From NCBI GenBank assembly GCA_022614805.1, contig JAKEHY010000020.1:1-64000 (forward strand): a stretch of 64,000 nt of DNA, read 5' to 3'. The translations under genes and the position numbers were made by a program. Of the stretch, positions 1 to 64,000 are shown piece by piece; positions within the stretch are counted from its first letter, which is position 1; every line of letters begins with the position of its first letter. The DNA is from Candidatus Zixiibacteriota bacterium. GTDB taxonomy: Bacteria; Zixibacteria; MSB-5A5; DSPP01. The notes under the pieces were generated by a model. That model worked only from the letters and a program-made list of their open reading frames with translations. It had not been told where the DNA came from and ran no database searches.

Positions 1-1195
1 GATAGTATGGCACGGCTTCGGTCTGTTTGTAGCTGGGGGAGTGTTCTTCGTCGACAACGATGATACCGGGTTTTTCCAAGGGGGCAAAAACCGCCGAGCG
101 GACACCGACCACGATGGGATAGGCGCCGGAGCGGATGGCCTTCCAAGCCGAGGCTTTTTGGCCCGGGGTAAGTCCGGAATGCAGGGCGGCGACCTGGTTG
201 CCGAAGCGGGCCCGAAAGCGGGCGATGATTTGGGAGGCGACCGAAATTTCCGGAAGTAAAACCAAGGCTTGACGGCCTTGGTTTAAAACTTCGTCGATGG
301 CGGCAAAATAAACCTCCGTTTTTCCCGAACCGGTGACGCCGAAAAGCAAAAAAGGGGAGAATTTTCCCGCGCCGAGCGTTTGACAAATGTCCGCAAAGGC
401 CGATTTTTGCTGGGGAGACAGCGCAATTTCCTTTTTTTCCATAAGTTCGGCCAATTCTTCCTCCGTCTTTTTCTCGATTAGGACAAGCCCCTTTTGGGCC
501 AGCTTCGATATTGAGCCGGGGGAAACGGAAAAACGTTTGACCAGGTCGGAAAGCGGGTGAAAGCCGGAATGGTCGAGCAAAAACAAAATCAGGTCTTTTC
601 TCTTTTCATCTTTGGCCGGCCGTTCGGAAATATTGGCGGCGACGCAGGTAATCTTTCTAACGCCGGGGGCCTTCTCCAGAACCTCGTAACTGGCAATCCA
701 GCCCCGGCGCTCGAAATCGAGCAGGTGGCGGTTCAACGAGGCTTTGGGGAAACGGGAGGCGAGCTTTTTCAGCCCGACTTCCTTTTTTTGGGACAGAAAG
801 AAGAAAAGTTCTTTTTCCGTGCGGGAAAGCTCCTCCGGAACGGGAGAATCCGAAGGCAAAAGAAAGTTGATTTTGCGGTAAATTTTGCTCTGAACCTCTC
901 CGGGCACGGCGGCACGCAAAGCGGGGCCGAGCGGGCTGATGTAGTAATCCGCCGCCCAGCGGATGAGCGAAAGAATGGAGGAGAGATAGGCCGGCTGGGC
1001 ATCGATGACTTTTTCTATTGACTTGAGCCCAGGTGTTCGGGGGGCGTTCAGACCGACCACCACACCGATTTCCTTTTTGGAGCCGAGCGGCGCCACCACC
1101 CGGCAGCCGAGAAGGGCCTTGGGTTCCACGCCCTTGGGCGCTTCGTAGGAAAGGGTGGGGCCGGCGCGGAAGGGAAAACCGATTTCAAGCGGCAT
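1..1195 (-). CDS. priA: PriA primosomal helicase, N-terminal part (cut by window edge)
   Basis: PriA is the 3'-to-5' superfamily 2 helicase that reloads the replicative helicase at stalled forks. About 398 residues are present. They start with a typical PriA 3'-end-binding domain (MPLEIGFPFRAGPTLSYE), followed by a winged-helix region, the Walker A motif GVTGSGKTEVY near residue 285 and the DEAH-type box VVDEEHSPSYKQ near residue 380. The zinc-binding and C-terminal helicase parts lie beyond base 1. The ATG at 1193-1195 agrees with the family N-terminus. It has no Shine-Dalgarno sequence and sits directly after the T-tract of a terminator, so how it is transcribed and started is unclear. Identity is firm from the motifs. 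Confidence 0.93.
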   Translation of the reverse strand, partial: MPLEIGFPFRAGPTLSYEAPKGVEPKALLGCRVVAPLGSKKEIGVVVGLNAPRTPGLKSIEKVIDAQPAYLSSILSLIRWAADYYISPLGPALRAAVPGEVQSKIYRKINFLLPSDSPVPEELSRTEKELFFFLSQKKEVGLKKLASRFPKASLNRHLLDFERRGWIASYEVLEKAPGVRKITCVAANISERPAKDEKRKDLILFLLDHSGFHPLSDLVKRFSVSPGSISKLAQKGLVLIEKKTEEELAELMEKKEIALSPQQKSAFADICQTLGAGKFSPFLLFGVTGSGKTEVYFAAIDEVLNQGRQALVLLPEISVASQIIARFRARFGNQVAALHSGLTPGQKASAWKAIRSGAYPIVVGVRSAVFAPLEKPGIIVVDEEHSPSYKQTEAVPYY

Positions 1196-1225
1196 AAACA
1201 AAAAAGGCGGAGCGAGTCCGCCTTT
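1196..1225 (-). terminator. Rho-independent terminator after the TPR gene
   Basis: Read on the minus strand, a 9-bp stem (AAAGGCGGA / TCCGCCTTT) with a 5-base loop is followed by TTTTTTGTTT. It lies 18 bases past the stop of the TPR gene at 1244 and its T-tract touches the priA start codon. Confidence 0.75.
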
Positions 1226-1243
1226 GGGGAAAGAGAGCCAGGG

Positions 1244-2374
1244 TCATTTTTGTGTGGTTGTTTTGCCGCGCAGTTTTTCGGCCATCGCAAAGGCCTCTTT
1301 CGCTTCCTTGGCCTTTCCCATATGCGCGAACGCGCCGGAAAGTGCTTCCCACGCGTCCCCAAAGCCGGGGAATTTTTCGATGGCTTTCTTTAAGACATCG
1401 GCCGCTTTGGTGTAGTATGTTTTATCCTGCCCGCCCAATGAAGTAAGGGCGAGACCGTGATTGTACCAGGAATTGCTGTCCGTCGGGTTTTTAGCCAGAT
1501 AGCGGGCATACAGCGAATCGGCCAAGCGGAAAAAGGGAGCGCCTTCTTTGGAGGTTTTGGCATTCGTTCCCTTGCTCAAGTTGTACAGGGCTAATTGTCC
1601 CAAAAATTCGGCCGAGTCGGGATACTGGCGGGACAGTTTTTGGTACACGAAGACCATTTTATCCAAACTGTCCTCCGCCCCGTATAGCTGACCCAAAAGC
1701 CCCCAGGCATCCCAAAAAAGGGTGTCTTTCGCCACCACCTTTTCCAAAACGCCGATGGCCTCTTTGTAATTTTTCTGATTGACCAGGCCGACGGCATAGG
1801 CATACCCCCAGCGGGTCGAATCGGGCTTCATTTTGAAGGCCAGCCCGTCGTAATAGGTGGAGGTGTCGTGGATACCGAGGGCGTAGTAAACAAAGGAAAG
1901 GTTTTTGTATGGGCCGGTGGCCGTGGAGTCCATCAGAATGCAGCCCCGGTACAGGTTTATCGCCTCCCGGAAATTTTTGATGCTGTCTTTACGCGTCGCC
2001 ACCTTGGTCCCCTTTTCCAGAAATCCGATGGCCTGGTTGAAGGTCTCTCCGAAAACGACGGCCTTCAGAGTTTCCGCTTTCGGTTTCCATTGGGGAGAGA
2101 ATTTGATGGCGGCATCCAAGGCCTGCATCATTTTTTGAAATTCCTTTTTCTGGGAAAAGAGCCAGGCGGCCGTGTACTGCATCTCGCCGTCTTCCGGATA
2201 GCATTTCAGCCCTTCGGTAACCAACTGCTCGGCGCGCTTCAAATCCTGCTTTCCCTGCGAGGGATTGATGTAGATTTTGGCCGAGCGGGTGTAGTAGTCG
2301 CGCGGCTTGCAGTCGGCCCAAACAAAAGAAGCCCACGCGGCGACTATGGCGAACGTCAGAAAAAATCGTCTCAT
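1244..2374 (-). CDS. Secreted tetratricopeptide-repeat protein
   Basis: This 376-residue protein starts with a signal peptide (MRRFFLTFAIVAAWASFVWA, followed by DCKPRDYY), so it should be periplasmic. If the Cys right after the predicted cleavage site is lipidated it could be a lipoprotein. The rest is a chain of TPR helices, for example WDAWGLLGQLYGAEDSLDKM and NSWYNHGLALTSLGG. No catalytic domain is visible, so it is probably a scaffold for protein contacts. Its start lies 13 bases after the stop of the DUF4139 gene, and both probably belong to a valS-led transcript. A clear terminator follows it. No specific family could be named. Confidence 0.8.
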   Translation of the reverse strand: MRRFFLTFAIVAAWASFVWADCKPRDYYTRSAKIYINPSQGKQDLKRAEQLVTEGLKCYPEDGEMQYTAAWLFSQKKEFQKMMQALDAAIKFSPQWKPKAETLKAVVFGETFNQAIGFLEKGTKVATRKDSIKNFREAINLYRGCILMDSTATGPYKNLSFVYYALGIHDTSTYYDGLAFKMKPDSTRWGYAYAVGLVNQKNYKEAIGVLEKVVAKDTLFWDAWGLLGQLYGAEDSLDKMVFVYQKLSRQYPDSAEFLGQLALYNLSKGTNAKTSKEGAPFFRLADSLYARYLAKNPTDSNSWYNHGLALTSLGGQDKTYYTKAADVLKKAIEKFPGFGDAWEALSGAFAHMGKAKEAKEAFAMAEKLRGKTTTQK

Positions 2375-2387
2375 CCTCTTTCCTTCC

Positions 2388-3764
2388 TCATTTATTCTGG
2401 TAGCGCACCGTCAAAGTTAGCTTGGTCTCCTTGTCCTTGTCAACCGGTATTTCGAACCAAGCCGTGGAGGCGTCTTTTTTGGTGAAGGTATGAGAACTTG
2501 TCCGGATTTCCCAAAAACCCCAAAAATGTTTGACCACCCGGACGGTGATTGGCTCGGTTTTGTGGTTGCGGACGGAGATTTCCCAATCCTCCTCCCAGAC
2601 CTTGTTGGAAATCTGGCGGCGGTCTTTTTGGGCCTGTTCGCAGGCGATGTCGAACGCCTTGCCGACGGTAAGCTCCACCCGTTCATCCTTGGGGGTGTGC
2701 TCCAGATTGTCCTCGCCGATAAGCTCGATGCTTCCATCGGTGTCTCTTTTCATTATACGCACGATGCCGGCCGGCAGAGCCATCCCCAAACCGGCTTCCT
2801 TGGCGTTTTTGAATTCGAGGACAACGGAGGCCTTGGTGGCATCCCGGTCGGGGTCGTAGATGAAGTTTTTCTTCACCGGCGTTTCGGCCGGGTCGAAAAG
2901 AGCAACCTGTTTGATTTGGTTATTGGCAAGGGTAGTCGGAAATGCCAGCGTGTAAAGATGGTACTCGAAAAAGGCTTTTTCTTCAAAGGGGGCAGCCTCT
3001 GCCGCCGGATATTGCGCATCCAGAGCGCCCCTCAAAAGCCGGGGTTGTTTGGCCCGGTGCAGTTCACCGGCGACGAGCTTTAATTTCGCTTTCGGATAAG
3101 TCGCCCCGGAGCGGTTGTCGATGGAGACCCAGCCGGAGAGGGAGAGCCGGTCGTCGGTGGGGTTGACCAGGGCGACGTATTCGGCGTGCCAGCCCAAATT
3201 GCCGGTTAGATAGGAAACCTGGCATTTTTCCTTGCCGGAATAGCGGCTGTTGAAGAGCCAGACCAAGGTCGGGCGGGTGTAGAAACCGGCCGGTAGTTCC
3301 GGCATTGAGATATTCACCACTTCGACTGGGTTGACCATTCGGATGCCGCCATTGGGAACGTCCAAAACGTAGCTACCACCAATGTAGGAAAGTAATTTGC
3401 CGGAAAAGACCTTTTGGTCTTTGGTGACCACGTCGATGGTTTTGTCCAGGTACTTGTTCAAAAGCTTTTCCGAGCCGACCAAATCGAACTCAAAATTCTG
3501 CTCCAACAGGTCAATGTCATTTTTCTTGGTCAACGGCTCAAAGCGGACGGAGGTTGGGTCGAGGGCCGCGGCCACGTCGGTGATTTTTACCGTGTCCGAG
3601 CCGCGGTTGAAATTCAATTCCCGCACGTCTTTGACCAATCCCCGGCCATCGTTATAGACCGTTACCGTAAGCTCTCCCCCCTGCCCCCATGCGAGAGAAC
3701 TGGCAAATAGAGCTCCAAACAGACACAACAAACCCCCCCTTGGAACTGACCTAACTTTTGTCAT
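2388..3764 (-). CDS. DUF4139 domain protein, exported
   Basis: A 458-residue exported protein of the DUF4139 type. The start was moved to the second ATG (3762-3764) because AAGGAG lies six bases before it and the upstream ATG has no ribosome binding site. An N-terminal hydrophobic signal (GGLLCLFGALFASSLAWG) is followed by a beta-rich body with the family hallmarks: VYNDGRGLVKDVRELNF near the start, VSYLTGNLGWHAEYVALV in the middle, and a C-terminal WEISVRNHKTEPITVRVVKHF segment. The biochemical role of the family is unknown. It begins about 40 bases after the valS stop and is likely cotranscribed with valS. Confidence 0.8.
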   Translation of the reverse strand: MTKVRSVPRGGLLCLFGALFASSLAWGQGGELTVTVYNDGRGLVKDVRELNFNRGSDTVKITDVAAALDPTSVRFEPLTKKNDIDLLEQNFEFDLVGSEKLLNKYLDKTIDVVTKDQKVFSGKLLSYIGGSYVLDVPNGGIRMVNPVEVVNISMPELPAGFYTRPTLVWLFNSRYSGKEKCQVSYLTGNLGWHAEYVALVNPTDDRLSLSGWVSIDNRSGATYPKAKLKLVAGELHRAKQPRLLRGALDAQYPAAEAAPFEEKAFFEYHLYTLAFPTTLANNQIKQVALFDPAETPVKKNFIYDPDRDATKASVVLEFKNAKEAGLGMALPAGIVRIMKRDTDGSIELIGEDNLEHTPKDERVELTVGKAFDIACEQAQKDRRQISNKVWEEDWEISVRNHKTEPITVRVVKHFWGFWEIRTSSHTFTKKDASTAWFEIPVDKDKETKLTLTVRYQNK

Positions 3765-3805
3765 TTTATCTCCTTCTCCCATTAGTTAATACCTGTCTGC
3801 CCTGC

Positions 3806-6457
3806 CTATATTCCCAGCTTTTTCAAGCTTTCTTCCAACTCCCGTTTCATACCTTCCAACCTGGAGAGCTTTTCCTTCTCTTTAGCCCGAACCGCTTCCG
3901 GCGCCTTGGCTAAGAATTGGGAGTCTGACAGACGAGTCGAAGAGGAAGCGATGAGGCCAGAAATCCGTTCCAGCTCGACTCTCAATTTCTCACGCTCGGC
4001 AGTAACGTCTACATTTCTCTTATATATCAAATAATGCTGTGCATGCGGTAAAACTGATACGTTTGACCAACTTTGGGGCTTATCATTTAGCCATATCTTT
4101 AACTCGGATGCACGCACGATTTCTCTCAAATATGGTTCTGTCTCATCGAAGAATTCATGATAGTCTTTATTAGAAACCGTAACTATAAAAGAAACTTTTT
4201 CATTTGGTGGCACATGAGCTTCAGATCTTAAGTTCCTCATACTACCACTACTCAGTTGAAACAAATTTACTTTTTCATCTAAATCAATTTCCTGTTTGAC
4301 ATAAACCCGTAGATTTTGCCATCCTTCTTGGGTAATGCTCTTCAAACTTCCAGCGAAACCGAGAGAACTAAACAACTCCTCCGTGACAAAGGGAACAAAC
4401 GGATGCAGGAAAATGAGCATTCTTCTCAAAAGCGAGGCCAAAACTCGCTCGGTCTCTGCTTTTTCCGTTTCCGAACCCTGTCGAAAACTGGTTTTAGATA
4501 ATTCCAAATACCAGTCGGCAAAATCGTGCCAGAAAAGTTCGTACAAAGTTAGCGCGGCGGCATTGAAGCGGAAGGACTCCAATTCCTTGGTGACTTTAGC
4601 CACCGAAGCGTCCCAGCGTCCCAAAATCCAGCGGTTGGCCCAGTTCTCGACTTTGCTTGGTATGCCCTCCCCCGCCCGTTTTTCCAAATTCGGCACCGAC
4701 ATTTGTACAAAGCGGGCGGCGTTCCAGAGCTTGTTGGCAAAGTTGCGCCCCTGCTCAAAACTGGTGGGAGACAGCTTGGGGTCCTCTCCTTCGGGCGAGG
4801 CGAAAACCAGAGTTGCCCGCAGGGCATCCGGGCCGAATTGGTCGATGATTTCCAAGGGGTCGATGCCGTTGCCCAACGATTTGGACATCCGCCGGCCGAC
4901 GGCATCCCGCACGGTGCCGTGAATGTAGACATCGGCAAACGGCTCCTTCCCCATAAATTCCATCCCGGCCATAACCATCCGCGCCACCCAGAGGAAGATG
5001 ATTTCGGAAGCGGTGAAAAGGGACTTGGTCGGGTAAAAAAGCTCCAGGTCGCGCGTTTTCTCCGGCCAGCCGAAGGTGGAAAAAGGCCAGAGCCAGGAGG
5101 AAAACCAGGTGTCCAGAACGTCTTCATCCTGCCGGAAATTGAACTTCTTGCACTTCGGACAAGACTTCGGCGTTTCGACCGAAACAAAAGTTTCGCCGCA
5201 GTCGCAGTAGTACACCGGAATGCGGTGCCCCCACCAAAGCTGGCGGGAGATGCACCAGTCCCGGATGGTAGAAAGCCAATGGGAATAGACCGAGCCCCAG
5301 TGGGGCGGGTGGATGCGGAGCTTACCCTCCTCGAAAACTTTCAAGGCCGGTGCGGCCAAGGGCTGCATTTTGACGAACCACTGCTCCGAGAGATACGGCT
5401 CGATGACCGTGTCACACCGGTAGCAGACGCCGACCGAGTGGTGATAGGGTTCGGTTTTTTCCAGAAGCCCGGCTTCGGACAAGGCCTGCACCACCTTTTT
5501 GCGGGCCTCGAAGCGCTCCATCCCGGCAAACGGCCCCGCTTCGGCGTTCAACGTCCCGTCCGGGTTCAGGATGTTCACGGTCGGCAGTTTGTGTTTTTGA
5601 CCGAGCAGAAAATCGTTCGGGTCGTGGGCCGGGGTGACTTTCAAAGCCCCCGTGCCGAATTCCAAATCGACGTAGGTCTCCGCCAGAATCGGCACGGAGC
5701 GGTCAACGAAGGGAACGACAGCCCGCCTGCCGATGAGATGTTTAAAACGGGGATTTTCCGGATGAACGGCGATGGCGGTATCCCCCATTATCGTTTCCGG
5801 CCGGGCGGTGGCGACGGTTATGAATTCATTGCTTCCCTCCACCGGATAGCGGACATACCAGAGGGAGGAATCCTCCTCTTTCGTTTCCACTTCGTCATCC
5901 GAAAGGGAGGTTTTGTCCGTGGGGCACCAGTTGATGATGTAGTTGCCGCGGTAAATAAGCCCCTTGTTGAAAAGCCGGACGAAAACCTCCATTACGGCGC
6001 GGGAGGCGCCGGGGTCCATCGTAAAGCGCAGCCGGCTCCAGTCCAGCCCGCATCCCATCTCTTTGAACTGGTTGACGATGGCGTCGCCGTACTTGTTTTT
6101 CCAGGCCCAAGCGTGCTCCAGAAACTTTTCCCGCCCCAAGTCCCGCTTGTTAATGCCCTGTTTGCGCAGCTCCTTCCCCACCATCACTTCGGTGGCGATG
6201 CTGGCGTGGTCCACTCCGGGCAGCCATTCGACTTCAAAACCGGAAAGCTTTCTCCAGCGGATGAGGATATCCTGCAGGGTGGCGTTCAAGGCGTGGCCGA
6301 TGTGCAAAATGGAGGTAACGTTGGGGGGCGGCACCACGATGGAATAAATCGGTTTTTTGGTGTTCAAATCCGGCTCGAAGATTTTTTCCTCCCGCCAAAA
6401 GCGGTTCCAGCGCATCCGGGCAGCGGCGAAGTCGTAATGTTTGGGCAAAATCTCCAT
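3806..6457 (-). CDS. valS: Valyl-tRNA synthetase
   Basis: This class I synthetase charges tRNA-Val in the cytoplasm. At 883 residues it has the usual full length. Visible are the HIGH motif (ILHIGHALNATLQ, near residue 50), the editing domain (VATARPETIMGDTAIAVHP), the zinc-ribbon-like CDCGETF/CPKCKKF insertion, the KMSKS variant RMSKSLGNGIDP, the anticodon-binding domain and the C-terminal coiled-coil arm ending in LEGMKRELEESLKKLGI. The start fits the family (MEILPKHYDFAAARMRW). There is no Shine-Dalgarno sequence before the ATG, and a TTGACT/TATCCT promoter would begin transcription almost at the ATG, hinting at a leaderless message. The stretch 3890-4540, coding for the C-terminal part, is visibly richer in A+T than the rest. 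Confidence 0.97.
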   Translation of the reverse strand: MEILPKHYDFAAARMRWNRFWREEKIFEPDLNTKKPIYSIVVPPPNVTSILHIGHALNATLQDILIRWRKLSGFEVEWLPGVDHASIATEVMVGKELRKQGINKRDLGREKFLEHAWAWKNKYGDAIVNQFKEMGCGLDWSRLRFTMDPGASRAVMEVFVRLFNKGLIYRGNYIINWCPTDKTSLSDDEVETKEEDSSLWYVRYPVEGSNEFITVATARPETIMGDTAIAVHPENPRFKHLIGRRAVVPFVDRSVPILAETYVDLEFGTGALKVTPAHDPNDFLLGQKHKLPTVNILNPDGTLNAEAGPFAGMERFEARKKVVQALSEAGLLEKTEPYHHSVGVCYRCDTVIEPYLSEQWFVKMQPLAAPALKVFEEGKLRIHPPHWGSVYSHWLSTIRDWCISRQLWWGHRIPVYYCDCGETFVSVETPKSCPKCKKFNFRQDEDVLDTWFSSWLWPFSTFGWPEKTRDLELFYPTKSLFTASEIIFLWVARMVMAGMEFMGKEPFADVYIHGTVRDAVGRRMSKSLGNGIDPLEIIDQFGPDALRATLVFASPEGEDPKLSPTSFEQGRNFANKLWNAARFVQMSVPNLEKRAGEGIPSKVENWANRWILGRWDASVAKVTKELESFRFNAAALTLYELFWHDFADWYLELSKTSFRQGSETEKAETERVLASLLRRMLIFLHPFVPFVTEELFSSLGFAGSLKSITQEGWQNLRVYVKQEIDLDEKVNLFQLSSGSMRNLRSEAHVPPNEKVSFIVTVSNKDYHEFFDETEPYLREIVRASELKIWLNDKPQSWSNVSVLPHAQHYLIYKRNVDVTAEREKLRVELERISGLIASSSTRLSDSQFLAKAPEAVRAKEKEKLSRLEGMKRELEESLKKLGI

Positions 6458-6464
6458 TTTGGAA

Positions 6465-6492
6465 AGGATAGTTTTTATGGGGGGAAAGTCAA
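6465..6492 (-). promoter_or_regulatory. valS: Possible valS promoter
   Basis: On the minus strand TTGACT (6487-6492) is separated by 16 bases from TATCCT (6465-6470). Transcription would start about base 6458, next to the valS ATG. This is a pattern match only. Confidence 0.35.
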
Positions 6493-6495
6493 GAA

Positions 6496-6530
6496 TTGAG
6501 TGATTGAATCATTGAGTCATTGACGATTGA
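6496..6530 (+). repeat. Short tandem array of an 8-bp unit
   Basis: Four and a half units in a row, TTGAGTGA, TTGAATCA, TTGAGTCA, TTGACGA, TTGA, lie between the divergent valS and mazG genes. One unit supplies a weak TTGACG -35-like element pointing towards mazG (17 bases before TTTTAT at 6543-6548). Confidence 0.6.
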
Positions 6531-6577
6531 AAACAACCGGCTTTTTATTTTTTTAAAAACGGCTAACTTAAGGCAAT

Positions 6578-7348
6578 ATGAAGAAAAAATCGGAAATGGA
6601 GCGGTTGATAACCTTTATGGCCACGTTACGGGGACCGAAAGGATGCCCGTGGGACCGAAAGCAGACTCACGAGACGTTGGTGCCCTATCTGATGGAGGAG
6701 GCGCACGAGGCGATTGAGGCGATTTATGAGAAAAATTACAAGAAACTGGAAGAGGAATTAGGCGATTTGCTCCTTCAAGTGGTTTTCCACGCCCAATTGG
6801 CCAAGGAAAAGAAACGGTTTGACATCGAGAAGGTGGCCAAGGGGATTTCGGATAAACTGATACGGCGTCACCCTCATGTTTTCGGGAAAAAGGAGAAACT
6901 GACCCCGGCCCAGGTATTGGAAAACTGGGAAAAACGAAAACTAAAGGAGAAAGAAGACGGGGTTTTGGAATCGATACCCAAAAGCTTGCCGATTTTGTTC
7001 CGGGCGCAACGGGTTCAAGAAAAAGCCGCCCAATTCGGGTTTGACTGGAAGAAAGCCCATCAAGTAGTGCCAAAATTGAAAGAAGAGATACAGGAAATTG
7101 AGAGGGATTTGAAGAAAAAATCGGGAAAGTTGGAGGAGGAAATCGGGGATTTATTTTTCACGGTAATCAACCTGTCGCGCCATCTCAAGGTGAACCCGGA
7201 AAAGGCCTTGAAAACGTCGGTGGATAAATTTGAAAGACGGTTTGCATACATCGAGGCGAGTTTGAAGAAGCAAAAGAAGAATTTGGGGGAGGTGGGATTG
7301 AAGGAATTGGATAAGCTGTGGAATAAGGCGAAAAAACTAAAGACCTAA
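6578..7348 (+). CDS. mazG: MazG nucleoside triphosphate pyrophosphohydrolase
   Basis: MazG hydrolyses NTPs to NMP and pyrophosphate, cleaning up non-canonical nucleotides and influencing stress alarmones. The 256 residues form the classical tandem MazG architecture. The first domain opens with GCPWDRKQTHETLVPYLMEE and has the metal-binding EEAHEAIEAI and EEELGDLLLQVVFHAQ helices. The second repeats the pattern (EEIQEIERDLKKKSGKLEEE, IGDLFFTVINLSRHL). The ATG at 6578 is preceded by a weak AAGG. The gene is single, divergent from valS and convergent with the efflux operon; a palindromic repeat follows its stop. Confidence 0.95.
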   Translation: MKKKSEMERLITFMATLRGPKGCPWDRKQTHETLVPYLMEEAHEAIEAIYEKNYKKLEEELGDLLLQVVFHAQLAKEKKRFDIEKVAKGISDKLIRRHPHVFGKKEKLTPAQVLENWEKRKLKEKEDGVLESIPKSLPILFRAQRVQEKAAQFGFDWKKAHQVVPKLKEEIQEIERDLKKKSGKLEEEIGDLFFTVINLSRHLKVNPEKALKTSVDKFERRFAYIEASLKKQKKNLGEVGLKELDKLWNKAKKLKT

Positions 7349-7383
7349 CCCCTCGGTCCCCTTCCCGAAGCGGGAAGGGGAGG
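7346..7383 (+). repeat. CTAACCCCT palindromic repeat, copy 1
   Basis: CCTAACCCCT is followed by a 10-bp perfect stem CCCCTTCCCG (7358-7367) / CGGGAAGGGG (7371-7380) with loop AAG. Near-identical elements occur at 14055-14095 and 16214-16252, always between genes and in the same orientation. Here it lies between the convergent ends of mazG and the permease gene and could also stop transcription. Confidence 0.8.
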
Positions 7384-7397
7384 AAAAACATTAAAAA

Positions 7398-8648
7398 TTA
7401 TTCGTACCGCAAAGAAACTATCGGGTCCAGTTTGGCGGCTTGGTAGGCGGGGTAGATGCCGAAGATTAAGCCGACCGAAACGGAGACGGTGAAGCCGATG
7501 AAGACCCAGACCGGCGAGACGGCCGCCGGCAAAGGGGTGGCGGCGCCGATGAGCAAAGCGATGCCGGTGCCGATGACGATTCCGGCAATGCCGCCCGTGC
7601 AGGAGAGCGTTACCGCCTCTATCAAAAACTGCCAGAGGATGTTGCGGCGCTTGGCGCCGATGGCCTTGCGGATGCCGATTTCGCGGGTGCGCTCCTTGAC
7701 CGAAACGAGCATAATGTTCATCACGCCGACCCCGCCGACCAGAAGCCCGATGCCGGAAATGCCTATCATCAAAAAGAAAATCCCCATCGTGACGGAGCGA
7801 AACGACTCCAAAAGTTGCTCCTGGGTGGCCAGCTCAAAGTCATTCGGCTTGTCGTAGGGTACCCCCCGCTGGCGCCGCAGGGCGGATTCTATCTGATCCA
7901 TCGCCGCCTCCTGTTCCTCGAGGGAACGGCTGCGCACGACCAGCAAAAGCTCCTTTTCCCAGGGATGCAGCCGGGCGAAGGTGCCGTAAGGAAGGACGAT
8001 GATGTGGTTCGAGTTCCGCCCCAGGTTGGTCTTGCGGTGCTCCATCACCCCCACCACCCGGTATTTGTGGTTGTTCACCAAAATCTCTTTGCCGATGGGT
8101 TCGATTTTGGGGAAGAGCGCTTCGGAAACGTCCGCGCCGATGACGCAGACCATCGCCTTGAAATGGTGGTCGATGTCGGTGATGAAGCGCCCCCGCTCCA
8201 CGTAATGGTTATTGACCCGCTCGTAGTCCGGCAGGGTGCCGAAAAGCGAAGGGCGCTTGAAGGTGTTTCCCTTGTATTTGGCGACGTTGCCGCCGTCCAC
8301 GAAAACGTAGTTCTGCGGGGAAACGGCGTCCACGGCCGGGCAGTTTTCGGCAATCGCCTCCCCCGTTTCAAAGGTAATCGGCTTGCGCAGCCGCTCCTCC
8401 TCCGAACGGTCGCCGAACTGGAAACCGATTTTGAAACGGGTGACGAAGATGACGTTGGAGCCCAAACTCTGAATCTGGTCGGAAACGGAACGGTTCAGCC
8501 CCTCGATGATGGAGGCCATCGCGATGACGGAGAGAACGCCGATGAAAACCCCTAACATCGTCAAAAAGGAGCGCATCTTGTGCGCCCGCAGGCTGTCGAA
8601 GGCCAAGGCCATTCCTTCCTTCATCTCGGCCCAGCGGAATTTACTCAT
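7398..8648 (-). CDS. MacB/FtsX-type ABC transporter permease (distal copy)
   Basis: This 416-residue inner-membrane subunit belongs to the MacB-like mechanotransmission family. It has one N-terminal membrane helix (MRSFLTMLGVFIGVLSVIAM), a large periplasmic MacB_PCD domain (about residues 45-270) and three C-terminal helices of the FtsX domain (IGLLVGGVGVMNIMLVSVKE, then RTREIGIRKAIGAKRRNILW). It overlaps the preceding permease gene by 8 bases and is the last gene of the efflux operon. With its paralogue it would form a heterodimer energised by the ATPase encoded upstream. The substrate is unknown. Confidence 0.9.
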   Translation of the reverse strand: MSKFRWAEMKEGMALAFDSLRAHKMRSFLTMLGVFIGVLSVIAMASIIEGLNRSVSDQIQSLGSNVIFVTRFKIGFQFGDRSEEERLRKPITFETGEAIAENCPAVDAVSPQNYVFVDGGNVAKYKGNTFKRPSLFGTLPDYERVNNHYVERGRFITDIDHHFKAMVCVIGADVSEALFPKIEPIGKEILVNNHKYRVVGVMEHRKTNLGRNSNHIIVLPYGTFARLHPWEKELLLVVRSRSLEEQEAAMDQIESALRRQRGVPYDKPNDFELATQEQLLESFRSVTMGIFFLMIGISGIGLLVGGVGVMNIMLVSVKERTREIGIRKAIGAKRRNILWQFLIEAVTLSCTGGIAGIVIGTGIALLIGAATPLPAAVSPVWVFIGFTVSVSVGLIFGIYPAYQAAKLDPIVSLRYE

Positions 8649-9897
8649 AACGCAACGCCTCGATGGGGTCCAGCCGGGCTGCCTTGGCGGCCGGAAAAAC
8701 GCCGAAGAAAACCCCCACGCCGGTGGAGACTAAAAGCCCGGCTATAATCGACCAGGGTTCGATGGCGGCGGGTATGGGAGTGGTCCAGGAAATGACTTTG
8801 GCCAAAAGCACTCCCAGCAAAATGCCGGCGGTGCCCCCCGCGACCGCCAACGTGACCGCTTCAATCAAGAATTGCAGAAGAATCGAGCGGCGGCGGGCTC
8901 CCAAAGCCTTGCGCACCCCCACTTCGCGGGTCCGTTCGGTGACGGAGACCAGCATGATGTTCATTATCACGATGCCGCCCACCAATAATGAGATGGAAAC
9001 GATGCCGACCAAGGTAAAGGAGATGCCGGTGGTAACCTTTTTGAAAAGGTCCATCAAGGTTTCGGCCGTGTACATTCCAAAATCATCCTTGTCGTGGTAG
9101 GGGACGTGGCGGCGGGCGCGCAAAATGGCACGCACCTGGTCCTGGGCTTTTTCCATCGAGGGGTAATCTTTGGCCTTGATGTAAAACTGCAGCCCCTCCC
9201 AGGGCTCCAGCTTGTTGGAGAAATACTTCTGGTAGACGCTGAAGGGAATGGCGGCGAAGCGGTCCTGGTTGTCCCCCAGAAAAGAGCCCCGTTTTTTGGG
9301 GACCCCCACCACGGTGAAATCGATGCCGCCGATTCTGACTTTTTTGCCGATGGGGTCGAGCATGGGGAAAAATTTATCGACGAGTTCCGGCCCCAGAATC
9401 GCCACCTGGCGGCGGTGGTCGTTTTCGAATTCGGTAATCACCCGCCCCTGGCCTTTATCCACAATGTCGTCCAGGGCCACCACCTTCATATAATTGGGGG
9501 TGATGCCGACGATGGGGACGCGGGAAAAATGCTCCCGGCCGTATTTCACCTTGCGGTTGGAGGCTTTCTGGATGGCCACCTCCTCGCACTCCGAGCAGCC
9601 GGCCGCAATTGCTTGATAGTCGGCCAAAGTCAAATCCTTCCGCTTCATGGCGTCGAACCAGTCGTCGTCGGACAAAATGATACCGAACTTTTCCACGATG
9701 AAGGTGGTGGAGCCCAAAGTTGCCAGTTGGTCAGCCACCAGTTTGTTGAAGCCGGAAATCAAGGAAACCATCGTGATGATGGAGGTGACCCCGATGATGA
9801 CCCCGATTAAAGTCAAAATCGAGCGGAGCTTGTTGGCCCGCAGGGAGGAAAGGGAGATTTTAACGCTTTCCCAAATCGGCGTTTTCAGTTTGCCCAC
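8641..9897 (-). CDS. MacB/FtsX-type ABC transporter permease (proximal copy)
   Basis: A 418-residue paralogue of the next gene, with the same layout: N-terminal helix (LTLIGVIIGVTSIITMVSLI), periplasmic core domain, and C-terminal FtsX helices (LLVGGIVIMNIMLVSVTERT, REVGVRKALGARRRSILLQF). No ATP-binding domain is fused, unlike Escherichia coli MacB, so ATP hydrolysis must come from the separate upstream gene. It begins 11 bases after the ATPase stop. Two different permeases in one operon suggest an asymmetric transporter. Confidence 0.9.
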   Translation of the reverse strand: MGKLKTPIWESVKISLSSLRANKLRSILTLIGVIIGVTSIITMVSLISGFNKLVADQLATLGSTTFIVEKFGIILSDDDWFDAMKRKDLTLADYQAIAAGCSECEEVAIQKASNRKVKYGREHFSRVPIVGITPNYMKVVALDDIVDKGQGRVITEFENDHRRQVAILGPELVDKFFPMLDPIGKKVRIGGIDFTVVGVPKKRGSFLGDNQDRFAAIPFSVYQKYFSNKLEPWEGLQFYIKAKDYPSMEKAQDQVRAILRARRHVPYHDKDDFGMYTAETLMDLFKKVTTGISFTLVGIVSISLLVGGIVIMNIMLVSVTERTREVGVRKALGARRRSILLQFLIEAVTLAVAGGTAGILLGVLLAKVISWTTPIPAAIEPWSIIAGLLVSTGVGVFFGVFPAAKAARLDPIEALRYE

Positions 9898-9908
9898 AGC
9901 GAAACTCT

Positions 9909-10595
9909 TTACGCCGCCCGGCGCTCGTCCTTTTCGATTTTGCCGTCCCGCAAATGCACGCTCCGCTCGGCGTAGGCGGCGATGTCGTGCTCGTGGGTGA
10001 CCAGAATGATGGTGTGCCCCTGTTTGGAGAGCCGGTCGAACAGCTGCATAATTTCCGCCCCGGTGGCGGAGTCCAGATTCCCGGTCGGCTCGTCCGCGAG
10101 GATAATCGAGGGACTGTTCACCAGGGCGCGGGCGATGGCGACCCGTTGGCGCTGGCCGCCAGAGAGCTCATTCGGCTTGTGGTGGGACCGGTCGGTCAAA
10201 TCCACCGCCGCCAGCGCCTGCTGCGCTTTTTTCTTCCGCTCGGAAGCCGGGGTGCCGTTGTAAATCAGGGGGAGCTCGACGTTGTGCAGGGCCGTGGCGC
10301 GGGCCAAGAGATTGAACGTCTGAAAAACGAAGCCGATCTCCTTGTTGCGGATGTAGGCCAACTCGTCATCGGAAAGCTGGGAGACCATCCGGCCGTTCAA
10401 CTCGTAGGTCCCTTCCGTGGGGGTATCCAGACAGCCGACCAAATTCATCAAGGTGGACTTCCCCGAACCGGAAGGGCCCATAATGGCCAAATATTCTCCC
10501 CGCTCAATGTCCAAATCCACCCCCCGCAGGGCCTGCACCTGCACGGCCTGCCCCATATCATAGGTCTTCCAGAGGTTGCGTATGTGAATTAACAT
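9909..10595 (-). CDS. LolD/MacB-type ABC transporter ATPase
   Basis: This 228-residue cytoplasmic ATPase powers the two permeases. It shows Walker [14 protein letters not shown] near residue 40, the Q-loop FVFQTFNLL, the signature [15 protein letters not shown], Walker [14 protein letters not shown] and the switch histidine in [11 protein letters not shown]. The family (LolD, FtsE, MacB) works by mechanotransmission rather than alternating access. Its start overlaps the end of the MacA gene by one base, so translation is probably coupled. Confidence 0.94.
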
Positions 10596-11842
10596 CAGGA
10601 AGCCTTTTTCCCTTTCTCCTCCGTTTTCACCTTGGCCTCGTTTTCGAGGGTGCGCAGGGTCTTGTAGCTGCCGGTGATTACCATATCCCCTTCCGAGAGG
10701 CCGGAGAGCACTTCGATATTCTGCTGGTCGGCGACCCCCACCGCCACCGGCACGAAAACGGCCTTCCCCCCCCGGATGACGAAAACCCCTTCCATCTCTT
10801 TTTTCTTTTTCGGCTTGCCGTTTTCGGACGAAGCGGGATTTGGGGTGGAGGCGAAGGCACCGGTGTCTTTTTTATCCTTCTCCTTGGCTTTGACCAAAGC
10901 CGACGAATCCCGCAAGACCACGGCCTGAATGGGGACCGCCAGGACGTTTTTTCGCTCGGCCGTGATGATGTCGGCGGTGGCGGTCATTCCCGGCTTGATG
11001 CCGGCGACTTTGTCCAGCAAAAGAATTTTCACCCGGAAATTGGTCACCTGTTCCTGGCCCAGACCGGTGCCGGGGGCCAAAGCGGCGCTGCCCACTTCGA
11101 TGACCCGCCCCTTGAACGTGGTGTCCCGGAAGGCATCCACGGAAACGTCGGCCGTCTGCTCCAATTGGACCAAGGCAATGTCGGTTTCATCCACATCCAC
11201 TTCCACCTCGATGGCCGATAAATCCGACACGGTCATTATCACCGTACCGGGATTGTTCATCGTGCCGGGAATCACGGTTTCCCCTTTTTCCGCATTCAAC
11301 TCGGAGACGACGCCGTCGATGGGGGAGGAGATTCTGGTTTTGGCCAAATCATCCTCGGCCTGCTCCATGCTGTGCTGGGCCGCTTCGTGGCGGGCCCGCA
11401 CCACGGACAGCTGGGTTTGCGACTGATCGAACTGCTCCTGCGAAGCCAGATTCTTTTCGAAAAGCGGCTTGATGCGATTGAAATTCTGCTCCGCTTGCTC
11501 CAAGTTGGCCTTCTCCAGTTTCAATTGGGCTTTGGCCTGGTCCAAAGCGGCCCTGTAACGGCCGGGATCCAGCCCGACCAAAAGCCGGCCCCGGTGGACT
11601 CGGTCCCCCTCTTCCACCGGCAGCTCGATAATCTGGGCGGAGATGTTGGCCGAAATTTTGACGTCCGTCCTCGGCTTGATTTTGCCGTTGGCGGTGACGA
11701 TGGAGACGATGTCCGTGCGGGCCAGCTTCTCCGCCTCGACTTTGACTTCCGAGGAGGAAGAGCGTTTGAGGTTGACCAAAACCAGCGCCAGCACAACAAG
11801 GCCGGCGCCCGCGCCGATGAAGATTTTCGTTTTCGTTTTCAT
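10595..11842 (-). CDS. macA: MacA-like periplasmic adaptor (membrane fusion protein)
   Basis: This adaptor bridges the inner-membrane transporter to TolC. The 415 residues contain an N-terminal membrane anchor ([19 protein letters not shown]), a lipoyl-like half ([20 protein letters not shown]), an alpha-helical hairpin of about 90 residues ([20 protein letters not shown] onwards), the second lipoyl half and beta-barrel ([20 protein letters not shown]), and a C-terminal membrane-proximal domain. A lysine-rich, probably disordered insert ([28 protein letters not shown]) interrupts the latter. The ATG at 11840-11842 was preferred to the GTG at 11848 because GAGGAG lies at proper distance. It overlaps the TolC stop region. 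Confidence 0.9.
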
Positions 11843-11844
11843 TT

Positions 11845-13158
11845 TCACTCCTCGCCGATGGATTTTTTCAAACCCGCTATGGCCATATTATAATCAAAAA
11901 GCGCCTCCACCTGTCCGGTTTTGGCCTGTTTGTAATTTTCCTGGGCTTTAAGCAGGTCCAAAATGGTCGCCGCCCCCAGGTTGTATTTCTCCTGTTCTAT
12001 GTTCAAGTCCTCTTCGGCCGACTCGACCTGCTGGTTGGTTACCTCCACTTTCTGTTTGGCTTTAGCCAAATCCAAGAAAGCCTGTTTGACTTCCAAGGCA
12101 ACCGTGGAGCGGGCTTGCAGGTAGTCCTGGCGGGCGTTGGAATGGCGCGCCTGGGCGGATTTCAAAGAGCGGTAGGTGGAAAACCGGTCGAAAATGTTGT
12201 AGTCGATGGAAAACCCGAAGCGCCACTGGTAGTCCCGGTCGAACAGGGAGGCGACCCGTGAAAAATCCCGGTTGTTCCAGCCGTAGCCGGCGCTTAGAGA
12301 GAGGGAGGGATACAGTCCCGCCCGGCCCGCTTGAACCCTCCAGTCGGCCGCTTTCAGATTTTCCTGGGATGCCAGCAAATCGGGGTGGTTTTTCTCCGCT
12401 TTCAAAAGCGCCTCGTCAAATCCCAAAGCGGGAGCCTCCGGCTGCCCCAGTTCTTCGGCCAGTTCAATGGAGTCGTTCACGTTTTCCCCTATATCGGAAT
12501 TGAGCTTGGCCAGGGCCACCTGGTAGTCGGCCTGGGCTGAAATTCTTGAAAGTTGGGCGTTGGCGAACTCCACCTTTGCTTTTAAAACTTCGGAAAGGGA
12601 AGCCGAACCCAAATCGTAGCGGGCCTGGGCGATTTTCAGTTGTTCTTCAGCCCTTTTGCCCACGTCTTCCTGAACCTCCAAAAGCTTTCTGGCCTTGAGC
12701 GCCGAAAAATAGGAATTCTTGACGTTGAAGATGAGTTTTTGCCGCTCGCTCCGGAACGTCTCGCGCGAGGCGGCCTCCGCCGCCGAGGCCGCCTTGTAAT
12801 CGGAAAAAGTGGCCCCGCCGTCAAAGACCGATTGCCGGATATCCAGCCCCAGGTTGTAGTTGGCCGTGGTGGTGGTTTGGTCGGAACCTTCGATGGTAAT
12901 CAGCCCCTGGGTAAAAGAGGAAGAGGGCCCCCGCTTGGTCCAGCCGTAGGAGAGGGAGGCGGAAACAAAAGGCAAAAGCCCGCCGGCGGCGCCGGTTTTA
13001 TCCGCCTTGGCAATCTCCCAGTTTCCTTCGGCTTTGCGATAGCCGAAGTTTTTTTGCAAGGCTGTTGAAAGTGCGTCATTCAAGGTCAGTTGCTTGATTG
13101 CTCCTTCCGCCGCCGAACCAACTACGCACAAACTAATAAAGACAACCATTTTCCTCAT
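11845..13158 (-). CDS. TolC-family outer membrane efflux protein
   Basis: The 437-residue outer-membrane channel of the efflux system. A signal peptide (MRKMVVFISLCVVGSAAEG) precedes two OEP repeats, recognised by LTLNDALSTALQKNFGYRKA at the start and long alpha-helical stretches such as AEEQLKIAQARYDLGSASLS and EDLNIEQEKYNLGAATILDL. The ATG at 13156-13158 is chosen because GGAGG stands 8 bases before it. A longer reading frame exists but runs into the YIP1 gene. The gene starts two bases from the stop of the YIP1 gene, so the two are coupled. Confidence 0.92.
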   Translation of the reverse strand: MRKMVVFISLCVVGSAAEGAIKQLTLNDALSTALQKNFGYRKAEGNWEIAKADKTGAAGGLLPFVSASLSYGWTKRGPSSSFTQGLITIEGSDQTTTTANYNLGLDIRQSVFDGGATFSDYKAASAAEAASRETFRSERQKLIFNVKNSYFSALKARKLLEVQEDVGKRAEEQLKIAQARYDLGSASLSEVLKAKVEFANAQLSRISAQADYQVALAKLNSDIGENVNDSIELAEELGQPEAPALGFDEALLKAEKNHPDLLASQENLKAADWRVQAGRAGLYPSLSLSAGYGWNNRDFSRVASLFDRDYQWRFGFSIDYNIFDRFSTYRSLKSAQARHSNARQDYLQARSTVALEVKQAFLDLAKAKQKVEVTNQQVESAEEDLNIEQEKYNLGAATILDLLKAQENYKQAKTGQVEALFDYNMAIAGLKKSIGEE

Positions 13159-13160
13159 AT

Positions 13161-13901
13161 TTATCCTCCGACCATCGCTCCTAAGCCGGCCAGGGCAGCC
13201 AGCGCAAATTTCCATAAAATCCAAAGCGGCAGAATCCAAGCTGCCACTTTGCCGGTTTTAAAATTGTAAACGGTGGCCATTCCAATAATCAAAACCGAGA
13301 CGAACCAGATGGAAAAGATGTCGAGGCCGTTGATTAGGCGGTAGGCCAACGTTTCCGACTGATCGGGAGGGAAGAAGGCGGCCAGGGACAGAGCGGTCTG
13401 CATGCTCCCCTTGGCGGTTCCCAGAAGCCCCTGCACCAGCATTTCCGGAATGGCGATAAAGTTGGTATACACGAAAACGCCTAAAACCTGCCCGTAGCCG
13501 GCTTCTCCCCCCATTATGATATTGCCGACAAAAAATAAAATTCCAGCAACAACAAAATAGTAGGCAATTCCAATAATCGTACCCACGGAAATCCATAATG
13601 GGCTTTTGAACTGCCTCTCCGTTTGCTCAAATATTTCTTGGCGGCGCTCGGCCGGCAAATTCATTATGTTTTCGTTTTTGCGCATCTTCTCCAACGCGTC
13701 TTTCATCCGCGGCTGGGCCGTCCAGAAAAAGAAGCCGGTCCCCAGTAAAACCAAAAGAATCATCGGCGCCGCCCAAAAGGGGCGGCTCTTCACCGCTTCA
13801 AAGGTCTTTTTGGGCGAAAAATAAATATGGGCCCAGCGGGCCAAAAAACCCAAATCGCCTACCGGCGGTGCGGCCGCCACGGCCGCCACATTCTCCTGCA
13901 T
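13161..13901 (-). CDS. YIP1-family membrane protein
   Basis: A 246-residue integral membrane protein. A cytoplasmic N-terminus (DLGFLARWAHIYFSPKKTFE) is typical of bacterial YIP1 proteins. A first helix follows (FWAAPMILLVLLGTGFFFW), then a soluble loop and about four further helices (WISVGTIIGIAYYFVVAGIL onwards). The ATG at 13901 was taken because GGGAGG precedes it; another ATG lies 12 bases upstream. The role of the family in bacteria is not established. As the first gene of the operon with tolC, macA and the ABC genes, it may help assemble or regulate the exporter. Confidence 0.82.
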   Translation of the reverse strand: MQENVAAVAAAPPVGDLGFLARWAHIYFSPKKTFEAVKSRPFWAAPMILLVLLGTGFFFWTAQPRMKDALEKMRKNENIMNLPAERRQEIFEQTERQFKSPLWISVGTIIGIAYYFVVAGILFFVGNIIMGGEAGYGQVLGVFVYTNFIAIPEMLVQGLLGTAKGSMQTALSLAAFFPPDQSETLAYRLINGLDIFSIWFVSVLIIGMATVYNFKTGKVAAWILPLWILWKFALAALAGLGAMVGG

Positions 13902-14054
13902 CGTTCCTCCCATCTACGTCATCTTCTCATACGCCATATTTTCGGTCAGGTTGCAAAAACTGACGAAGGTCACAAAAAATAATATAACCATTTACGGTCG
14001 TTCTTGGAATAGGGGACGGGCGAAAAAGGGGGGGGGCAGCAACGTGTGCTGTAA

Positions 14055-14095
14055 CCTAACCCCTCGTATCCCCCTCCCGAAACGGGAAGGGGAGG
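14055..14095 (+). repeat. CTAACCCCT palindromic repeat, copy 2
   Basis: CCTAACCCCT is followed by an 11-position stem (14069-14079 with 14083-14093, one C/A mismatch) around loop AAA. It is the same element as at 7346 and 16214. Confidence 0.8.
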
Positions 14096-14164
14096 CAATT
14101 CACCAACCACCTCTCCCGGGATGCAGAAACACTTAAACCGTCTTTGCCTTTCGTTTTGAACGGA

Positions 14165-14227
14165 TAAAAAAGATGCCTCCCCCGGCTATCTCCCCGAAAA
14201 CGGGGGAGCGGCTCGACCGGAGGAGGC
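14165..14227 (-). terminator. Large hairpin terminator after the TPR-Fis gene
   Basis: On the minus strand nested arms GCCTCC (14222-14227) / GGAGGC (14175-14180) and an inner CTCCCCCG...CGGGGAG hairpin are followed after three bases by TTTTTT. It lies about 140 bases past the stop at 14366. Confidence 0.55.
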
Positions 14228-14325
14228 GTGGGGCGTCAAATGGGCATTCCCCCGAAGTCCCATATCAGGGACGCGCTTCCAAAGGCGGCCATAATATTGA
14301 AGGCAATACGAAAGGCGGTCAATGT

Positions 14326-14363
14326 TTAAAATTGGACAGTTGCTGCTTAAAAGTTGACAGTTG
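14326..14363 (+). repeat. Two direct repeats, 21-bp period
   Basis: TTAAAATTGGACAGTTG (14326-14342) and TTAAAAGTTGACAGTTG (14347-14363) differ at two positions. They lie immediately downstream of the stop codon of the TPR-Fis gene. Confidence 0.7.
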
Positions 14364-14365
14364 GC

Positions 14366-15796
14366 TTAGACGGCCAACTTGTAACGCTTGATGCGGTAGT
14401 GCAGGGCGCCGCGGGAGATGCCCAGTTTTCCGGCGGCGTGGGAAATGTTCCCTTTGGTTTCGGAAAGGGCCAAAACGATCCTTTGGCGGTCGGCCACATC
14501 GTGGGCCAAACGCAAAGGAAGGCCGTTGGAAGCCAGTTCCAAATGGCCGAGCAGTTCCTGCACGCGGTTTTCCCAGTAGGGGTGTTCCAACTTTTCGAAA
14601 ATTCCCTTTGACCAGACGAGCTTGGGACGAAGCTCGGCCAGGGCAAAAGCGCCGCATTCGGCCGCTTCGACGCAGGTTTTGGCCAGCTCCCAGTCATTTT
14701 CGCAGGACTCAAAGATTTCCAAAGTTTTCTTGAAAGAAGCTTGAGCCAGAGAAAGTTGGTCCTTGCGAATGTAGCAAATTCCCATCCCCCGGTACATCGC
14801 CCCTTCCTCCAGCTTTTCAGGGAGTTTTATCAAATAGCTCCGGCAGGTGGCGTAGGCATCCAGAGCCCGGTCATACTCTTTTTCAGCCAGGCGCAAATCC
14901 CCCATCAAGCGCCAGCACTGGGTCATAATCGTGCCGTAGGGACTTACCCGCTCGCCGATTTCGAGCGCTTTTTTGAGATTTTCTTCCGCTTCGGCGAAAC
15001 GCCCCTCGGCAATGTCCAGTTCCGCCAAAAATTCGTAAGCGACCTTTAAGCTCCCGATTAAGCCCTCCCGGCTCGAAATCTGAACGGCCTTGAGGTAACT
15101 TTTTCTGGCCGGTTTCCAATGCCCCCCCAGAAAACGAGCGTGCCCCAAATTTATCCATCCGTAAATATGGCTGAAATAATCGCCCGCTTTTTGACTTTCA
15201 ACCAAAAATTCGTCCAACCCGGCCAGAGCGGACCTCCAGTCACCGGCCAGGCGATGATGAACCGCCCGGCTGCAACGCAGCACCAACTCGTAGTACCGGT
15301 CGTTCGCTTTGACGGCGCAAGCTCGGGCCTGGTCATTGAAGTGGTTCGCAAACCCCAGCTTTCCTCCGATACTGTACAGGTAAGCGATTCGATTCAAAGC
15401 TTTTGCGGCCTGACCCCAATCTTCCACCAGTTTGAAACCGGAAACCGCCAGCTCCAAGTGCTCTTCGGCATCCTTTAAATTGCCCAAATCAATGAAAATC
15501 CACCCGAGCAAACTTTGCGATTTGGCCACCCCTTCAAAGCTTTGCCGGCTCAAATAAAACTCCAACGCCTTTCGAGCCGGCTCCAGGGCCTGTTGTTTCT
15601 CCCCCAGCCGCCAGAGAACCAGCCCCTCCAGATAGTTGAATTGGGCCAACTCTTCGGAGAAAACCTTTGCGCGAAAAGCGGGCGCGATTGACCTTAGTTC
15701 GGCCAGGGCTTCCTTGAGCTTGTTGGCCTTGACCAAGGAATCAACCCTTCTTAACGGCTCGGCTGCCGTAGATGACTGCCTACTCGACGATTTCAT
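14366..15796 (-). CDS. TPR protein with C-terminal Fis-type helix-turn-helix
   Basis: A 476-residue probable transcription regulator. The first 410 or so residues are TPR helices (SLLGWIFIDLGNLKDAEEHL, ARFLGGHWKPARKSYLKAVQ). The last 45 form a Fis/NtrC-type DNA-binding domain (RQRIVLALSETKGNISHAAG, then KLGISRGALHYRIKRYKL). There is no AAA+ or receiver domain, so it is not a sigma-54 activator. It may read a protein or peptide partner through the TPRs. The ATG at 15796 lies inside the end of the upstream small-protein gene (17-base overlap), which suggests coupled translation. The target genes are not evident. Confidence 0.85.
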   Translation of the reverse strand: MKSSSRQSSTAAEPLRRVDSLVKANKLKEALAELRSIAPAFRAKVFSEELAQFNYLEGLVLWRLGEKQQALEPARKALEFYLSRQSFEGVAKSQSLLGWIFIDLGNLKDAEEHLELAVSGFKLVEDWGQAAKALNRIAYLYSIGGKLGFANHFNDQARACAVKANDRYYELVLRCSRAVHHRLAGDWRSALAGLDEFLVESQKAGDYFSHIYGWINLGHARFLGGHWKPARKSYLKAVQISSREGLIGSLKVAYEFLAELDIAEGRFAEAEENLKKALEIGERVSPYGTIMTQCWRLMGDLRLAEKEYDRALDAYATCRSYLIKLPEKLEEGAMYRGMGICYIRKDQLSLAQASFKKTLEIFESCENDWELAKTCVEAAECGAFALAELRPKLVWSKGIFEKLEHPYWENRVQELLGHLELASNGLPLRLAHDVADRQRIVLALSETKGNISHAAGKLGISRGALHYRIKRYKLAV

Positions 15797-16070
15797 TTTT
15801 CCGTGACGAAGCGGTCGAACCTTCTGCCGGGGTGATATCGGAAACCCGGCTCGCTTTCACAAAAACCGGTATCAGAACGAATCCGTTAGCCGTTTTTAGG
15901 ACTACGAAAAAGGCCACCTTGCCGGCACCGCCGGCGGGGTAAGGTTGTTCATCCAAATCCCGGAATCTCCGTAAATGATTGGGGCGCCGGGCAAAGGCGG
16001 GGAGGGTTAAGGAAAGGAGTAAAATTGCAGTCACAAGAAGGGTTAAAAGCTTACAGGCCAGCGGACGCAC
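15780..16070 (-). CDS. Small secreted protein of unknown function
   Basis: A 96-residue product with a clear signal peptide (LLTLLVTAILLLSLTLPAFA, followed by RRPNHLRRF). The mature part is about 68 residues and contains VAFFVVLKTANGFVLIPVFV, which resembles a beta-hairpin. Of three GTG codons, the one at 16068-16070 has AGGAG at the right distance. It ends inside the start of the TPR-Fis regulator. No family was recognised; the arrangement suggests an exported partner or signal for the regulator, which is speculation. Confidence 0.6.
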   Translation of the reverse strand: MRPLACKLLTLLVTAILLLSLTLPAFARRPNHLRRFRDLDEQPYPAGGAGKVAFFVVLKTANGFVLIPVFVKASRVSDITPAEGSTASSRKNEIVE

Positions 16071-16189
16071 AGTCACCACTCCTTTCGATTTATGGTTCTA
16101 CTTTTAATTTCGGCAAAAAGATATACTGAACTTCGGCGCCTTGTCAAGGATTTTTTTAATCAAGGTCAATTTTTTCAAAAAAATAAGGG

Positions 16190-16208
16190 GCGCGGAGAGC
16201 CATGCCCC
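16190..16208. repeat. Part of a GTAGGGGC-type palindrome
   Basis: GGGGC...GCCCCTACC ends at about 16212. It resembles the GTAGGGGC/GCCCCTAC elements at 44329 and 50683 and lies directly next to the third CTAACCCCT palindrome. Confidence 0.45.
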
Positions 16209-16213
16209 TACCA

Positions 16214-16272
16214 TCTAACCCCTTTATCCCCTTCCCGAATCGGGAAGGGGAGGGCGAACACAAGGTTCGCCC
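16214..16272 (+). repeat. CTAACCCCT palindromic repeat, copy 3, plus adjoining hairpin
   Basis: CTAACCCCT is followed by a perfect 10-bp stem CCCCTTCCCG (16228-16237) / CGGGAAGGGG (16241-16250). Next to it is a second hairpin, GGGCGAAC (16252-16259) / GTTCGCCC (16265-16272). Both lie just past the hppA stop and could serve as its transcription end. Confidence 0.75.
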
Positions 16273-16276
16273 TTAC

Positions 16277-18619
16277 TTAATCCGTTTGCGCGGCCCGTTT
16301 GGAGCGGACTAAAAAGATAATCAAAACGACCAGGGCCACCGAAGCGGAACCGACGGCGAGTGCGTTGGAAAGTTTGCTTTGGCCGACGATTAAAGGGAGA
16401 ATCAAAAGCGCCACCAAGTTCATTACCTTGATAAGCGGGTTCAACGACGGGCCGGCCGTGTCTTTGAACGGGTCCCCCACGGTATCGCCGATGATGCCGG
16501 CTTTGTGCGCCTCCGAACCCTTGCCGCCATACATTCCCTGCTCCACCAATTTCTTGGCATTGTCCCAAGTGCCGCCGGCGTTGGAAAGTAAAACGGCCAG
16601 CAATTGACCGGTCAGAATGATGCCCGCCAGAAAGCCGCCCAACCCCTCCACGCCGAGGTAAAACCCGACAATCATCGGGGACAAAATCGCCAAAAGACCG
16701 GGGCCTAAAAGTTCCTTCTGGGCGGCGGTGGTGGTGATGGCGACCACCCGGCCGTACTCCGGCTTGGCTTTCCCTTCCATAATACCCGGAATCTCCCTAA
16801 ACTGGCGGCGCACCTCTTCCACGACCTGGAAGGCGGCCCGGCCGACCGCGCGGATGGCGATGGAGGAGAACAAAAACGGCATCGCCCCGCCGATTAAAAG
16901 CCCGACGAACACGAACGGCAGGTTCACCTGTATTCCCTTGGACGCAAAATTCAAGAGCGGGTCAAGCAGGTCCACGTCGGAGGTAAAGGAACGGAAAAGC
17001 GCCACCGCGGCCACGACGGCCGAGGCGATGGCGAACCCCTTGGTCACCGCCTTGGTCGTGTTGCCGACGGCGTCCAGCTTGTGAACGATGGCATGCGCCT
17101 TGGGATTTTTGTCCTCTTCCAAAACCTTGGACATTTCAAAAATCCCGTTGGCGTTGTCGGAAATCGGCCCGAAGGTATCCATCGAGACAATAATGCCAGT
17201 GGTGGTGAGCATTCCCATACCGGCCAGGGCGATGCCATAGGCGGCCATCGCCAAGTTGGCTCCGGCGTCGGCGGAGAAGTTCCGGAATATCAAAAAGGAG
17301 GCAACCACGGTGACGGCAATGACCAAAACCGCCACGGAGGTGGATTCCAGCCCTTCCGCAAAGCCGGAAAGGATGGTGGTCGCCGGCCCGGTGCGGGTCG
17401 CTTTGGCGGTCTCTTTTACGGGAGCGTATTCCAAGGCGGTGTAATATTCGGTCAGGTAACTGATGACCACGGCCAAGACGATGCCGGAAAAAGTGGCCCA
17501 GAAAAACCCGGCCGGGCCATGGATATAGAAGTAGTTGACCAGCCCAAAGCCGATGGTGGAAATGATGGCCGCAACCACAAAGCCGTTCTGAATCGGGCGC
17601 ATCGGATTGAAATCCTCCCGGTCTTTGCCGCGAACGGACATCGCGCCGAAAATGGAGGCGAACACCCCCACGGCCCGCACCAAAAGGGGGAACAAAATCA
17701 TCTTCAAGGCCAGCTGTTGGTCATACTGGGCGAAAGCGGCCCCCAAAATCATTGCCGCCACGAGGGTGACCTCGTACGATTCGAACAAATCGGCGGCCAT
17801 ACCGGCGCAGTCCCCCACGTTGTCCCCCACGTTGTCGGCGATGGTGGCGGCATTGCGCGGGTCATCCTCCGGAATGCCGGCTTCCACCTTGCCGACCAAA
17901 TCCGCCCCCACGTCGGCGGCCTTGGTGTAAATGCCCCCGCCGACGCGCATAAACAAAGCCACCAAGGAGCCGCCGAAACCGAAGCCGATTAAAACCTGCA
18001 TGGCGTGCTCTTTGAAAATCATAAAGATTATGGTGGCCCCCAAAAGCCCCATCCCGACCGTGAACATTCCCGTCACGGTGCCGGCTTCGAAGGCGACTTC
18101 GAGCGCTTTTTTGAAGGAGGTGCGGGCGGCGTTGGCCGTGCGGACGTTGCCGCGCACGGCGACCGACATTCCGATAATGCCGGTGGCTGCCGACAAACAG
18201 GCACCCAAAAAGAAGGCAACCGAAATTCCCCATACTAAAGGCCAGTTGGTAGGACCATCTTCTCCAATTTTATAGACGTTGGCGTAAACCAAAAATATTA
18301 TTATGGATAGCAAAACGATGAAGCCCGCCAGCACCTTCATCTGCTGGGTCAGGTAGGCCTTGGCCCCTTCCTGCACGGCTTTGGCCACCTCTATCATTTT
18401 GGCCGTTCCCTCCTCCTCTCCCAAAACCTTTCGAATGAGGTAGGCGCCGTAAGCCAAGGCCACCAAGGCCGAGAACAAGACCAGATACAAAGCGATATTG
18501 ACCGAGCGGTCGAAGGGGGGCAATACCACGTTCCCTTCACCGGCATAAACCATTCCCGGGACCAAGAACAGGACGGCTGAAAAACCCAGGACGGTTAGCT
18601 TTTTAAACAGTTGCGACAT
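16277..18619 (-). CDS. hppA: Membrane-bound proton-pumping pyrophosphatase
   Basis: HppA couples pyrophosphate hydrolysis to proton export across the inner membrane. The 780 residues carry a leader-like N-terminus (VLGFSAVLFLVPGMVYA), about 16 membrane helices and the substrate site (DVGADLVGKVEAGIPEDDPR, NAATIADNVGDNVGDCAGM). The sequence VGNTTKAVTKG has Lys where potassium-dependent enzymes have Ala, so this should be a potassium-independent proton pump rather than a sodium pump. That is family knowledge applied to the visible residue. The ATG follows GGAGAG. A sigma-70-like promoter and a CRP-like palindrome lie upstream. The gene is monocistronic and may conserve energy at low ATP. Confidence 0.96.
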   Translation of the reverse strand: MSQLFKKLTVLGFSAVLFLVPGMVYAGEGNVVLPPFDRSVNIALYLVLFSALVALAYGAYLIRKVLGEEEGTAKMIEVAKAVQEGAKAYLTQQMKVLAGFIVLLSIIIFLVYANVYKIGEDGPTNWPLVWGISVAFFLGACLSAATGIIGMSVAVRGNVRTANAARTSFKKALEVAFEAGTVTGMFTVGMGLLGATIIFMIFKEHAMQVLIGFGFGGSLVALFMRVGGGIYTKAADVGADLVGKVEAGIPEDDPRNAATIADNVGDNVGDCAGMAADLFESYEVTLVAAMILGAAFAQYDQQLALKMILFPLLVRAVGVFASIFGAMSVRGKDREDFNPMRPIQNGFVVAAIISTIGFGLVNYFYIHGPAGFFWATFSGIVLAVVISYLTEYYTALEYAPVKETAKATRTGPATTILSGFAEGLESTSVAVLVIAVTVVASFLIFRNFSADAGANLAMAAYGIALAGMGMLTTTGIIVSMDTFGPISDNANGIFEMSKVLEEDKNPKAHAIVHKLDAVGNTTKAVTKGFAIASAVVAAVALFRSFTSDVDLLDPLLNFASKGIQVNLPFVFVGLLIGGAMPFLFSSIAIRAVGRAAFQVVEEVRRQFREIPGIMEGKAKPEYGRVVAITTTAAQKELLGPGLLAILSPMIVGFYLGVEGLGGFLAGIILTGQLLAVLLSNAGGTWDNAKKLVEQGMYGGKGSEAHKAGIIGDTVGDPFKDTAGPSLNPLIKVMNLVALLILPLIVGQSKLSNALAVGSASVALVVLIIFLVRSKRAAQTD

Positions 18620-18665
18620 TTTCTCTCCTTTTCGCGCGTTTGGTTCCGATTTGCAAAGGCCGTCA

Positions 18666-18693
18666 AATATATGCGCCTAAAAATTTTTGGCAA
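18666..18693 (-). promoter_or_regulatory. hppA: Probable hppA promoter
   Basis: On the minus strand TTGCCA (18688-18693), a 16-base A/T-rich spacer and TATATT (18666-18671) would start transcription near 18659, about 40 bases before the hppA ATG. Confidence 0.4.
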
Positions 18694-18701
18694 GCCGGAA
18701 A

Positions 18702-18719
18702 TTGTGAACATTTTCACAA
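18702..18719. promoter_or_regulatory. CRP-like palindromic operator
   Basis: TTGTGA-N6-TCACAA is a perfect inverted repeat matching the CRP-family consensus TGTGA-N6-TCACA. It lies just upstream of the hppA -35 element, with its centre about 52 bases from the predicted start. No CRP gene is in the window. Confidence 0.5.
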
Positions 18720-18844
18720 AAAGGCCCAAAGCTAAACGTCAGGGCGGCGCTTCAGCCTTGGGGAAAGCCGTCCCGAACAGGAAGGGTATGGGAAAGTTCC
18801 CCTATTAAAAACCTCCGTCAACGGGCTTCCAGCCTATAAGTCGT

Positions 18845-18882
18845 TGTGCCGCTTGGGAAATTTTATACGACTATGCGGCACA
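18845..18882. promoter_or_regulatory. Inverted repeat upstream of the pilin genes
   Basis: TGTGCCGC (18845-18852) and GCGGCACA (18875-18882) form 8-base arms separated by 22 bases. The right arm overlaps the sigma-54-like promoter, so it may be an operator or chance reinforcement of that motif. Confidence 0.35.
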
Positions 18883-18890
18883 GGGATTGC
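18877..18890 (+). promoter_or_regulatory. Sigma-54-like promoter of the minor pilin genes
   Basis: GGCAC-N5-TTGC has the exact GG-N10-GC spacing of sigma-54 promoters (-24 GG at 18877, -12 GC at 18889). Transcription would begin near 18902, leaving about 17 bases with AAGGAG before the ATG at 18919. The flanking consensus bases (first T, last W) do not match. Confidence 0.4.
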
Positions 18891-18918
18891 GAAATTGAAA
18901 GGGACGAAGGAGCGGAAT

Positions 18919-19812
18919 ATGAGAAAGAAAACAAAATTGCTTATAAAAATTCGGCTTTTGGGCGGCTTTACCATAGTGGAGCTTTTGGTGGCCGCGGTTC
19001 TTTTGTCGATCATAAGCTTGGCCGCTTTCCAGTTTTATGGCCGCGAGCATCAGGTTTATTCCGTGCAGGGAGAGATTTCCAACGCCCAGCAAAACGCCCG
19101 CATTGCCTTGGACGAACTGACGATTAACGTGATGTCCGCCGGGGCCGAACTGCCGGCCGGCTTTGCGCCGGTGATAAGCCACGACACCAATCCGGACACC
19201 ATCGTGATTCGCTACAACAAAGACGGCTGTTTTATAACCGTGGGGGAACATACTCAGATTCAGCAGGCCCGGCCCATTCATACGCACGATACGGTCACCT
19301 GCTTCGACGTCAATATTGGCCAGCAAATTTATCTCGTCCACAACAACCCTTCCCCCGGGGAACCCTCGGGGGAATGGTTTACTTTGACCGGCACCTCCTA
19401 CAACGAGGGTAACGGCTGGCAGGAAATCAGCCATTACGAGGACCTTTTGGGCGAACCCAAACCGGGAGATGTGGTTTTGATTCTGGAAGAGGCCAAATAC
19501 TACATCGATTCATCTTCATCGGATACGGCCCGGGCCCATCCCCGTTTGATGAAGATTCGCAACGGGCAGGCGCCCCAAATCTATGCCGAAGACATCGTCG
19601 ATTTGCAGTTCGTCTATATTCTAGGGGGCGCCAACCCGGACACGGTGGCTGACATCGAAGCGGCCGGCCGGAACGCACGCGACATTCAAAACGTGCAGAT
19701 TTTGGTGCAAAGCCGCACCCAGAAGCGCGACCCGCACTGGCCGACGGACGGCGGCTACCGTTTGCGCACGCTCAATTCCGAAGTGCACCTGCGCAACCTC
19801 AATCTTTTGTAG
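18919..19812 (+). CDS. PilW-like minor prepilin
   Basis: The 297-residue product has a short basic leader, a prepilin peptidase site (LLGG / FTIVELLVAAVLL, with Glu at +5) and the hydrophobic pilin helix, then a large beta-rich domain. This is typical of PilW-type minor pilins that start pilus assembly or of type II secretion pseudopilin J. The ATG at 18919 was chosen because AAGGAG precedes it and the leader fits; the longer frame from 18844 has no such site. It is followed 29 bases on by the PilX-like gene, so both form one operon. The partner pilV-like and main pilin genes are not in the window. Confidence 0.85.
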   Translation: MRKKTKLLIKIRLLGGFTIVELLVAAVLLSIISLAAFQFYGREHQVYSVQGEISNAQQNARIALDELTINVMSAGAELPAGFAPVISHDTNPDTIVIRYNKDGCFITVGEHTQIQQARPIHTHDTVTCFDVNIGQQIYLVHNNPSPGEPSGEWFTLTGTSYNEGNGWQEISHYEDLLGEPKPGDVVLILEEAKYYIDSSSSDTARAHPRLMKIRNGQAPQIYAEDIVDLQFVYILGGANPDTVADIEAAGRNARDIQNVQILVQSRTQKRDPHWPTDGGYRLRTLNSEVHLRNLNLL

Positions 19813-19841
19813 GTTCGATGATACGACTGGAGGTATTCCCG

Positions 19842-21527
19842 ATGAAAACGCTCAACAACCAAAACGGCATCGCCCTGATGGTGGCTATGGGACTGCTTTT
19901 GATGGTCAGCCTGATCGGGCTGGCGGCCGTTTTGACGTCCGATACGGAGACCGACATCTCGGTCAACAAGAAAAACGACGCGAAAGCATTTTACACAGCG
20001 GAGGGCGGGCTGGAATGGGCCCACGGGGACATAAAGGAGGCGGTCAACGCCATCGACACCATCGTCATCCCGCGTGACACGGCGCTCACTTTTTTGGACG
20101 ACCCGATGCGGCTTTTGACCAAGTACATTCCCAATTTCACCAACCGCTTTCCGCAGGATTCCTTCAAGGCCGCCGCCTATATGGGCGGAAGGGAGTCCTA
20201 CAAGCTGAAGTACAGCATCGCTCCGTTCGACACGACCGTCACGTCGCGGGGGTTTGTTTTCACCTATCGGTACACCATAACCTCACAAGGCCGTTATTCC
20301 GACCCGGTGTTGGGATTTAACGAGAAAAATAATATCATAGCCGGGACGTTCTCGGTCAACTTGAACCGGGCCTCCTTTGCCCAATACGCCCTTTTCAGAC
20401 ATATGACGACGGATACGGCCGGCAACCAGCTTTTTTTCCGCAACGCCGAAAAATTCGGCGGGCCGGTGCACACCAACGGCAAACCGGGGTTTTCCGCCTC
20501 GCCGATATTCAACGGGCCGTTCACCTCCGCCTGGACCAGCTACGGTACCAGCGCGCAGATTAACAACGCCGACCCGCAGTTCAACGGCGGCAGCCAGTGG
20601 GGTATGGGCTCGATCGGCCTGCCCACCAACGCCTACAGCCAGCAGCGGGCGGCCTTTGATGATACCGATCCGACCAACACCTCCTCGCCCAACAATAGTG
20701 ATATAAGAAACGGGCTTGGTTTGGGAGGCGGCGGTGCCATACCGACCGGCGTATATCTGGCCAACAACGGCACGATAAACGCCACGGCCGGCATCTACGT
20801 GCAAGGGGATGTGACCTCGCTGCAGCTTTGGGTCGGCGCCGACAGTTCCCAGCACTACCGTTTTAACCAGGGCGGCACGATTACCGATATTGTCGTGGAC
20901 TACGGCAGCAACCAAACCATCTTCAACGGCACGACCTACACCGGCACGCCGAACGGCGCTTTGTTCGTCAGCGGTTCGGTCAACTCCTTAGGCGGAACTT
21001 CCCGCACCGACCCGTCGATTGCAGCCGGCACCCAGTTGACTTTGGCTGTTACCGGCAACGTGCGCATAACCAACGACATTATTTATCAGGGCGTCGTTTT
21101 TAAGGATGCGGACGGCAACGTGGTGACCGACCCCACCGGGGCCAACGTGACCCCGGAAATTGACTTGAACGCCACCAATATGCTCGGGATTTTCAGCTCT
21201 GCGGGGAACGTGCGAATTGCCGCGGGCGCTCCGGACAACCTGAACCTGCACGCTTCCATTATGGCGAGCGGGGTCAACAAGGGATTCGGGGCCGAGGATT
21301 TGCTGAATACCCACGGCAACCTGAAGCTTTTGGGCGGACTCACCGAATATCAGGCCAAGCTGTTGGGAATTATCGACGCCGACGGCAACCTGACCGGAGG
21401 TTATGCCCGGAAGCTCTTTTATGACAACCGCTTCGCCACCAACTTTGCGCCCCCTTTCTTCCCCACCCGGAACGCCTATTTGACCAGTATGGGGGCCTTC
21501 AACACCTCCCGCTGGGCCGCGCAATAA
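19842..21527 (+). CDS. PilX-like protein with long beta-rich C-terminal region
   Basis: A 561-residue protein. The N-terminus NQNGIALMVAMGLLLMVSLI followed by KAFYTAEGGLEWA matches the PilX N-terminal family (GIAL...AEAG pattern), a minor pilin component without the canonical Gly-Phe cleavage site. About 480 further residues, rich in Asn, Gly and Thr, look like DUF4900-type repeats (GALFVSGSVNSLGG, LTLAVTGNVRITNDIIYQG, MLGIFSSAGNVRIAAGAP). PilX itself is usually under 200 residues, so this is a much enlarged, perhaps adhesive, tip protein. GGAGGT lies before the ATG at 19842. A strong terminator follows. Confidence 0.78.
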   Translation: MKTLNNQNGIALMVAMGLLLMVSLIGLAAVLTSDTETDISVNKKNDAKAFYTAEGGLEWAHGDIKEAVNAIDTIVIPRDTALTFLDDPMRLLTKYIPNFTNRFPQDSFKAAAYMGGRESYKLKYSIAPFDTTVTSRGFVFTYRYTITSQGRYSDPVLGFNEKNNIIAGTFSVNLNRASFAQYALFRHMTTDTAGNQLFFRNAEKFGGPVHTNGKPGFSASPIFNGPFTSAWTSYGTSAQINNADPQFNGGSQWGMGSIGLPTNAYSQQRAAFDDTDPTNTSSPNNSDIRNGLGLGGGGAIPTGVYLANNGTINATAGIYVQGDVTSLQLWVGADSSQHYRFNQGGTITDIVVDYGSNQTIFNGTTYTGTPNGALFVSGSVNSLGGTSRTDPSIAAGTQLTLAVTGNVRITNDIIYQGVVFKDADGNVVTDPTGANVTPEIDLNATNMLGIFSSAGNVRIAAGAPDNLNLHASIMASGVNKGFGAEDLLNTHGNLKLLGGLTEYQAKLLGIIDADGNLTGGYARKLFYDNRFATNFAPPFFPTRNAYLTSMGAFNTSRWAAQ

Positions 21528-21540
21528 CGGACACAAAAGC

Positions 21541-21574
21541 AAAAGCCCCCGACCAAAGTCGGGGGCTTTTTTTG
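21541..21574. terminator. Bidirectional terminator
   Basis: A 13-bp stem AAAAGCCCCCGAC / GTCGGGGGCTTTT with loop CAAA (21554-21557) and T-runs on both sides lies between the convergent PilX-like and DNRLRE genes. Confidence 0.9.
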
Positions 21575-21586
21575 TTGCCTAACTGG

Positions 21587-22141
21587 CTACTTCTTTTCCG
21601 GCCCGGTGTAGTAGATGACCAGTTCTGCTTTGGTTCCAGCACTGGACTTGGCCGAAAATTTGGATTGTTCTTCGGAGAATTCCGTCTTCAGCAGAATTCC
21701 CCGGTTTACCTTCTCACCTTTTGTCCAGGCAGACACGAGATGCGTAATGTCCAGCTCGATTTTGTCTCCTCGATTGGCATTCGCCACGGCATACGAAGGG
21801 GCTTCTTCATCCACCGAAAGCACCTGCCCGTTCTGCAGGGAGACAACTGTCCAGTCGCTGGTAATCGGAACCAGCTTCAAGGAAAGATACTGGTCTCGTG
21901 TTGAATCCCGCTGAACGTGGAGGATCAGACCGGCGAAGTCAATCCGGCTCCCCTGCGGAATCTCCGGCAGGTCGAATCGAAACACTTCGAAGTTCTGCCC
22001 CGTCAGCGCCAGCTGCGGCACAAAGGCCGCATCCCCAACATTCAGCCGAATCTCTTCCGCCCAAGACGCAAGCGCCGAAAATAAAACGGCCGCCGCTGTC
22101 ATTCCGAGCGTAGCGAGGAACCTCTTTTTTCCGTTTTTCAT
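21587..22141 (-). CDS. Exported DNRLRE-domain-like protein
   Basis: A 184-residue secreted protein. After the signal peptide (KKRFLATLGMTAAAVLFSALA, cut before EEIRLNVGD) comes a beta-sandwich resembling the DNRLRE/CBM96-type domain, with FRFDLPEIPQGSRIDFAGLI and the C-terminal LDITHLVSAWTKGEKVNRGI. Such domains are usually found attached to cell-surface or carbohydrate-binding proteins. The signal peptide is encoded by a common dispersed repeat. The gene starts 10 bases past the stop of the large T9SS cargo gene and probably shares its transcript, so it may be surface-exposed with it. Confidence 0.7.
   Translation of the reverse strand: MKNGKKRFLATLGMTAAAVLFSALASWAEEIRLNVGDAAFVPQLALTGQNFEVFRFDLPEIPQGSRIDFAGLILHVQRDSTRDQYLSLKLVPITSDWTVVSLQNGQVLSVDEEAPSYAVANANRGDKIELDITHLVSAWTKGEKVNRGILLKTEFSEEQSKFSAKSSAGTKAELVIYYTGPEKK
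22097..22124. repeat. Dispersed GTCATTCCGAGCG repeat inside a signal peptide
   Basis: The plus strand reads TGTCATTCCGAGCG followed by TAGCGAGGAACCTC. From memory this is a widespread intergenic repeat of many bacterial genomes. Here it is read on the minus strand as part of the coding sequence (RFLATLGMT). Confidence 0.65.
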
Positions 22142-22150
22142 CTTCCCCTC

Positions 22151-25100
22151 CTACTTTACCAAACTCATCTTCTTGGTTTGCGAAAAAGTGGGCGTCAAAA
22201 GCCGATAAACGTAAATCCCGGAGGAAACCGGGCTCCCCCGGTCATCCTTTCCATCCCAGATGAACCGATACGGCCCGGCGGCAAATTGCTCCCCGGAAAG
22301 CATCGTCCGTACCCTCTGCCCCAGGATGTTGAAAATCTCCAAGTTAACCCTCTCCACTTTTTCCAGATTGAACTGTATCTGCGTGGTAGGGTTGAAAGGA
22401 TTGGGATAGTTCTGATACAGAGCCGTGGGCTTGGGTAGAATCTCCCTTCCCTTTTCGTCTTCTCCCGCAGCCAGCTTCGGGGCTACAATGCAGGACACAT
22501 CATAAGGAGTCCGGTCGATGTTCCCCGTAAAGCGGCTGGCAGAAGGGGCACCCGACCCCCAGCAGTTCCATTCGGCATAAAAGGTCGGGGTGATGCAGCC
22601 ACTGCAATCCAAGTCCCAAACATATTTCCAGTTGGGATAAGTGGTGGTGGTAAAAATCCAATTAAACCCGCTGTCCGTCACACCGCCGGTGACCCTTCCC
22701 AAATCCGCCTCCTGACCGAAATTGTGCTTCAAAAGCACACCCGTGCCGTTCCACTCGGTCACGCGGCTTCGGCGCAGGTAGAGTTTGGCGTAATTGGCCG
22801 TGTTCCTGATTCCGTAGGGAGACCGGTCGCCGATATAGGGGGAAAACAAACTGCAGGCATACAGGGCCACATAGCCATTCACGTTATTTTCCAAATGCTG
22901 GTTGGCAAAAAAGCCGTGTATGGTAGTGTATCTTAACCGCAAGGTGTCGGCGCTGGTGCCAGATGTGTACTGGTTGATTATTCCCGTAGCACTGGGCAGC
23001 CACCCTGCCGAGGCCTCCACCAGACAGGAATCTATCGGTGTCGCGCTACCCCAAATAGAAATTCCGTAATAGCTGGCCCACACGGTGTCCCGGACGAGCC
23101 AGGCACCCTTGCCTCCGTTCTCCCCGGCAACAATAAAAATTCCATAGCCACCCGGTTGGGCATTTATCGAATCGACCCGACAGCCCCGAATGGTCAAGCT
23201 ATCCGTATTCAGCACGTAAATCCCAAACATCTTACACCGCCCGATGCGGACGTTTTGTATTGAGTGAAGATAGCGGGACGAATCCTCAATCCCTGCATAG
23301 GCGTGGCGGATAACGGCGTTGCTCATCGAAAGATACCCGCCGGGGCGAACGACAATCCCGCGCCAGTCCTCGGTGCCCGGGGTTCCCGATGACGAAAGAA
23401 ATTTTAACGGGTCGCTCGAGTTGCCAACGGCTATTAACTTTCCCCCGCTCGGCACTATAAACTCGCATTTATTAACCGCAACCCCCGAATGGGTCGTGTC
23501 CCGATTTGCGAGAAAGGAAAGCTCGGCCTTTGGCGGCAAAATCTTGAGCGTTTTTCCGCTCGAAACCGTTACATCCCCATCCATCGTTATCTTCCCCTGC
23601 CAAGTGAGCGGAAAAGCAATGTTATTACTAATGTATTGAGGCGCCGGAACGACTTTGAAAAGCTTGCCTTCGCCCGGGCCGAGGTAAGAAGTGAAAGGTG
23701 CGCCTGTACCAGTATTGCCGGTCAAGACCGTATCGTTAGTGAGCACATCGATAACGTAGCTGTGACCGGATTGAGTGAGCCACGCGGTAACATTTTGAGA
23801 TTCGTTTGCATTCAGTCTTCGATTCACCAGCATAAAGTATCGGATGCCACCTTGGCCGGTAAAAAATCCTATCTCAATGAAAGCAGTGTCAATTCCGGAA
23901 TATTTATCGCTGGTGACAGACTGGACAAAACTTCCCGTGATTATGCTTGCCGTATCCGCTGTGCCAGCGCCATCAGAAATCGTGGTCAATGGCTTTAGAA
24001 CTGGCGCAAGTTTATCCAAGTTGGCGTTGATTTCCTTCACCGTGTACCATTTGGAGTTGGGAACAAATTTCCCGGAATCCGCTTTCCAGTCGAACAACCC
24101 TCGGGCGCGATATTGCGCCGGATTGATTGGAGAGTAACAAGTGCAAGGTGCACAATAGGTAGGCGGCTCTTGAAGATGAGAAGGGTCGGGCTCCGTGATA
24201 TATCTGAATACCTCCGGGGCTATCGGCTCACCGTAGGTCGTGTAAACCCAATAACCGATGCCTTTCGCTCCGTGGCAAAGTGCCATATTCACCTGAACTT
24301 TGATTTCGCTCGGCCGAGGGTCGCGTGCCCGCAGAGTATCCCTGTCAATGAAGGCAAAAACTTGCACTGTGTTCCAGAAAGGTTTATTGCGAACTCTTGC
24401 AGTATCCTTGGCATGATTTAAGTCGATTCCCAAACCTCTAAACAAGAACTGTGGATTCGTATAATCGTAAGGGGGTGTCAGATTAATTTTTTTCGAAATC
24501 GTGTCGACTTGACATCCAAATGGATACCAATCGGTAAAAAGTTCAGGTGGCTGAATATGGTCTAAATAGACGGCGTGACCAGCTCCCACCCAGCCAGGGG
24601 TCATAACGGTGCTGAATTTCACCGTATCGCTTAGCGACCAATTGGTATTGCGAAAACTTCGCACCAGTTTATCGGCGTGCTTGAGGCTGGGGAACTGCCC
24701 GCCGTACGGTTCATCCACTAAATACCAGCGAGCAGGCGCTTTCGGGAGGGTGTTATAGTAAGTCTGAATTGGCGTTTGAACTAAACTCGGGTTATCGTTC
24801 CATTCCTTTACCTTCCTGCCTTCAAAGTTGGAAACGGTGATTTTGTCAACAAAGAGCGTCTTAACCCCTGTCCAGTAAAGTTGGTAGCGGAAGGGGTTGT
24901 TAATGGTTTGAAAGAAGCAAATTTTGAAGGTTTGCCACTGCCCTGCGACAGCAAAATCTTTAACTTTAATTATTCGCTGGAAGGCAAAGGTTGATTCCCA
25001 AACCACTTGATTGTTTACTTTGATTATCGTGTCAACTTGGATAGAGTCGCACAAAACAGTATCTTTGTGAAAAAAAGGAGTTTCCGGCGCGCCCCATCTC

Positions 25101-25690
25101 AGCCAACCGTTGGCGTTGAAAACCACGAGCTTTGCTACTACCGCTTCCTGGTCGCCGGTCTTGTCGCCGATTTGCAATTGATACTCCGCTTGACAAAACA
25201 CCGGATTTAAATAATGGGTGGTGAAGTGGAAAACGCTACCGTCAATCGGCCCTTTCAACAAATAGCCCAGCTGGTGGACACCCGCAGTAGCGCGTCTGTA
25301 AGTACCTTCAAATATTCCTATAGCTTGAGGGTCATCGAAAGAATATCCATTTCCGAGCAATCGATTCTCCGCCTCCATTTCCGCCCAGTGGGCCTGCTGG
25401 GTAAAGTCTTCAAAATAGTACGGGGATTCCGTGCTACTCACCAGCACCCGGTTCGTAGTCCCGTTGTTGGCAAAAATCTTGAACTTTGAGTTGGTTAGCA
25501 CCGCATCCCCCAAACCAACTATGTGAGTAATCCGTAGGGACTCCAATTGGGCAAAGGCCTCATCCCGATACGGATAAGAAGGTTTGGCCGAGTAGGGGTC
25601 CAGGAAAATGACTTTCGGAAAAGTGTCAACCGTCTGACCTTTCACGGTCACCGCCCACAATCCGAGAACAAACACCGTTAAGCGTCGCAT
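22151..25690 (-). CDS. Large T9SS-type secreted protein with glycosidase-like and beta-helix regions
   Basis: An 1179-residue exported protein starting with a signal peptide (MRRLTVFVLGLWAVTVKG). Residues 1-560 look like a (beta/alpha) barrel: LCHGAKGIGYWVYTTYGEPI and WYTVKEINANLDKLAPVLK resemble glycoside-hydrolase-like families. A beta-sandwich follows (RYFMLVNRRLNANESQNV). Residues about 680-1000 are a right-handed beta-helix with pectate-lyase-like repeats (DWRGIVVRPGGYLSMSNAVI, IRGCRVDSINAQPGGYGIFI). The C-terminus (YQNYPNPFNPTTQIQF ... SGIYVYRL ... TKKMSLVK) is a Por/T9SS type A sorting domain. Catalytic residues were not assigned, so an enzymatic role is uncertain. Confidence 0.82.
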   Translation of the reverse strand: MRRLTVFVLGLWAVTVKGQTVDTFPKVIFLDPYSAKPSYPYRDEAFAQLESLRITHIVGLGDAVLTNSKFKIFANNGTTNRVLVSSTESPYYFEDFTQQAHWAEMEAENRLLGNGYSFDDPQAIGIFEGTYRRATAGVHQLGYLLKGPIDGSVFHFTTHYLNPVFCQAEYQLQIGDKTGDQEAVVAKLVVFNANGWLRWGAPETPFFHKDTVLCDSIQVDTIIKVNNQVVWESTFAFQRIIKVKDFAVAGQWQTFKICFFQTINNPFRYQLYWTGVKTLFVDKITVSNFEGRKVKEWNDNPSLVQTPIQTYYNTLPKAPARWYLVDEPYGGQFPSLKHADKLVRSFRNTNWSLSDTVKFSTVMTPGWVGAGHAVYLDHIQPPELFTDWYPFGCQVDTISKKINLTPPYDYTNPQFLFRGLGIDLNHAKDTARVRNKPFWNTVQVFAFIDRDTLRARDPRPSEIKVQVNMALCHGAKGIGYWVYTTYGEPIAPEVFRYITEPDPSHLQEPPTYCAPCTCYSPINPAQYRARGLFDWKADSGKFVPNSKWYTVKEINANLDKLAPVLKPLTTISDGAGTADTASIITGSFVQSVTSDKYSGIDTAFIEIGFFTGQGGIRYFMLVNRRLNANESQNVTAWLTQSGHSYVIDVLTNDTVLTGNTGTGAPFTSYLGPGEGKLFKVVPAPQYISNNIAFPLTWQGKITMDGDVTVSSGKTLKILPPKAELSFLANRDTTHSGVAVNKCEFIVPSGGKLIAVGNSSDPLKFLSSSGTPGTEDWRGIVVRPGGYLSMSNAVIRHAYAGIEDSSRYLHSIQNVRIGRCKMFGIYVLNTDSLTIRGCRVDSINAQPGGYGIFIVAGENGGKGAWLVRDTVWASYYGISIWGSATPIDSCLVEASAGWLPSATGIINQYTSGTSADTLRLRYTTIHGFFANQHLENNVNGYVALYACSLFSPYIGDRSPYGIRNTANYAKLYLRRSRVTEWNGTGVLLKHNFGQEADLGRVTGGVTDSGFNWIFTTTTYPNWKYVWDLDCSGCITPTFYAEWNCWGSGAPSASRFTGNIDRTPYDVSCIVAPKLAAGEDEKGREILPKPTALYQNYPNPFNPTTQIQFNLEKVERVNLEIFNILGQRVRTMLSGEQFAAGPYRFIWDGKDDRGSPVSSGIYVYRLLTPTFSQTKKMSLVK

Positions 25691-25709
25691 ATTACCCTCC
25701 TATTTGGTT

Positions 25710-27353
25710 TCATTTAATTAACACCAGTTTCTTTGTTTCCGAATAGTTTCCCGCTCTTAATTGATACAGATAAACCCCACTTGCCACGTTCCGGCCAGAT
25801 TCATCCTTTCCATCCCAGGTGACCCGGTATCTGCCCGTGCGCTGGGTTTCGTTCACAAGGATTCGAACCGTCCGACCCAAAAGGTCGTAAATGACCAAAC
25901 GGACTGGCAGCGGTCGAGGGGCTTTCAAGTCATACTCTATCGTAGCTTGGGAGTTAAAAGGGTTGGGATAGTTCTGCTCCAATCGAGATTCAAAAATTGG
26001 TCTGGGGCTGGGAATTTCTTCCACGTCCGTTGATATCAAATCGCTGTCCCCGGCAAAAACCCAGACTTGCCCCCGGTCGGTCGAATCAGCAATTCCTTCT
26101 TCCGCCCCCACGATGAAATCATCCACCCCATCACCATTAACGTCTCCAACTCCTGCAAGTGCCTGACCGAAATCCGGGGCGGGGATGGGCAAGTCAGCTT
26201 CATCAATAATCACATCCGCCCTATTATCCATATTCGGGCCGCCAAAATAAACGTAAACATAACCGGTCAAGAAATTTGTGCCCCGGGGGTCTCCAGTTAA
26301 GAGATCTTGATAGCCATCGTGGTTGATGTCTCCAGCTGAAGCGTAAACGAAAGCTATATGGTCAAGAGACAGGTCGGGGAGAGTATCTAAAACTGGACCT
26401 CCAAAGTACACAAAAGGAATCCCTGTAGACCCCGAAGAGAGAGTCACAAAATCTCCATACCTGTCACCATTTAAATCTCCTGCTGCAGACAGAATTGTGC
26501 CAAATGCCCAATCTGGCTGCCGAAAAGTCGTATCTGGAATGGTTAAAGGATTGCTTTTTCCGAGAAAAATATGAATGCTACCGGGGGTATTGTTATTACT
26601 TGTCCCTGGCTCTCCTGCCAAAATGTCGGCAAATCCGTCTCCGTTAAAATCTGTGATAATGATGCTTCCCACGCCGAGCGTGAGTTTATTCTGTGCGAGG
26701 CCGGCTCCCGTTACCATCCAGTCTGCCGTGGTGTCAATTCCTACCAGACCATTGTTATTGTAAAGATAAACTCTTCCGTTTATAAAAAGGTCGTCGTTTG
26801 GATAATGAGGTGCTGAAATCAACAGGTCTCGTCCATTGGCTCCGTTGACATCTCCCGATGCAACTTGGAAGCCGAGCAAGTCCCGGGGAAATTCTGGAGA
26901 GAATATTAGATCTGGCACTGTATCGGGAGGATTGCCGCCGTAATAAACCCGCACAGAAAGCGAATCCCCCGGCCATAGGGCATAGTCCGGCAAACCGTCG
27001 CCGTTGATATCCCCAAGGTTGACTAACGGGTCTCCGGGCAGTGGAAATGTTACGTCGGGAACAGTATCTACTATCCCCGGCCCACCATAGTAGAGGTAAG
27101 TTCTTCCCACTCCGACAGGCAGACCGGCCTGTTCCCGCACCGCCCCAGCCAGAAAGTCGGCATAGCCGTCTTGATTTACGTCTCCCGCTGGGGCTACGGC
27201 CATCCCCAAAAAATCCCCCTTGAGCGGGCCTTTGAGAAACCCGATGATTTGCAAGGGCAACTGCTGCCCCCGGGCGGCGAAAGCTTCCTCGGAAAAAAAC
27301 AAAAATATTATATGGAATAGAAGCGAACCGGTCAGCAGTAGCAGGCGTCTCAT
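25710..27353 (-). CDS. T9SS-type secreted FG-GAP repeat protein
   Basis: A 547-residue secreted protein. The signal peptide (LLLLTGSLLFHIIFLFFSEEAFA) is followed by seven FG-GAP repeats of the integrin-alpha beta-propeller type with the calcium-binding pattern D-x-N-x-D-G-x-x-D (GDVNQDGYADFLAG, GDINGDGLPDYALWPG, TDFNGDGFADILAGEPG, GDLNGDRYGDFV, GDINHDGYQDLLTGDPRG, GDVNGDGVDDFIVGAEEG). The C-terminal YPNPFNSQATIEY ... SGVYLYQLRAG ... TKKLVLIK is a T9SS type A sorting signal. It lies 19 bases upstream of the large cargo gene in the same direction, so the two are likely co-expressed surface proteins. Confidence 0.9.
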   Translation of the reverse strand: MRRLLLLTGSLLFHIIFLFFSEEAFAARGQQLPLQIIGFLKGPLKGDFLGMAVAPAGDVNQDGYADFLAGAVREQAGLPVGVGRTYLYYGGPGIVDTVPDVTFPLPGDPLVNLGDINGDGLPDYALWPGDSLSVRVYYGGNPPDTVPDLIFSPEFPRDLLGFQVASGDVNGANGRDLLISAPHYPNDDLFINGRVYLYNNNGLVGIDTTADWMVTGAGLAQNKLTLGVGSIIITDFNGDGFADILAGEPGTSNNNTPGSIHIFLGKSNPLTIPDTTFRQPDWAFGTILSAAGDLNGDRYGDFVTLSSGSTGIPFVYFGGPVLDTLPDLSLDHIAFVYASAGDINHDGYQDLLTGDPRGTNFLTGYVYVYFGGPNMDNRADVIIDEADLPIPAPDFGQALAGVGDVNGDGVDDFIVGAEEGIADSTDRGQVWVFAGDSDLISTDVEEIPSPRPIFESRLEQNYPNPFNSQATIEYDLKAPRPLPVRLVIYDLLGRTVRILVNETQRTGRYRVTWDGKDESGRNVASGVYLYQLRAGNYSETKKLVLIK

Positions 27354-27445
27354 TATGTTTTTCTACGCCTTTCAAGCGCAAGATAAGACGGAAGTGAATT
27401 AAGGCAAGGGCTTTTTAACGGAAGTTAAATCCCGGCTGGTATTTG

Positions 27446-29206
27446 CTACTGAAACGACTTTACCAGCTGCGGCAGGGAGGATTCTTTTTTCAGTTCCGGG
27501 CGCTGGAGAAAGAAGAGGAAGGTGGTGCCGCGGCCCGGTTCGGAGGTAAAATCGAGCGAGCCGCCCAAATTGGTGACCAGGCGCAAAACGATGGGCAGGC
27601 CCAAACCGGTGCCGCTTTTTTTGGTGGAGAAAAAGGGATGGAAAATTTTGGACAGCAAATTGCGGGGTATCCCCTTCCCCTCGTCGGTGATGGAAACGAA
27701 AGGCAGGGGGTCATCCTCCGGCCGGCGGGACTTGTAGCCGCAGGCCACCACCAATTTTTTTCCCACGGCCGTCCCGGTGACGAACTCGGAAAGGGATTTT
27801 TCCATCGCCTCCAGACCGTTGGCCGCCAGGTTTATTATGATTTGCTTCAGCTGCCCTTCATCCGCCTGCACCCAGACGTTGGGGGCGAGCATTTTCAGCT
27901 CGATTTCGAAAAAACGGTAGGCCGGGTTGGATTTCAAAAGCTCGACCGTTTCGCGAACGGCCTTGGCGGCATCCAGCCGCTCCAGCCGGGGCGGGGTGGT
28001 GCGGGCGAAAAAAAGAAAATCGGTGATGATGGAATTGAGCCGGGCGGCTTCCTTTTGAATCAGCTCAAAAAGGGCTTTTTGCTCCTCGTTCAAGGCCAGT
28101 TCGTTTTTCAAAAGCTCCACCGAGCCGGACAGGGAGGCCAGGGGATTGCGGATTTCGTGGGCGATGCCGGCGGACAGCTCGCCGATGGCGGCCAGCCGTT
28201 CCTGCTCCTTTATTTTCTCCTCCATTGTCTTGGCGTAGGTCAAATCCTGAAAAACCGCCACCACCCCGCGGATGCCGGTCTCCTTTTCCCCCAAAAGGGC
28301 GGTGGACATCCCGAGGGGGACCAAGCGCCCCTTGCTGGACACGATGCTGACTTCGGAGCGGCTTTCCGGCTTCAAAAAATAGAGGGCGGAAAAAAGCCGC
28401 TCCACCAGCTCGGGCGCCTTCAGGGCTTCCCGGCAGTCCCGGCCCACCAAGTCTTTGGCGGTAAGCCCCAGAATCTCCTCGGCCGTGCGGTTGATAAAGA
28501 GGATTTTTCCCAGCCGGTCCACGGTCAGAACGCCGGAGTTCATCGTCTGCAAAACGTCTTCCAGCTCCAGCCGGACCGCCCGCAGCTCCCGGGCGGCGCG
28601 GGCGAGCTCCTCCGTTTTTTGGGTCAGCCGCCGGGCGATGAAACCGGCCACCAGCGCGGTGAGATAAAATACGGAGAGGTTTAAAAGATAGGAGGCGAAA
28701 AAACCGCGGGAGGCGAACAGGGCCGCCCAGAAATTCAGCACCACCTCCGGCCCGTGAAAATCCCCCGCGACCGCCACGGCCAAAGCGATGCTGTAGACCA
28801 GGGCTGCCAGGGTGGCGAAAAGCAGAGTCCCCGAAAAGCGGAAAACCAACGCCGCCGAGATGATGGACAGAACGAAAAGGGCCGAAAAGGGGCTGGAAAA
28901 ATCCCCCGTGTAGCGCAAAACGGCCCCTTCGAGACCCAGCTCCAGAATAAGCTGGGCGGCGTAGAAATAAATCCAGCTTCGGGACCAGGCCGCCGGGATT
29001 CTCCAGCCGAGGGGAAAAAGGAAGCCGAGCGAAAACAACCCGTAGAAAACGAGCGGCCAGATAAGCTCCGGGGGAACCCGGGTGCCGACCACCAGCCCCC
29101 CCAAAAGCGCCAGAAAGACCAAAAGCCGCAGGCCCAGAATGAAAAAGAGCTTCTGGCGGGCTTCGTCGCTCTCTATTTTTTCCAGCTTGAACTTGAAGAA
29201 GCTCAT
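27446..29206 (-). CDS. PilS-like membrane sensor histidine kinase
   Basis: A 586-residue kinase. Residues 20-200 carry about six membrane helices (LRLLVFLALLGGLVVG, WPLVFYGLFSLGFLFPLGW, SALFVLSIISAALVF and others). Next is a PAS domain (MNSGVLTVDRLGKILFINRT), the HisKA helix with the phosphorylated His (GELSAGIAHEIRNPLASLSG) and the ATPase domain with N-box IIINLAANGLEAME and G-boxes DEGKGIPRNL and KKSGTGLGLPIV. Six membrane helices, PAS and this kinase type match PilS, which with PilR activates pilin genes through sigma-54. No response regulator is adjacent. It lies downstream of pilC but behind a terminator. The PilS role is inferred from domains and place. Confidence 0.85.
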   Translation of the reverse strand: MSFFKFKLEKIESDEARQKLFFILGLRLLVFLALLGGLVVGTRVPPELIWPLVFYGLFSLGFLFPLGWRIPAAWSRSWIYFYAAQLILELGLEGAVLRYTGDFSSPFSALFVLSIISAALVFRFSGTLLFATLAALVYSIALAVAVAGDFHGPEVVLNFWAALFASRGFFASYLLNLSVFYLTALVAGFIARRLTQKTEELARAARELRAVRLELEDVLQTMNSGVLTVDRLGKILFINRTAEEILGLTAKDLVGRDCREALKAPELVERLFSALYFLKPESRSEVSIVSSKGRLVPLGMSTALLGEKETGIRGVVAVFQDLTYAKTMEEKIKEQERLAAIGELSAGIAHEIRNPLASLSGSVELLKNELALNEEQKALFELIQKEAARLNSIITDFLFFARTTPPRLERLDAAKAVRETVELLKSNPAYRFFEIELKMLAPNVWVQADEGQLKQIIINLAANGLEAMEKSLSEFVTGTAVGKKLVVACGYKSRRPEDDPLPFVSITDEGKGIPRNLLSKIFHPFFSTKKSGTGLGLPIVLRLVTNLGGSLDFTSEPGRGTTFLFFLQRPELKKESSLPQLVKSFQ

Positions 29207-29260
29207 CGTATCCGTCCTACTTCGTAACCGGACGCACGTCCCGGGCGGCCGGCCTCCAAC

Positions 29261-29308
29261 AAAAAAGCCCTTTTCCGATTGCCGGACGCCGATAACCGGG
29301 AGAAGGGC
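29261..29308 (-). terminator. Terminator at the end of the pilus/motility operon
   Basis: On the minus strand a 10-bp stem (29299-29308 with 29267-29276, one G-T pair) enclosing a smaller CCGG hairpin is followed by TTTTTTG. It lies between pilC and the PilS-like gene. Confidence 0.8.
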
Positions 29309-29325
29309 CTGCGAAAAACCGGGCT

Positions 29326-30525
29326 TTACTTAATGGCGCCAACGATGTCGAACATCGGCAGATACATCGCAATCAGAATCCCGCCGATGACAACCCCCAT
29401 AAAGACGATGATGACCGGCTCGATGATGGAGGTTAAGGCGGCCACGGCGGCGTCCACCTCCTCGTCGTAAAAGTTGGCGATTTTCTCCAGCATCTCGTCC
29501 AGCCCGCCGGTTTTTTCACCCACCGAAATCATCTGGATGACCATCGGCGGAAAAACGCCCGATTCCTTCAACGGCTGGGTGATGGTTTCCCCTTCGGCAA
29601 TCGACAACACCGATTTTTTGATGGCGTCGTGCACCACCCGGTTGCCGGCCGTTTTGGCCGTCGTGCCCAACGCGTCCAGAATGGAAACGCCGGAGGAAAT
29701 CAAAGTTCCCAACGTCCGGGTGAAGCGGGCCACGGCGGTTTTGCGAATCACCGTACCAATTATAGGTAATTTGAGCTTGAACTTGTCGAACGCCAGCCGT
29801 CCCTGGTCCGTTTTAACCCAGTAGCGGAAACCAATCGCGCCAGCGATGGCGAGCAGAATGAAAAACCAATAATAACTCCTCAAAAAGTTGCTGATGGCCA
29901 GCACCATCTGGGTCGGCCCGGGCAGCTCCGAGCCCAAGTTTTCGAACATCTTGGCGAAAACCGGGACGATGTAAGTCAGCATGGCGAGCGTGACACCAGC
30001 CGCCACCACCATGATGACGGACGGATAAACCATCGCCCCTTTCACCTTGCGGTTCAAAGCATCCGCCTTCTCGCGAAAGACGGCCAGCCGGACCAAAATG
30101 GTGTCCAGAGCCCCCCCCACTTCTCCCGCTTCCACCATGCTACAGTACAGGTCGTCGAAAACCTTCTTGTGCTTGCCCAAAGCCTCCGCCAGGGTGGAAC
30201 CGGAAGAAACCGAATCGCGGACTTCGGCAATCACCTTGCGGAAGGCCAAAGACTCCATCTGCTGGGCCAGAATGTCCAGGCACTGCACCATCGGCAGCCC
30301 GGCCCCAATCATCGTGGCGAACTGGCGGGTGAAGCGGGAGATGTCGATGCGGCGGATACGGTTGACGGTAGGGAGCTTGAGCTGGGACGGCTTGCGGGCA
30401 ACCGAGGTGACCAGAATCCGGTTGGAGCGCAAAATCCTTTCCAGCTCGGCCCGGTTTTTGGCCTTCAGCTCGCCGGCCACCGCGGCGCCCCCCATCGACT
30501 TTCCCTTGTATTCAAATACCGGCAT
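29326..30525 (-). CDS. pilC: Type IV pilus inner-membrane platform protein
   Basis: A 399-residue PilC/GspF-type platform protein that sits in the inner membrane and couples PilB/PilT motion to the pilus. It has two T2SSF domains (QFATMIGAGLPMVQCLDILA near residue 75 and FTRTLGTLISSGVSILDALG near residue 275) and three membrane helices (VYPSVIMVVAAGVTLAMLTY, SYYWFFILLAIAGAIGF, and the C-terminal IIEPVIIVFMGVVIGGILIA). It begins 16 bases past the pilT stop and is the last gene before the terminator. Confidence 0.95.
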   Translation of the reverse strand: MPVFEYKGKSMGGAAVAGELKAKNRAELERILRSNRILVTSVARKPSQLKLPTVNRIRRIDISRFTRQFATMIGAGLPMVQCLDILAQQMESLAFRKVIAEVRDSVSSGSTLAEALGKHKKVFDDLYCSMVEAGEVGGALDTILVRLAVFREKADALNRKVKGAMVYPSVIMVVAAGVTLAMLTYIVPVFAKMFENLGSELPGPTQMVLAISNFLRSYYWFFILLAIAGAIGFRYWVKTDQGRLAFDKFKLKLPIIGTVIRKTAVARFTRTLGTLISSGVSILDALGTTAKTAGNRVVHDAIKKSVLSIAEGETITQPLKESGVFPPMVIQMISVGEKTGGLDEMLEKIANFYDEEVDAAVAALTSIIEPVIIVFMGVVIGGILIAMYLPMFDIVGAIK

Positions 30526-30540
30526 CGATTCTTCCCTGTT

Positions 30541-31620
30541 TTAGACCGCCGCCAGTTCCATTTTGCGTCCCACCAAATCGGCGAACTCCTGCTGGTTGGA
30601 GCAGCGGGCCAAAGCGTCCCCCTGGGTGATTTTGCGCGCCAGGTATAATTCGGCCAGCGACTGATTCGACGTTTTCATCCCGTATTTCTGTCCGGCTTGA
30701 ATCAAGCTGTATATCTGGTGAATCTTGTCATCCCGGATTAGCGCCCGGATGGCGGGCGTGCAAATCATAATTTCCATCGTCATTACCCGGCCGCCGCCGA
30801 TTTTGGGCATCAATTGCTGACAGACCACCGCCTGCAGGACAAACGAGAGCGTGATCCGCACCTGTTCCTGCTGGGTGTTGGGGAAAACGTCGACGATGCG
30901 GGTAATAGATTCCGCGCAGGAATTGGTGTGCAGGGTGGCAAAGGCCAAGTGTCCGGTTTCGGAGATGGTCAAAGCCGCCTCGATGGTTTCCAGGTCGCGC
31001 ATCTCGCCGATGAGAACCACGTCGGGGTCTTCCCGCAAGGCATATTTCAAGGCGGAGGCAAATGTCTGGGTGTCCGACCCCACCTCCCGCTGATTGACCA
31101 GACAACCCTGGTGACGGTGCAGGTATTCAATCGGGTCTTCCACGGTTATGATGTGGTCGCGCCGCTCCCGGTTGATTTTATCAATCAGGGCCGCCAGCGT
31201 GGTGGACTTGCCGCTGCCGGTCGGGCCGCAAACCAAAACCAACCCGCGGGGAAGATTGGCCAGTTCCGCCACCACCTTGGGAACGCCGAGTTCGTCGAAG
31301 CTTCTGATTTTGTATGGAATCTGGCGCAGGGCCATCGCCACGTTCCCCCGCTGCACGAAAACGTTGGCCCGAAAACGGGAAAGGTTTTCGATCCCGAAGG
31401 ACAAATCCAGCTCCGATTTTTCCTCGAAGTGCTGGCGCTGTTTTTCGTTCATAATGCTGTAGGCCAGCTTCTTGGTCTCCTCCGGGGTCAAAATGTCATA
31501 CCCTTCCAGTTTGGTTAGCTTGCCGTCGATGCGCACCTGGGGCGGCGTGCCGACCGTCAGATGCAGGTCGGAGGCCCCTCGCTTTACCATCAGATCCAGC
31601 AAATCCCTCAACGTTACCAC
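30541..31620 (-). CDS. pilT: Twitching motility retraction ATPase
   Basis: PilT drives pilus retraction. The 359 residues show the family N-terminus (LLDLMVKRGASDLHLTVGTPP), Walker A GPTGSGKSTTLAALID, the Asp box IITVEDPIEYLH, Walker B DPDVVLIGEMRDLET, the His box and the PilT-specific AIRALIRDDK motif, which distinguishes it from PilB. The start is a GTG (31618-31620) with AGGAGGGG upstream. It lies 50 bases after pilB. Confidence 0.97.
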   Translation of the reverse strand: MVTLRDLLDLMVKRGASDLHLTVGTPPQVRIDGKLTKLEGYDILTPEETKKLAYSIMNEKQRQHFEEKSELDLSFGIENLSRFRANVFVQRGNVAMALRQIPYKIRSFDELGVPKVVAELANLPRGLVLVCGPTGSGKSTTLAALIDKINRERRDHIITVEDPIEYLHRHQGCLVNQREVGSDTQTFASALKYALREDPDVVLIGEMRDLETIEAALTISETGHLAFATLHTNSCAESITRIVDVFPNTQQEQVRITLSFVLQAVVCQQLMPKIGGGRVMTMEIMICTPAIRALIRDDKIHQIYSLIQAGQKYGMKTSNQSLAELYLARKITQGDALARCSNQQEFADLVGRKMELAAV

Positions 31621-31670
31621 GATTTTCCCCTCCTTATTGGTATCGGCAAAAAGAGTTGATTCTGAAGTTT

Positions 31671-33365
31671 TTAGACCGAGCTTTCGGCCAATACTTCTTC
31701 GACGGTGGTTACACCCGCCCGGATTTTCACCAGCCCGGCCACCCGCAGCGAGAGCATGCCCTCCTTGACCGCTTGCTCGCGCAAAGCGGCGGTGGAGGCC
31801 TGCTCCAAAATCAACTGCTCCAGTGCGGGAGTAATCGGCATCGCCTCAAAAATGCCGGTGCGGCCGGAGTATCCCGTCTGCCCGCATTCCTGGCAGCCTT
31901 TCCCCTGGTAAATCTTAAAGTTTCCAAGCTGGCTTTCGGGAACGCCCAACTTCAAAAGGATCTCCTTGGTGGTGGGCACCTCCACCTTGCAGAACTGACA
32001 GATTTTCCGCACCATCCGCTGGGCCACTATCATTTTGGTGGCGGAGGCCACCAGGTAGGCCGGAATCCCCATGTCAACCAAGCGGCTGATGGAGGATGGG
32101 GCGTCGTTGGTGTGCAGGGTGGAAAAGACCAGATGTCCGGTCAAAGCTGCCCGGATGGCAATTTCGGCGGTTTCGCCATCCCGAATCTCTCCCACCAGGA
32201 TGACATCGGGGTCCTGGCGCAAAAAGGAACGCAGGGCGGCGGCGAAGGTGAGCCCGATGTCCGTTTTGACCAAAACCTGGTTGATACCATCGAAGTTGAA
32301 CTCCACCGGGTCTTCGGCCGTCAGAATGTTGATGTCCGTGGTGTTGATGGTTTTCAAGGCGGAATACAACGAGGTGGTTTTGCCGGAACCGGTCGGCCCG
32401 GTGACCAGGATGATTCCGTAGGGCTGATTGATGGCCGTTTCGAAATGTTTGAGCGCGCCCTCCTCGAACCCCAGCCGAGTCAGGTCGACCATCAAGCTCT
32501 TGGAGTCCAAAATACGCATGACCACCTTTTCTCCAAAAATGGTGGGAAGAACCGACACGCGCAGGTCAACCGTGCGGTCCCCCATTTTCACCTTGATGCG
32601 CCCGTCCTGCGGCAGGCGCCGCTCGGAGATGTCCAAATCGGCCATAATCTTCACGCGCGAGACGATGGCGGCCCGGTAGCGAAACGGCAGCGGCGCCATC
32701 TCTTGCAGGGCGCCGTCAATGCGGTAGCGCACCCGGATTCTTTTTTCGTACGATTCGATGTGAATGTCGGAGGCTCCCTTGCGGATGGCGTCGGCGATGA
32801 GGTGGTCCACCAGCTTGACCAACGGCTTGTCCTGCACCTGGGACTGCAGGTCCTGCTCGGTGACGGTATCCTCGGCCGACTCGATGAGTTCGAGGCTGTC
32901 CCCCTCGATTTTGTCCAGAATCTCCTTCAACCCGCCGGAATCCTGATACTGGGTCTCGATCGCTTTCTGGATCGCCTTTTCGGGGGAGATGACGGGCTGA
33001 ACGGTGCAGCCGGTGATGAACTTGATGGCATCCAAAACGTAGATGTTGTTCGGGTCGGAAATCGCGACGACCAGGGTCTTGCCCAGCTTCGATATGGCGA
33101 TGACGTTGAATTTGCGGGCGATGTCCAACGGGATGAACTTGACCACCTCCGGGTTCAACTCCAGATCGGACAGGCGCAAGGCACCGATGTTGAGCTGCCG
33201 CCCGACGAATTCGGAAATCTCGTTTTCGTCGGGGATGGCCCCCATCTGGACCAGAATCTGGCCCAGCTTGCCGTTCGTCTGTTTCTGGATTTCCAAGGCC
33301 TTGGCCAGCTGCTGCTGCGTAATCTTGCCGGCTTTGACCAGTAAGGACCCCAATTCGGCCGTCAA
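31671..33365 (-). CDS. pilB: Type IV pilus extension ATPase
   Basis: PilB drives pilus extension. The 564 residues begin with an MshEN-type domain with two copies of the motif LGxxLVxxGxxxxxxLxxxLxxQ (ELGSLLVKAGKITQQQ; KLGQILVQMGAIPDEN), which binds cyclic di-GMP in MshE-like ATPases. The leading Arg is Glu or Lys here, so binding is uncertain. The ATPase core has GPTGSGKTTSLYSALK, the Asp box ILTAEDPVEFNFDGINQ, DPDVILVGEIRDGETAEIAI, and a tetracysteine zinc site (CQFC ... CQECG). The start is TTG with GGAGGG before it. Confidence 0.96.
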   Translation of the reverse strand: MTAELGSLLVKAGKITQQQLAKALEIQKQTNGKLGQILVQMGAIPDENEISEFVGRQLNIGALRLSDLELNPEVVKFIPLDIARKFNVIAISKLGKTLVVAISDPNNIYVLDAIKFITGCTVQPVISPEKAIQKAIETQYQDSGGLKEILDKIEGDSLELIESAEDTVTEQDLQSQVQDKPLVKLVDHLIADAIRKGASDIHIESYEKRIRVRYRIDGALQEMAPLPFRYRAAIVSRVKIMADLDISERRLPQDGRIKVKMGDRTVDLRVSVLPTIFGEKVVMRILDSKSLMVDLTRLGFEEGALKHFETAINQPYGIILVTGPTGSGKTTSLYSALKTINTTDINILTAEDPVEFNFDGINQVLVKTDIGLTFAAALRSFLRQDPDVILVGEIRDGETAEIAIRAALTGHLVFSTLHTNDAPSSISRLVDMGIPAYLVASATKMIVAQRMVRKICQFCKVEVPTTKEILLKLGVPESQLGNFKIYQGKGCQECGQTGYSGRTGIFEAMPITPALEQLILEQASTAALREQAVKEGMLSLRVAGLVKIRAGVTTVEEVLAESSV

Positions 33366-33408
33366 AAACCCTCCTTTTACCCCTGCCCCTTTTTAAGGGA
33401 GAACGGTG

Positions 33409-33894
33409 CTAATCCTTAAAAATGTCGTCCAGGCGGCTTTCCGCCTGGTGGGAAAAATCGCTGGAAATCGGTTTGGCCGACTTTTTGGCCTTCTCCTTCG
33501 CTTCCCGGAAAATCAACGCCAGCTCATCCCCCACCTCCTTGGCGTACAGCCGGACCATCCCGATGGTGGTGCGGTCATCGAAAATGACCACCAGAATGGT
33601 GCGCTCGCCGACCAGCGAGATGTGGATGTGGTCCCGTTTCCCCTGATGGAACAAAACCGAAAACTCCGGCTCCCCCACCAGGCGGGCAATCTCCCGGGTG
33701 GAAGCGAAGCTCCCGGCCAGAAGCGCCGCCAGCGCGGTGGTGTCCAGCGAATGGGTGAATCCCTGGCGGGTTATCAAATGCCCGTCCTTGTCCACCAAGA
33801 GGGCGCATTTGGCTTCCGCCCCCTTGATCAGGCGCGAAAGCACCTTGTCGATGCGGCTTATTTCCTCTTCGTAGAGGATCAGATTTTCGTCCAC
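33409..33894 (-). CDS. Roadblock/LC7 protein, soluble (161 residues)
   Basis: A 161-residue roadblock/LC7 domain protein of the MglB type (IDKVLSRLIKGAEAKCALLV, DKDGHLITRQG, then FSVLFHQGKRDHIHISLVGE and RTILVVIFDDRTTIGMVRLY). In Myxococcus and Thermus, MglB-like dimers bind MglA and act as GTPase-activating or exchange factors. The tail of about 35 residues is rich in Lys and acidic residues. GTG start with GGAGG upstream. It sits ten bases after the MglA gene, which strongly suggests a direct partnership. Confidence 0.88.
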   Translation of the reverse strand: MDENLILYEEEISRIDKVLSRLIKGAEAKCALLVDKDGHLITRQGFTHSLDTTALAALLAGSFASTREIARLVGEPEFSVLFHQGKRDHIHISLVGERTILVVIFDDRTTIGMVRLYAKEVGDELALIFREAKEKAKKSAKPISSDFSHQAESRLDDIFKD

Positions 33895-33903
33895 GATTCC
33901 CTC

Positions 33904-34983
33904 CTACTTTTTTAAAAACCCGAACAGACGCGAAAAAAAACCTTTCCTTTTGGTTTCTTCTTTCCGGCCGCGCGCCAGCTCGGCGGGGCGCTGAACCGGA
34001 CGGTTTCTCAAGTTGAAGTCGGGGCGGCCGACCGACCGGCGCAGCTCCGGCGACAAAGGCTTCGGACGCTCAACCGGCGGGCGGGCATGCTGTTCCACTT
34101 CCGACCCCGAGGTCTGACGGACTCCCGGCACGACCAGCGGCCGGTGAGATTCGGGGAACCCCGAAGCGGGGGCCGGCTTGGACAACCCCGGAACCGGGCG
34201 GAACTGCTCTCCAACCGAGGGAGGCGACCCATCCGGCTGGGGGACGCCGACCGATTCCATTTTAGGACGCGACGACCCGGCCGCGGGCTGTTCTTCGGTA
34301 CCCGGCTCCGCTCTTTTCGGCAGCTCCTCCCGGACCGGCGGATAAGCCGGTTCGACTGGACGGGGATTGGGCGCGTCCGCCGGTTTAGACCCGGCTTCCG
34401 ATTTGGCCCGGGCTTTCTCCAAAACAATCTTGATGATGCACTTGAGCGTGTCAAAAACCCCGTCCCCCTTCACCGCCACGGCCTCGAAAAAAGGCAGCCC
34501 GTTTGGATTCAAGGCCGCCTCCAAAACGTCCAAGGGCAAAGCCCCCGGCAAATCCCGCTTGTTGTACTGAATGACCATCGGAATTTCGTTCAAGTTGTAG
34601 CCGTATTCCTGGAGGTTGTCGAGCAGGTTTTTCAGGCTCTCGGCGTTTTCCTCCATCTTCGACTCCTGCGAATCGGCCACGAAAACCAGCCCGTCCACTC
34701 CCCGCAAGACCAGTTTGCGGGTGGCGTTGTAGTAGACCTGGCCGGGGACGGTGTAGAGTTGAAATTTGGTCGTGAAACCGGCGACGGACCCGATGTTGAT
34801 CGGGAGGAAGTCAAAATACAAGGTCCGGTCGGCGTCGGTGGCCAGCGAAATCAACTCTCCTTTGGTGGGCTGGGGCACCTTTTTGTGGACGTACTGCAAG
34901 TTGGTGGTCTTGCCGGAAAGCCCGGGACCGTAATAGACGATCTTGCAGGATATTTCCTTGAAGGCGTAGTTTATCGAAACCAT
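33904..34983 (-). CDS. mglA: MglA-type Ras-like GTPase with long C-terminal tail
   Basis: The first 195 residues are a standard MglA GTPase: P-loop YYGPGLSGKTTNLQY, switch segment DADRTLYFDFLP, the G3 region YTVPGQVYYNATRKLVL with RGVDGLVFVADSQ, and the base-specificity motif NKRD. MglA sets cell polarity and directs pilus and gliding machinery. Residues about 196-359 are an added Pro/Arg/Glu-rich, low-complexity tail ending in KRKGFFSRLFGFLKK, a short basic amphipathic helix that could bind membrane. Usual MglA proteins are about 195 residues, so the tail is unusual. It lies between two roadblock genes. Confidence 0.93.
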   Translation of the reverse strand: MVSINYAFKEISCKIVYYGPGLSGKTTNLQYVHKKVPQPTKGELISLATDADRTLYFDFLPINIGSVAGFTTKFQLYTVPGQVYYNATRKLVLRGVDGLVFVADSQESKMEENAESLKNLLDNLQEYGYNLNEIPMVIQYNKRDLPGALPLDVLEAALNPNGLPFFEAVAVKGDGVFDTLKCIIKIVLEKARAKSEAGSKPADAPNPRPVEPAYPPVREELPKRAEPGTEEQPAAGSSRPKMESVGVPQPDGSPPSVGEQFRPVPGLSKPAPASGFPESHRPLVVPGVRQTSGSEVEQHARPPVERPKPLSPELRRSVGRPDFNLRNRPVQRPAELARGRKEETKRKGFFSRLFGFLKK

Positions 34984-34991
34984 CAGGGGCC

Positions 34992-35330
34992 CTACATCAA
35001 AGCCAGCCGGGATGCCGCGTTTTTAATCTCCAGCCGCACCAGTCCGATGTTGACGCGCGAATCGGTGGTGACCACCAGAATTCCCTTCCCCACATCGGCC
35101 AGAAAGATTTTCCCCCGTTCGGCCTCGATGGTCACCTGTTTCAAGGGCGTCTGGCGCAACCGTTCCAAAGACTTCTGCACGTTGGAGGTGATGGCGGCGG
35201 CCAAGGCCCCCACCGTGTCGTCCTCCGCGCCGGTGTTCAAATCGGCGGCGATAACGATGCCATCCTGGCCCACCAGCATGCTGCCGGTGACGCCGGAGGT
35301 TCGGTTAAGCTCCTCTAAGATCTGGTACAT
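34992..35330 (-). CDS. Roadblock/LC7 protein, minimal (112 residues)
   Basis: A single roadblock/LC7 domain (MYQILEELNRTSGVTGSMLV, GQDGIVIAADLNTGAEDD, VTIEAERGKIFLADVGKGI, LVVTTDSRVNIGLVRLEI). GGGAGG lies before the ATG. It overlaps the end of the membrane-anchored roadblock gene by 26 bases and stops 8 bases before mglA, so the three are translationally linked. It is the closest candidate to a classical MglB. Confidence 0.9.
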   Translation of the reverse strand: MYQILEELNRTSGVTGSMLVGQDGIVIAADLNTGAEDDTVGALAAAITSNVQKSLERLRQTPLKQVTIEAERGKIFLADVGKGILVVTTDSRVNIGLVRLEIKNAASRLALM

Positions 35331-36243
35331 GGTGTCCCTCCCGACTGGTTTTCAAAACCGGTTCGTACTTTTCCTGCCAGTGGCGGCGAATCATTTCCAC
35401 GGCCCGCACCAGCCGGACGTTTAAGAGTTCGTCCGCCGGCGGTTCCACCACGGCCACCAAATAGAATTCCAAGACCTTCTGCACGTACACCTTCCCGGCG
35501 GTGGTGGAAAGCTCCATCGACTGGAAGTCGGAGTGGTCCACTCGGGAGGCCAGCTCTTTGTTGCGCTCGACTAAAACCAAACCCCAGGCGGCCCAGAGTT
35601 CATCTTCCCAGGCTCCGCCGGACTCGAAGCGGGCCAAAACCAGTCCTTCCTCGTCCACCAGATAGGCTTTCCGCACCCCGCGCTGCTCCCCGATGTAGGC
35701 CAAGGCGTCGTCAAAGTTGATTTCCCGCAAGTCGTGACGAGGGGACGCGCCCGCTTCCGGGCGGACCTTCGCGGGTTCCATGGTTCGATGGGAGCCGCCG
35801 GCTGGGGGGGGAGCCGCCGACCGGTTGACCGGCTCGGTTGCCCTGGTCGGCCGCGGCCGTTTAAGGGAGCTGCCCCACAAATTTTTCAGAAGGAACGGAG
35901 CCAAAACCGCCATAAGCAAAAAACCCGGAAAGTAGGCATACCAGCCTTCCTTCATAGCTTGGGCCAAAGGCTGCGAGTGGATGACCGAAAGCAAAACTCC
36001 CAAAACCGTACCGGCGAAAAGACGGTAGGCCGAGGTTCCCAAAGTGAATCCTACCGTTTTCCCCATCCCGGCTTCCGGGAAAACCAGGAAAAAAACCAGA
36101 AAGTAATAGGCGGCTTCGGCGGCCAACAAACGCGGGCCGGCCCATCCGGCGTAATCGAAGCCGAAGCCGGCCGGGAAGAAAATCACCGGCACCGCCGCCA
36201 GAAGAAAAAGGAGAATCAAAGCCATGCGCAACTCTTTTGACAT
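35305..36243 (-). CDS. Membrane-anchored roadblock/LC7 protein
   Basis: A 312-residue protein. About four membrane helices occupy residues 5-125 (MALILLFLLAAVPVIFFPAG, LLAAEAAYYFLVFFLVF, LFAGTVLGVLLSVI, YFPGFLLMAVLAPFLL). A Pro/Arg-rich linker follows (about residues 130-180), then a C-terminal roadblock/LC7 domain (DDALAYIGEQRGVRKAYLV, DEEGLVLARFESGGAWEDEL). It would present a roadblock domain at the inner face of the membrane, perhaps as a docking site for MglA or its partners. AGGAG precedes the ATG. I do not know a named family with this architecture. Confidence 0.82.
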   Translation of the reverse strand: MSKELRMALILLFLLAAVPVIFFPAGFGFDYAGWAGPRLLAAEAAYYFLVFFLVFPEAGMGKTVGFTLGTSAYRLFAGTVLGVLLSVIHSQPLAQAMKEGWYAYFPGFLLMAVLAPFLLKNLWGSSLKRPRPTRATEPVNRSAAPPPAGGSHRTMEPAKVRPEAGASPRHDLREINFDDALAYIGEQRGVRKAYLVDEEGLVLARFESGGAWEDELWAAWGLVLVERNKELASRVDHSDFQSMELSTTAGKVYVQKVLEFYLVAVVEPPADELLNVRLVRAVEMIRRHWQEKYEPVLKTSREGHHVPDLRGA

Positions 36244-36252
36244 CGTCGCTCC

Positions 36253-37140
36253 TTATCCGGCCAAAAGGGCAAAGTCCAAAAAAGCCCCCACCTTCATCTT
36301 GAAAGCTCCCAGGTTAATCTCGGGACGGAAGACCACCATCAGCACCTTTTCCTCCATCCGCACGGCCAGAAAGCTCATCCCGTCCGTGTCGATCCAAACT
36401 TTTTCCAACTGCCCCAGCTCCACCTTTTCGAGATTCGTTTCCGCCACCAGAAAGACGGAGGCGGAGACGGCCGCCAGGCTGTCGGCATCCCAGTTCCCCT
36501 TAAAGCGCTTGTCGATTACGAGTCCCTCCCGGTTCACGACCATAAGGGCGTCCACTTCCGGTATGGCAAAAAGCTCGTCGATGGCCTCTTCCGGGCCGAT
36601 GACGGAATCGGCGGTTCGTTCGGTTTCCAACGTGAAGATGTCGGAATCCCCCCGCCGCCGCCCCGGCTTGACCGGCTCGGAAAAACTGGGGCGGGGAACC
36701 TCCGCAGCGGGACGGGTCTTGCCCGCTTCCTTGCGGCAAAGCTCCAAGAGGTATTTGACTTCCTGATTTTCCGGGTCGGTGATGTGCAGCTTTTCCAAAA
36801 TCGACAGGGCTTCGGCCAGCTTCTTTTTGTGGATGAAAATTTCGCACAGCAAAAGCTCGGTGGCGCGGGTGCGGCCGTCCAGGCGGATGGCCTCTTCCAG
36901 CGCTTTTTCGGCCAACTCGTACATCTGGCGGTCCAGGTGGACCTTGGCCATCACCAGGTGGGCCGAACCGTAGTTGGGGTGCAGCTTGAGCCCGCTCCGG
37001 CAGATCTCCAAGGCCTTATCCAGCTGCCCCTTGCGCCGGTAGGCGTCCGCCAGGGCGGCAAAAATCTGGGAGTTTGGATTTTCCGCCAGAATTTTTTCGC
37101 ACTTGGCGATGCGGTCGTCCAACTCGGCTAAATTAAGCAT
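36253..37140 (-). CDS. TPR-roadblock/LC7 fusion protein
   Basis: A 295-residue protein. About residues 1-140 are TPR helices (IFAALADAYRRKGQLDKALE, AHLVMAKVHLDRQMYELAEK). A linker with a Pro/Arg stretch follows, and residues about 180-295 form a roadblock/LC7 domain (AIDELFAIPEVDALMVVNRE, GLVIDKRFKGNWDADSLAAV, VWIDTDGMSFLAVRMEEKVL). The TPR part could recruit another protein to the MglA system. No clear ribosome binding site before the ATG at 37140. It starts 43 bases past the stop of the small membrane protein gene. Confidence 0.85.
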   Translation of the reverse strand: MLNLAELDDRIAKCEKILAENPNSQIFAALADAYRRKGQLDKALEICRSGLKLHPNYGSAHLVMAKVHLDRQMYELAEKALEEAIRLDGRTRATELLLCEIFIHKKKLAEALSILEKLHITDPENQEVKYLLELCRKEAGKTRPAAEVPRPSFSEPVKPGRRRGDSDIFTLETERTADSVIGPEEAIDELFAIPEVDALMVVNREGLVIDKRFKGNWDADSLAAVSASVFLVAETNLEKVELGQLEKVWIDTDGMSFLAVRMEEKVLMVVFRPEINLGAFKMKVGAFLDFALLAG

Positions 37141-37183
37141 TCAGTTTCTGCAAGTTATGTGCGTCGTCCATTTTCGGCAAGGC

Positions 37184-37549
37184 TCAGCTCATTACTTTTT
37201 TAATGCGCGCGACCCCAAAGGCCATTCCCGCTCCGGCACCGAACTGCAACAACGAAACCGTAGTGGGAGAAACGGCGGCAAAGCCGGCGGCTCCCAAGAA
37301 GCTCAAGAGCTGGGAAGCGGCGAAAAGAAGCAAAGCCGCCGCCAGCCATTGCCAGCCGGCGGAAAGTTCTCCCCCCCGGGTCAGCCGGTACACCTTGAAG
37401 GCGAAGGCCAGACCGAAGGCGCTGAAAATCCCCGCAACGAGCGATAAAACAATCCCCCAGAAGGGGGCCGCCGCGCCGGGCAGGTTGTCGGCCCGGGCCG
37501 AACCGAAGAAAAGCAAAATGAACCCAAACGTCAAAAGCACCGCTTTCAT
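37184..37549 (-). CDS. Small membrane protein of the motility operon
   Basis: A 121-residue membrane protein of unknown family. It starts with a signal-like helix (VLLTFGFILLFFGSARA) and has about three more helices (FWGIVLSLVAGIFSAFGLAF, WLAAALLLFAASQLLSFLG, SLLQFGAGAGMAFGVARI). AGGAG lies before the ATG and the start is three bases past the end of the PATAN gene, so it is part of the same operon. No function can be assigned. Confidence 0.7.
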   Translation of the reverse strand: MKAVLLTFGFILLFFGSARADNLPGAAAPFWGIVLSLVAGIFSAFGLAFAFKVYRLTRGGELSAGWQWLAAALLLFAASQLLSFLGAAGFAAVSPTTVSLLQFGAGAGMAFGVARIKKVMS

Positions 37550-37552
37550 AGT

Positions 37553-38722
37553 CTACTCCTTCTTTATCTGCCGGTATACTTCGACTTCCAAATCATATTT
37601 TCCCACCAGCCCCCGCTCTTCGGCAAAGATGGCGGCGGCCTCCTTGCGCATGTCGTTGCCGACCTTTTTGTAAACCGCTCCTCCCAGAACCAGCCGCACC
37701 ACCTCCAACCCGTCCGCCAGAATACTCCCCAGCCCGGCCAACAACTTGTGCAGCCGGATTTCTTTCGGCAGTTCCGCCAGCCGGCTTAAAAAATCGCTCT
37801 GGTTGAAATGCTCGTCTCCATACAAAAAGGAGGCCAGGTAAAAATCGATTCCCTTTTTTTCCTGCGGGGAAGGCAGCCGCCGCCGGAAAAAATTTTTCCC
37901 CACCTTTTTGTCGAACACCCGCACCAAAACGGAAAAGCAGGCGGAAAAAACCCGCAGGGCGATCGAGAAAACCAACTCCTCCTCTTCCCGCGTGGAAAGC
38001 CGGGAGCGGCTTTTCGGGAGCGCCTCCACCAGGCCGTTCTGCACCAGCTGGTGGAGGGCCTTGGAGGTTACAAACTCCCCCATGGGGGAGGCCCGCAGGA
38101 CTTCCGGGTAGGTCCGGCTGCCGTCGATTAAAATCATAACGGCGAGCTGGTCGACCGTCATCGTTATTTCCTCGCCGCGGACTTTGGGGTTGGCGGAAAG
38201 CTTCAAGGGAAGGTGGGCGGCCGGCAGGGTTTTTTGTATTTCGACCCACTCGTCAATGCGCCGGGCCCCCTCCAGAATGACCGAGGAGGTCGGCAGCTCG
38301 GTTAAAATCTGGCTGGCCGCTGGGGTCTTCCCTTCGTAGAACATAAACTCCCCTTCATTCCAACCAAACAGATTGTACACGATTTCCTCGATTTGCAGCT
38401 TCAGGGCCGCCACGATCTCTTCCCGCGAAAAGAGGTTCAGCTCGATTAAGGTCACCCCCAGCTTTTTGCCGGTGGATTTGTGCAACGAGATGGCCCGCTC
38501 CAGGTCCGGTTTCGAGATTTTCCCCCGCTTTAAGAGCAAATTTCCCAGCAAATCCTCTTCGTCGTTGGCGGATAAGGCATAGACGACGTTGCCGTTTTTG
38601 AAGTAAATCTCTTTTTTCAAGGGTCCTTTGGTGACCGCCAAAGCCCCCGTTTTCTTCCCCTGCGAAAGCAATTGCAGAATGTCCGAAAAAGAGACGGTAT
38701 TCAGGTTGCCGGTAAACGCCAT
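37553..38722 (-). CDS. PATAN (DUF4388) protein with tandem MshEN-like motif
   Basis: A 389-residue cytoplasmic protein. Residues 1-60 are a PATAN/DUF4388 domain (FTGNLNTVSFSDILQLLSQG, KKTGALAVTKG, KEIYFKNGNVVYALS). In cyanobacteria PATAN proteins transmit signals to pilus motors. Residues about 65-120 carry the pattern LLGNLLLKRGKISKPDLERA and KLGVTLIELNLFSREE, the same tandem spacing as the PilB N-terminus. A winged-helix-like part (QLAVMILIDGSRTYPEVLRA) follows. The ATG at 38722 was taken; a TTG lies 9 bases upstream. It is the first gene of the motility operon. Confidence 0.82.
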   Translation of the reverse strand: MAFTGNLNTVSFSDILQLLSQGKKTGALAVTKGPLKKEIYFKNGNVVYALSANDEEDLLGNLLLKRGKISKPDLERAISLHKSTGKKLGVTLIELNLFSREEIVAALKLQIEEIVYNLFGWNEGEFMFYEGKTPAASQILTELPTSSVILEGARRIDEWVEIQKTLPAAHLPLKLSANPKVRGEEITMTVDQLAVMILIDGSRTYPEVLRASPMGEFVTSKALHQLVQNGLVEALPKSRSRLSTREEEELVFSIALRVFSACFSVLVRVFDKKVGKNFFRRRLPSPQEKKGIDFYLASFLYGDEHFNQSDFLSRLAELPKEIRLHKLLAGLGSILADGLEVVRLVLGGAVYKKVGNDMRKEAAAIFAEERGLVGKYDLEVEVYRQIKKE

Positions 38723-38750
38723 CTTCTCCAATACCCCCTTGTCTTTATTA

Positions 38751-38778
38751 GTATCGGGTTGGGCCGGAGTTTTCTTTA
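38751..38778 (-). promoter_or_regulatory. FliA/sigma-28-like promoter of the motility operon
   Basis: On the minus strand TAAA (38775-38778), 16 bases and CCCGATAC (38751-38758) resemble the flagellar sigma promoter TAAA-N15-GCCGATAA. Transcription would start near 38744, about 22 bases before the PATAN gene ATG. Confidence 0.3.
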
Positions 38779-38872
38779 CAACGCAAAACCGCCGATAGCG
38801 GCAATTCCCACCCCCGTTTTATCCCGATAAGTTCCAGCCAGAACGGCGATTCCAGAAAGCCGGCCAAGCGGC

Positions 38873-41125
38873 CTATAAAACCGGCACCGAAAGCTTGCGG
38901 CCCGAAACATGGGCGGTGGCAACCAGCCCCTTCCCCTCTTTTTTGAAGGCCACCATTCCATCCCGGAAAGCAAAAAAGAGCTTATTTGGAACGGCTTCCG
39001 GCAGGCGGTACAGGCGTTGGGTGGAAACCACCGCCTTCATTTTTGGATGGCGGCACAGGCTTTCCGCGCGGGAGAAATCGAGGGGGGCCACCAGAATGGT
39101 CGGCCTGAAAAAAAGGGAATCCAGAGGCGGCGGATGGGATTGGTTTTGGTGGGGAAGAAACAGAAATGAAAAGCCCGCCCCGCCCAACCGGAGCCCAAAA
39201 GGAATTGAATCGCCGGGAGCCAAAAGGTATTCGACGTTCCAAGCGGGAGATGCGCTGGTTCTCTTCTTGCCCCCCTCATCCACCGGCCAGCCAGTCCAAT
39301 CCGGGTTGAATGCTTTGGCAATCGCCTCGGAGGCGGCCCGTCCCGATGAATCGAAACGCAAAGGCAGGTACGCTTCGATTTTCTCCTCCCCCCAATAGGC
39401 CAAAAACGGGTCCAGGACTTGGCGGGGGGTATGCGTTTTCTGTCCCACCCGCCCTCCTCCTATCACAATCACTCGTCCCGAAAATGAGAAAACCGCAACC
39501 GTCTCTCCCCTCGCCTCCAAAACGGCCAGAGCGAACCCCGGTTTTTCTTTGAGCTCCGGCAGCCAGACCAGCGGGATAAGGCCGCCGACCAAAAGATACG
39601 CTGCGGTCTTCCGCCGTTGGGCTTTGAAGAGAAAAACGAGCAGGGCGAAAGCGCCAACGAACAGCAAAAAGGTCGTCCATCCGTCCGGGTGGGGGAGGGC
39701 AAAGTGAAAGAAAGGATGGCCCAAGAAAATTTCTTGAATCCGAAACAGGGCGTCAAAAAGAAAAATCATCCCGCCGGAAAGCAAGGAACCGGCCCCGAAA
39801 AAATTCAAGCCGGCGAAGAAAAACGCGCTCCAGGTAATGAGCATGGTCAACGGCACGGTAAAAAGGTTGGACAGAAGCGAAACCGGAGTTACCTGGTTGA
39901 AATAGAAGGCGATGAGCGGAAAGGTTGCCAGGAAGGCGACCAGGGGGGTGGTCAATACGGACAGGAACCAATGGCTGCGAGCATGCGTTTCAACGTAGCC
40001 GGCTTCTTTAAATGAGAAAAATATCAAAGCGAAAGCGGCCAGATAAGAGAGTTCAAAACCGATGTCGAAAAACCACAAGGGATTGAGGCAAAGAAGAAAC
40101 AGAGCGGAAAGGCCCAGACTCTGCTCCCCTGAAATTTCGCGGTAAACGACTTTTGAAACGGTCCAGAACGTGAACATTACGGCCGCCCGTAGAACGGAGG
40201 CCTGCAGGTCGGTGAGCAGGACAAAAATCCAGACCAAAGCCAAGGCGACCAGATAGCGCCAGCGCAGGGGAACGTAAAAAAGCTTCAAAAACAAAATCGG
40301 CAAAAGCGCCACCCAGGCTACGTTGGCGCCGGAGACAGCTAACAAATGGAGGGTGCCCGTTTTTTCGAACAGCTCATAGGTGGAGGGCTCGATGTCTCGC
40401 GTGTCACCGAGAACGAATCCTTGTACGACTCCGGCCGCTTTGGGCGGCAGTCCCTGCGTCAGTTTCTCTTCGACCAAAAGGCGGACCTTTGCCAGACGGG
40501 TTCGCCAGTTGCCGGAGCTTTTGGCGGTGATGGAAATTCCCTTTTCGTCCTTGAGAAAAACCGCGCCCTCCACCCCCCGGATGCGCATATAACGGGCGAA
40601 ATCGAGCGAGCCGGGGTTGGCCGGAGGCCAGAGGGAATCCAGGTAACCTGTAAATTCCATCCGGTCCCCCAAGGCAAAAGAAGAAATCGGCCGGCCGACG
40701 GAGAGTAAAAGCTTTCCCTCCAACCCAATTCTTTTTTTCCAGCCGACCGCCACCCGGTCGAGATAAATCCGGGTGCGGCCGGGCTTAATTTCCGGCAGTT
40801 CGCAAACCCGGCCGGAAACAACCATTCTTCGGTTGAGGCCGGCAAAATCGGCCACCGAGCGCCCGGCCGCCACGTCGGTAGCGGCCGAATGGCGCAAAGC
40901 GCCCAGACCGACAAGCAGGGCTAAGAAACCAAAATTGGCGATGGCATTTTTGACGCGATGGTGGAAAAGGCCGGCAAAAAGTCCGGCCAGGGCGCAGGCG
41001 GAAAACCAGAAGAAAAGATTATTGGTGGTGAGGGCGGAAAGAAGAATTCCGGCGGCAAAGGCCAAAGCGGCCCAGAAGGCCGGGGCCGGTAACGTATGCT
41101 TGGCGATTTTCTCTGCGGCCCCCAT
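38873..41125 (-). CDS. comEC: ComEC/Rec2 DNA-uptake channel
   Basis: ComEC forms the inner-membrane channel for single-stranded DNA during natural transformation. The 750 residues have the N-terminal OB-like DUF4131 region (VSGRVCELPEIKPGRTRIYL), the competence core (GVVQGFVLGDTRDIEPSTYE, LFEKTGTLHLLAVSGANVAW) with about ten membrane helices, and a C-terminal part where the metallo-beta-lactamase-like domain belongs. In that part the usual SHxDxDH zinc motif is not seen (AYLPLRFDSSGRAASEAIAK stands in its place). Starts 6 bases from the murJ stop. The pilus genes nearby would fit a transformation role. Confidence 0.9.
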   Translation of the reverse strand: MGAAEKIAKHTLPAPAFWAALAFAAGILLSALTTNNLFFWFSACALAGLFAGLFHHRVKNAIANFGFLALLVGLGALRHSAATDVAAGRSVADFAGLNRRMVVSGRVCELPEIKPGRTRIYLDRVAVGWKKRIGLEGKLLLSVGRPISSFALGDRMEFTGYLDSLWPPANPGSLDFARYMRIRGVEGAVFLKDEKGISITAKSSGNWRTRLAKVRLLVEEKLTQGLPPKAAGVVQGFVLGDTRDIEPSTYELFEKTGTLHLLAVSGANVAWVALLPILFLKLFYVPLRWRYLVALALVWIFVLLTDLQASVLRAAVMFTFWTVSKVVYREISGEQSLGLSALFLLCLNPLWFFDIGFELSYLAAFALIFFSFKEAGYVETHARSHWFLSVLTTPLVAFLATFPLIAFYFNQVTPVSLLSNLFTVPLTMLITWSAFFFAGLNFFGAGSLLSGGMIFLFDALFRIQEIFLGHPFFHFALPHPDGWTTFLLFVGAFALLVFLFKAQRRKTAAYLLVGGLIPLVWLPELKEKPGFALAVLEARGETVAVFSFSGRVIVIGGGRVGQKTHTPRQVLDPFLAYWGEEKIEAYLPLRFDSSGRAASEAIAKAFNPDWTGWPVDEGGKKRTSASPAWNVEYLLAPGDSIPFGLRLGGAGFSFLFLPHQNQSHPPPLDSLFFRPTILVAPLDFSRAESLCRHPKMKAVVSTQRLYRLPEAVPNKLFFAFRDGMVAFKKEGKGLVATAHVSGRKLSVPVL

Positions 41126-41131
41126 ACACCG

Positions 41132-42718
41132 TCAATCGGATTTAAATCGTCCAGCCACCCGCCGGAGAATGTTCACGAGCAGGTCCGTTTCCTGCACGTT
41201 CAGCAACTTTGCGAATAAGAGGTATAAACCGGAAAAAAGCAGGAACGAAACGGCCAGCACCAAAATCCGCTGCCACAACAATTCGGCCGTATGGTGATGG
41301 TAAAAAAATGCCAGGGCTACCCAGCAAACGAGTGCGGGGAAAAGCCCGGAAAGAAGAATCTTGAGAAAGTTCCGAAAAACCGGCCCGGCTTCCCATTCCG
41401 GAAGTTTTTTCCTGAAGAGAAAAAGCAAGAAGAAAAAGTTTATGAAAGCCGAGAAGGAGGCGGAAAAAGCCAGCCAGCGAAATCCCAACCCCAGCTTGTA
41501 AAAAGAAACGTTCAATACGATATTGGAGAAAACCGCAAGGATTCCCACCTTGACCGGCGTTTTGGTGTCGGCAAAGGCGTAAAAGACCGGCGCCAGAACA
41601 CGCACGCCGGAATACCCCAAAAGACCGAGGGCGTACAACTGCAAAGCCGAGGCGGTCTGAAGGGTATCGCCGGGGCCGAACCGGCCGTGCTGGAACAAAA
41701 CCGAAATCACCGGAACGGCGGCGACGATCAAGAAAAGGGAGGCCGGCAGGTTGAGAAAGAAAACCAACCCCAGAGCGGAACGGGCCGTTTCGGCGACCCC
41801 TTTCAAGTCCTGGGCGGCCACTTTTTGCGATAAAGCGGGCAGAGACACGGTGGCCAAGGCCACGCCGAAGACCCCGAGCGGAAAGTGCATCAAGCGAAAG
41901 GCGTAGTTCAAATAGGAAACCGCCCCCTCCGGCATCAAGGAGGCGATTTGCGTGTTGACGAAAATGTTGATTTCGGTGGAGGCAATCCCGGCCAAGGCCG
42001 GAACAATCAGGCCGGCGATGGCCAGAAGCTCCGGATGGCGGAAGGAAAAAACAGGCCGGTAGCGGTAGCCCTCCTTTTTTAACGAGGGCATCTGCACGGC
42101 CCATTGCAAGAAACCTCCCAACAAGACCCCGTACGCCATGCCGACTATCGGTGGGTCAAAAAACGGGCACAAGGCAAACCCGGCGGCAATCATCCCTATA
42201 TTAAGGAAGGAGGAGGAAAAAGCCGGCCAGGCGAAATGCCCGAGGGAGTTCAAAACCCCCATCGTCAAAGCCGCCAGGGCGACCAAAACGAGGTAGGGGA
42301 ACATCAGCCGCGCCAGATTTACGGTCAGCTCCGCTTTGCCGGCTATTTTTCCGAACCCGGGGGCGATGGCCGAGACGATGGCCGGGGTGAAAACGATTCC
42401 CAAGAGAACAATCATTGCCAATACCACCACGAGGGCGTTGCCGACGAGATTGAAAAGAAAAAAAGCGCTCGGTTTTCCCTCGAGAGAGAGTTTTTTGCTG
42501 AAGGCCGGAACGAAGGCGGCCGAAAGCGCCCCTTCGCCGAAAAACTCCCGCAGCAAATTGGGAATGCGAAAGGCGGCCACAAAGGCATCCATCTGCAACC
42601 CGGCCCCGAAGAGGTAGGCAAAAACCTGCTCCCGCACCAGTCCCAAAATGCGCGAGCCGGCGGTGGCGGCCGAAACGCCGCCCGCCCGCCGGGCTAACTG
42701 TTGCTTTTCGGTTGACAA
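41132..42718 (-). CDS. murJ: Lipid II flippase
   Basis: MurJ moves the peptidoglycan precursor lipid II across the inner membrane. The 528 residues form 14 helices of the MOP superfamily, with the typical N-terminus SRILGLVREQVFAYLFGAGL, MDAFVAAFRIPNLLREFFGE and GALSAAFVPAFSK, and internal LARLMFPYLVLVALAALTMG. The start is taken as the TTG at 42718, which agrees with the family N-terminus but has no good ribosome binding site and lies inside the promoter of the divergent rpsT gene. comEC follows directly. Confidence 0.95.
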   Translation of the reverse strand: MSTEKQQLARRAGGVSAATAGSRILGLVREQVFAYLFGAGLQMDAFVAAFRIPNLLREFFGEGALSAAFVPAFSKKLSLEGKPSAFFLFNLVGNALVVVLAMIVLLGIVFTPAIVSAIAPGFGKIAGKAELTVNLARLMFPYLVLVALAALTMGVLNSLGHFAWPAFSSSFLNIGMIAAGFALCPFFDPPIVGMAYGVLLGGFLQWAVQMPSLKKEGYRYRPVFSFRHPELLAIAGLIVPALAGIASTEINIFVNTQIASLMPEGAVSYLNYAFRLMHFPLGVFGVALATVSLPALSQKVAAQDLKGVAETARSALGLVFFLNLPASLFLIVAAVPVISVLFQHGRFGPGDTLQTASALQLYALGLLGYSGVRVLAPVFYAFADTKTPVKVGILAVFSNIVLNVSFYKLGLGFRWLAFSASFSAFINFFFLLFLFRKKLPEWEAGPVFRNFLKILLSGLFPALVCWVALAFFYHHHTAELLWQRILVLAVSFLLFSGLYLLFAKLLNVQETDLLVNILRRVAGRFKSD

Positions 42719-42740
42719 AGGGGGGCCGGAAAGTTACAAT
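42712..42740 (+). promoter_or_regulatory. rpsT: Strong sigma-70 promoter of rpsT
   Basis: TTGACA (42712-42717), exactly 17 bases, TACAAT (42735-42740). Start expected near 42747; AGGAG at 42751 and ATG at 42761 follow. The -35 element overlaps the murJ start codon on the other strand. Confidence 0.85.
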
Positions 42741-42760
42741 GAGCGGGCAAAGGAGAATAA

Positions 42761-43009
42761 ATGCCCAGACACAAATCGGCCAAAAAGGCCCTGCGGAAGT
42801 CGGAAAAGCTGCGCCAGCACAACAAGGGGGTAAAAAGCCGCCTGAAATCAGCTTTCAAAGAAGCCCTGACCGAAACCGATGCCGCCAAAAAAGCCCAAGA
42901 GATAAAGAAAGCTTTTTCGCTCATCGATAAAGCCGCCAAGCGGAAGCTGATACCCAAAAATCGGGCCGCCCGGCTGAAATCCCGGCTGTCCCGCTCCAAA
43001 GCCGCGTAA
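42761..43009 (+). CDS. rpsT: 30S ribosomal protein S20
   Basis: The 82-residue small-subunit protein S20 binds 16S rRNA. The sequence is typical: MPRHKSAKKALRKSEKLRQH, NKGVKSRLKSAFKEA, AFSLIDKAAKRKLIPKNRAA and the basic end RLKSRLSRSKAA. Strong promoter and AGGAG directly upstream. It is a single gene, divergent from murJ, as is common for rpsT. Confidence 0.97.
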   Translation: MPRHKSAKKALRKSEKLRQHNKGVKSRLKSAFKEALTETDAAKKAQEIKKAFSLIDKAAKRKLIPKNRAARLKSRLSRSKAA

Positions 43010-43024
43010 TTTCTTCCGCTTTTT

Positions 43025-44212
43025 TCACCATCTTATATGGCGGGCCAAAAGCAAAAGCTTGGGGTTTTCTTTCAACACTCGTTTTAAAAGCCCGATCGGC
43101 TCGATGGCCGCAACCGACTTTCTCTCAAAAATCGACCGGACGAAGCCAATCACGCTGTCAAAGTCGGCATCCCTCATCCGGACGTAAATCTGCCGGGCGT
43201 AGAGGTAAAATCGCATCTCCCGCCCCTTAAGGCGGTCCCAGTTCTGCCGGTATCGGTCCAAAAACTTTTCCGAGTGTTTGGAAGGCAGATATTCAGCAGC
43301 CGTCTCTCCGGCGATTTTACCGGAAAGCAGCGCGTTGGCAATCCCTGCGCCGGAGATGGAATCCACCAGCCGGGCGGCATCGCCGACCAAAAGCACGTTT
43401 TTGACTCGCAAGAGCTTTTTGCCGACATAGGCCGGAACTCCGCCGACGATGGTTTCAATGACTGAAGCGGACGGAAAACACCGCTGCACAAATTTGTCCA
43501 AGAGTTCCATCGCCTTCACCTTTGCATTCAAAGCCGGCGTGAAGGCCAGCCCCACGTTGGCCGTGCCTCCCCCCTTCGGAAAAACCCAGGCGTAGCCGCC
43601 GGGGCAGAGCTCGCGGCCGAAGTAGAATTGCAGACACTCTTCATCGACGTCCAGGCCGCCGAGCAGGTATTGAGCGGCGGAATCGAAACCGGAAAGATAC
43701 AAGGTGGTGTCGAGCCCCGCCCAGAAGCCGATGCGGGACTCGATGCCGTCCGAAGCGATGATAACCGGGGCGAAGTATTCGTTCGGCTTCCCCTCTTCCT
43801 GGACCTTCACTCCTCGAACCGGCCCGCCGTCGCCGTTCAGCAGTGCGACTGCCGGCGTGCCGGTTTTAACCACGGCTCCTTCACGGGCCGCCCGAGCGGC
43901 CAAGTCCCGGTCGAAAATCTTCCGGTCGAGCACGTAGCCGGCGGCAGGGTGCTCGATTCGGGCTTCCGCCCCTCCCGGCCCGACCAGCAGAACCCGCTCA
44001 ACTCTGGAAGCCACCCAGCGTGGATTAAGAGGAACGATATTTTCCAAGCCGGATTTAGAAATCCCCTCGGCGCAGCAGAGGGGGTACCCCACGATGGGAT
44101 GTTTTTCCAAGAGAAGAACCTTTCTCCCCTTCTTGGCCGCCGCCATTGCCGCCGAGGACCCCCCCGGCCCGGCCCCGACCACGATTACGTCGTAATTATT
44201 CTCCGGCATCAT
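43025..44212 (-). CDS. Geranylgeranyl reductase family flavoprotein
   Basis: A 395-residue FAD enzyme of the geranylgeranyl/digeranylgeranylglycerophospholipid reductase family, which saturates double bonds of isoprenoid chains. It shows the FAD-binding GxGxxG (VIVVGAGPGGSSAAMAAAKK), the family motif YPLCCAEGISKSGLE, ASDGIESRIGFWAGL and LLVGDAARLVDSISGAGIAN. The start was set to the ATG pair near 44212 preceded by GGAG; a longer frame has repeat-derived N-terminal sequence. In bacteria the substrate is often a quinone tail or membrane lipid, which cannot be told here. A ferredoxin gene upstream may supply electrons. Confidence 0.87.
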   Translation of the reverse strand: MMPENNYDVIVVGAGPGGSSAAMAAAKKGRKVLLLEKHPIVGYPLCCAEGISKSGLENIVPLNPRWVASRVERVLLVGPGGAEARIEHPAAGYVLDRKIFDRDLAARAAREGAVVKTGTPAVALLNGDGGPVRGVKVQEEGKPNEYFAPVIIASDGIESRIGFWAGLDTTLYLSGFDSAAQYLLGGLDVDEECLQFYFGRELCPGGYAWVFPKGGGTANVGLAFTPALNAKVKAMELLDKFVQRCFPSASVIETIVGGVPAYVGKKLLRVKNVLLVGDAARLVDSISGAGIANALLSGKIAGETAAEYLPSKHSEKFLDRYRQNWDRLKGREMRFYLYARQIYVRMRDADFDSVIGFVRSIFERKSVAAIEPIGLLKRVLKENPKLLLLARHIRW

Positions 44213-44270
44213 CCCGATTTCTCCATTACTCCGCGGGGGCGAACGGCATTCCCCTTGTCTTTCTCCAAAC

Positions 44271-44355
44271 CGGCGCAGGTTGAAACCTGCGACCCGATTC
44301 ACACCCTAAAGAGTGCGCGGATACCGTTGGGCAGGCACGGAGACCTGCCCCTACG
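44271..44355. repeat. Palindromic repeats between the flavoprotein and ferredoxin genes
   Basis: Two hairpins: CGCAGGT (44274-44280) TGAA ACCTGCG (44285-44291), and GGGCAGG (44329-44335) / CCTGCCC (44344-44350) followed by CTACG. The second belongs to the GTAGGGGC/GCCCCTAC family. Confidence 0.65.
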
Positions 44356-44404
44356 AACGCAAATCGTTTTTTCTGTCTTTTAATCTCTAATCTCCAACCT
44401 CTAA

Positions 44405-44677
44405 TTACCGTATTTGAAACGCCCCCGTCGGACAGGTGCGCACGCAGGCGTTGCACAGGGTGCAGGTGACGTTGTCGATTTTAATACCCCGGCCGGTCAG
44501 GGCCAAAGAGTCGTGCGGGCAAACCCCCACGCAGGCCCCGCATTCAAAGCAGAGGCCGACATTGAACAAAAGCCGTTTCCCGGTCGCTTTTCGGGTTGAA
44601 ACAACTTTGGCTTTGGCATTGGCCTCCTCTACCGGCATAATCGGCGGTAAATTTAGAGTTAGTTGAAAATAAGGCAA
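44405..44677 (-). CDS. Ferredoxin with two 4Fe-4S clusters
   Basis: A 90-residue electron carrier with two CxxCxxCxxxCP motifs (CFECGACVGVCPHDSLAL and CTLCNACVRTCPTGAF) after a 40-residue leader rich in charged residues. The start is uncertain: TTG at 44677 or ATG at 44638. It lies upstream of the geranylgeranyl-reductase-family gene in the same direction and is a likely electron donor for it; ferredoxin-dependent reductases of this family are known. About 190 bases with repeats separate them, so they may be separate transcripts. Confidence 0.88.
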   Translation of the reverse strand: MPYFQLTLNLPPIMPVEEANAKAKVVSTRKATGKRLLFNVGLCFECGACVGVCPHDSLALTGRGIKIDNVTCTLCNACVRTCPTGAFQIR

Positions 44678-44744
44678 GCGAAAACCGTACCCCCTCTAAA
44701 GCTGCACCCGTATTATCCGATAAGACAAAAAGGGGAAGGGTGCT

Positions 44745-45725
44745 ATGCGAAAAACCAAAAACTTAGCCGCCGGACTTTTAGCAATCCTTTTGGTTTGTCC
44801 CGGCTTTGCCTCGGCATATGAAAAAGAACTGAACGGGCTGGCCGGCGCGCTTACCCAAAAGCTTGTGGAAGGACGAAAAAAGAAAGTGGCGGTGGTCGAT
44901 TTTACCGATATGGAGGGGCATACGACCTACGCCGGGCGGTTTCTGGCGGAAGAGCTTTCCGTGCAACTTTCCAGCCTCGGCAGCCGCACCGAGTTTGAGG
45001 TCGTGGACCGGCTCCGTCTGAAGAGCTTGCTGAAGGAACAGGGATTTGAGGCCACCGGATGGGTCGACCCGCTGATGGGGAAAAAGCTGAAAAAAGCGGC
45101 CGGGATTAACGCTATAATCGCCGGGAACCTGACCCCCTTCGGGGACAGTTTGCACCTTTCGGTCAAAATTTTGGACGCCGGAAACGCCAAAATCCTTTTC
45201 GCCACCAGCACCGATTTTGCGAAATCGAAAATCATTATGGGGGACAATACGCCGGAGAAAAAGAACCCCCCGGCTCAAAACCCACCCCCTCGCGCTTCCG
45301 TGAACGCCGTTCCTCCCCCCCAGTCCGTCCCGGCTCCCCCGGCGGTGGAGGTCCGGCAAAAAGTGGAAACGCCGGAGTTTGTTTTGGAACTGGTGGAGTG
45401 CTGGGCCTCCGGCCCCAACTTGACCTGTTTGATGTTGATGACGAACATAAAGGAAGACCGAAGCTACAAACTGACGACTGCCGACACCCGAATCATCGAC
45501 CCTTCCGGGAACGAATACCGGGCCCAAAAACTGCAGTTGGGCACCGACGAAGGCTGGGATTCCGTGCAAAGGCCCTTGGTAAACGGCATCGCCACGAAAG
45601 CGGCTGCCAGTTTTGGCGGCGTTTCCCCCGCACTGCGGACGATAGCCCTCTTTGAAATCAGCTGCCATTTAGACGGCATCGGCCAATACAAGGCCCAGTT
45701 CCGCAATATCCCCGTAAACCGGTAG
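44745..45725 (+). CDS. CsgG/FlgO-like exported protein
   Basis: A 326-residue exported protein. After the signal peptide (LAAGLLAILLVCPGFASA) residues about 25-165 match the CsgG/FlgO/TolB-like fold (KKKVAVVDFTDMEGHTTYAG, RFLAEELSVQLSSLG, FEVVDRLRLKSLLKEQGFE, GINAIIAGNLTPFGDSLHLS). A Pro-rich linker (PPAQNPPPRASVNAVPPPQS) joins it to a C-terminal beta-sandwich (FVLELVECWASGPNLTCLM). CsgG-like proteins form or assist outer-membrane channels and FlgO affects flagellar outer structures; the role here is open. GGGGAAGGG before the ATG. Single gene. Confidence 0.78.
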   Translation: MRKTKNLAAGLLAILLVCPGFASAYEKELNGLAGALTQKLVEGRKKKVAVVDFTDMEGHTTYAGRFLAEELSVQLSSLGSRTEFEVVDRLRLKSLLKEQGFEATGWVDPLMGKKLKKAAGINAIIAGNLTPFGDSLHLSVKILDAGNAKILFATSTDFAKSKIIMGDNTPEKKNPPAQNPPPRASVNAVPPPQSVPAPPAVEVRQKVETPEFVLELVECWASGPNLTCLMLMTNIKEDRSYKLTTADTRIIDPSGNEYRAQKLQLGTDEGWDSVQRPLVNGIATKAAASFGGVSPALRTIALFEISCHLDGIGQYKAQFRNIPVNR

Positions 45726-45810
45726 CCACTTCGACCTAACTGGAGCTCAAACATTGCCGGCATCGCAGGCCGTAATTATCAACGAAAGGAAAAAATAAAG
45801 CATGTAAAAA

Positions 45811-45865
45811 ACCTCACCTTCAGGCTTCCTCTCCATATCGGAACAGGGAAACCAGAAGGCGAGGT
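45811..45865. repeat. Imperfect long hairpin
   Basis: Arms 45811-45829 and 45847-45865 pair over 19 positions with three single mismatches, loop of 17 bases. It lies 85 bases past the CsgG/FlgO-like gene and 60 bases from the end of the small gene on the other strand. It may be a terminator, a structured RNA or a decayed repeat. Confidence 0.5.
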
Positions 45866-45924
45866 CTGGTCTAAGAACAACTACTTAAACCGCAGATGCC
45901 TGTACAGGAAAACTGGAAAAACTT

Positions 45925-46128
45925 TTACGGGTCGACTATAATTGTCGGCTCGTTTCCGGCCTCATTGGGCTGATAGGAAACCTCTTTAGGGTCTTTTTTC
46001 CCATCTAAGTCTAATACCACCTTGATGTACTTCCCGTCACCCGGTTCATTTACGGTGTCGTCCTCAACTGCTCCAACGGCCCAACCCTGCTCACCCAGTG
46101 TAAGCTTTACTTTCTTTCCTTTTGGCAT
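45925..46128 (-). CDS. Small orphan protein (67 residues)
   Basis: A 67-residue soluble, acidic protein (MPKGKKVKLTLGEQGWAVGA ... NEAGNEPTIIVDP). Support for a real gene is a GGGAGG six bases before the ATG and compact, non-repetitive coding sequence. It has no signal peptide or membrane helix and no family was recognised. It is downstream of the Ser/Thr kinase gene in the same direction (74 bases away) and might be cotranscribed with it. Confidence 0.5.
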   Translation of the reverse strand: MPKGKKVKLTLGEQGWAVGAVEDDTVNEPGDGKYIKVVLDLDGKKDPKEVSYQPNEAGNEPTIIVDP

Positions 46129-46202
46129 ACAATGCCTCCCTTCTCACCTTACACTACGTTAAGTTTTTGGGTTTGTTTCTCACTTTTCGCTACATAATAC
46201 GC

Positions 46203-48797
46203 TTAGTTTTGAGATTTGTTGGCGGCTGCTTCAGCCAGGCGCAAGAAACGCGCATCTTTCCGCAAATTGTTCAATCCCGGCCATTGAGTCAGGTTTTTCA
46301 ACGAAAAGCCTTTCTTCAGCGCCTCGCCAATCCATTCCAGCGCTTTTTCCCGCTGGCCCAATTGCTCGTACGTTCCACCGGCTCTGGCCATTACGTCCGG
46401 GTCACCCGGCGCCAAGGCCAAAGACTGCTCCAGAAGAGGGAAAGCTCTGCCCCTGTTCCCCAGCATTGCATAATAATTCGCCAGATGGGACAAAAGTGCT
46501 GCATCTTGGGGATTTGCTTTGCGTCTTTCTTCCGCCATTCGGGCTGCGCGTAGATAAGCGGCGTGTGCTTTTGCCGTCTCTCCGGGCGCCCAGTAATAGG
46601 CCGACGCCAGATTTCCCCACACCCTGTAGTCGCTGCTGTCCACGTTTCGTGCCTTCTCATACGTACGAGCTGCCTCGGCATAGCGGGCTACTTCAAAAAA
46701 ATATAAACTACCCAAGTTCGAATAAGCGGCAGAATAATCGGGCTGAATTTCAAGGGAACGTTTAAACATTCCCTCCGCATCGGCTGGACGGTCCAAATCG
46801 AGGTAAAGGGCGCCAAGGTTGTTGTAAGCTCTGTAGTTTTCTGGAGCGAATTCTACCACACGCTCAAACTGTGTCGCGGCGTCCTCATATCGCCCCTCTC
46901 GGCGGTAGAAAGCTCCCAGATGGCTGTAACCGGCTGGATAGTTTGGCCTTGCTTTTATCGCTTTCAGGTAAGTAGATTCTGCCTGGCTATTTTGTCCCGA
47001 ATTTTGGTATGCGTTGGCCAAGCCTCGATAAGCCTCCACGTTAAGCGAATCAAGTATGAGTGCTTTCTGAAATTCCCCTATGGCGTTCGGGTAACGGCCG
47101 CCGCCGGCATAGATTACTCCCAGATTTAGATGGGCCGATACGAGTTGCTCATCTAACTGAACGGCCCGGAAGCAGTTATCCACCGCCAGTTGCTTCCATC
47201 GACTCTCTTTTGCAATCTGATACCTGCGCCAATAAGCCTCCCCCAATCCTGCATATGCCAGAGCATAAAGGGGGTCTTCCCCCAAAGCCCGCTCAAAAAG
47301 GGCGATGGCCATATCGAGATTCCCCGCATTACCGGAACGCTGGAGATGTCCGCGAACTCGAAGATAAAACAAAGAGGCGCTGGAATTAGAACTGCCCCCC
47401 TTAGCCAGTTCTTGCAGAGCTTGGGGCGACAATTCGATTTTCAGCATTTCAGCCATTTTTCTGACTGTCCAGTCGGGGAGAGCGGCCGCATTGGCCATTG
47501 TGTAATACGCGACCGCCGAGCGTAAGGGCTTTAATCTTTTGCTTTTAGTGTCAACCAATTCTAAGGTCAAACGTACGCCGTTGCCCATCCGTTCCACGTT
47601 CCCACTTACCGCCAAGGTTGCCCCAAAAATCTTGCGGGCTTCTTCCGCACCATAGACATTGTAGTAACGCACGTCGCTGACTGGAACGACTCGTAAAGAA
47701 GCTTCCCATTTTTCCAACTGGCTAAGCTTGCGGTTCACGGTCTCTCCCAGTCCGTCGCACAAGGCCTGGTTGTTTGGGTCGCTCCCCGCGTTGGTGAAAG
47801 GAAGTATAACCAGATTTTCGGCAAGGGCGAAAGTCCGCATCCCTAAAAACCTTTTGACAAAATCCCGGCTCCAGGGAAGCAATAACAGTATTAGCAGCAT
47901 TATAACCGTTCCACCTAACGGGAAGGAAATTTTGTGAAGAAATATCCGAAAGGACCACTTTCCGTACCGGTCCAGTTTTTTAGGTTTCGGTAATATCTGT
48001 TCGCCGGACTCCATGCTTTCCTTTACTTTTTCCAAATCTGCCACCAATTCGGCTGAACTTTTGTAGCGAAAATTTTTGTCTTTTTTCAGGGCTTTGTCCA
48101 TTATTTTTTGCAAACTTTCAGGAAAACCACTTTTTTGGATGGAATAGGAGCCCACTTGTTCAGAACCCCCTTTAAAAGGCAATTGCCCGGTAACCATTTC
48201 GTACAAAACCACGCCCAAAGACCAGATGTCCGTGCTTGGGTCCACCTCTTCCCCGGCCGCTTGCTCTGGGGACATATAAGCTACCGTTCCCGGAGCCACT
48301 CCGATTTTGGTGAGCCGGGTCTGTCCGGCCAACTTAGCCACGCCGAAATCCAGAATCTTTGCTTTTCCGTCTGTAGTGATTATTATGTTAGCCGGTTTGA
48401 TGTCCCGATGGATAATTCCCTGCTCGTGTGCTTTGGCAAGCCCTTGAGCAACTTGGAGAGTTATGTCAATGACCTCTTCCAGCTTCAAAGGCCCCCGTTT
48501 TATTTTTTCTTTGAGCAATTCCCCTTCATAATACGCCATAGCAATGAACCATTTTCCGTGACGGTCCCGCTCGATTTCGTGGATAGTGCAAATGTTGGTA
48601 TGATCTATGGCCGAGGCGGCCTGGGCTTCTTTGATGAAACGGGCTCTGACTTCCGGCTCTCCGGCCAGTCCGGGGGCCAAGAGTTTGAGGGCGACCGTGC
48701 GTTTGAGCTTCAGATCCCAGGCTTTGTATACCACCCCCATTCCTCCTTCACCCAATTTCTCTAGAATTTTGTAATGAGAGATAGTTTGGCCTATCAT
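46203..48797 (-). CDS. Membrane Ser/Thr protein kinase with TolB-like and TPR domains
   Basis: An 864-residue kinase. Residues 1-265 are a PknB/Hanks-type kinase: glycine loop LGEGGMGVVYKAWD, VALKLL, the catalytic HRDIKPANIIITTDGKAKIL, DFGVAKLAG and the SPEQAAGEEVDPSTDIWSLG loop. One membrane helix (VIMLLILLLLPW, about residue 300) puts the rest outside the cytoplasm. A TolB/FlgO-like N-terminal domain (NLVILPFTNAGSDPNNQALC) follows, then about ten TPRs up to the end (AYAGLGEAYWRRYQIAKESR, AYNNLGALYLDLDRPADAEG). The TPRs may sense an extracytoplasmic partner. Divergent from the aldehyde dehydrogenase gene. Confidence 0.92.
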   Translation of the reverse strand: MIGQTISHYKILEKLGEGGMGVVYKAWDLKLKRTVALKLLAPGLAGEPEVRARFIKEAQAASAIDHTNICTIHEIERDRHGKWFIAMAYYEGELLKEKIKRGPLKLEEVIDITLQVAQGLAKAHEQGIIHRDIKPANIIITTDGKAKILDFGVAKLAGQTRLTKIGVAPGTVAYMSPEQAAGEEVDPSTDIWSLGVVLYEMVTGQLPFKGGSEQVGSYSIQKSGFPESLQKIMDKALKKDKNFRYKSSAELVADLEKVKESMESGEQILPKPKKLDRYGKWSFRIFLHKISFPLGGTVIMLLILLLLPWSRDFVKRFLGMRTFALAENLVILPFTNAGSDPNNQALCDGLGETVNRKLSQLEKWEASLRVVPVSDVRYYNVYGAEEARKIFGATLAVSGNVERMGNGVRLTLELVDTKSKRLKPLRSAVAYYTMANAAALPDWTVRKMAEMLKIELSPQALQELAKGGSSNSSASLFYLRVRGHLQRSGNAGNLDMAIALFERALGEDPLYALAYAGLGEAYWRRYQIAKESRWKQLAVDNCFRAVQLDEQLVSAHLNLGVIYAGGGRYPNAIGEFQKALILDSLNVEAYRGLANAYQNSGQNSQAESTYLKAIKARPNYPAGYSHLGAFYRREGRYEDAATQFERVVEFAPENYRAYNNLGALYLDLDRPADAEGMFKRSLEIQPDYSAAYSNLGSLYFFEVARYAEAARTYEKARNVDSSDYRVWGNLASAYYWAPGETAKAHAAYLRAARMAEERRKANPQDAALLSHLANYYAMLGNRGRAFPLLEQSLALAPGDPDVMARAGGTYEQLGQREKALEWIGEALKKGFSLKNLTQWPGLNNLRKDARFLRLAEAAANKSQN

Positions 48798-49017
48798 AGG
48801 ATATCTTTGAGAACAAGAACAATTAAACAGGAGAATCGGCCACCGTCAACCCCGCCCTTGCCAAACCGGTTTTAAAGTGTAAATTGACCCAACCAGAGCC
48901 CTTAATTTGTTGGGAGCTGCAGTTGGGTCTTATGATTGGAAAGCTTCGAATGCGAAAGCAATAAAAAAGATGCTTGGCAACCATAATTGATTGACAATTG
49001 GTAGCTTAGGAGGAGAA

Positions 49018-50514
49018 ATGCCAAAGGCCAAGGTTTATAAAAACTTCATAAACGGCGAATGGGTGGAGTCTGGCTCCGAGGAAACGTTTGAAAACCGCAA
49101 CCCGGCCGACAAAAGGGATTTAATCGGGCTTTTTCAGCGCTCCAATCAGGATGACGTGAACGCGGCCGTGGAAGCGGCCAAAAACGCTTTTGAAAGCTGG
49201 CGGCTTTATCCGGCCCCCCGCCGGGCGGAAATTTTGTTCCGCGTGGCCGAGATTCTGTTAAAGAAAAAAGAGGAGTTTGCCCGGGATATGACCCGCGAAA
49301 TGGGGAAGGTGTTGAAGGAGGCCCGCGGCGACGTGCAGGAAGCGATTGATATGACCTACTATATGGCCGGCGAAGGGCGCCGCCAGTTCGGTCAGACCAC
49401 CCCCTCCGAGCTCCCCAGCAAGTTTATGATGTCGGTGCGGATGCCGCTTGGAGTCTGCGCCCTGATTACCCCCTGGAACTTCCCGATGGCCATCCCCTCC
49501 TGGAAGCTGATGCCCGCACTGATTCTCGGCAACACGGTGGTCTTCAAACCCGCCACCGACACCCCCCTTTCGGCCTACAATCTGGTGAAAGCCTGCGAAG
49601 AAGGGGGGCTGCCCAGAGGGGTACTCAATTTCGTGACCGGCACCGGTTCGGAAGTCGGAACTCCCTTGATGACCCACAAAGATGTCAAGCTGGTCAGCTT
49701 CACCGGTTCGACCGCGGTGGGGAAAGCCGTGGCGGAAGCGACCGCCTCCAGCTTCAAACACACGAATCTCGAAATGGGGGGGAAAAACGCCATTCTGGTG
49801 ATGGATGACGCCAAAATTGATTTGGCGGTGGAAGGGGCGATTTGGGGCGGATTTGGCACCACCGGCCAGCGCTGCACGGCGGCCAGCCGGGTAATCGTGC
49901 ATAAAAAGGTCATCAAGGAATTCACGCAGAAGTTTGTAGCCCGCGCCCGGGCGTTGAAAGTCGGGGATGGGCGGGACCCCAAAACCGAAATGGGCCCATC
50001 CATTAACGAAGGACAACTGGAAACGGTGATGAAGTATGTGGAAGTCGGCAAAAAAGAGGATGAGGCCCGGCTCTTGACCGGCGGACGCCGCCTGACCAAG
50101 GGGGAGTATGCCCACGGCAATTTCCATGAACCGACCATCTTTGGGGATGTGCACCCGGAGATGCGCATCGCCCAGGAAGAGATTTTTGGGCCGGTGGTGG
50201 CGGTGATTCAGACCGGCTCGCTCGAAGAGGGAATCAAAATCATCAACGAGACCGCCTACGGCCTGTCTGCCTCCATCTACACACAGGACATCAACCGGGC
50301 CTTCGTGGCGATGCGGGACGTCTACACCGGCATTTTCTACGTCAACGCCTCCACCATCGGCGCAGAGGTTCATCTGCCCTTCGGAGGTACCAAGCAGACC
50401 GGCAACGGGCATCGGGAGGCCGGCCAGGCGGCTCTGGATGTTTTCTCGGAATGGAAGGTTCTCTACATCGACTATTCCGGCAAACTGCAAAAAGCCCAGA
50501 TTGATGTTGAATGA
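49018..50514 (+). CDS. Aldehyde dehydrogenase (NAD(P)+-dependent)
   Basis: A 498-residue ALDH-superfamily enzyme oxidising an aldehyde to the acid. It shows [20 protein letters not shown] (cofactor region), [14 protein letters not shown], the general base in [15 protein letters not shown], and the catalytic Cys in [14 protein letters not shown]. The GQRCT form resembles ALDH7 (aminoadipate-semialdehyde dehydrogenase) and related enzymes, but the substrate cannot be fixed. The start at 49018 has GGAGG upstream; a frame nine codons longer is unlikely. It leads a plus-strand run of metabolic genes but is separated from the next gene by 253 bases with a repeat. Confidence 0.93.
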
Positions 50515-50532
50515 GCATCTGAAACAGGGTTT

Positions 50533-50661
50533 ATGAAGCCGAGCAAATTTCTCTGTTTTGCCGAGAATCAAAAGGATTTTCATCCGCTCCCTTACTTGAA
50601 GGGGGCCATCCGGCCGGAGGACTATCTGGTTTCCCAGCTCTGGCTCTCGTCTTCCATCTGA
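50533..50661 (+). CDS. Possible 42-residue small protein or gene remnant
   Basis: An ATG at 50533 opens 42 codons (MKPSKFLCFAENQKDFHPLP, YLKGAIRPEDYLVSQLWLSS). The sequence looks protein-like and not repetitive, but there is only a weak AGGG before the ATG and no family was recognised. It could equally be the remnant of a longer gene. Confidence 0.25.
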   Translation: MKPSKFLCFAENQKDFHPLPYLKGAIRPEDYLVSQLWLSSSI

Positions 50662-50682
50662 CTTTCTTTTCTTTTTAGACCC

Positions 50683-50729
50683 GTAGGGGCGGGGTCGCCC
50701 CGCCCAAAGCGAGGCAACCTCGCCCCTAC
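50683..50729. repeat. GTAGGGGC...GCCCCTAC palindromic element
   Basis: Inverted ends GTAGGGGC (50683-50690) and GCCCCTAC (50722-50729) enclose two hairpins, GGGCGGGG-TCG-CCCCGCCC and GCGAGG-CAA-CCTCGC. Total 47 bp. It resembles a small non-autonomous element and belongs to the same family as the one at 44329. Confidence 0.75.
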
Positions 50730-50767
50730 AATCTTTTTTGAAAAGCGGATAAGAAGAAAGGAACCGA

Positions 50768-52090
50768 ATGAAAAAGAAAGTTTTGATAATGGGTGCGGCC
50801 GGACGGGATTTCCATAATTTCAACACCGTCTTCCGCGGCAACAAAAACTTCGAGGTGGTCTGCTTCACCGCCACCCAGATACCGAACATCGACGACCGGA
50901 AATATCCCGCCCAACTGGCGGGAAAGGGCTACCCCAGAGGGATTCCGATTTATTCGGAGGAGGACCTGACGGCCGTCATTCGCAAAAAGAAAATCGACTG
51001 GGTCGCCTTCTCCTACTCCGATATCCCCCACACCTACGTGATGCACAAAGCCTCGCAGGTGATGGCCCAAGGGGCCAGCTTCATTCTCTTGGGGCCGAAG
51101 GAAACCCAGCTGCAATCGAAAGTTCCGGTGGTGGCGGTTTGCGCCGTCCGCACCGGCAGCGGCAAAAGCCAGACCACCCGCCGGGTGGCCGACGTTCTAA
51201 AAAAAGCAGGGAGAAAACTGGTGGTGGTGCGGCATCCGATGCCGTACGGCAATCTGGTAAAGCAGACCTGCCAGCGCTTTGCCAGCTTCAAGGATTTGGA
51301 CCGCTACGACTGCACCATCGAGGAGCGGGAGGAGTACGAGCCGCATCTGGAGCGGAAAACCGTGGTCTATGCCGGCGTGGATTACGAAAAAATTCTGCGC
51401 CAGGCGGAAAAAGAGGCGGAAATCATTTTATGGGACGGCGGCAACAACGATTACCCCTTCTTCAAACCCGACTTGCTCATAACCATCGTGGACCCGCATC
51501 GCCCCGGCCACGAGTTGGGGTATTTCCCGGGCGAGCAAAATCTTTGGTCGGCCGACGTGGTGGTGATAAACAAGGTGGACACCGCCGCCTTTGAAAACGT
51601 CCAGACCGTGCGCAAAAATGTGGAGCGGATAAATCCCCGCGCAACCATAATCGAGGCCGCCTCCCCCATTTTTGTCGAAGGGGGGGAAATGATTCGGGAC
51701 AAAAAGGTGCTGGTCGTCGAAGACGGGCCGACTTTGACCCACGGGGAGATGGAATACGGCGCCGGCGTGGTGGCGGCGCGGAAATTCGGGGCCAAAGAAC
51801 TGATTGACCCCCGCCCTTTTATCAAAGGCAGCCTGGTGGAGGTGTACAAAAAATACCCCCACATCGGCAGGCTGCTCCCGGCGATGGGATACGGCGCGGC
51901 CCAGATTAGGGACATGCAGCAAACGATTAACCGGGTCCCGGCCGATTTGGTCATCGTCGCCACGCCGATTGACCTGGGCAAGCTCCTGACGGTGAAAAAA
52001 CCGTTGCTGCGGGTGCGCTATGAGCTGGAAGAGCTGGGGAAGCCGGGCTTGAAGGATGTTTTGGCCCCGTTTTTAAAGCGGAAGAAATGA
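50768..52090 (+). CDS. Cyclic-2,3-diphosphoglycerate-synthetase-like GTPase
   Basis: A 440-residue P-loop protein similar to proteins annotated as cyclic 2,3-diphosphoglycerate synthetase. The N-terminus has a Rossmann-like part (KKVLIMGAAGRDFHNFNTVF, RGNKNFEVVCFTATQIPN). The nucleotide-binding part has AVRTGSGKSQTTRRVADVLK, a probable switch in IILWDGGNNDYPFFKPDLLI and the specificity motif VVINKVD. It overlaps the carbamate kinase gene by four bases (ATGA), indicating joint function. The cDPG reaction has been shown only for methanogen enzymes; in bacteria the true substrate is unknown, so the name is by similarity. Confidence 0.8.
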   Translation: MKKKVLIMGAAGRDFHNFNTVFRGNKNFEVVCFTATQIPNIDDRKYPAQLAGKGYPRGIPIYSEEDLTAVIRKKKIDWVAFSYSDIPHTYVMHKASQVMAQGASFILLGPKETQLQSKVPVVAVCAVRTGSGKSQTTRRVADVLKKAGRKLVVVRHPMPYGNLVKQTCQRFASFKDLDRYDCTIEEREEYEPHLERKTVVYAGVDYEKILRQAEKEAEIILWDGGNNDYPFFKPDLLITIVDPHRPGHELGYFPGEQNLWSADVVVINKVDTAAFENVQTVRKNVERINPRATIIEAASPIFVEGGEMIRDKKVLVVEDGPTLTHGEMEYGAGVVAARKFGAKELIDPRPFIKGSLVEVYKKYPHIGRLLPAMGYGAAQIRDMQQTINRVPADLVIVATPIDLGKLLTVKKPLLRVRYELEELGKPGLKDVLAPFLKRKK

Positions 52091-53028
52091 AACGGGCCGT
52101 GGTTGCCCTGGGGGGCAACGCCATCACCAAAGCCGGCGAGCCGGACACCATCGCCAACCAGTTCGCCAACACCCGCGCCTCCTTGGGCGGCTTGGTGGAA
52201 TTGTTGCGGGAGGGGTACGACATTGCGATAACTCACGGCAACGGCCCGCAGGTGGGGAACGCCATTCTGCGGGTCGAGCTGGCCGCGGACAAAGCCCCCC
52301 TTTTGCCGCTCGGCGTCTGCGTAGCCGACACGGAAGGGGGGATGGGATATATGATCGCCCAATCCCTCATTAATCGTCTGCAGAAGGAAAAAATCGGCCG
52401 TCCGGTGGTCACGGTCCTAACCCAGGTGCTGGTGGACAAGGATGACCCCTCCATTTCCGACCCCGCCAAGTTCATCGGTCAGTTCTATTCCAGGGAAGAA
52501 GCCGACGACCTGATGAAAAAAAGGGGCTGGAAGATGAAAAAAGATTCCAACCGCGGCTGGCGCCGGGTGGTTCCCTCCCCCCAACCGAAGGACATCATCG
52601 AGAAGGAGCCGATAAAAAAACTGCTCGAACAAAGGGTGGTCGTCATCGCCGCCGGCGGCGGCGGCATCCCGGTGTATCGGATGCCGGATGGAAGTCTGGA
52701 AGGGGTGGATGCGGTGGTGGACAAGGATTTGGCCTCCGCCGTTTTGGCCCGGGAAGTCGCGGCTGAACTGCTTCTAATTTTGACCGGCGTGGACCGGGTA
52801 GCCATTCATTTCGGCCAACTGGAGCAGAAATTTTTGGATACAATTACCGCCAAAGAAGCTCAAAAGTATTTCGACGCCGGCGAATTCCCCCCCGGGAGCA
52901 TGGGGCCGAAAATCAAGGCGGCCATAAATTTTCTGCAATCGGGGGGCAAAGAGGTTATAATCACCTCCATCCCCCAGGCCTATCCGGCCGTTTTGGGAAA
53001 AGCCGGAACGCACATTTTGCCCGGCTGA
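52087..53028 (+). CDS. arcC: Carbamate kinase
   Basis: This enzyme transfers phosphate between carbamoyl phosphate and ADP, usually to make ATP from arginine, citrulline or purine breakdown. The 313 residues show the amino acid kinase fold: VALGGNAITKAGEPDTIANQ, ITHGNGPQVGNAILR, VIAAGGGGIPVYRMPDGSLE, VDKDLASAVLA, LILTGVDRVAIHFG and GSMGPKIKAAINFLQSGGKE. It overlaps the previous gene by four bases and is followed after one base by the CCA-adding enzyme gene. No arginine deiminase or ornithine transcarbamylase gene is near, so its carbamoyl phosphate source is unclear. Confidence 0.95.
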   Translation: MKRAVVALGGNAITKAGEPDTIANQFANTRASLGGLVELLREGYDIAITHGNGPQVGNAILRVELAADKAPLLPLGVCVADTEGGMGYMIAQSLINRLQKEKIGRPVVTVLTQVLVDKDDPSISDPAKFIGQFYSREEADDLMKKRGWKMKKDSNRGWRRVVPSPQPKDIIEKEPIKKLLEQRVVVIAAGGGGIPVYRMPDGSLEGVDAVVDKDLASAVLAREVAAELLLILTGVDRVAIHFGQLEQKFLDTITAKEAQKYFDAGEFPPGSMGPKIKAAINFLQSGGKEVIITSIPQAYPAVLGKAGTHILPG

Positions 53029-53029
53029 T

Positions 53030-54415
53030 ATGTATTTTTGCGAAGGAAAAGTGGAATCGAATACCGCCATCGGCGCCAAAATCGCCGGAGCCGTTTTGCA
53101 AAAAGGAAGGCTCTACGAGGTCGGCGGCGCCGTGCGCGACCGGCTTTTGGGGATTCCCCGAACCCAAAAAGACACCGATTATCTGGTTACCGGCATCCCT
53201 CTTTCCGAACTGGTTGCGCTTTTGAAAAAATTCGGCTACGTCGATTTGGTCGGCCGTTTTTTTGGCGTCATCAAATTCACCGATAAGGATACCGGCGTAA
53301 CCTTCGACATCTCCCTGCCGCGCAGGGAAAAAAGCACCGGCACAGGCCACAAGGATTTCGAAGTCGATTTCGACCCCTCCCTGCCGGTCGAGGCCGATTT
53401 GGGCCGGCGGGATTTCACCATCAACGCAATGGCCTTGGAAGTGGCGACCGGCAAACGCATCGACCCGTTCAAGGGGGAGGAGGATTTAAAAGCCCGGCTC
53501 GTGCGGGAAGTTTTCCCGCAGGCGTTCGAAGAAGACCCCTTGCGAATGCTGCGGGCCGTTCAATTCGCCTCCCGCTTCAATTTTGAAATCGAGCCGAAAA
53601 CATGGGGGCATCTTTTGGCTTCCGTGAAACTCATTGAAACGGTGGCCGCCGAGCGGGTGGCCGAAGAGCTGAACAAGCTGATTCTGCTTTCTCCCAAACC
53701 CTCCATTGGCTTCAAGCTCTTGGAACGCTCCGGGCTTTTGAAAATCATTCTGCCGGAGTTGGCTGAAGGGGTGGGGGTCACCCAGCCGGGCGGGTATCAC
53801 CGCTGGGAGGTCTTTGAACATTCCCTCTACGTGGTGGATGCCGCCCCGCCCAAGCTCGCCGTCCGTTGGGCCGCCCTCTTGCACGACGTCGCCAAGCCCC
53901 GCGCCAAGGTGGAAACCGGAGAAGGGGCCACCTTTTACGGCCACGAAAAGTTGGGCTCCAAAATGACGAAACAAATCCTCCGGCGGCTGAAATACTCGAA
54001 CGATTTCATCGACCAGGTCTTCCTTCTGGTGGATAAGCATATGTTCACCACGCAGGTGACCGACAAAGGGCTGCGCCGCCTCATCCGCAAGCTGGGGCCG
54101 GAACTGGTCTTCGAACTGTTGGACTTGCGCCGGGCCGACGTCACGGGCCAGGGAATGGGGGGAAAAACGGATGACGTGGATGAACTGGAGGGACGCATCA
54201 AATCCGAACTGGAAAAAAAGCCGCCGTTCAGCGTCAAGGATTTGGCCGTAACCGGCCACGACATAATGGAAATCCTGCGAATTTCCCCCGGCCCGGCGGT
54301 GGGGAAGATTTTGAACCACCTTTTGGAGCAGGTTTTGGACGACCCGGCCAAAAACGAAAAAAGTGCTTTGTTAAAGCTGGCGAAAGATTATTATACGGGG
54401 CCGGAGGTGAAATGA
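53030..54415 (+). CDS. cca: CCA-adding tRNA nucleotidyltransferase / poly(A) polymerase family with HD domain
   Basis: The enzyme adds or repairs the CCA end of tRNA; the same family includes poly(A) polymerase I. The 461 residues contain the class II nucleotidyltransferase head (LYEVGGAVRDRLLGIPR, QKDTDYLVTG with the catalytic acidic pair), ADLGRRDFTINAMALEVATG, the RNA-binding neck (EDPLRMLRAVQFASRFNFEI) and an HD phosphohydrolase domain (WAALLHDVAKPRAKVETGEG, HEKLGSKMTKQILRRL). Starts one base after the carbamate kinase stop and overlaps the sucC start by four bases. Confidence 0.93.
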   Translation: MYFCEGKVESNTAIGAKIAGAVLQKGRLYEVGGAVRDRLLGIPRTQKDTDYLVTGIPLSELVALLKKFGYVDLVGRFFGVIKFTDKDTGVTFDISLPRREKSTGTGHKDFEVDFDPSLPVEADLGRRDFTINAMALEVATGKRIDPFKGEEDLKARLVREVFPQAFEEDPLRMLRAVQFASRFNFEIEPKTWGHLLASVKLIETVAAERVAEELNKLILLSPKPSIGFKLLERSGLLKIILPELAEGVGVTQPGGYHRWEVFEHSLYVVDAAPPKLAVRWAALLHDVAKPRAKVETGEGATFYGHEKLGSKMTKQILRRLKYSNDFIDQVFLLVDKHMFTTQVTDKGLRRLIRKLGPELVFELLDLRRADVTGQGMGGKTDDVDELEGRIKSELEKKPPFSVKDLAVTGHDIMEILRISPGPAVGKILNHLLEQVLDDPAKNEKSALLKLAKDYYTGPEVK

Positions 54416-55548
54416 ATTTACACGAGTATCAAGCCAAAGAGCTCTTTGCCCAGGCCGGTATTCCCATTCCAAAAGGGAAGGTTGCCCGAACGCCTGAAGA
54501 AGCGTATCAAATCGCCTCCGAATTGGGCCAAACGGTGGTGGTTAAAGCCCAGGTGCACACCGGCGGTCGCGGCAAAGCCGGCGGCGTGAAGCTGGCCCAA
54601 ACTCCCGAGGAAGCGAAAGAAAAAGCTTCCGTCATTCTTGGAATGGACATCAAGGGCTACATTGTCGAGAAAGTTCTGGTTACCGAAGCGGCCGACATCA
54701 CCTCCGAGGCCTATTTAAGCGTGACGCTCGACCGGGAATCCAAAATGCCGGTGATTATCGCCTCCCCGGCCGGCGGGATTGAAATCGAAGAAGTGGCCAA
54801 ACAAAACCCGGAAAAAGTCCTAAAGTTGCGTGTGAACCCTTTGACCGGCCTTCTCCCCTACCACTCCCGTCAGGTATCCGGCTTTTTATATGCCGACAAA
54901 AACATCCGCAAGCAGGCCGAGACAATTTTAAAAAAACTCTATGCGCTTTACTTCCAAGCGGACTTGACCCTGGCCGAAATCAACCCGCTGGTTGTCACGA
55001 AAAAAGGGGAACTGATTGCCTTGGATGCCAAGGTGACCATCGACGACAATGCGCTAGTCCGGCATCCCGAATTTGAAAAATACAAGGAATTTTTCGGTGC
55101 GGAAAAAATCGAAGAGGAGGCCAAAAAAGCCGGGCTCTCCTTCGTGAAGTTGGACGGCAGCATCGGCTGCATTGTCAACGGCGCCGGACTGGCGATGGCC
55201 ACAATGGATTTGGTGAAATTCTACGGCGGCCGGCCGGCCAATTTTCTGGACATCGGCGGCAGCTCCAACCCGGAGAAAGTGATTGCGGCAATGAAAATCA
55301 TACTGGCCGACCCGAACGTGAAGGCCATCTGCTTCAACATTTTCGGCGGCATCACCCGCGGTGACGACGTGGCCACAGGCATTGTCAAAGCAGTCAATAC
55401 CTTGAAACCGAAAGTGCCGATTGCCATCCGCCTGGTCGGAACGAATGAGGATTTGGCCAAGGAAATTCTCTCCAAGGTGAACTTGAACGTCTTTTCTTCG
55501 ATGACCGAGGTGGTCAAAAAGGCCATCGAGCTTTCGAAAGCGGCGTAG
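54412..55548 (+). CDS. sucC: Succinyl-CoA ligase, beta subunit
   Basis: The beta subunit binds ADP/GDP and succinate in the TCA enzyme that makes ATP or GTP from succinyl-CoA. The 378 residues show the ATP-grasp signature ([40 protein letters not shown]), [20 protein letters not shown] and the C-terminal ligase domain [19 protein letters not shown] and [20 protein letters not shown]. It is 4 bases overlapped with cca and one base from sucD. Confidence 0.97.
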
Positions 55549-55549
55549 G

Positions 55550-56578
55550 ATGGGAATTTTAATCGGCGAAAAAACGAAAGTAATCGTGCAGGGGATAACC
55601 GGCCGGGACGGCTCCTTCCACGCCCGGCAGATGAAGGAGTATGGCACTAAAATAGTGGCCGGCGTCACACCCGGCCGGGGGGGAGAAAAGTTGGACGGCA
55701 TTCCGGTCTTTGATTCGGTTAAGGAGGCGAGGGAAACCACCGGCACCGACTGCAGCGTAATCTATGTCCCCCCCGCTTTTGCCACAGACGCCATCTACGA
55801 AGCGGCCGACGCCGGAGTCCCGCTGGTGGTTTGCATTACGGAAGGAATTCCGGCAGCCGATATGCTCAAAGTTTATCATTATTTGAAAACGACCCAAACC
55901 CGTCTGATTGGTCCCAACTGCCCCGGCCTGATTACCCCCGGAGCCTGCAAAGTGGGGATTATGCCGGCATCGATTCACATTCCCGGACCGGTCGGCGTGG
56001 TCTCCCGCTCCGGCACCCTGACGTATGAAGTGGTCTATAATCTCACCTTGGCCGGCATCGGGCAATCGACAGCCATTGGCATCGGCGGCGACCCCATAAT
56101 CGGCACCGACTTCGTGGACGTCCTCGCGCTCTTTGAAAAAGACAGGGAGACAAAAGCGGTGGTTCTGATTGGGGAAATCGGCGGCACGGACGAGGAACGC
56201 TCGGCGGCATTTATAAAAGCCGAGATGTCCAAACCGGTGGCGGCTTTCATCGCCGGGCAGACCGCCCCGCCCGGAAAACGAATGGGGCACGCCGGCGCCA
56301 TCATCTCCGGCGGCTCCGGCACGGCTGCCGAGAAAATCGAGACCTTCAGAAAAGCGGGCGTGCCGGTCGCCTCCACCCCGGCCGAAATTCCGGCCCTGGT
56401 GGAAAAAGTTTTGGGCAAATCCGAAAGGAGAAAAATCTCGTTCGCCTCTCCCAAACTGAAGAAAAAAGCGGCCGCCGTGAAAATGGACGGTTTCAAAGGT
56501 AACCATCGGAAGAAAACCCCGGCCCTGGCGGCCAAAGAAGGCCGCACCGTCGCCCATAAGAATAGAAGGAAAAAGTAA
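55550..56578 (+). CDS. sucD: Succinyl-CoA ligase, alpha subunit, with basic C-terminal tail
   Basis: The alpha subunit binds CoA and carries the phosphohistidine. Residues 1-295 are typical: [60 protein letters not shown] and the active histidine in [20 protein letters not shown]. Residues about 296-342 are an extra tail full of Lys and Arg ([20 protein letters not shown] ... [11 protein letters not shown]). Known SucD proteins are about 290-300 residues, so the tail is unusual; the catalytic part looks intact. It starts one base after sucC and ends three bases before ndk. Confidence 0.95.
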
Positions 56579-56581
56579 GCG

Positions 56582-56995
56582 ATGGAAAGAACGCTTTTGA
56601 TTATCAAACCGGATGCGGTCTCCCGCAACCTGATTGGGGAAATCATCGCCCGGGTGGAAAAAGCCCGTTTCAAAATAAAGGGGATGAAAATGGTGCGGTT
56701 GAAACCGGCCGAGGCCCGCAAGTTTTACGCCGTCCACGAGGGCAAGCCGTTTCTGGAGGAACTGGTCGACTTTATGTCCTCCGGGCCGGTGGTGCCGGTG
56801 TGGCTGGAAAAAGAGAACGCCGTGGCCGATTTGCGCAAATTGATTGGCGCCACCGACCCCAAGAAAGCCGACCCCGGCACGGTCCGCCACGATTTGGCCG
56901 TCGATATGGGAAAAAACTCCGTCCACGGCTCCGACTCTCCCGAAAATGCCAAAGTGGAAATCCAGTTTTTCTTCCCCAACTCGGAGGGGAAATGA
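56582..56995 (+). CDS. ndk: Nucleoside diphosphate kinase
   Basis: Ndk balances NTP pools through a phosphohistidine. The 137 residues contain the family motifs [20 protein letters not shown] and the active-site segment [18 protein letters not shown] with the catalytic His. It is placed between sucD and mdh; in this position it can convert GTP or ATP formed by SucCD. It overlaps the mdh start (ATGA). Confidence 0.97.
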
Positions 56996-57918
56996 AAAGA
57001 AAAATATCCGTCATTGGAGCCGGCAACGTCGGCGCCAGTCTGGCTCTCTATCTGGCGGAGGCCAATCTGGCCGACGTCATTTTGGTCGACATCGTCGAGG
57101 GAATCCCGCAGGGGAAGGCGCTCGATTTGTCCCAGGCCGGGCCGGTGCGGGGCTACAACTCCCGCATAACCGGAACCAACGACTACAAGGGAATCTCCGG
57201 CAGCGATATGGTGATTGTGACCGCCGGGCTCCCCAGAAAGCCGGGGATGAGCCGGGAGGATTTGCTTTCCGCCAACGCCGACATCGTCGGCAAGGTGGCC
57301 GACGAAATCAAATCCAAGGCCCCCAACTCCTTCGTCCTCGTGGTTTCCAACCCGCTGGACATTATGACCTATCACGCTTTCAAAAAAACCGGGTTTCCCG
57401 CCAAGCGGGTCTTCGGCCAGGCCGGCGTTTTGGATTCCGTCCGTTTTCGCACCTTTGTGGCGATGGAACTGGGGGTGGCCTTCTCCGACACCCAGGCGAT
57501 GGTTCTGGGAGGCCACGGGGATACGATGGTGCCTATGCCGCGTTACTCGACTGTTTCCGGCGTGCCGATTACCGAACTTTTGCCAAAAGAGAAAATCGAG
57601 GCCATCTCCGCCCGCACCCGGGACGGCGGGGCCGAGATCGTGAAACTCTTAAAAACCGGCTCGGCTTACTACGCCCCGGCCGCGGCCACGGCCGAAATGG
57701 CCAAAGCGGTCTTTTTGGACGAAAAGAAGCTTCTGCCCGCTTCCGCCTACGTTAGCGGCCAATACGGCCTCTCCGATTTGTATATTGGGGTGCCGGTGAT
57801 ACTGGGCGCCGGCGGCGTGGAAAAAGTTGTCGAGCTGAAACTGGAGAAAGAGGAAAAAGAGGCGCTCGCCAAATCGGCCGCCACCTACAAGGAAATGTTG
57901 AAATTTCTGGGCTACTGA
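56992..57918 (+). CDS. mdh: Malate dehydrogenase
   Basis: The 308-residue NAD-dependent enzyme interconverts malate and oxaloacetate. It belongs to the lactate/malate group: Rossmann motif [20 protein letters not shown], cofactor Asp in [14 protein letters not shown], substrate loop [17 protein letters not shown] with two Arg typical of malate rather than lactate, and the catalytic His in [15 protein letters not shown]. The start is the ATG at 56992 overlapping the ndk stop; a longer open frame extends into ndk but is not genuine. Confidence 0.96.
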
Positions 57919-59189
57919 TGCGCAAATTCAAAACCTTCACAGTCCCCCGGGAAGGGGAAAAGATAAGCTTCAAAAACAAAAAGCTTCTGGTGCCGGACTA
58001 TCCCGTGATTCCCTACATCGAGGGGGACGGCATCGGCACCGATATTATGCCCGCGGCCCAGAAGGTGTTGAACGCCGCCGTGGAGAAATCCTACGGCCCG
58101 GGGCGGAAGCTTGTCTGGGTGGAAATTTTCGCCGGGGAAAAAGCGTTCAAAAAATACGGCGAATGGATTCCCAAGGAAACTTACGAGGCCATCCGCTTTT
58201 TCATGGTTTCCTTGAAGGGGCCTTTGACCACCCCCATCGGCGGCGGTTACCGCAGCTTGAACGTCACCCTGCGGCAGATTCTGGACCTCTACGCCTGCGT
58301 CCGGCCGGTGCGCTATTTCGAGGGGGTTCCCGCCCCGGTCAAAAGCCCGCAGGATGTCAATTTGGTCATCTTCCGCGAAAACACGGAGGATGTCTATGCC
58401 GGACTGGAATGGAAAAAGGGAACGCCGGAGGCGAAAAAACTGATTTCCTTTTTGAACAAAACCCTGAAAGCCAGGGTGCGCCCCGATTCCGGCGTCGGCA
58501 TCAAGCCGATTTCCGCTTTCGCCACCAAGCGGCTCGTCCGCAAGGCCTTGCAGTACGCCTTGGACAACAACCGGAAAACCGTGACCCTGATTCACAAGGG
58601 GAACATTATGAAGTTCACCGAGGGGGCCTTCCGGGACTGGGGCTATGAGGTGGCCAAAAAAGAGTTCGGCAAGCTGACCGTTTTGGAAGAAGAATTGCGC
58701 GGCGCCGAAGTTCCACCGGGGAAGATAGTGGTCAACGACCGGATTGCCGACTCTATTTTCCAGCAGATTTTAATCCGCCCCAAGGAGTACGACGTTCTGG
58801 CTTGCCCCAATTTGGTGGGCGATTTTCTTTCCGATGCTGCCGCCGCGCAGGTGGGGGGGCTGGGAATGGCTCCGGGGGGAAACATCGGGGAGGGAACCGC
58901 ACTCTTCGAGGCCACCCACGGCACGGCCCCCAAATATGCGGGGCAGAACAAGGTCAACCCCGGCAGCTTGATTTTGTCCGGTGCGATGTTGTTGGAATAT
59001 TTGGGCTGGAAAGAAGCCGCCGGGCTGATTTATGCCGGGCTGGAAAAGGCCCTCCGGCAGAAAACCGTCACCTACGACCTGGAGCGGCAGATGTCCGGCG
59101 CCCAGCTGGTCTCCACCTCCGGTTTTGCCGACCGGATTGTCGCCCATCTGAACGAAAGCCGCCTCCCCCAGCCGGAGGCGGTGAGTTGA
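57918..59189 (+). CDS. icd: Isocitrate dehydrogenase, NADP-dependent type
   Basis: This TCA enzyme oxidises isocitrate to 2-oxoglutarate. The 423 residues resemble Escherichia coli Icd: [20 protein letters not shown] (with the regulatory Ser position), [57 protein letters not shown] and [20 protein letters not shown]. Lys-Tyr in APKYAG and Tyr/Arg in VTYDLERQM agree with NADP+ use. Its ATG overlaps the mdh stop by one base. Confidence 0.96.
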
Positions 59190-59190
59190 A

Positions 59191-60333
59191 ATGCCGGAAA
59201 CCCGAGCCCCCCTCCGCCGCCGGCCGTCCCCTCCGAGAGGACTTTTGGTTTCGGTCGTGGTGCCGGCCCACAACGAGGAGGAAAACCTCCCCGCTTTGCT
59301 GGAAGCCTTCGACGAGGTCTTCCGCCGCGAGCGCATCCCTGGCGAGTTAATCTTAATCGACGACGGTTCCACCGACAAAACCTACGCCAAAGCCCGCGAT
59401 TTGGCGAACCGCTATCGTTTTTTGCGGGTGTACTATCACAAAAGCCGTCAGGGGGTGACCGCGGCGTTGACCACCGGACTCGGTCTGGCCCGGGGACGTT
59501 TTTTGTTCTATTTTCCCGCCGACCTGCAGTACCACCCCAGCGAACTCCCCCAGATGATTGACCGGCTCACCGCCGGCTTCGACGTGGTTACCGGCTGGAA
59601 ACAGGGGCGTTACGGCCCCAAGCGCTTCGTCTCCTTCATTTACAATTCCCTCTCCCGGATGCTGTTCAAAGTTCCGGTGCATGACTTGAATTCCATCAAG
59701 GGTTTCAAGAGGGAGGTTTTGAACAATCTGGCCTTCCGCAAGGACTGGCACCGCTATCTGGTGGTGATGGCCCACGAACAGGGGTTCAAGGTGACCGAGG
59801 TGAAAGTCAAACTCTATTCCCGCAAATTCGGGAAATCAAAGTTTGGCTTCTGGCGCATCCCCATCGGATTTTTGGACCTCCTGGCGGTCAAATTCCAGCT
59901 TTCTTTTTCCAAAAAGCCCCTCCTTTTCTTCGGTTCTTGGGGTTTGGTATTGATTGGACTGGGAATTGTCATTGGTCTTACCGCCATCGGTTTCCGCATC
60001 TTCGCGCACGAAGGCTACCGGCCGGTTTTGTATCTGGTAATGTTGTTGGAGCTGTTGGGAATTTCCTTTTTTGCCCTCGGATTTCTGGGAGAGACGTTGG
60101 TTGAGTTGCAAAGCCGGATGGACCACCTTACGCGAGAGGTGGGGGAACTGAAAAATAGCCGCCCCGCCCACCCGGGCGCCCGGACGGCCCCCCCTTTCCG
60201 CCAGCCCTCCACGGCTCCCCCGGCCCGTCCCACTCCGACAAAAGAAACGGAAGCGCCGGCCCCTTTTCAGCCGCAACTTCCTGAAAATCCCGTTCCGGAG
60301 GAAGCCGAACCGAAATTCCCCTTCGACCGTTGA
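59191..60333 (+). CDS. GT2-family glycosyltransferase with membrane segment
   Basis: A 380-residue family 2 transferase of the DPM1/GtrB kind, which puts a sugar on a polyprenyl phosphate. Motifs: VSVVVPAHNEEENLPALLEA, the DxD-like LILIDDGSTDKTYAKARDLA, YHKSRQGVTAALTTGLGLAR and RFLFYFPADLQYHPSEL. Two membrane helices lie near residues 250-300 (LLFFGSWGLVLIGLGIVIGL and YLVMLLELLGISFFALGF). The last 60 residues are Pro-rich and probably disordered. It starts one base after the icd stop and precedes the flippase-like gene. Confidence 0.87.
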   Translation: MPETRAPLRRRPSPPRGLLVSVVVPAHNEEENLPALLEAFDEVFRRERIPGELILIDDGSTDKTYAKARDLANRYRFLRVYYHKSRQGVTAALTTGLGLARGRFLFYFPADLQYHPSELPQMIDRLTAGFDVVTGWKQGRYGPKRFVSFIYNSLSRMLFKVPVHDLNSIKGFKREVLNNLAFRKDWHRYLVVMAHEQGFKVTEVKVKLYSRKFGKSKFGFWRIPIGFLDLLAVKFQLSFSKKPLLFFGSWGLVLIGLGIVIGLTAIGFRIFAHEGYRPVLYLVMLLELLGISFFALGFLGETLVELQSRMDHLTREVGELKNSRPAHPGARTAPPFRQPSTAPPARPTPTKETEAPAPFQPQLPENPVPEEAEPKFPFDR

Positions 60334-61232
60334 ACCGAAAGGTTTTCACTTTCCTTCGCTGGACCGCGGTCGCCTTGATTTTCTTTTTCCTGGGGAAAAA
60401 AGTGGCCGCCGACTGGCAGGCCGTCCGGCAGTACGAGTGGAAGATAAATTACTTCTGGCTGGTTTTTTCCCTCTTCATCCTTTTGGGGAACTTCGTTTAC
60501 CTCTCCTGGGTCTGGAGCGAGATTTTGAAAATTTTCGGCAAGAACTTGAAACTCCGCAAGGCCTTCAGGATTTCCTACCTTTCCAATCTGGCCCGCTACC
60601 TGCCCGGCCGCATCTGGCAGTATGTCAGCCTGGTGGCGATGTGCGAGCGGGAGGGGATTTCCAAAAGCACCTCGACGGCCTCCTTCGTTTTAAGCCAGCT
60701 CATCAACATTCCGGCCGCGCTGCTTTTGATTCTAATCAGCGGGGTGCTCCCCCCTCTCGCCCGGCAAGGTTGGATACAGGATGCCATCTGGATTCTGGGA
60801 GGCGCCGTAACGCTCGGAGCTTTGATTGTGATTTCCCGGCCCAAATGGACGGAAAAAACCCTGCTCTGGTTGCTTCGCAAAGTGGAAAAAACGGAGCCGG
60901 TGGTCGCCTTGAAGAAAACTTCGCTGGCGGGTATATTCGTCTCCTATGCGTTTGGCTGGTTTTTGCACGGGGCCGCTTTTTTCTTTTTCGTGGTCGCCGT
61001 AACCTCCTCGGCGGAAAATTTCTTTCCCATCGTGGGAGCCTACGTGGCCGCTTACCTGGTCGGCTATTTGAGCGTTTTCACCCCCGGGGGCCTGGGGGTG
61101 CGCGAGGCGGTTCTGGCCTTGATTTTGAGCCTCTATTTTCCCGATTCGGTCGCCATTTTAATTTCCACCCTCTCCCGCATCTGGGTCGTTCTGGGTGAAA
61201 CCACGGGCGTCCTGGTGGCCTGGAAGCTATAA
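60330..61232 (+). CDS. LPG-synthase transmembrane family flippase-like protein
   Basis: A 300-residue membrane protein of the lysylphosphatidylglycerol-synthase transmembrane/UPF0104 type (YISYLSNLARYLPGRIWQY-like pattern: RISYLSNLARYLPGRIWQYV, and VFTPGGLGVREAVLALIL). About seven helices. Such proteins are often linked to glycolipid or cell-wall precursor export. TTG at 60330 overlapping the TGA of the preceding gene is taken as start. It ends directly before the YfhO-like gene. Confidence 0.82.
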   Translation: MNRKVFTFLRWTAVALIFFFLGKKVAADWQAVRQYEWKINYFWLVFSLFILLGNFVYLSWVWSEILKIFGKNLKLRKAFRISYLSNLARYLPGRIWQYVSLVAMCEREGISKSTSTASFVLSQLINIPAALLLILISGVLPPLARQGWIQDAIWILGGAVTLGALIVISRPKWTEKTLLWLLRKVEKTEPVVALKKTSLAGIFVSYAFGWFLHGAAFFFFVVAVTSSAENFFPIVGAYVAAYLVGYLSVFTPGGLGVREAVLALILSLYFPDSVAILISTLSRIWVVLGETTGVLVAWKL

Positions 61233-63671
61233 ATGGTTGAAAAGAAGAACAAATCGGCGCTCAAAAAACCGACCCCAACTTCCTACTGGTGGGAAAACGA
61301 AAAGTTGTTCCCCTGGCTGCCGCTGGGGGTCTATTTTGTCTTGGTAATTATTCTTTTTGCCGAGTTTGTCTTCTCGGAAAGAATGCTGGCCGGCTCGGAC
61401 ACCCTGCAGGCGGGGATTTTCTTCCGCTCCTTTTTGGTCGAGTTTTTCAAAAACTACGGCCACGTCCCGCAGTGGAACCCCTACATTTTCGGCGGGATGC
61501 CGTTCGTGGACGCCTTCCACGGCGACATTTTTTATCCGTTGAGTTTTCTCAAGTTTTTAATGCCGCTCGACCGCGCCCTGGGCTGGATTCAAATTATCCA
61601 CATCTTTCTGGCCGGCGGCTTTATGTATGCCTGCGCCCGCCGGTTCGGTGCCAACTATCTCGGCGCCTTCACTTCCGGTCTTTTTTATATGCTCTCCACC
61701 TACCTTGTTTCCTTGGTCAGCCCCGGACACGACGGCAAGATTTTCGTCACCGCCCTTTTTCCATTGGCACTCCTTTTTATGGAAGCGGCCTTTCATGGAA
61801 AACCGTTTCCAAACTCGCTTCTAATGGGGGGTGTTTTGGGCTTGATTTGGCTCACCCCTCACCCCCAGATGGCCTATTTCGCCCACCTCGCGCTCGCTTT
61901 TTACGCCGCTTACCGGCTCATCGAGAAAATCTGGAGGCCGAGAGCTTGGAGTTGGGCAGTCTTGCGCTCGACGGCCCTGGCTCTCGGCGTAGCCGTCGGT
62001 CTGGGCATTTCCGCCGTCCAGATGTGGCCGGGGGTCAACTACGTCAATAATTATTCCCCCCGGGCCGAAGACCGCGGTTACGAATGGGCCACCTCTTGGT
62101 CGATGCACACGGAGGAACTGGTAGGGCAATTTGTTGGCGGCTTTTCGGGGATGATGACCCAAGCCGAGCAAAGCTACTGGGGGCGAAACCCGTTCAAGGA
62201 CAATTCCGAATACACCGGGCTGGTCGCCCTGCTTTTGGCTTTGGCCGGCGTGGTTTTGTGGAAAGAGCGGAAGAAGTGGTTTTTCGCCGCCCTGGGGCTT
62301 TTCGCCCTCATTTACGCACTCGGCGCCACCACTCCCCTCTTTAAACTTTTTTACTATCTGATTCCACAGGTAAAAAAGATGCGCGCCCCAAGTATGATAA
62401 TGTTTCTTTTTTCCTTTTCGGGGGCGCTTTTGGCCGGGTTCGGCATTCAAGCGCTGCTGACGGGTTTGAATGAGCTGAACGAAAGAATGAAAAAACGCCT
62501 GTTTGTGACTCTGGGTACGGTCGTCGGCATTGTCCTGCTCCTGACCTTGACGGTCACGTTTGCAGGCAGGGGCCTTTCCGGTTTTTGGAAAGGGATTTTT
62601 TATTCCGATATGCCCCCCTTCAAGGAATCCTTCCTGCAGGCCAATTTCTCCAAAATCGCCGGCCGCTGCTGGCTGGCCCTGTTCCTCGGGGGAATATCGC
62701 TCGGTCTAATCTGGCTCTATTTCAAAAGAAGTGTAGCCGCCTCCGTCCTGGTTGCGGCCCTGCTTTTCATTGGCATGTTAGATTTATTCCGTATGGATAA
62801 AAACTTTATTGAAACTACGAGTTTGGAAACCCACTTCAGCCCTCACCCGTTGGTGGATGCCATTAAATCCGACCCGGTGCCCAGCCGGACATTCGTTCCA
62901 CCCCAAACCCTTTCCGGCCTGCCGGGCATCGGCACGGAAGATTACCTCCCCTACTTCGGCATCGAAACCGTCACCGGCTACCACGGCAACCAGCTGCGCT
63001 ATTACGAGGATTTCATTGGCGGAAAATCGTTCGCCAATCTGGGGAACCTGAATTTCCTGAAGTTGCTCAATACCCGCTACTTGGTCAGCCGGGATTCTTT
63101 TTCGATGCCGGGGGTTCTGGAAATGGCCGGCCATTACGGCGGGGTCTATTTGTACAGCAACCTTACCGCCCCCCCCCGCGCCTTCGCCGTGTTCAACTAT
63201 GAGGTCGTGAAAAACTGGAACGAGGCCATTGAGCAAATCCGGCAGCCGGCTTTCAACCCGGCCAAAACGATTTTCGTAGCCGAAGACCCGGCTCCCCCTG
63301 GTTGGCAGCCGGATACCTCGGCGGCCTTGATAGTCGCCGAAATTACCGACCGGCAGATAGAATCCTATAAAACATCAGTAAACCTTCCCAAACCGGGGTT
63401 TTTGTTCTTGAGCGAAAATTTTTACCCGAACTGGAGGGCCTACGCGAACGGTCAGGAATTAAAAGTGTATCAAGCTGACGTAGCATTCAGGGCGGTCTAT
63501 CTGCCGTCTGGCAATCATACCGTTGAATGGCGCTACGTGCCGACGCTCTACAAAAAAGCCCGCCTTGTGACCTGGCTTTCCTCCCTGATTGTGCTTTTGG
63601 CGGCCGGATATTCCCTGGTTCTATGGCGCCGGAAAGAAAAAATCCCAACAGAAACCGCCCCTCCCGCATAG
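61233..63671 (+). CDS. YfhO-family membrane protein
   Basis: An 812-residue GT-C-like integral membrane protein of the YfhO family. It has about 12 helices (PWLPLGVYFVLVIILFAEFV near residue 30, AFTSGLFYMLSTYLVSLVSP, LVALLLALAGVVLWKERKKW, and a C-terminal WLSSLIVLLAAGYSLVLW) with the early loop EFFKNYGHVPQWNPYIFGGM-like pattern typical of the family (PQWNPYIFGGMPFVDAFHGD). A large soluble C-terminal part follows. YfhO modifies teichoic acids with sugars in Gram-positives; here the acceptor is unknown. It starts one base after the previous stop and lies directly before the DPM1-like gene. Confidence 0.87.
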   Translation: MVEKKNKSALKKPTPTSYWWENEKLFPWLPLGVYFVLVIILFAEFVFSERMLAGSDTLQAGIFFRSFLVEFFKNYGHVPQWNPYIFGGMPFVDAFHGDIFYPLSFLKFLMPLDRALGWIQIIHIFLAGGFMYACARRFGANYLGAFTSGLFYMLSTYLVSLVSPGHDGKIFVTALFPLALLFMEAAFHGKPFPNSLLMGGVLGLIWLTPHPQMAYFAHLALAFYAAYRLIEKIWRPRAWSWAVLRSTALALGVAVGLGISAVQMWPGVNYVNNYSPRAEDRGYEWATSWSMHTEELVGQFVGGFSGMMTQAEQSYWGRNPFKDNSEYTGLVALLLALAGVVLWKERKKWFFAALGLFALIYALGATTPLFKLFYYLIPQVKKMRAPSMIMFLFSFSGALLAGFGIQALLTGLNELNERMKKRLFVTLGTVVGIVLLLTLTVTFAGRGLSGFWKGIFYSDMPPFKESFLQANFSKIAGRCWLALFLGGISLGLIWLYFKRSVAASVLVAALLFIGMLDLFRMDKNFIETTSLETHFSPHPLVDAIKSDPVPSRTFVPPQTLSGLPGIGTEDYLPYFGIETVTGYHGNQLRYYEDFIGGKSFANLGNLNFLKLLNTRYLVSRDSFSMPGVLEMAGHYGGVYLYSNLTAPPRAFAVFNYEVVKNWNEAIEQIRQPAFNPAKTIFVAEDPAPPGWQPDTSAALIVAEITDRQIESYKTSVNLPKPGFLFLSENFYPNWRAYANGQELKVYQADVAFRAVYLPSGNHTVEWRYVPTLYKKARLVTWLSSLIVLLAAGYSLVLWRRKEKIPTETAPPA

Positions 63672-64000
63672 ATGAAGGCCTTAGTCATCATCCCGACCTA
63701 CAACGAAAAGGAAAACATTGAAAAAATCGCCCCGGCGGCCTTGGCGGCCGACCCGTCTATTTCGGTTTTGATTGTGGACGACAGCTCCCCCGATGGCACG
63801 GGGGAAATGGCCGACCGGATGGCGGCTCAAAACAACCGGATTTTCGTTTTGCACCGGGAGAAAAAAAACGGGCTGGGGCAGGCCTATCTGGCCGGTTTCA
63901 AATGGGGATTGGAAAAAAATTTCGACTGCCTTTTCGAAATGGACGCCGACTTTTCGCACGACCCCAAATACCTGCCGGATTTTCTAAAAGCGGTTCTCGA
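63672..64000 (+). CDS. Polyprenol monophosphomannose synthase-like GT2, 5' part (cut by window edge)
   Basis: The first 109 residues of a DPM1-like transferase are visible: MKALVIIPTYNEKENIEKIA, VLIVDDSSPDGTGEMADRMA, KNGLGQAYLAGFKWGLEKNF and the acceptor motif FEMDADFSHDPKYLP. It transfers mannose or glucose from a nucleotide sugar to polyprenyl phosphate. It starts immediately after the YfhO-like gene and is open at the window end. Confidence 0.92.
   Translation, partial: MKALVIIPTYNEKENIEKIAPAALAADPSISVLIVDDSSPDGTGEMADRMAAQNNRIFVLHREKKNGLGQAYLAGFKWGLEKNFDCLFEMDADFSHDPKYLPDFLKAVL

Follow-up and report, generated by a model that had tools for sequence, protein, structure and literature searches.

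A conserved block of MglA, roadblock and PATAN genes adjoining type IVa pilus motor genes in Zixibacteria

Organization of the gene block

Pfam and NCBIfam profile matches to the proteins encoded in the window (the whole 64,000-nucleotide stretch of DNA analysed) revealed a block of ten genes, all on the minus strand, between positions 29326 and 38731. In the direction of transcription the order is PATAN protein, small membrane protein, TPR-roadblock, TM-roadblock, minimal roadblock, MglA, MglB, PilB, PilT and PilC. Every gene named in the original prediction was present on the strand and at the place where it had been put. The start of the first gene had been assigned to the ATG at 38722, which is possible, although the TTG at 38731, three codons earlier, may be the start instead. 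The block and its flanking genes are listed below.

38873..41125, minus: ComEC, DNA-uptake channel, conserved upstream neighbour (PF03772, 169 bits)
37553..38731, minus: PATAN (DUF4388) protein, 392 aa (PF14332, 117 bits), kept as first gene of the block
38393..38548, minus: MshEN-like helical insertion in the PATAN protein, aa 62-113 (NF053729, 47 bits), homologue of the PilB N-terminal domain
37184..37549, minus: small membrane protein, 121 aa, no Pfam match, kept in 58 loci
36253..37140, minus: TPR-roadblock, 295 aa, TPR N-terminal (Robl_LC7 at aa 184-270, 43.5 bits)
35305..36243, minus: TM-roadblock, 312 aa, membrane region plus cytosolic roadblock (Robl_LC7, 23.9 bits)
34992..35330, minus: minimal roadblock, 112 aa (Robl_LC7, 60 bits), top PDB matches are Asgard roadblocks
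33904..34983, minus: MglA, 359 aa, G domain at aa 1-195 followed by a long tail (5ymx, E=4e-77)
33907..33951, minus: final 15 aa of MglA, a basic and aromatic motif that may anchor it to the membrane
33409..33894, minus: MglB orthologue, soluble roadblock, 161 aa (Robl_LC7, 52 bits; 6izw, E=4e-38)
31671..33365, minus: PilB, type IVa pilus extension ATPase (TIGR02538, 718 bits), degenerate MshEN at aa 5-57 (NF053729)
30541..31620, minus: PilT, retraction ATPase (TIGR01420, 493 bits)
29326..30525, minus: PilC/T2SSF platform protein (PF00482, 221 bits; NF052606, 506 bits)
27446..29206, minus: PilS-like histidine kinase, with which the conserved pilBTC-S run ends (PF02518, PF00512, weak PF25323)

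Neighbouring genes of the block are closely spaced, with median gaps of about -26 to +98 bp; the minimal roadblock gene begins within the last 26 bp of the TM-roadblock gene. A whole-genome search found four Robl_LC7 proteins in the 2.55-Mb genome, every one of them encoded inside the block. Immediately upstream are murJ and comEC, which share the orientation of the block and are part of the conserved neighbourhood. The block had been thought to end in a terminator after pilC, which was not confirmed: we found no intrinsic-terminator-like site between pilC and the next gene, and in 47 loci pilC is followed by the PilS-like kinase gene in the same orientation.

The MglA switch and the four roadblock proteins

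MglA structures matched the MglA of the block at E=4e-77 (M. xanthus MglA, 5ymx) to 2e-75. An Arg in G2 and the sequence TVPGQ in G3 are the conserved marks of group 1 MglA proteins (PMC4316618). The corresponding residues, R53 and T78-V-P-G-Q82, were invariant in 13 aligned sequences, and by this signature the protein is catalytically a group 1 MglA. The typical, non-obligatory size of that group (<240 aa) is exceeded in Zixibacteria, where 57 full-length MglA proteins span 311-649 aa. In the MglA of the block a long linker leads from the G domain to a C-terminus rich in basic and aromatic residues. At least six K/R residues occur within the last 22 aa in 52 of these 57 tails, and at least four F/W/L/I/M residues within the last 14 aa in 55. 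We regard this motif as a putative membrane anchor. An amphipathic helix was considered for the tail and dropped, as hydrophobic moments were no higher than those of shuffled sequences (5/57 stood out). The block draws attention to a clade of MglA proteins, most of them tailed, of which we found no description in the open papers searched.

The roadblock gene following mglA encodes an orthologue of MglB by sequence, matching M. xanthus MglB (6izw, E=4e-38) over its whole length (aa 3-160), and it adjoins mglA in Zixibacteria wherever the two genes share a contig. The protein would have GAP activity on MglA here. In contrast, the minimal roadblock matched Asgard roadblocks best and MglB only at E>=9e-4. 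Profile comparison by hhalign grouped the TPR-, TM- and minimal roadblocks together (97-99%) and set them off from the MglB type (81-91%); these three are a separate group nearer to Asgard and Ragulator roadblocks than to MglB. The weakest of the gene calls was the TM-roadblock, whose Robl_LC7 score of 23.9 bits is barely above the cut-off of 23. Its structure model consists of a helical membrane region (aa 1-127), a linker and a cytosolic roadblock at about aa 177-292; in Foldseek the soluble half matched roadblocks of the Asgard, Ragulator and MglB types (E about 1e-6, TMt about 0.8), confirming the roadblock fold at the level of the model. Families f11 and f14 have a TM-roadblock that lacks the membrane part, indicating that this membrane anchor is not essential.

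The PATAN protein, the small membrane protein and the pilus motors

The PATAN protein has a long helical C-terminal region and no receiver domain. NF053729 matched both its helical insertion (aa 62-113) and the PilB N-terminus, and the two regions aligned with each other at 98.7% and 38% identity in hhalign. The insertion also shared 38% identity with MshE (5htl) in Foldseek (probability 0.97). The whole-chain model gave no significant Foldseek match, whereas the insertion alone matched MshE/PilF with high probability and a poor E-value. On these alignments the insertion is homologous to the PilB N-terminal (MshEN) domain, with the c-di-GMP motif absent. Sensing of c-di-GMP by PATAN or PilB was considered on the basis of the NF053729 matches and was ruled out by the motif residues: the MshEN receptor needs two RLGxx...Q motifs (PMC5013675), but the insertion has LLG/KLG, with N replacing the second Gly, and PilB has ELG, with E replacing R in 32/33 sequences. 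The small membrane protein has a signal-like N-terminus, about three TM helices and a conserved RGG loop.

PilB and PilT scored 718 bits against a cut-off of 676 (TIGR02538) and 493 bits against a cut-off of 319 (TIGR01420), respectively, and PilC was above the Pfam cut-off but below the NCBIfam equivalog cut-offs. These profile scores identify PilB, PilT and PilC as a type IVa pilus motor set. Pilin N-methyl motifs were present in the assembly, which yielded no match to PilM or to a secretin. A secretin-less pilus was rejected because a 99% complete congener has two secretins; the missing secretin is likely an assembly gap. We found no open paper treating Zixibacteria and type IV pili together.

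Conservation across Zixibacteria

MglA was found in 120 of 132 sampled Zixibacteria genomes, in a single copy each, and in 76 of 78 high-quality genomes; the two genomes that are at least 90% complete and lack MglA have no roadblock gene either. Conservation of the gene order in relatives had been proposed as a test of the original prediction. The order was unbroken in all 61 non-redundant loci with roadblock genes, which represent 18 families, contig ends aside, and all nine core genes were on a single contig in 48 of them. The only locus flagged in this survey owed its flag to a spurious distant TPR match. In the basal family f4 the seven regulatory genes are missing together and ComEC adjoins PilB. 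This family retains pilBTC, indicating that the motors can exist without the block. From the conserved order and the joint absence of all regulatory genes in one family we conclude that the block is a single module next to the motors, which is well supported and bears out the unit character first proposed. Chance co-location is excluded, since the only four Robl_LC7 proteins of the genome sit here and the order recurs in 61 loci.

Comparison with known systems

Known MglA systems have at most two coupled MglB proteins (Wuichet & Sogaard-Andersen 2014, PMC4316618). Neither an MglA nor a roadblock gene was near pilB in 20 genomes that represent other phyla and have a related MglA. Both results fit the earlier contention that MglA has one or two MglB partners in the known systems, with the motors encoded elsewhere. 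We found no description of MglA, four roadblocks and PATAN directly beside pilus motors.

In Myxococcus, MglA acts on PilB via SgmX, which has 14 TPRs and binds MglA with the C-terminal ones (PMC11580455), and MglC dimers stack on MglB dimers in an arrangement that has been compared to Ragulator (PMC10329633). The M. xanthus module (MglA/MglB/MglC with SgmX, FrzS and SopA; PMC10329633, PMC11580455) shares with the block a group 1 MglA, an MglB orthologue, a second roadblock class, a TPR protein and PilB as presumed target. However, it has two roadblocks rather than four. Unlike the M. xanthus module, the block has an MglA with a 160-aa tail, three roadblocks closer to Asgard/Ragulator than to MglB, a TPR fused to a roadblock, and all of its genes beside pilBTC, with no RomR/RomX/FrzS gene among them. 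The TPR-roadblock differs from SgmX in having 295 aa and a few TPRs plus a roadblock. The MglA/MglB pair of Thermus thermophilus (3t12 complex) is homologous to that of the block and catalytically alike, although its MglA is short (198-residue chain). T. thermophilus MglA is known with MglB as its single roadblock partner.

The cyanobacterial regulators PixE, PixG and LsiR likewise tie a PATAN domain to pilus control (PMC7690835), and PixE is reported or hypothesised, in work cited there, to act by binding PilB1. The PATAN protein of the block differs from them in its lack of a receiver domain, its long helical C-terminal region and its MglA neighbour.

A model for control of the pilus motors and its alternatives

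We propose that the genes from PATAN to MglB (33409-38731) encode an MglA switch module that is anchored in the membrane and linked to the adjoining type IVa motors, where it would load or gate PilB/PilT, a reading to which we assign a probability of about 0.6. We infer its physical contacts, GAP activity, polar localization and output as follows. The basic C-terminal tail would keep MglA-GTP on the inner membrane close to pilus bases, with the TM-roadblock and the small membrane protein forming a platform that also holds it, and the MglB orthologue would act as the GAP that switches MglA off. Dimers of the minimal, TPR- and TM-roadblocks may stack into a scaffold, as do MglC/MglB in Myxococcus and the LAMTOR proteins in Ragulator. 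Effectors towards PilB would be the TPR domain and the PATAN protein, the latter perhaps via its PilB-like MshEN domain, such that PilB (and the PilB/PilT balance) comes into play only at the sites or times at which MglA carries GTP. A single switch could thereby govern the place or timing of pilus action, be it in surface motility, in DNA uptake or in both; a role of the block in cell polarity and twitching is putative. In nearly all sampled members of this uncultured phylum the switch, GAP orthologue, extra roadblocks, TPR, PATAN and motors are neighbours, and about 10 kb therefore suffices to model or rebuild the complete pathway.

Because comEC adjoins the block, a pilus for DNA uptake is another plausible output. 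MglA might then position or time PilB/PilT at ComEC sites for competence rather than twitching, as MurJ-ComEC directly precedes the block and ComEC occurs in 53 loci, including the block-less G004, where it adjoins PilB. Yet ComEC may be a neighbour by coincidence, MurJ plays no part in uptake, and pilus loci of Geobacter and Nitrospirae have the order pilB-pilT-pilC-pilS as well, without a ComEC match in the vicinity. We consider competence in place of twitching a tentative possibility. That the block sets motor activity (the extension/retraction ratio) without polarity, its roadblocks being a scaffold for membrane or nutrient input and not a pole marker, strikes us as rather unlikely. Such a role is consistent with the lack of a response-regulator (RomR-type) gene in the block, with the presence of a similar scaffold set elsewhere without pilBTC, and with the Streptomyces roadblock/GTPase conservons, which are not motility systems (PMC4316618); Myxococcus group 1 MglA, however, works through polar localization where studied (PMC11580455, PMC10329633).

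We also considered whether the genes are independent and kept together by vertical descent only, with no functional meaning. MurJ and ComEC are likewise conserved neighbours, and protein-distance correlations with PilB were no clearer than expected under vertical descent, with ComEC nearly as high and PilB not singled out. This reading is very improbable and already largely refuted by retention of the order across 18 families, by the overlapping genes, and by the presence or absence of the seven regulatory genes together while their neighbours stay.

Related loci in other phyla

A multi-roadblock-MglA set like the block, with a minimal roadblock, a tailed MglA and a downstream MglB, was found in Planctomycetota, Sumerlaeota (BRC1) and Latescibacterota with no pilBTC within about 10 kb. 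These loci mostly also have a TPR protein, with a weak roadblock end, and PATAN, and Sumerlaeota have a gene in the TM-roadblock position. Since a similar MglA/roadblock/PATAN set occurs without pilBTC, the output in Planctomycetota/Sumerlaeota need not be a pilus. The block resembles Ragulator (LAMTOR1-5) with its Rag GTPases in combining roadblock proteins (four here, with a fold that matches p14/LAMTOR2), a membrane anchor and a small GTPase. It differs in that its MglA has no roadblock domain and one of the four roadblocks is an MglB orthologue; the likeness is one of fold, and heterodimers and stacking are putative here. A true bacterial counterpart of Ragulator, in which a stacked four-roadblock scaffold (one an integral membrane protein) holds tail-anchored MglA and switches pilus motors by nucleotide state, while a related scaffold serves other outputs in Planctomycetota/Sumerlaeota, is doubtful on balance. 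With its several roadblocks and a membrane anchor, the bacterial block is useful for tracing the origin of Ragulator-type scaffolds. In these other phyla the position of PATAN differs from that in Zixibacteria, and the MglA tails of planctomycetes mostly contain a TM helix.

Gene organization of the mglA-pilB locus

The original prediction placed MglA, four roadblock (Robl_LC7 domain) proteins, a PATAN protein and the pilus motors in a single minus-strand operon closed by a terminator. All of the named genes were confirmed in that order, with MurJ and ComEC 5′ of the run and a PilS-like kinase 3′ of PilC, all in the same direction. A terminator-like site was sought after pilC and none was found.

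38731 to 29326, minus strand: ten-gene run of PATAN, small membrane protein, TPR-roadblock, TM-roadblock, minimal roadblock, MglA, MglB-type roadblock, PilB, PilT and PilC
25710-27353, downstream of PilS: FG-GAP repeat protein with a FlgD-like Ig domain and a Por_Secre_tail sorting domain

The assembly of this Zixibacteria genome (2.55 Mb, 93% complete) contained exactly four Robl_LC7 matches, every one at this locus.

Conservation within Zixibacteria

Gene order in relatives was read with models of the proteins encoded in the window and of their orthologues. After removal of duplicates, 63 loci were compared; 61, from 18 families, contained roadblock genes, and 48 had the nine core genes complete on a single contig. 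Contig ends aside, none of the 61 roadblock-bearing loci departed from the order; the only locus flagged, L067, reflected a spurious distant TPR match. MglA was present in 120 of the 132 Zixibacteria genomes examined, as a single copy per genome, and in 76 of the 78 of good quality. Seven of the 12 genomes without MglA also lacked any roadblock, among them both of those that were at least 90% complete (G004 and G084), and the remaining five were fragmentary assemblies with one roadblock found in each.

In G004, a genome of family f4 (96% complete), ComEC was followed after ~290 bp by PilB-PilT-PilC-PilS (locus L241 = G004:C30:48000-67000, 10048-14720), the seven regulatory genes from PATAN to MglB were absent, and no roadblock was found genome-wide. 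In a combined tree of PilB, PilT and PilC, with other phyla as the root, family f4 branched deepest. A single insertion after the f4 split and a single clean loss in f4 are both compatible with these data; insertion is weakly favored because outgroups lack the block beside pilB. Under insertion and loss alike, the seven genes were gained or lost together while their neighbors stayed.

Related loci outside the phylum

A search for PilB in the 30 genomes that yielded related MglA loci identified it in 29. Around 20 outgroup pilB genes, in stretches of 4 to 20 kb of which some ended at a contig edge, the neighbors were pilT, pilC and often pilS, and no MglA or roadblock gene was found apart from two weak TPR matches. 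This agrees with the earlier statement that known MglA systems encode the motors away from mglA. Planctomycetota, Sumerlaeota/BRC1 and Latescibacterota had minimal roadblock-MglA-MglB sets, in most cases accompanied by a TPR protein and PATAN, and no pilBTC was found within ~10 kb of them. In BRC1, a 303-aa gene that matched weakly and had no Pfam hit occupied the place of the TM-roadblock. After PATAN in the BRC1 MglA locus L087 lie genes for a receiver-domain protein and a PDZ protein (13100-14281 and 14285-15040), possibly input or output genes.

MglA proteins of these three groups, of Zixibacteria and of Fibrobacterota formed one clade (support 0.98), within which support was modest. Outside it fell the short MglA proteins of Myxococcota, Geobacter, Nitrospirota and Krumholzibacteriota, in which mglB precedes mglA. 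Loci L125 and L127 lay inside the clade, yet had a short MglA and mglB first.

MglA and roadblock proteins

Zixibacteria MglA retained the group 1 catalytic signature (R53 and TVPGQ; group defined in PMC4316618) and carried 115-450 additional residues, comprising a linker poor in hydrophobic residues and an end motif that by simple counts was basic in 52/57 and aromatic in 55/57. Most planctomycete homologues instead had a predicted terminal TM helix after a long linker (L085, L088, L089, L098, L100, L101, L113, L119, L137, L153 and others) and are probably membrane-anchored. Comparison of the two types of terminus suggests that MglA may associate with the membrane by different means in Zixibacteria and planctomycetes.

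The roadblock after MglA was an MglB orthologue (E=4e-38). In profile comparisons the TPR-, TM- and minimal roadblocks clustered together and MglB stood apart; the minimal roadblock was nearer to Asgard roadblocks (structures in PMC10933270). The predicted TM-roadblock structure (pLDDT 69 on average, mostly 80-90 in the strands and helices of the roadblock) adopted a roadblock fold, the closest structures to the model being Asgard roadblocks and Ragulator p14. The TM-roadblock was only 133-160 aa long and had no TM segment in families f11 and f14 (L039, L043, L047, L053, L066) and in L078, and the small membrane protein was retained there.

PATAN and PilB

The MshEN model matched both the helical insertion of PATAN and the PilB N-terminus. 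In the predicted structure the insertion aligned to MshE and PilF structures with 38-40% identity, and its profile aligned with the Zixibacteria PilB N-terminus (98.7% in hhalign). In both, the Arg and further residues of the MshEN c-di-GMP motif (PMC5013675) were missing. The PilB-like domain within PATAN could plausibly contact the motor, in accord with the cyanobacterial PATAN regulator PixE, which is reported to act on PilB1 (PMC7690835). A second PATAN protein (275 aa) is encoded on another contig of the genome that holds the window (G000:C28:11539-12006; L190 5495-6322), and the congener G001 has a second PilT-family ATPase directly 3′ of a secretin gene, away from pilBTC (L185 on G001:C32, 7038-8860).

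Proposed function

In the open literature searched, we found no description of four roadblock genes and one MglA beside pilBTC. The original prediction credited known MglA systems with one or two MglB partners, which fits a 2014 survey that recorded at most two coupled MglB proteins and PATAN genes as occasional neighbors (PMC4316618). The components belong to known families, and what may be new is the arrangement of four roadblocks with one MglA adjoining pilBTC.

We propose that the block would act as an MglA switch, anchored at the membrane, by which PilB and PilT are loaded or gated. MglB would serve as the GAP for MglA, the other three roadblocks would provide a scaffold, and the effectors would be the TPR and PATAN proteins. 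One precedent is MglA-SgmX-PilB (PMC11580455); another is the MglC/MglB stack, which has been likened to Ragulator (PMC10329633). As the original prediction suggested, the switch may set polarity. Since comEC adjoins the block, DNA uptake is a serious option for the role of the pilus, as an alternative to twitching.
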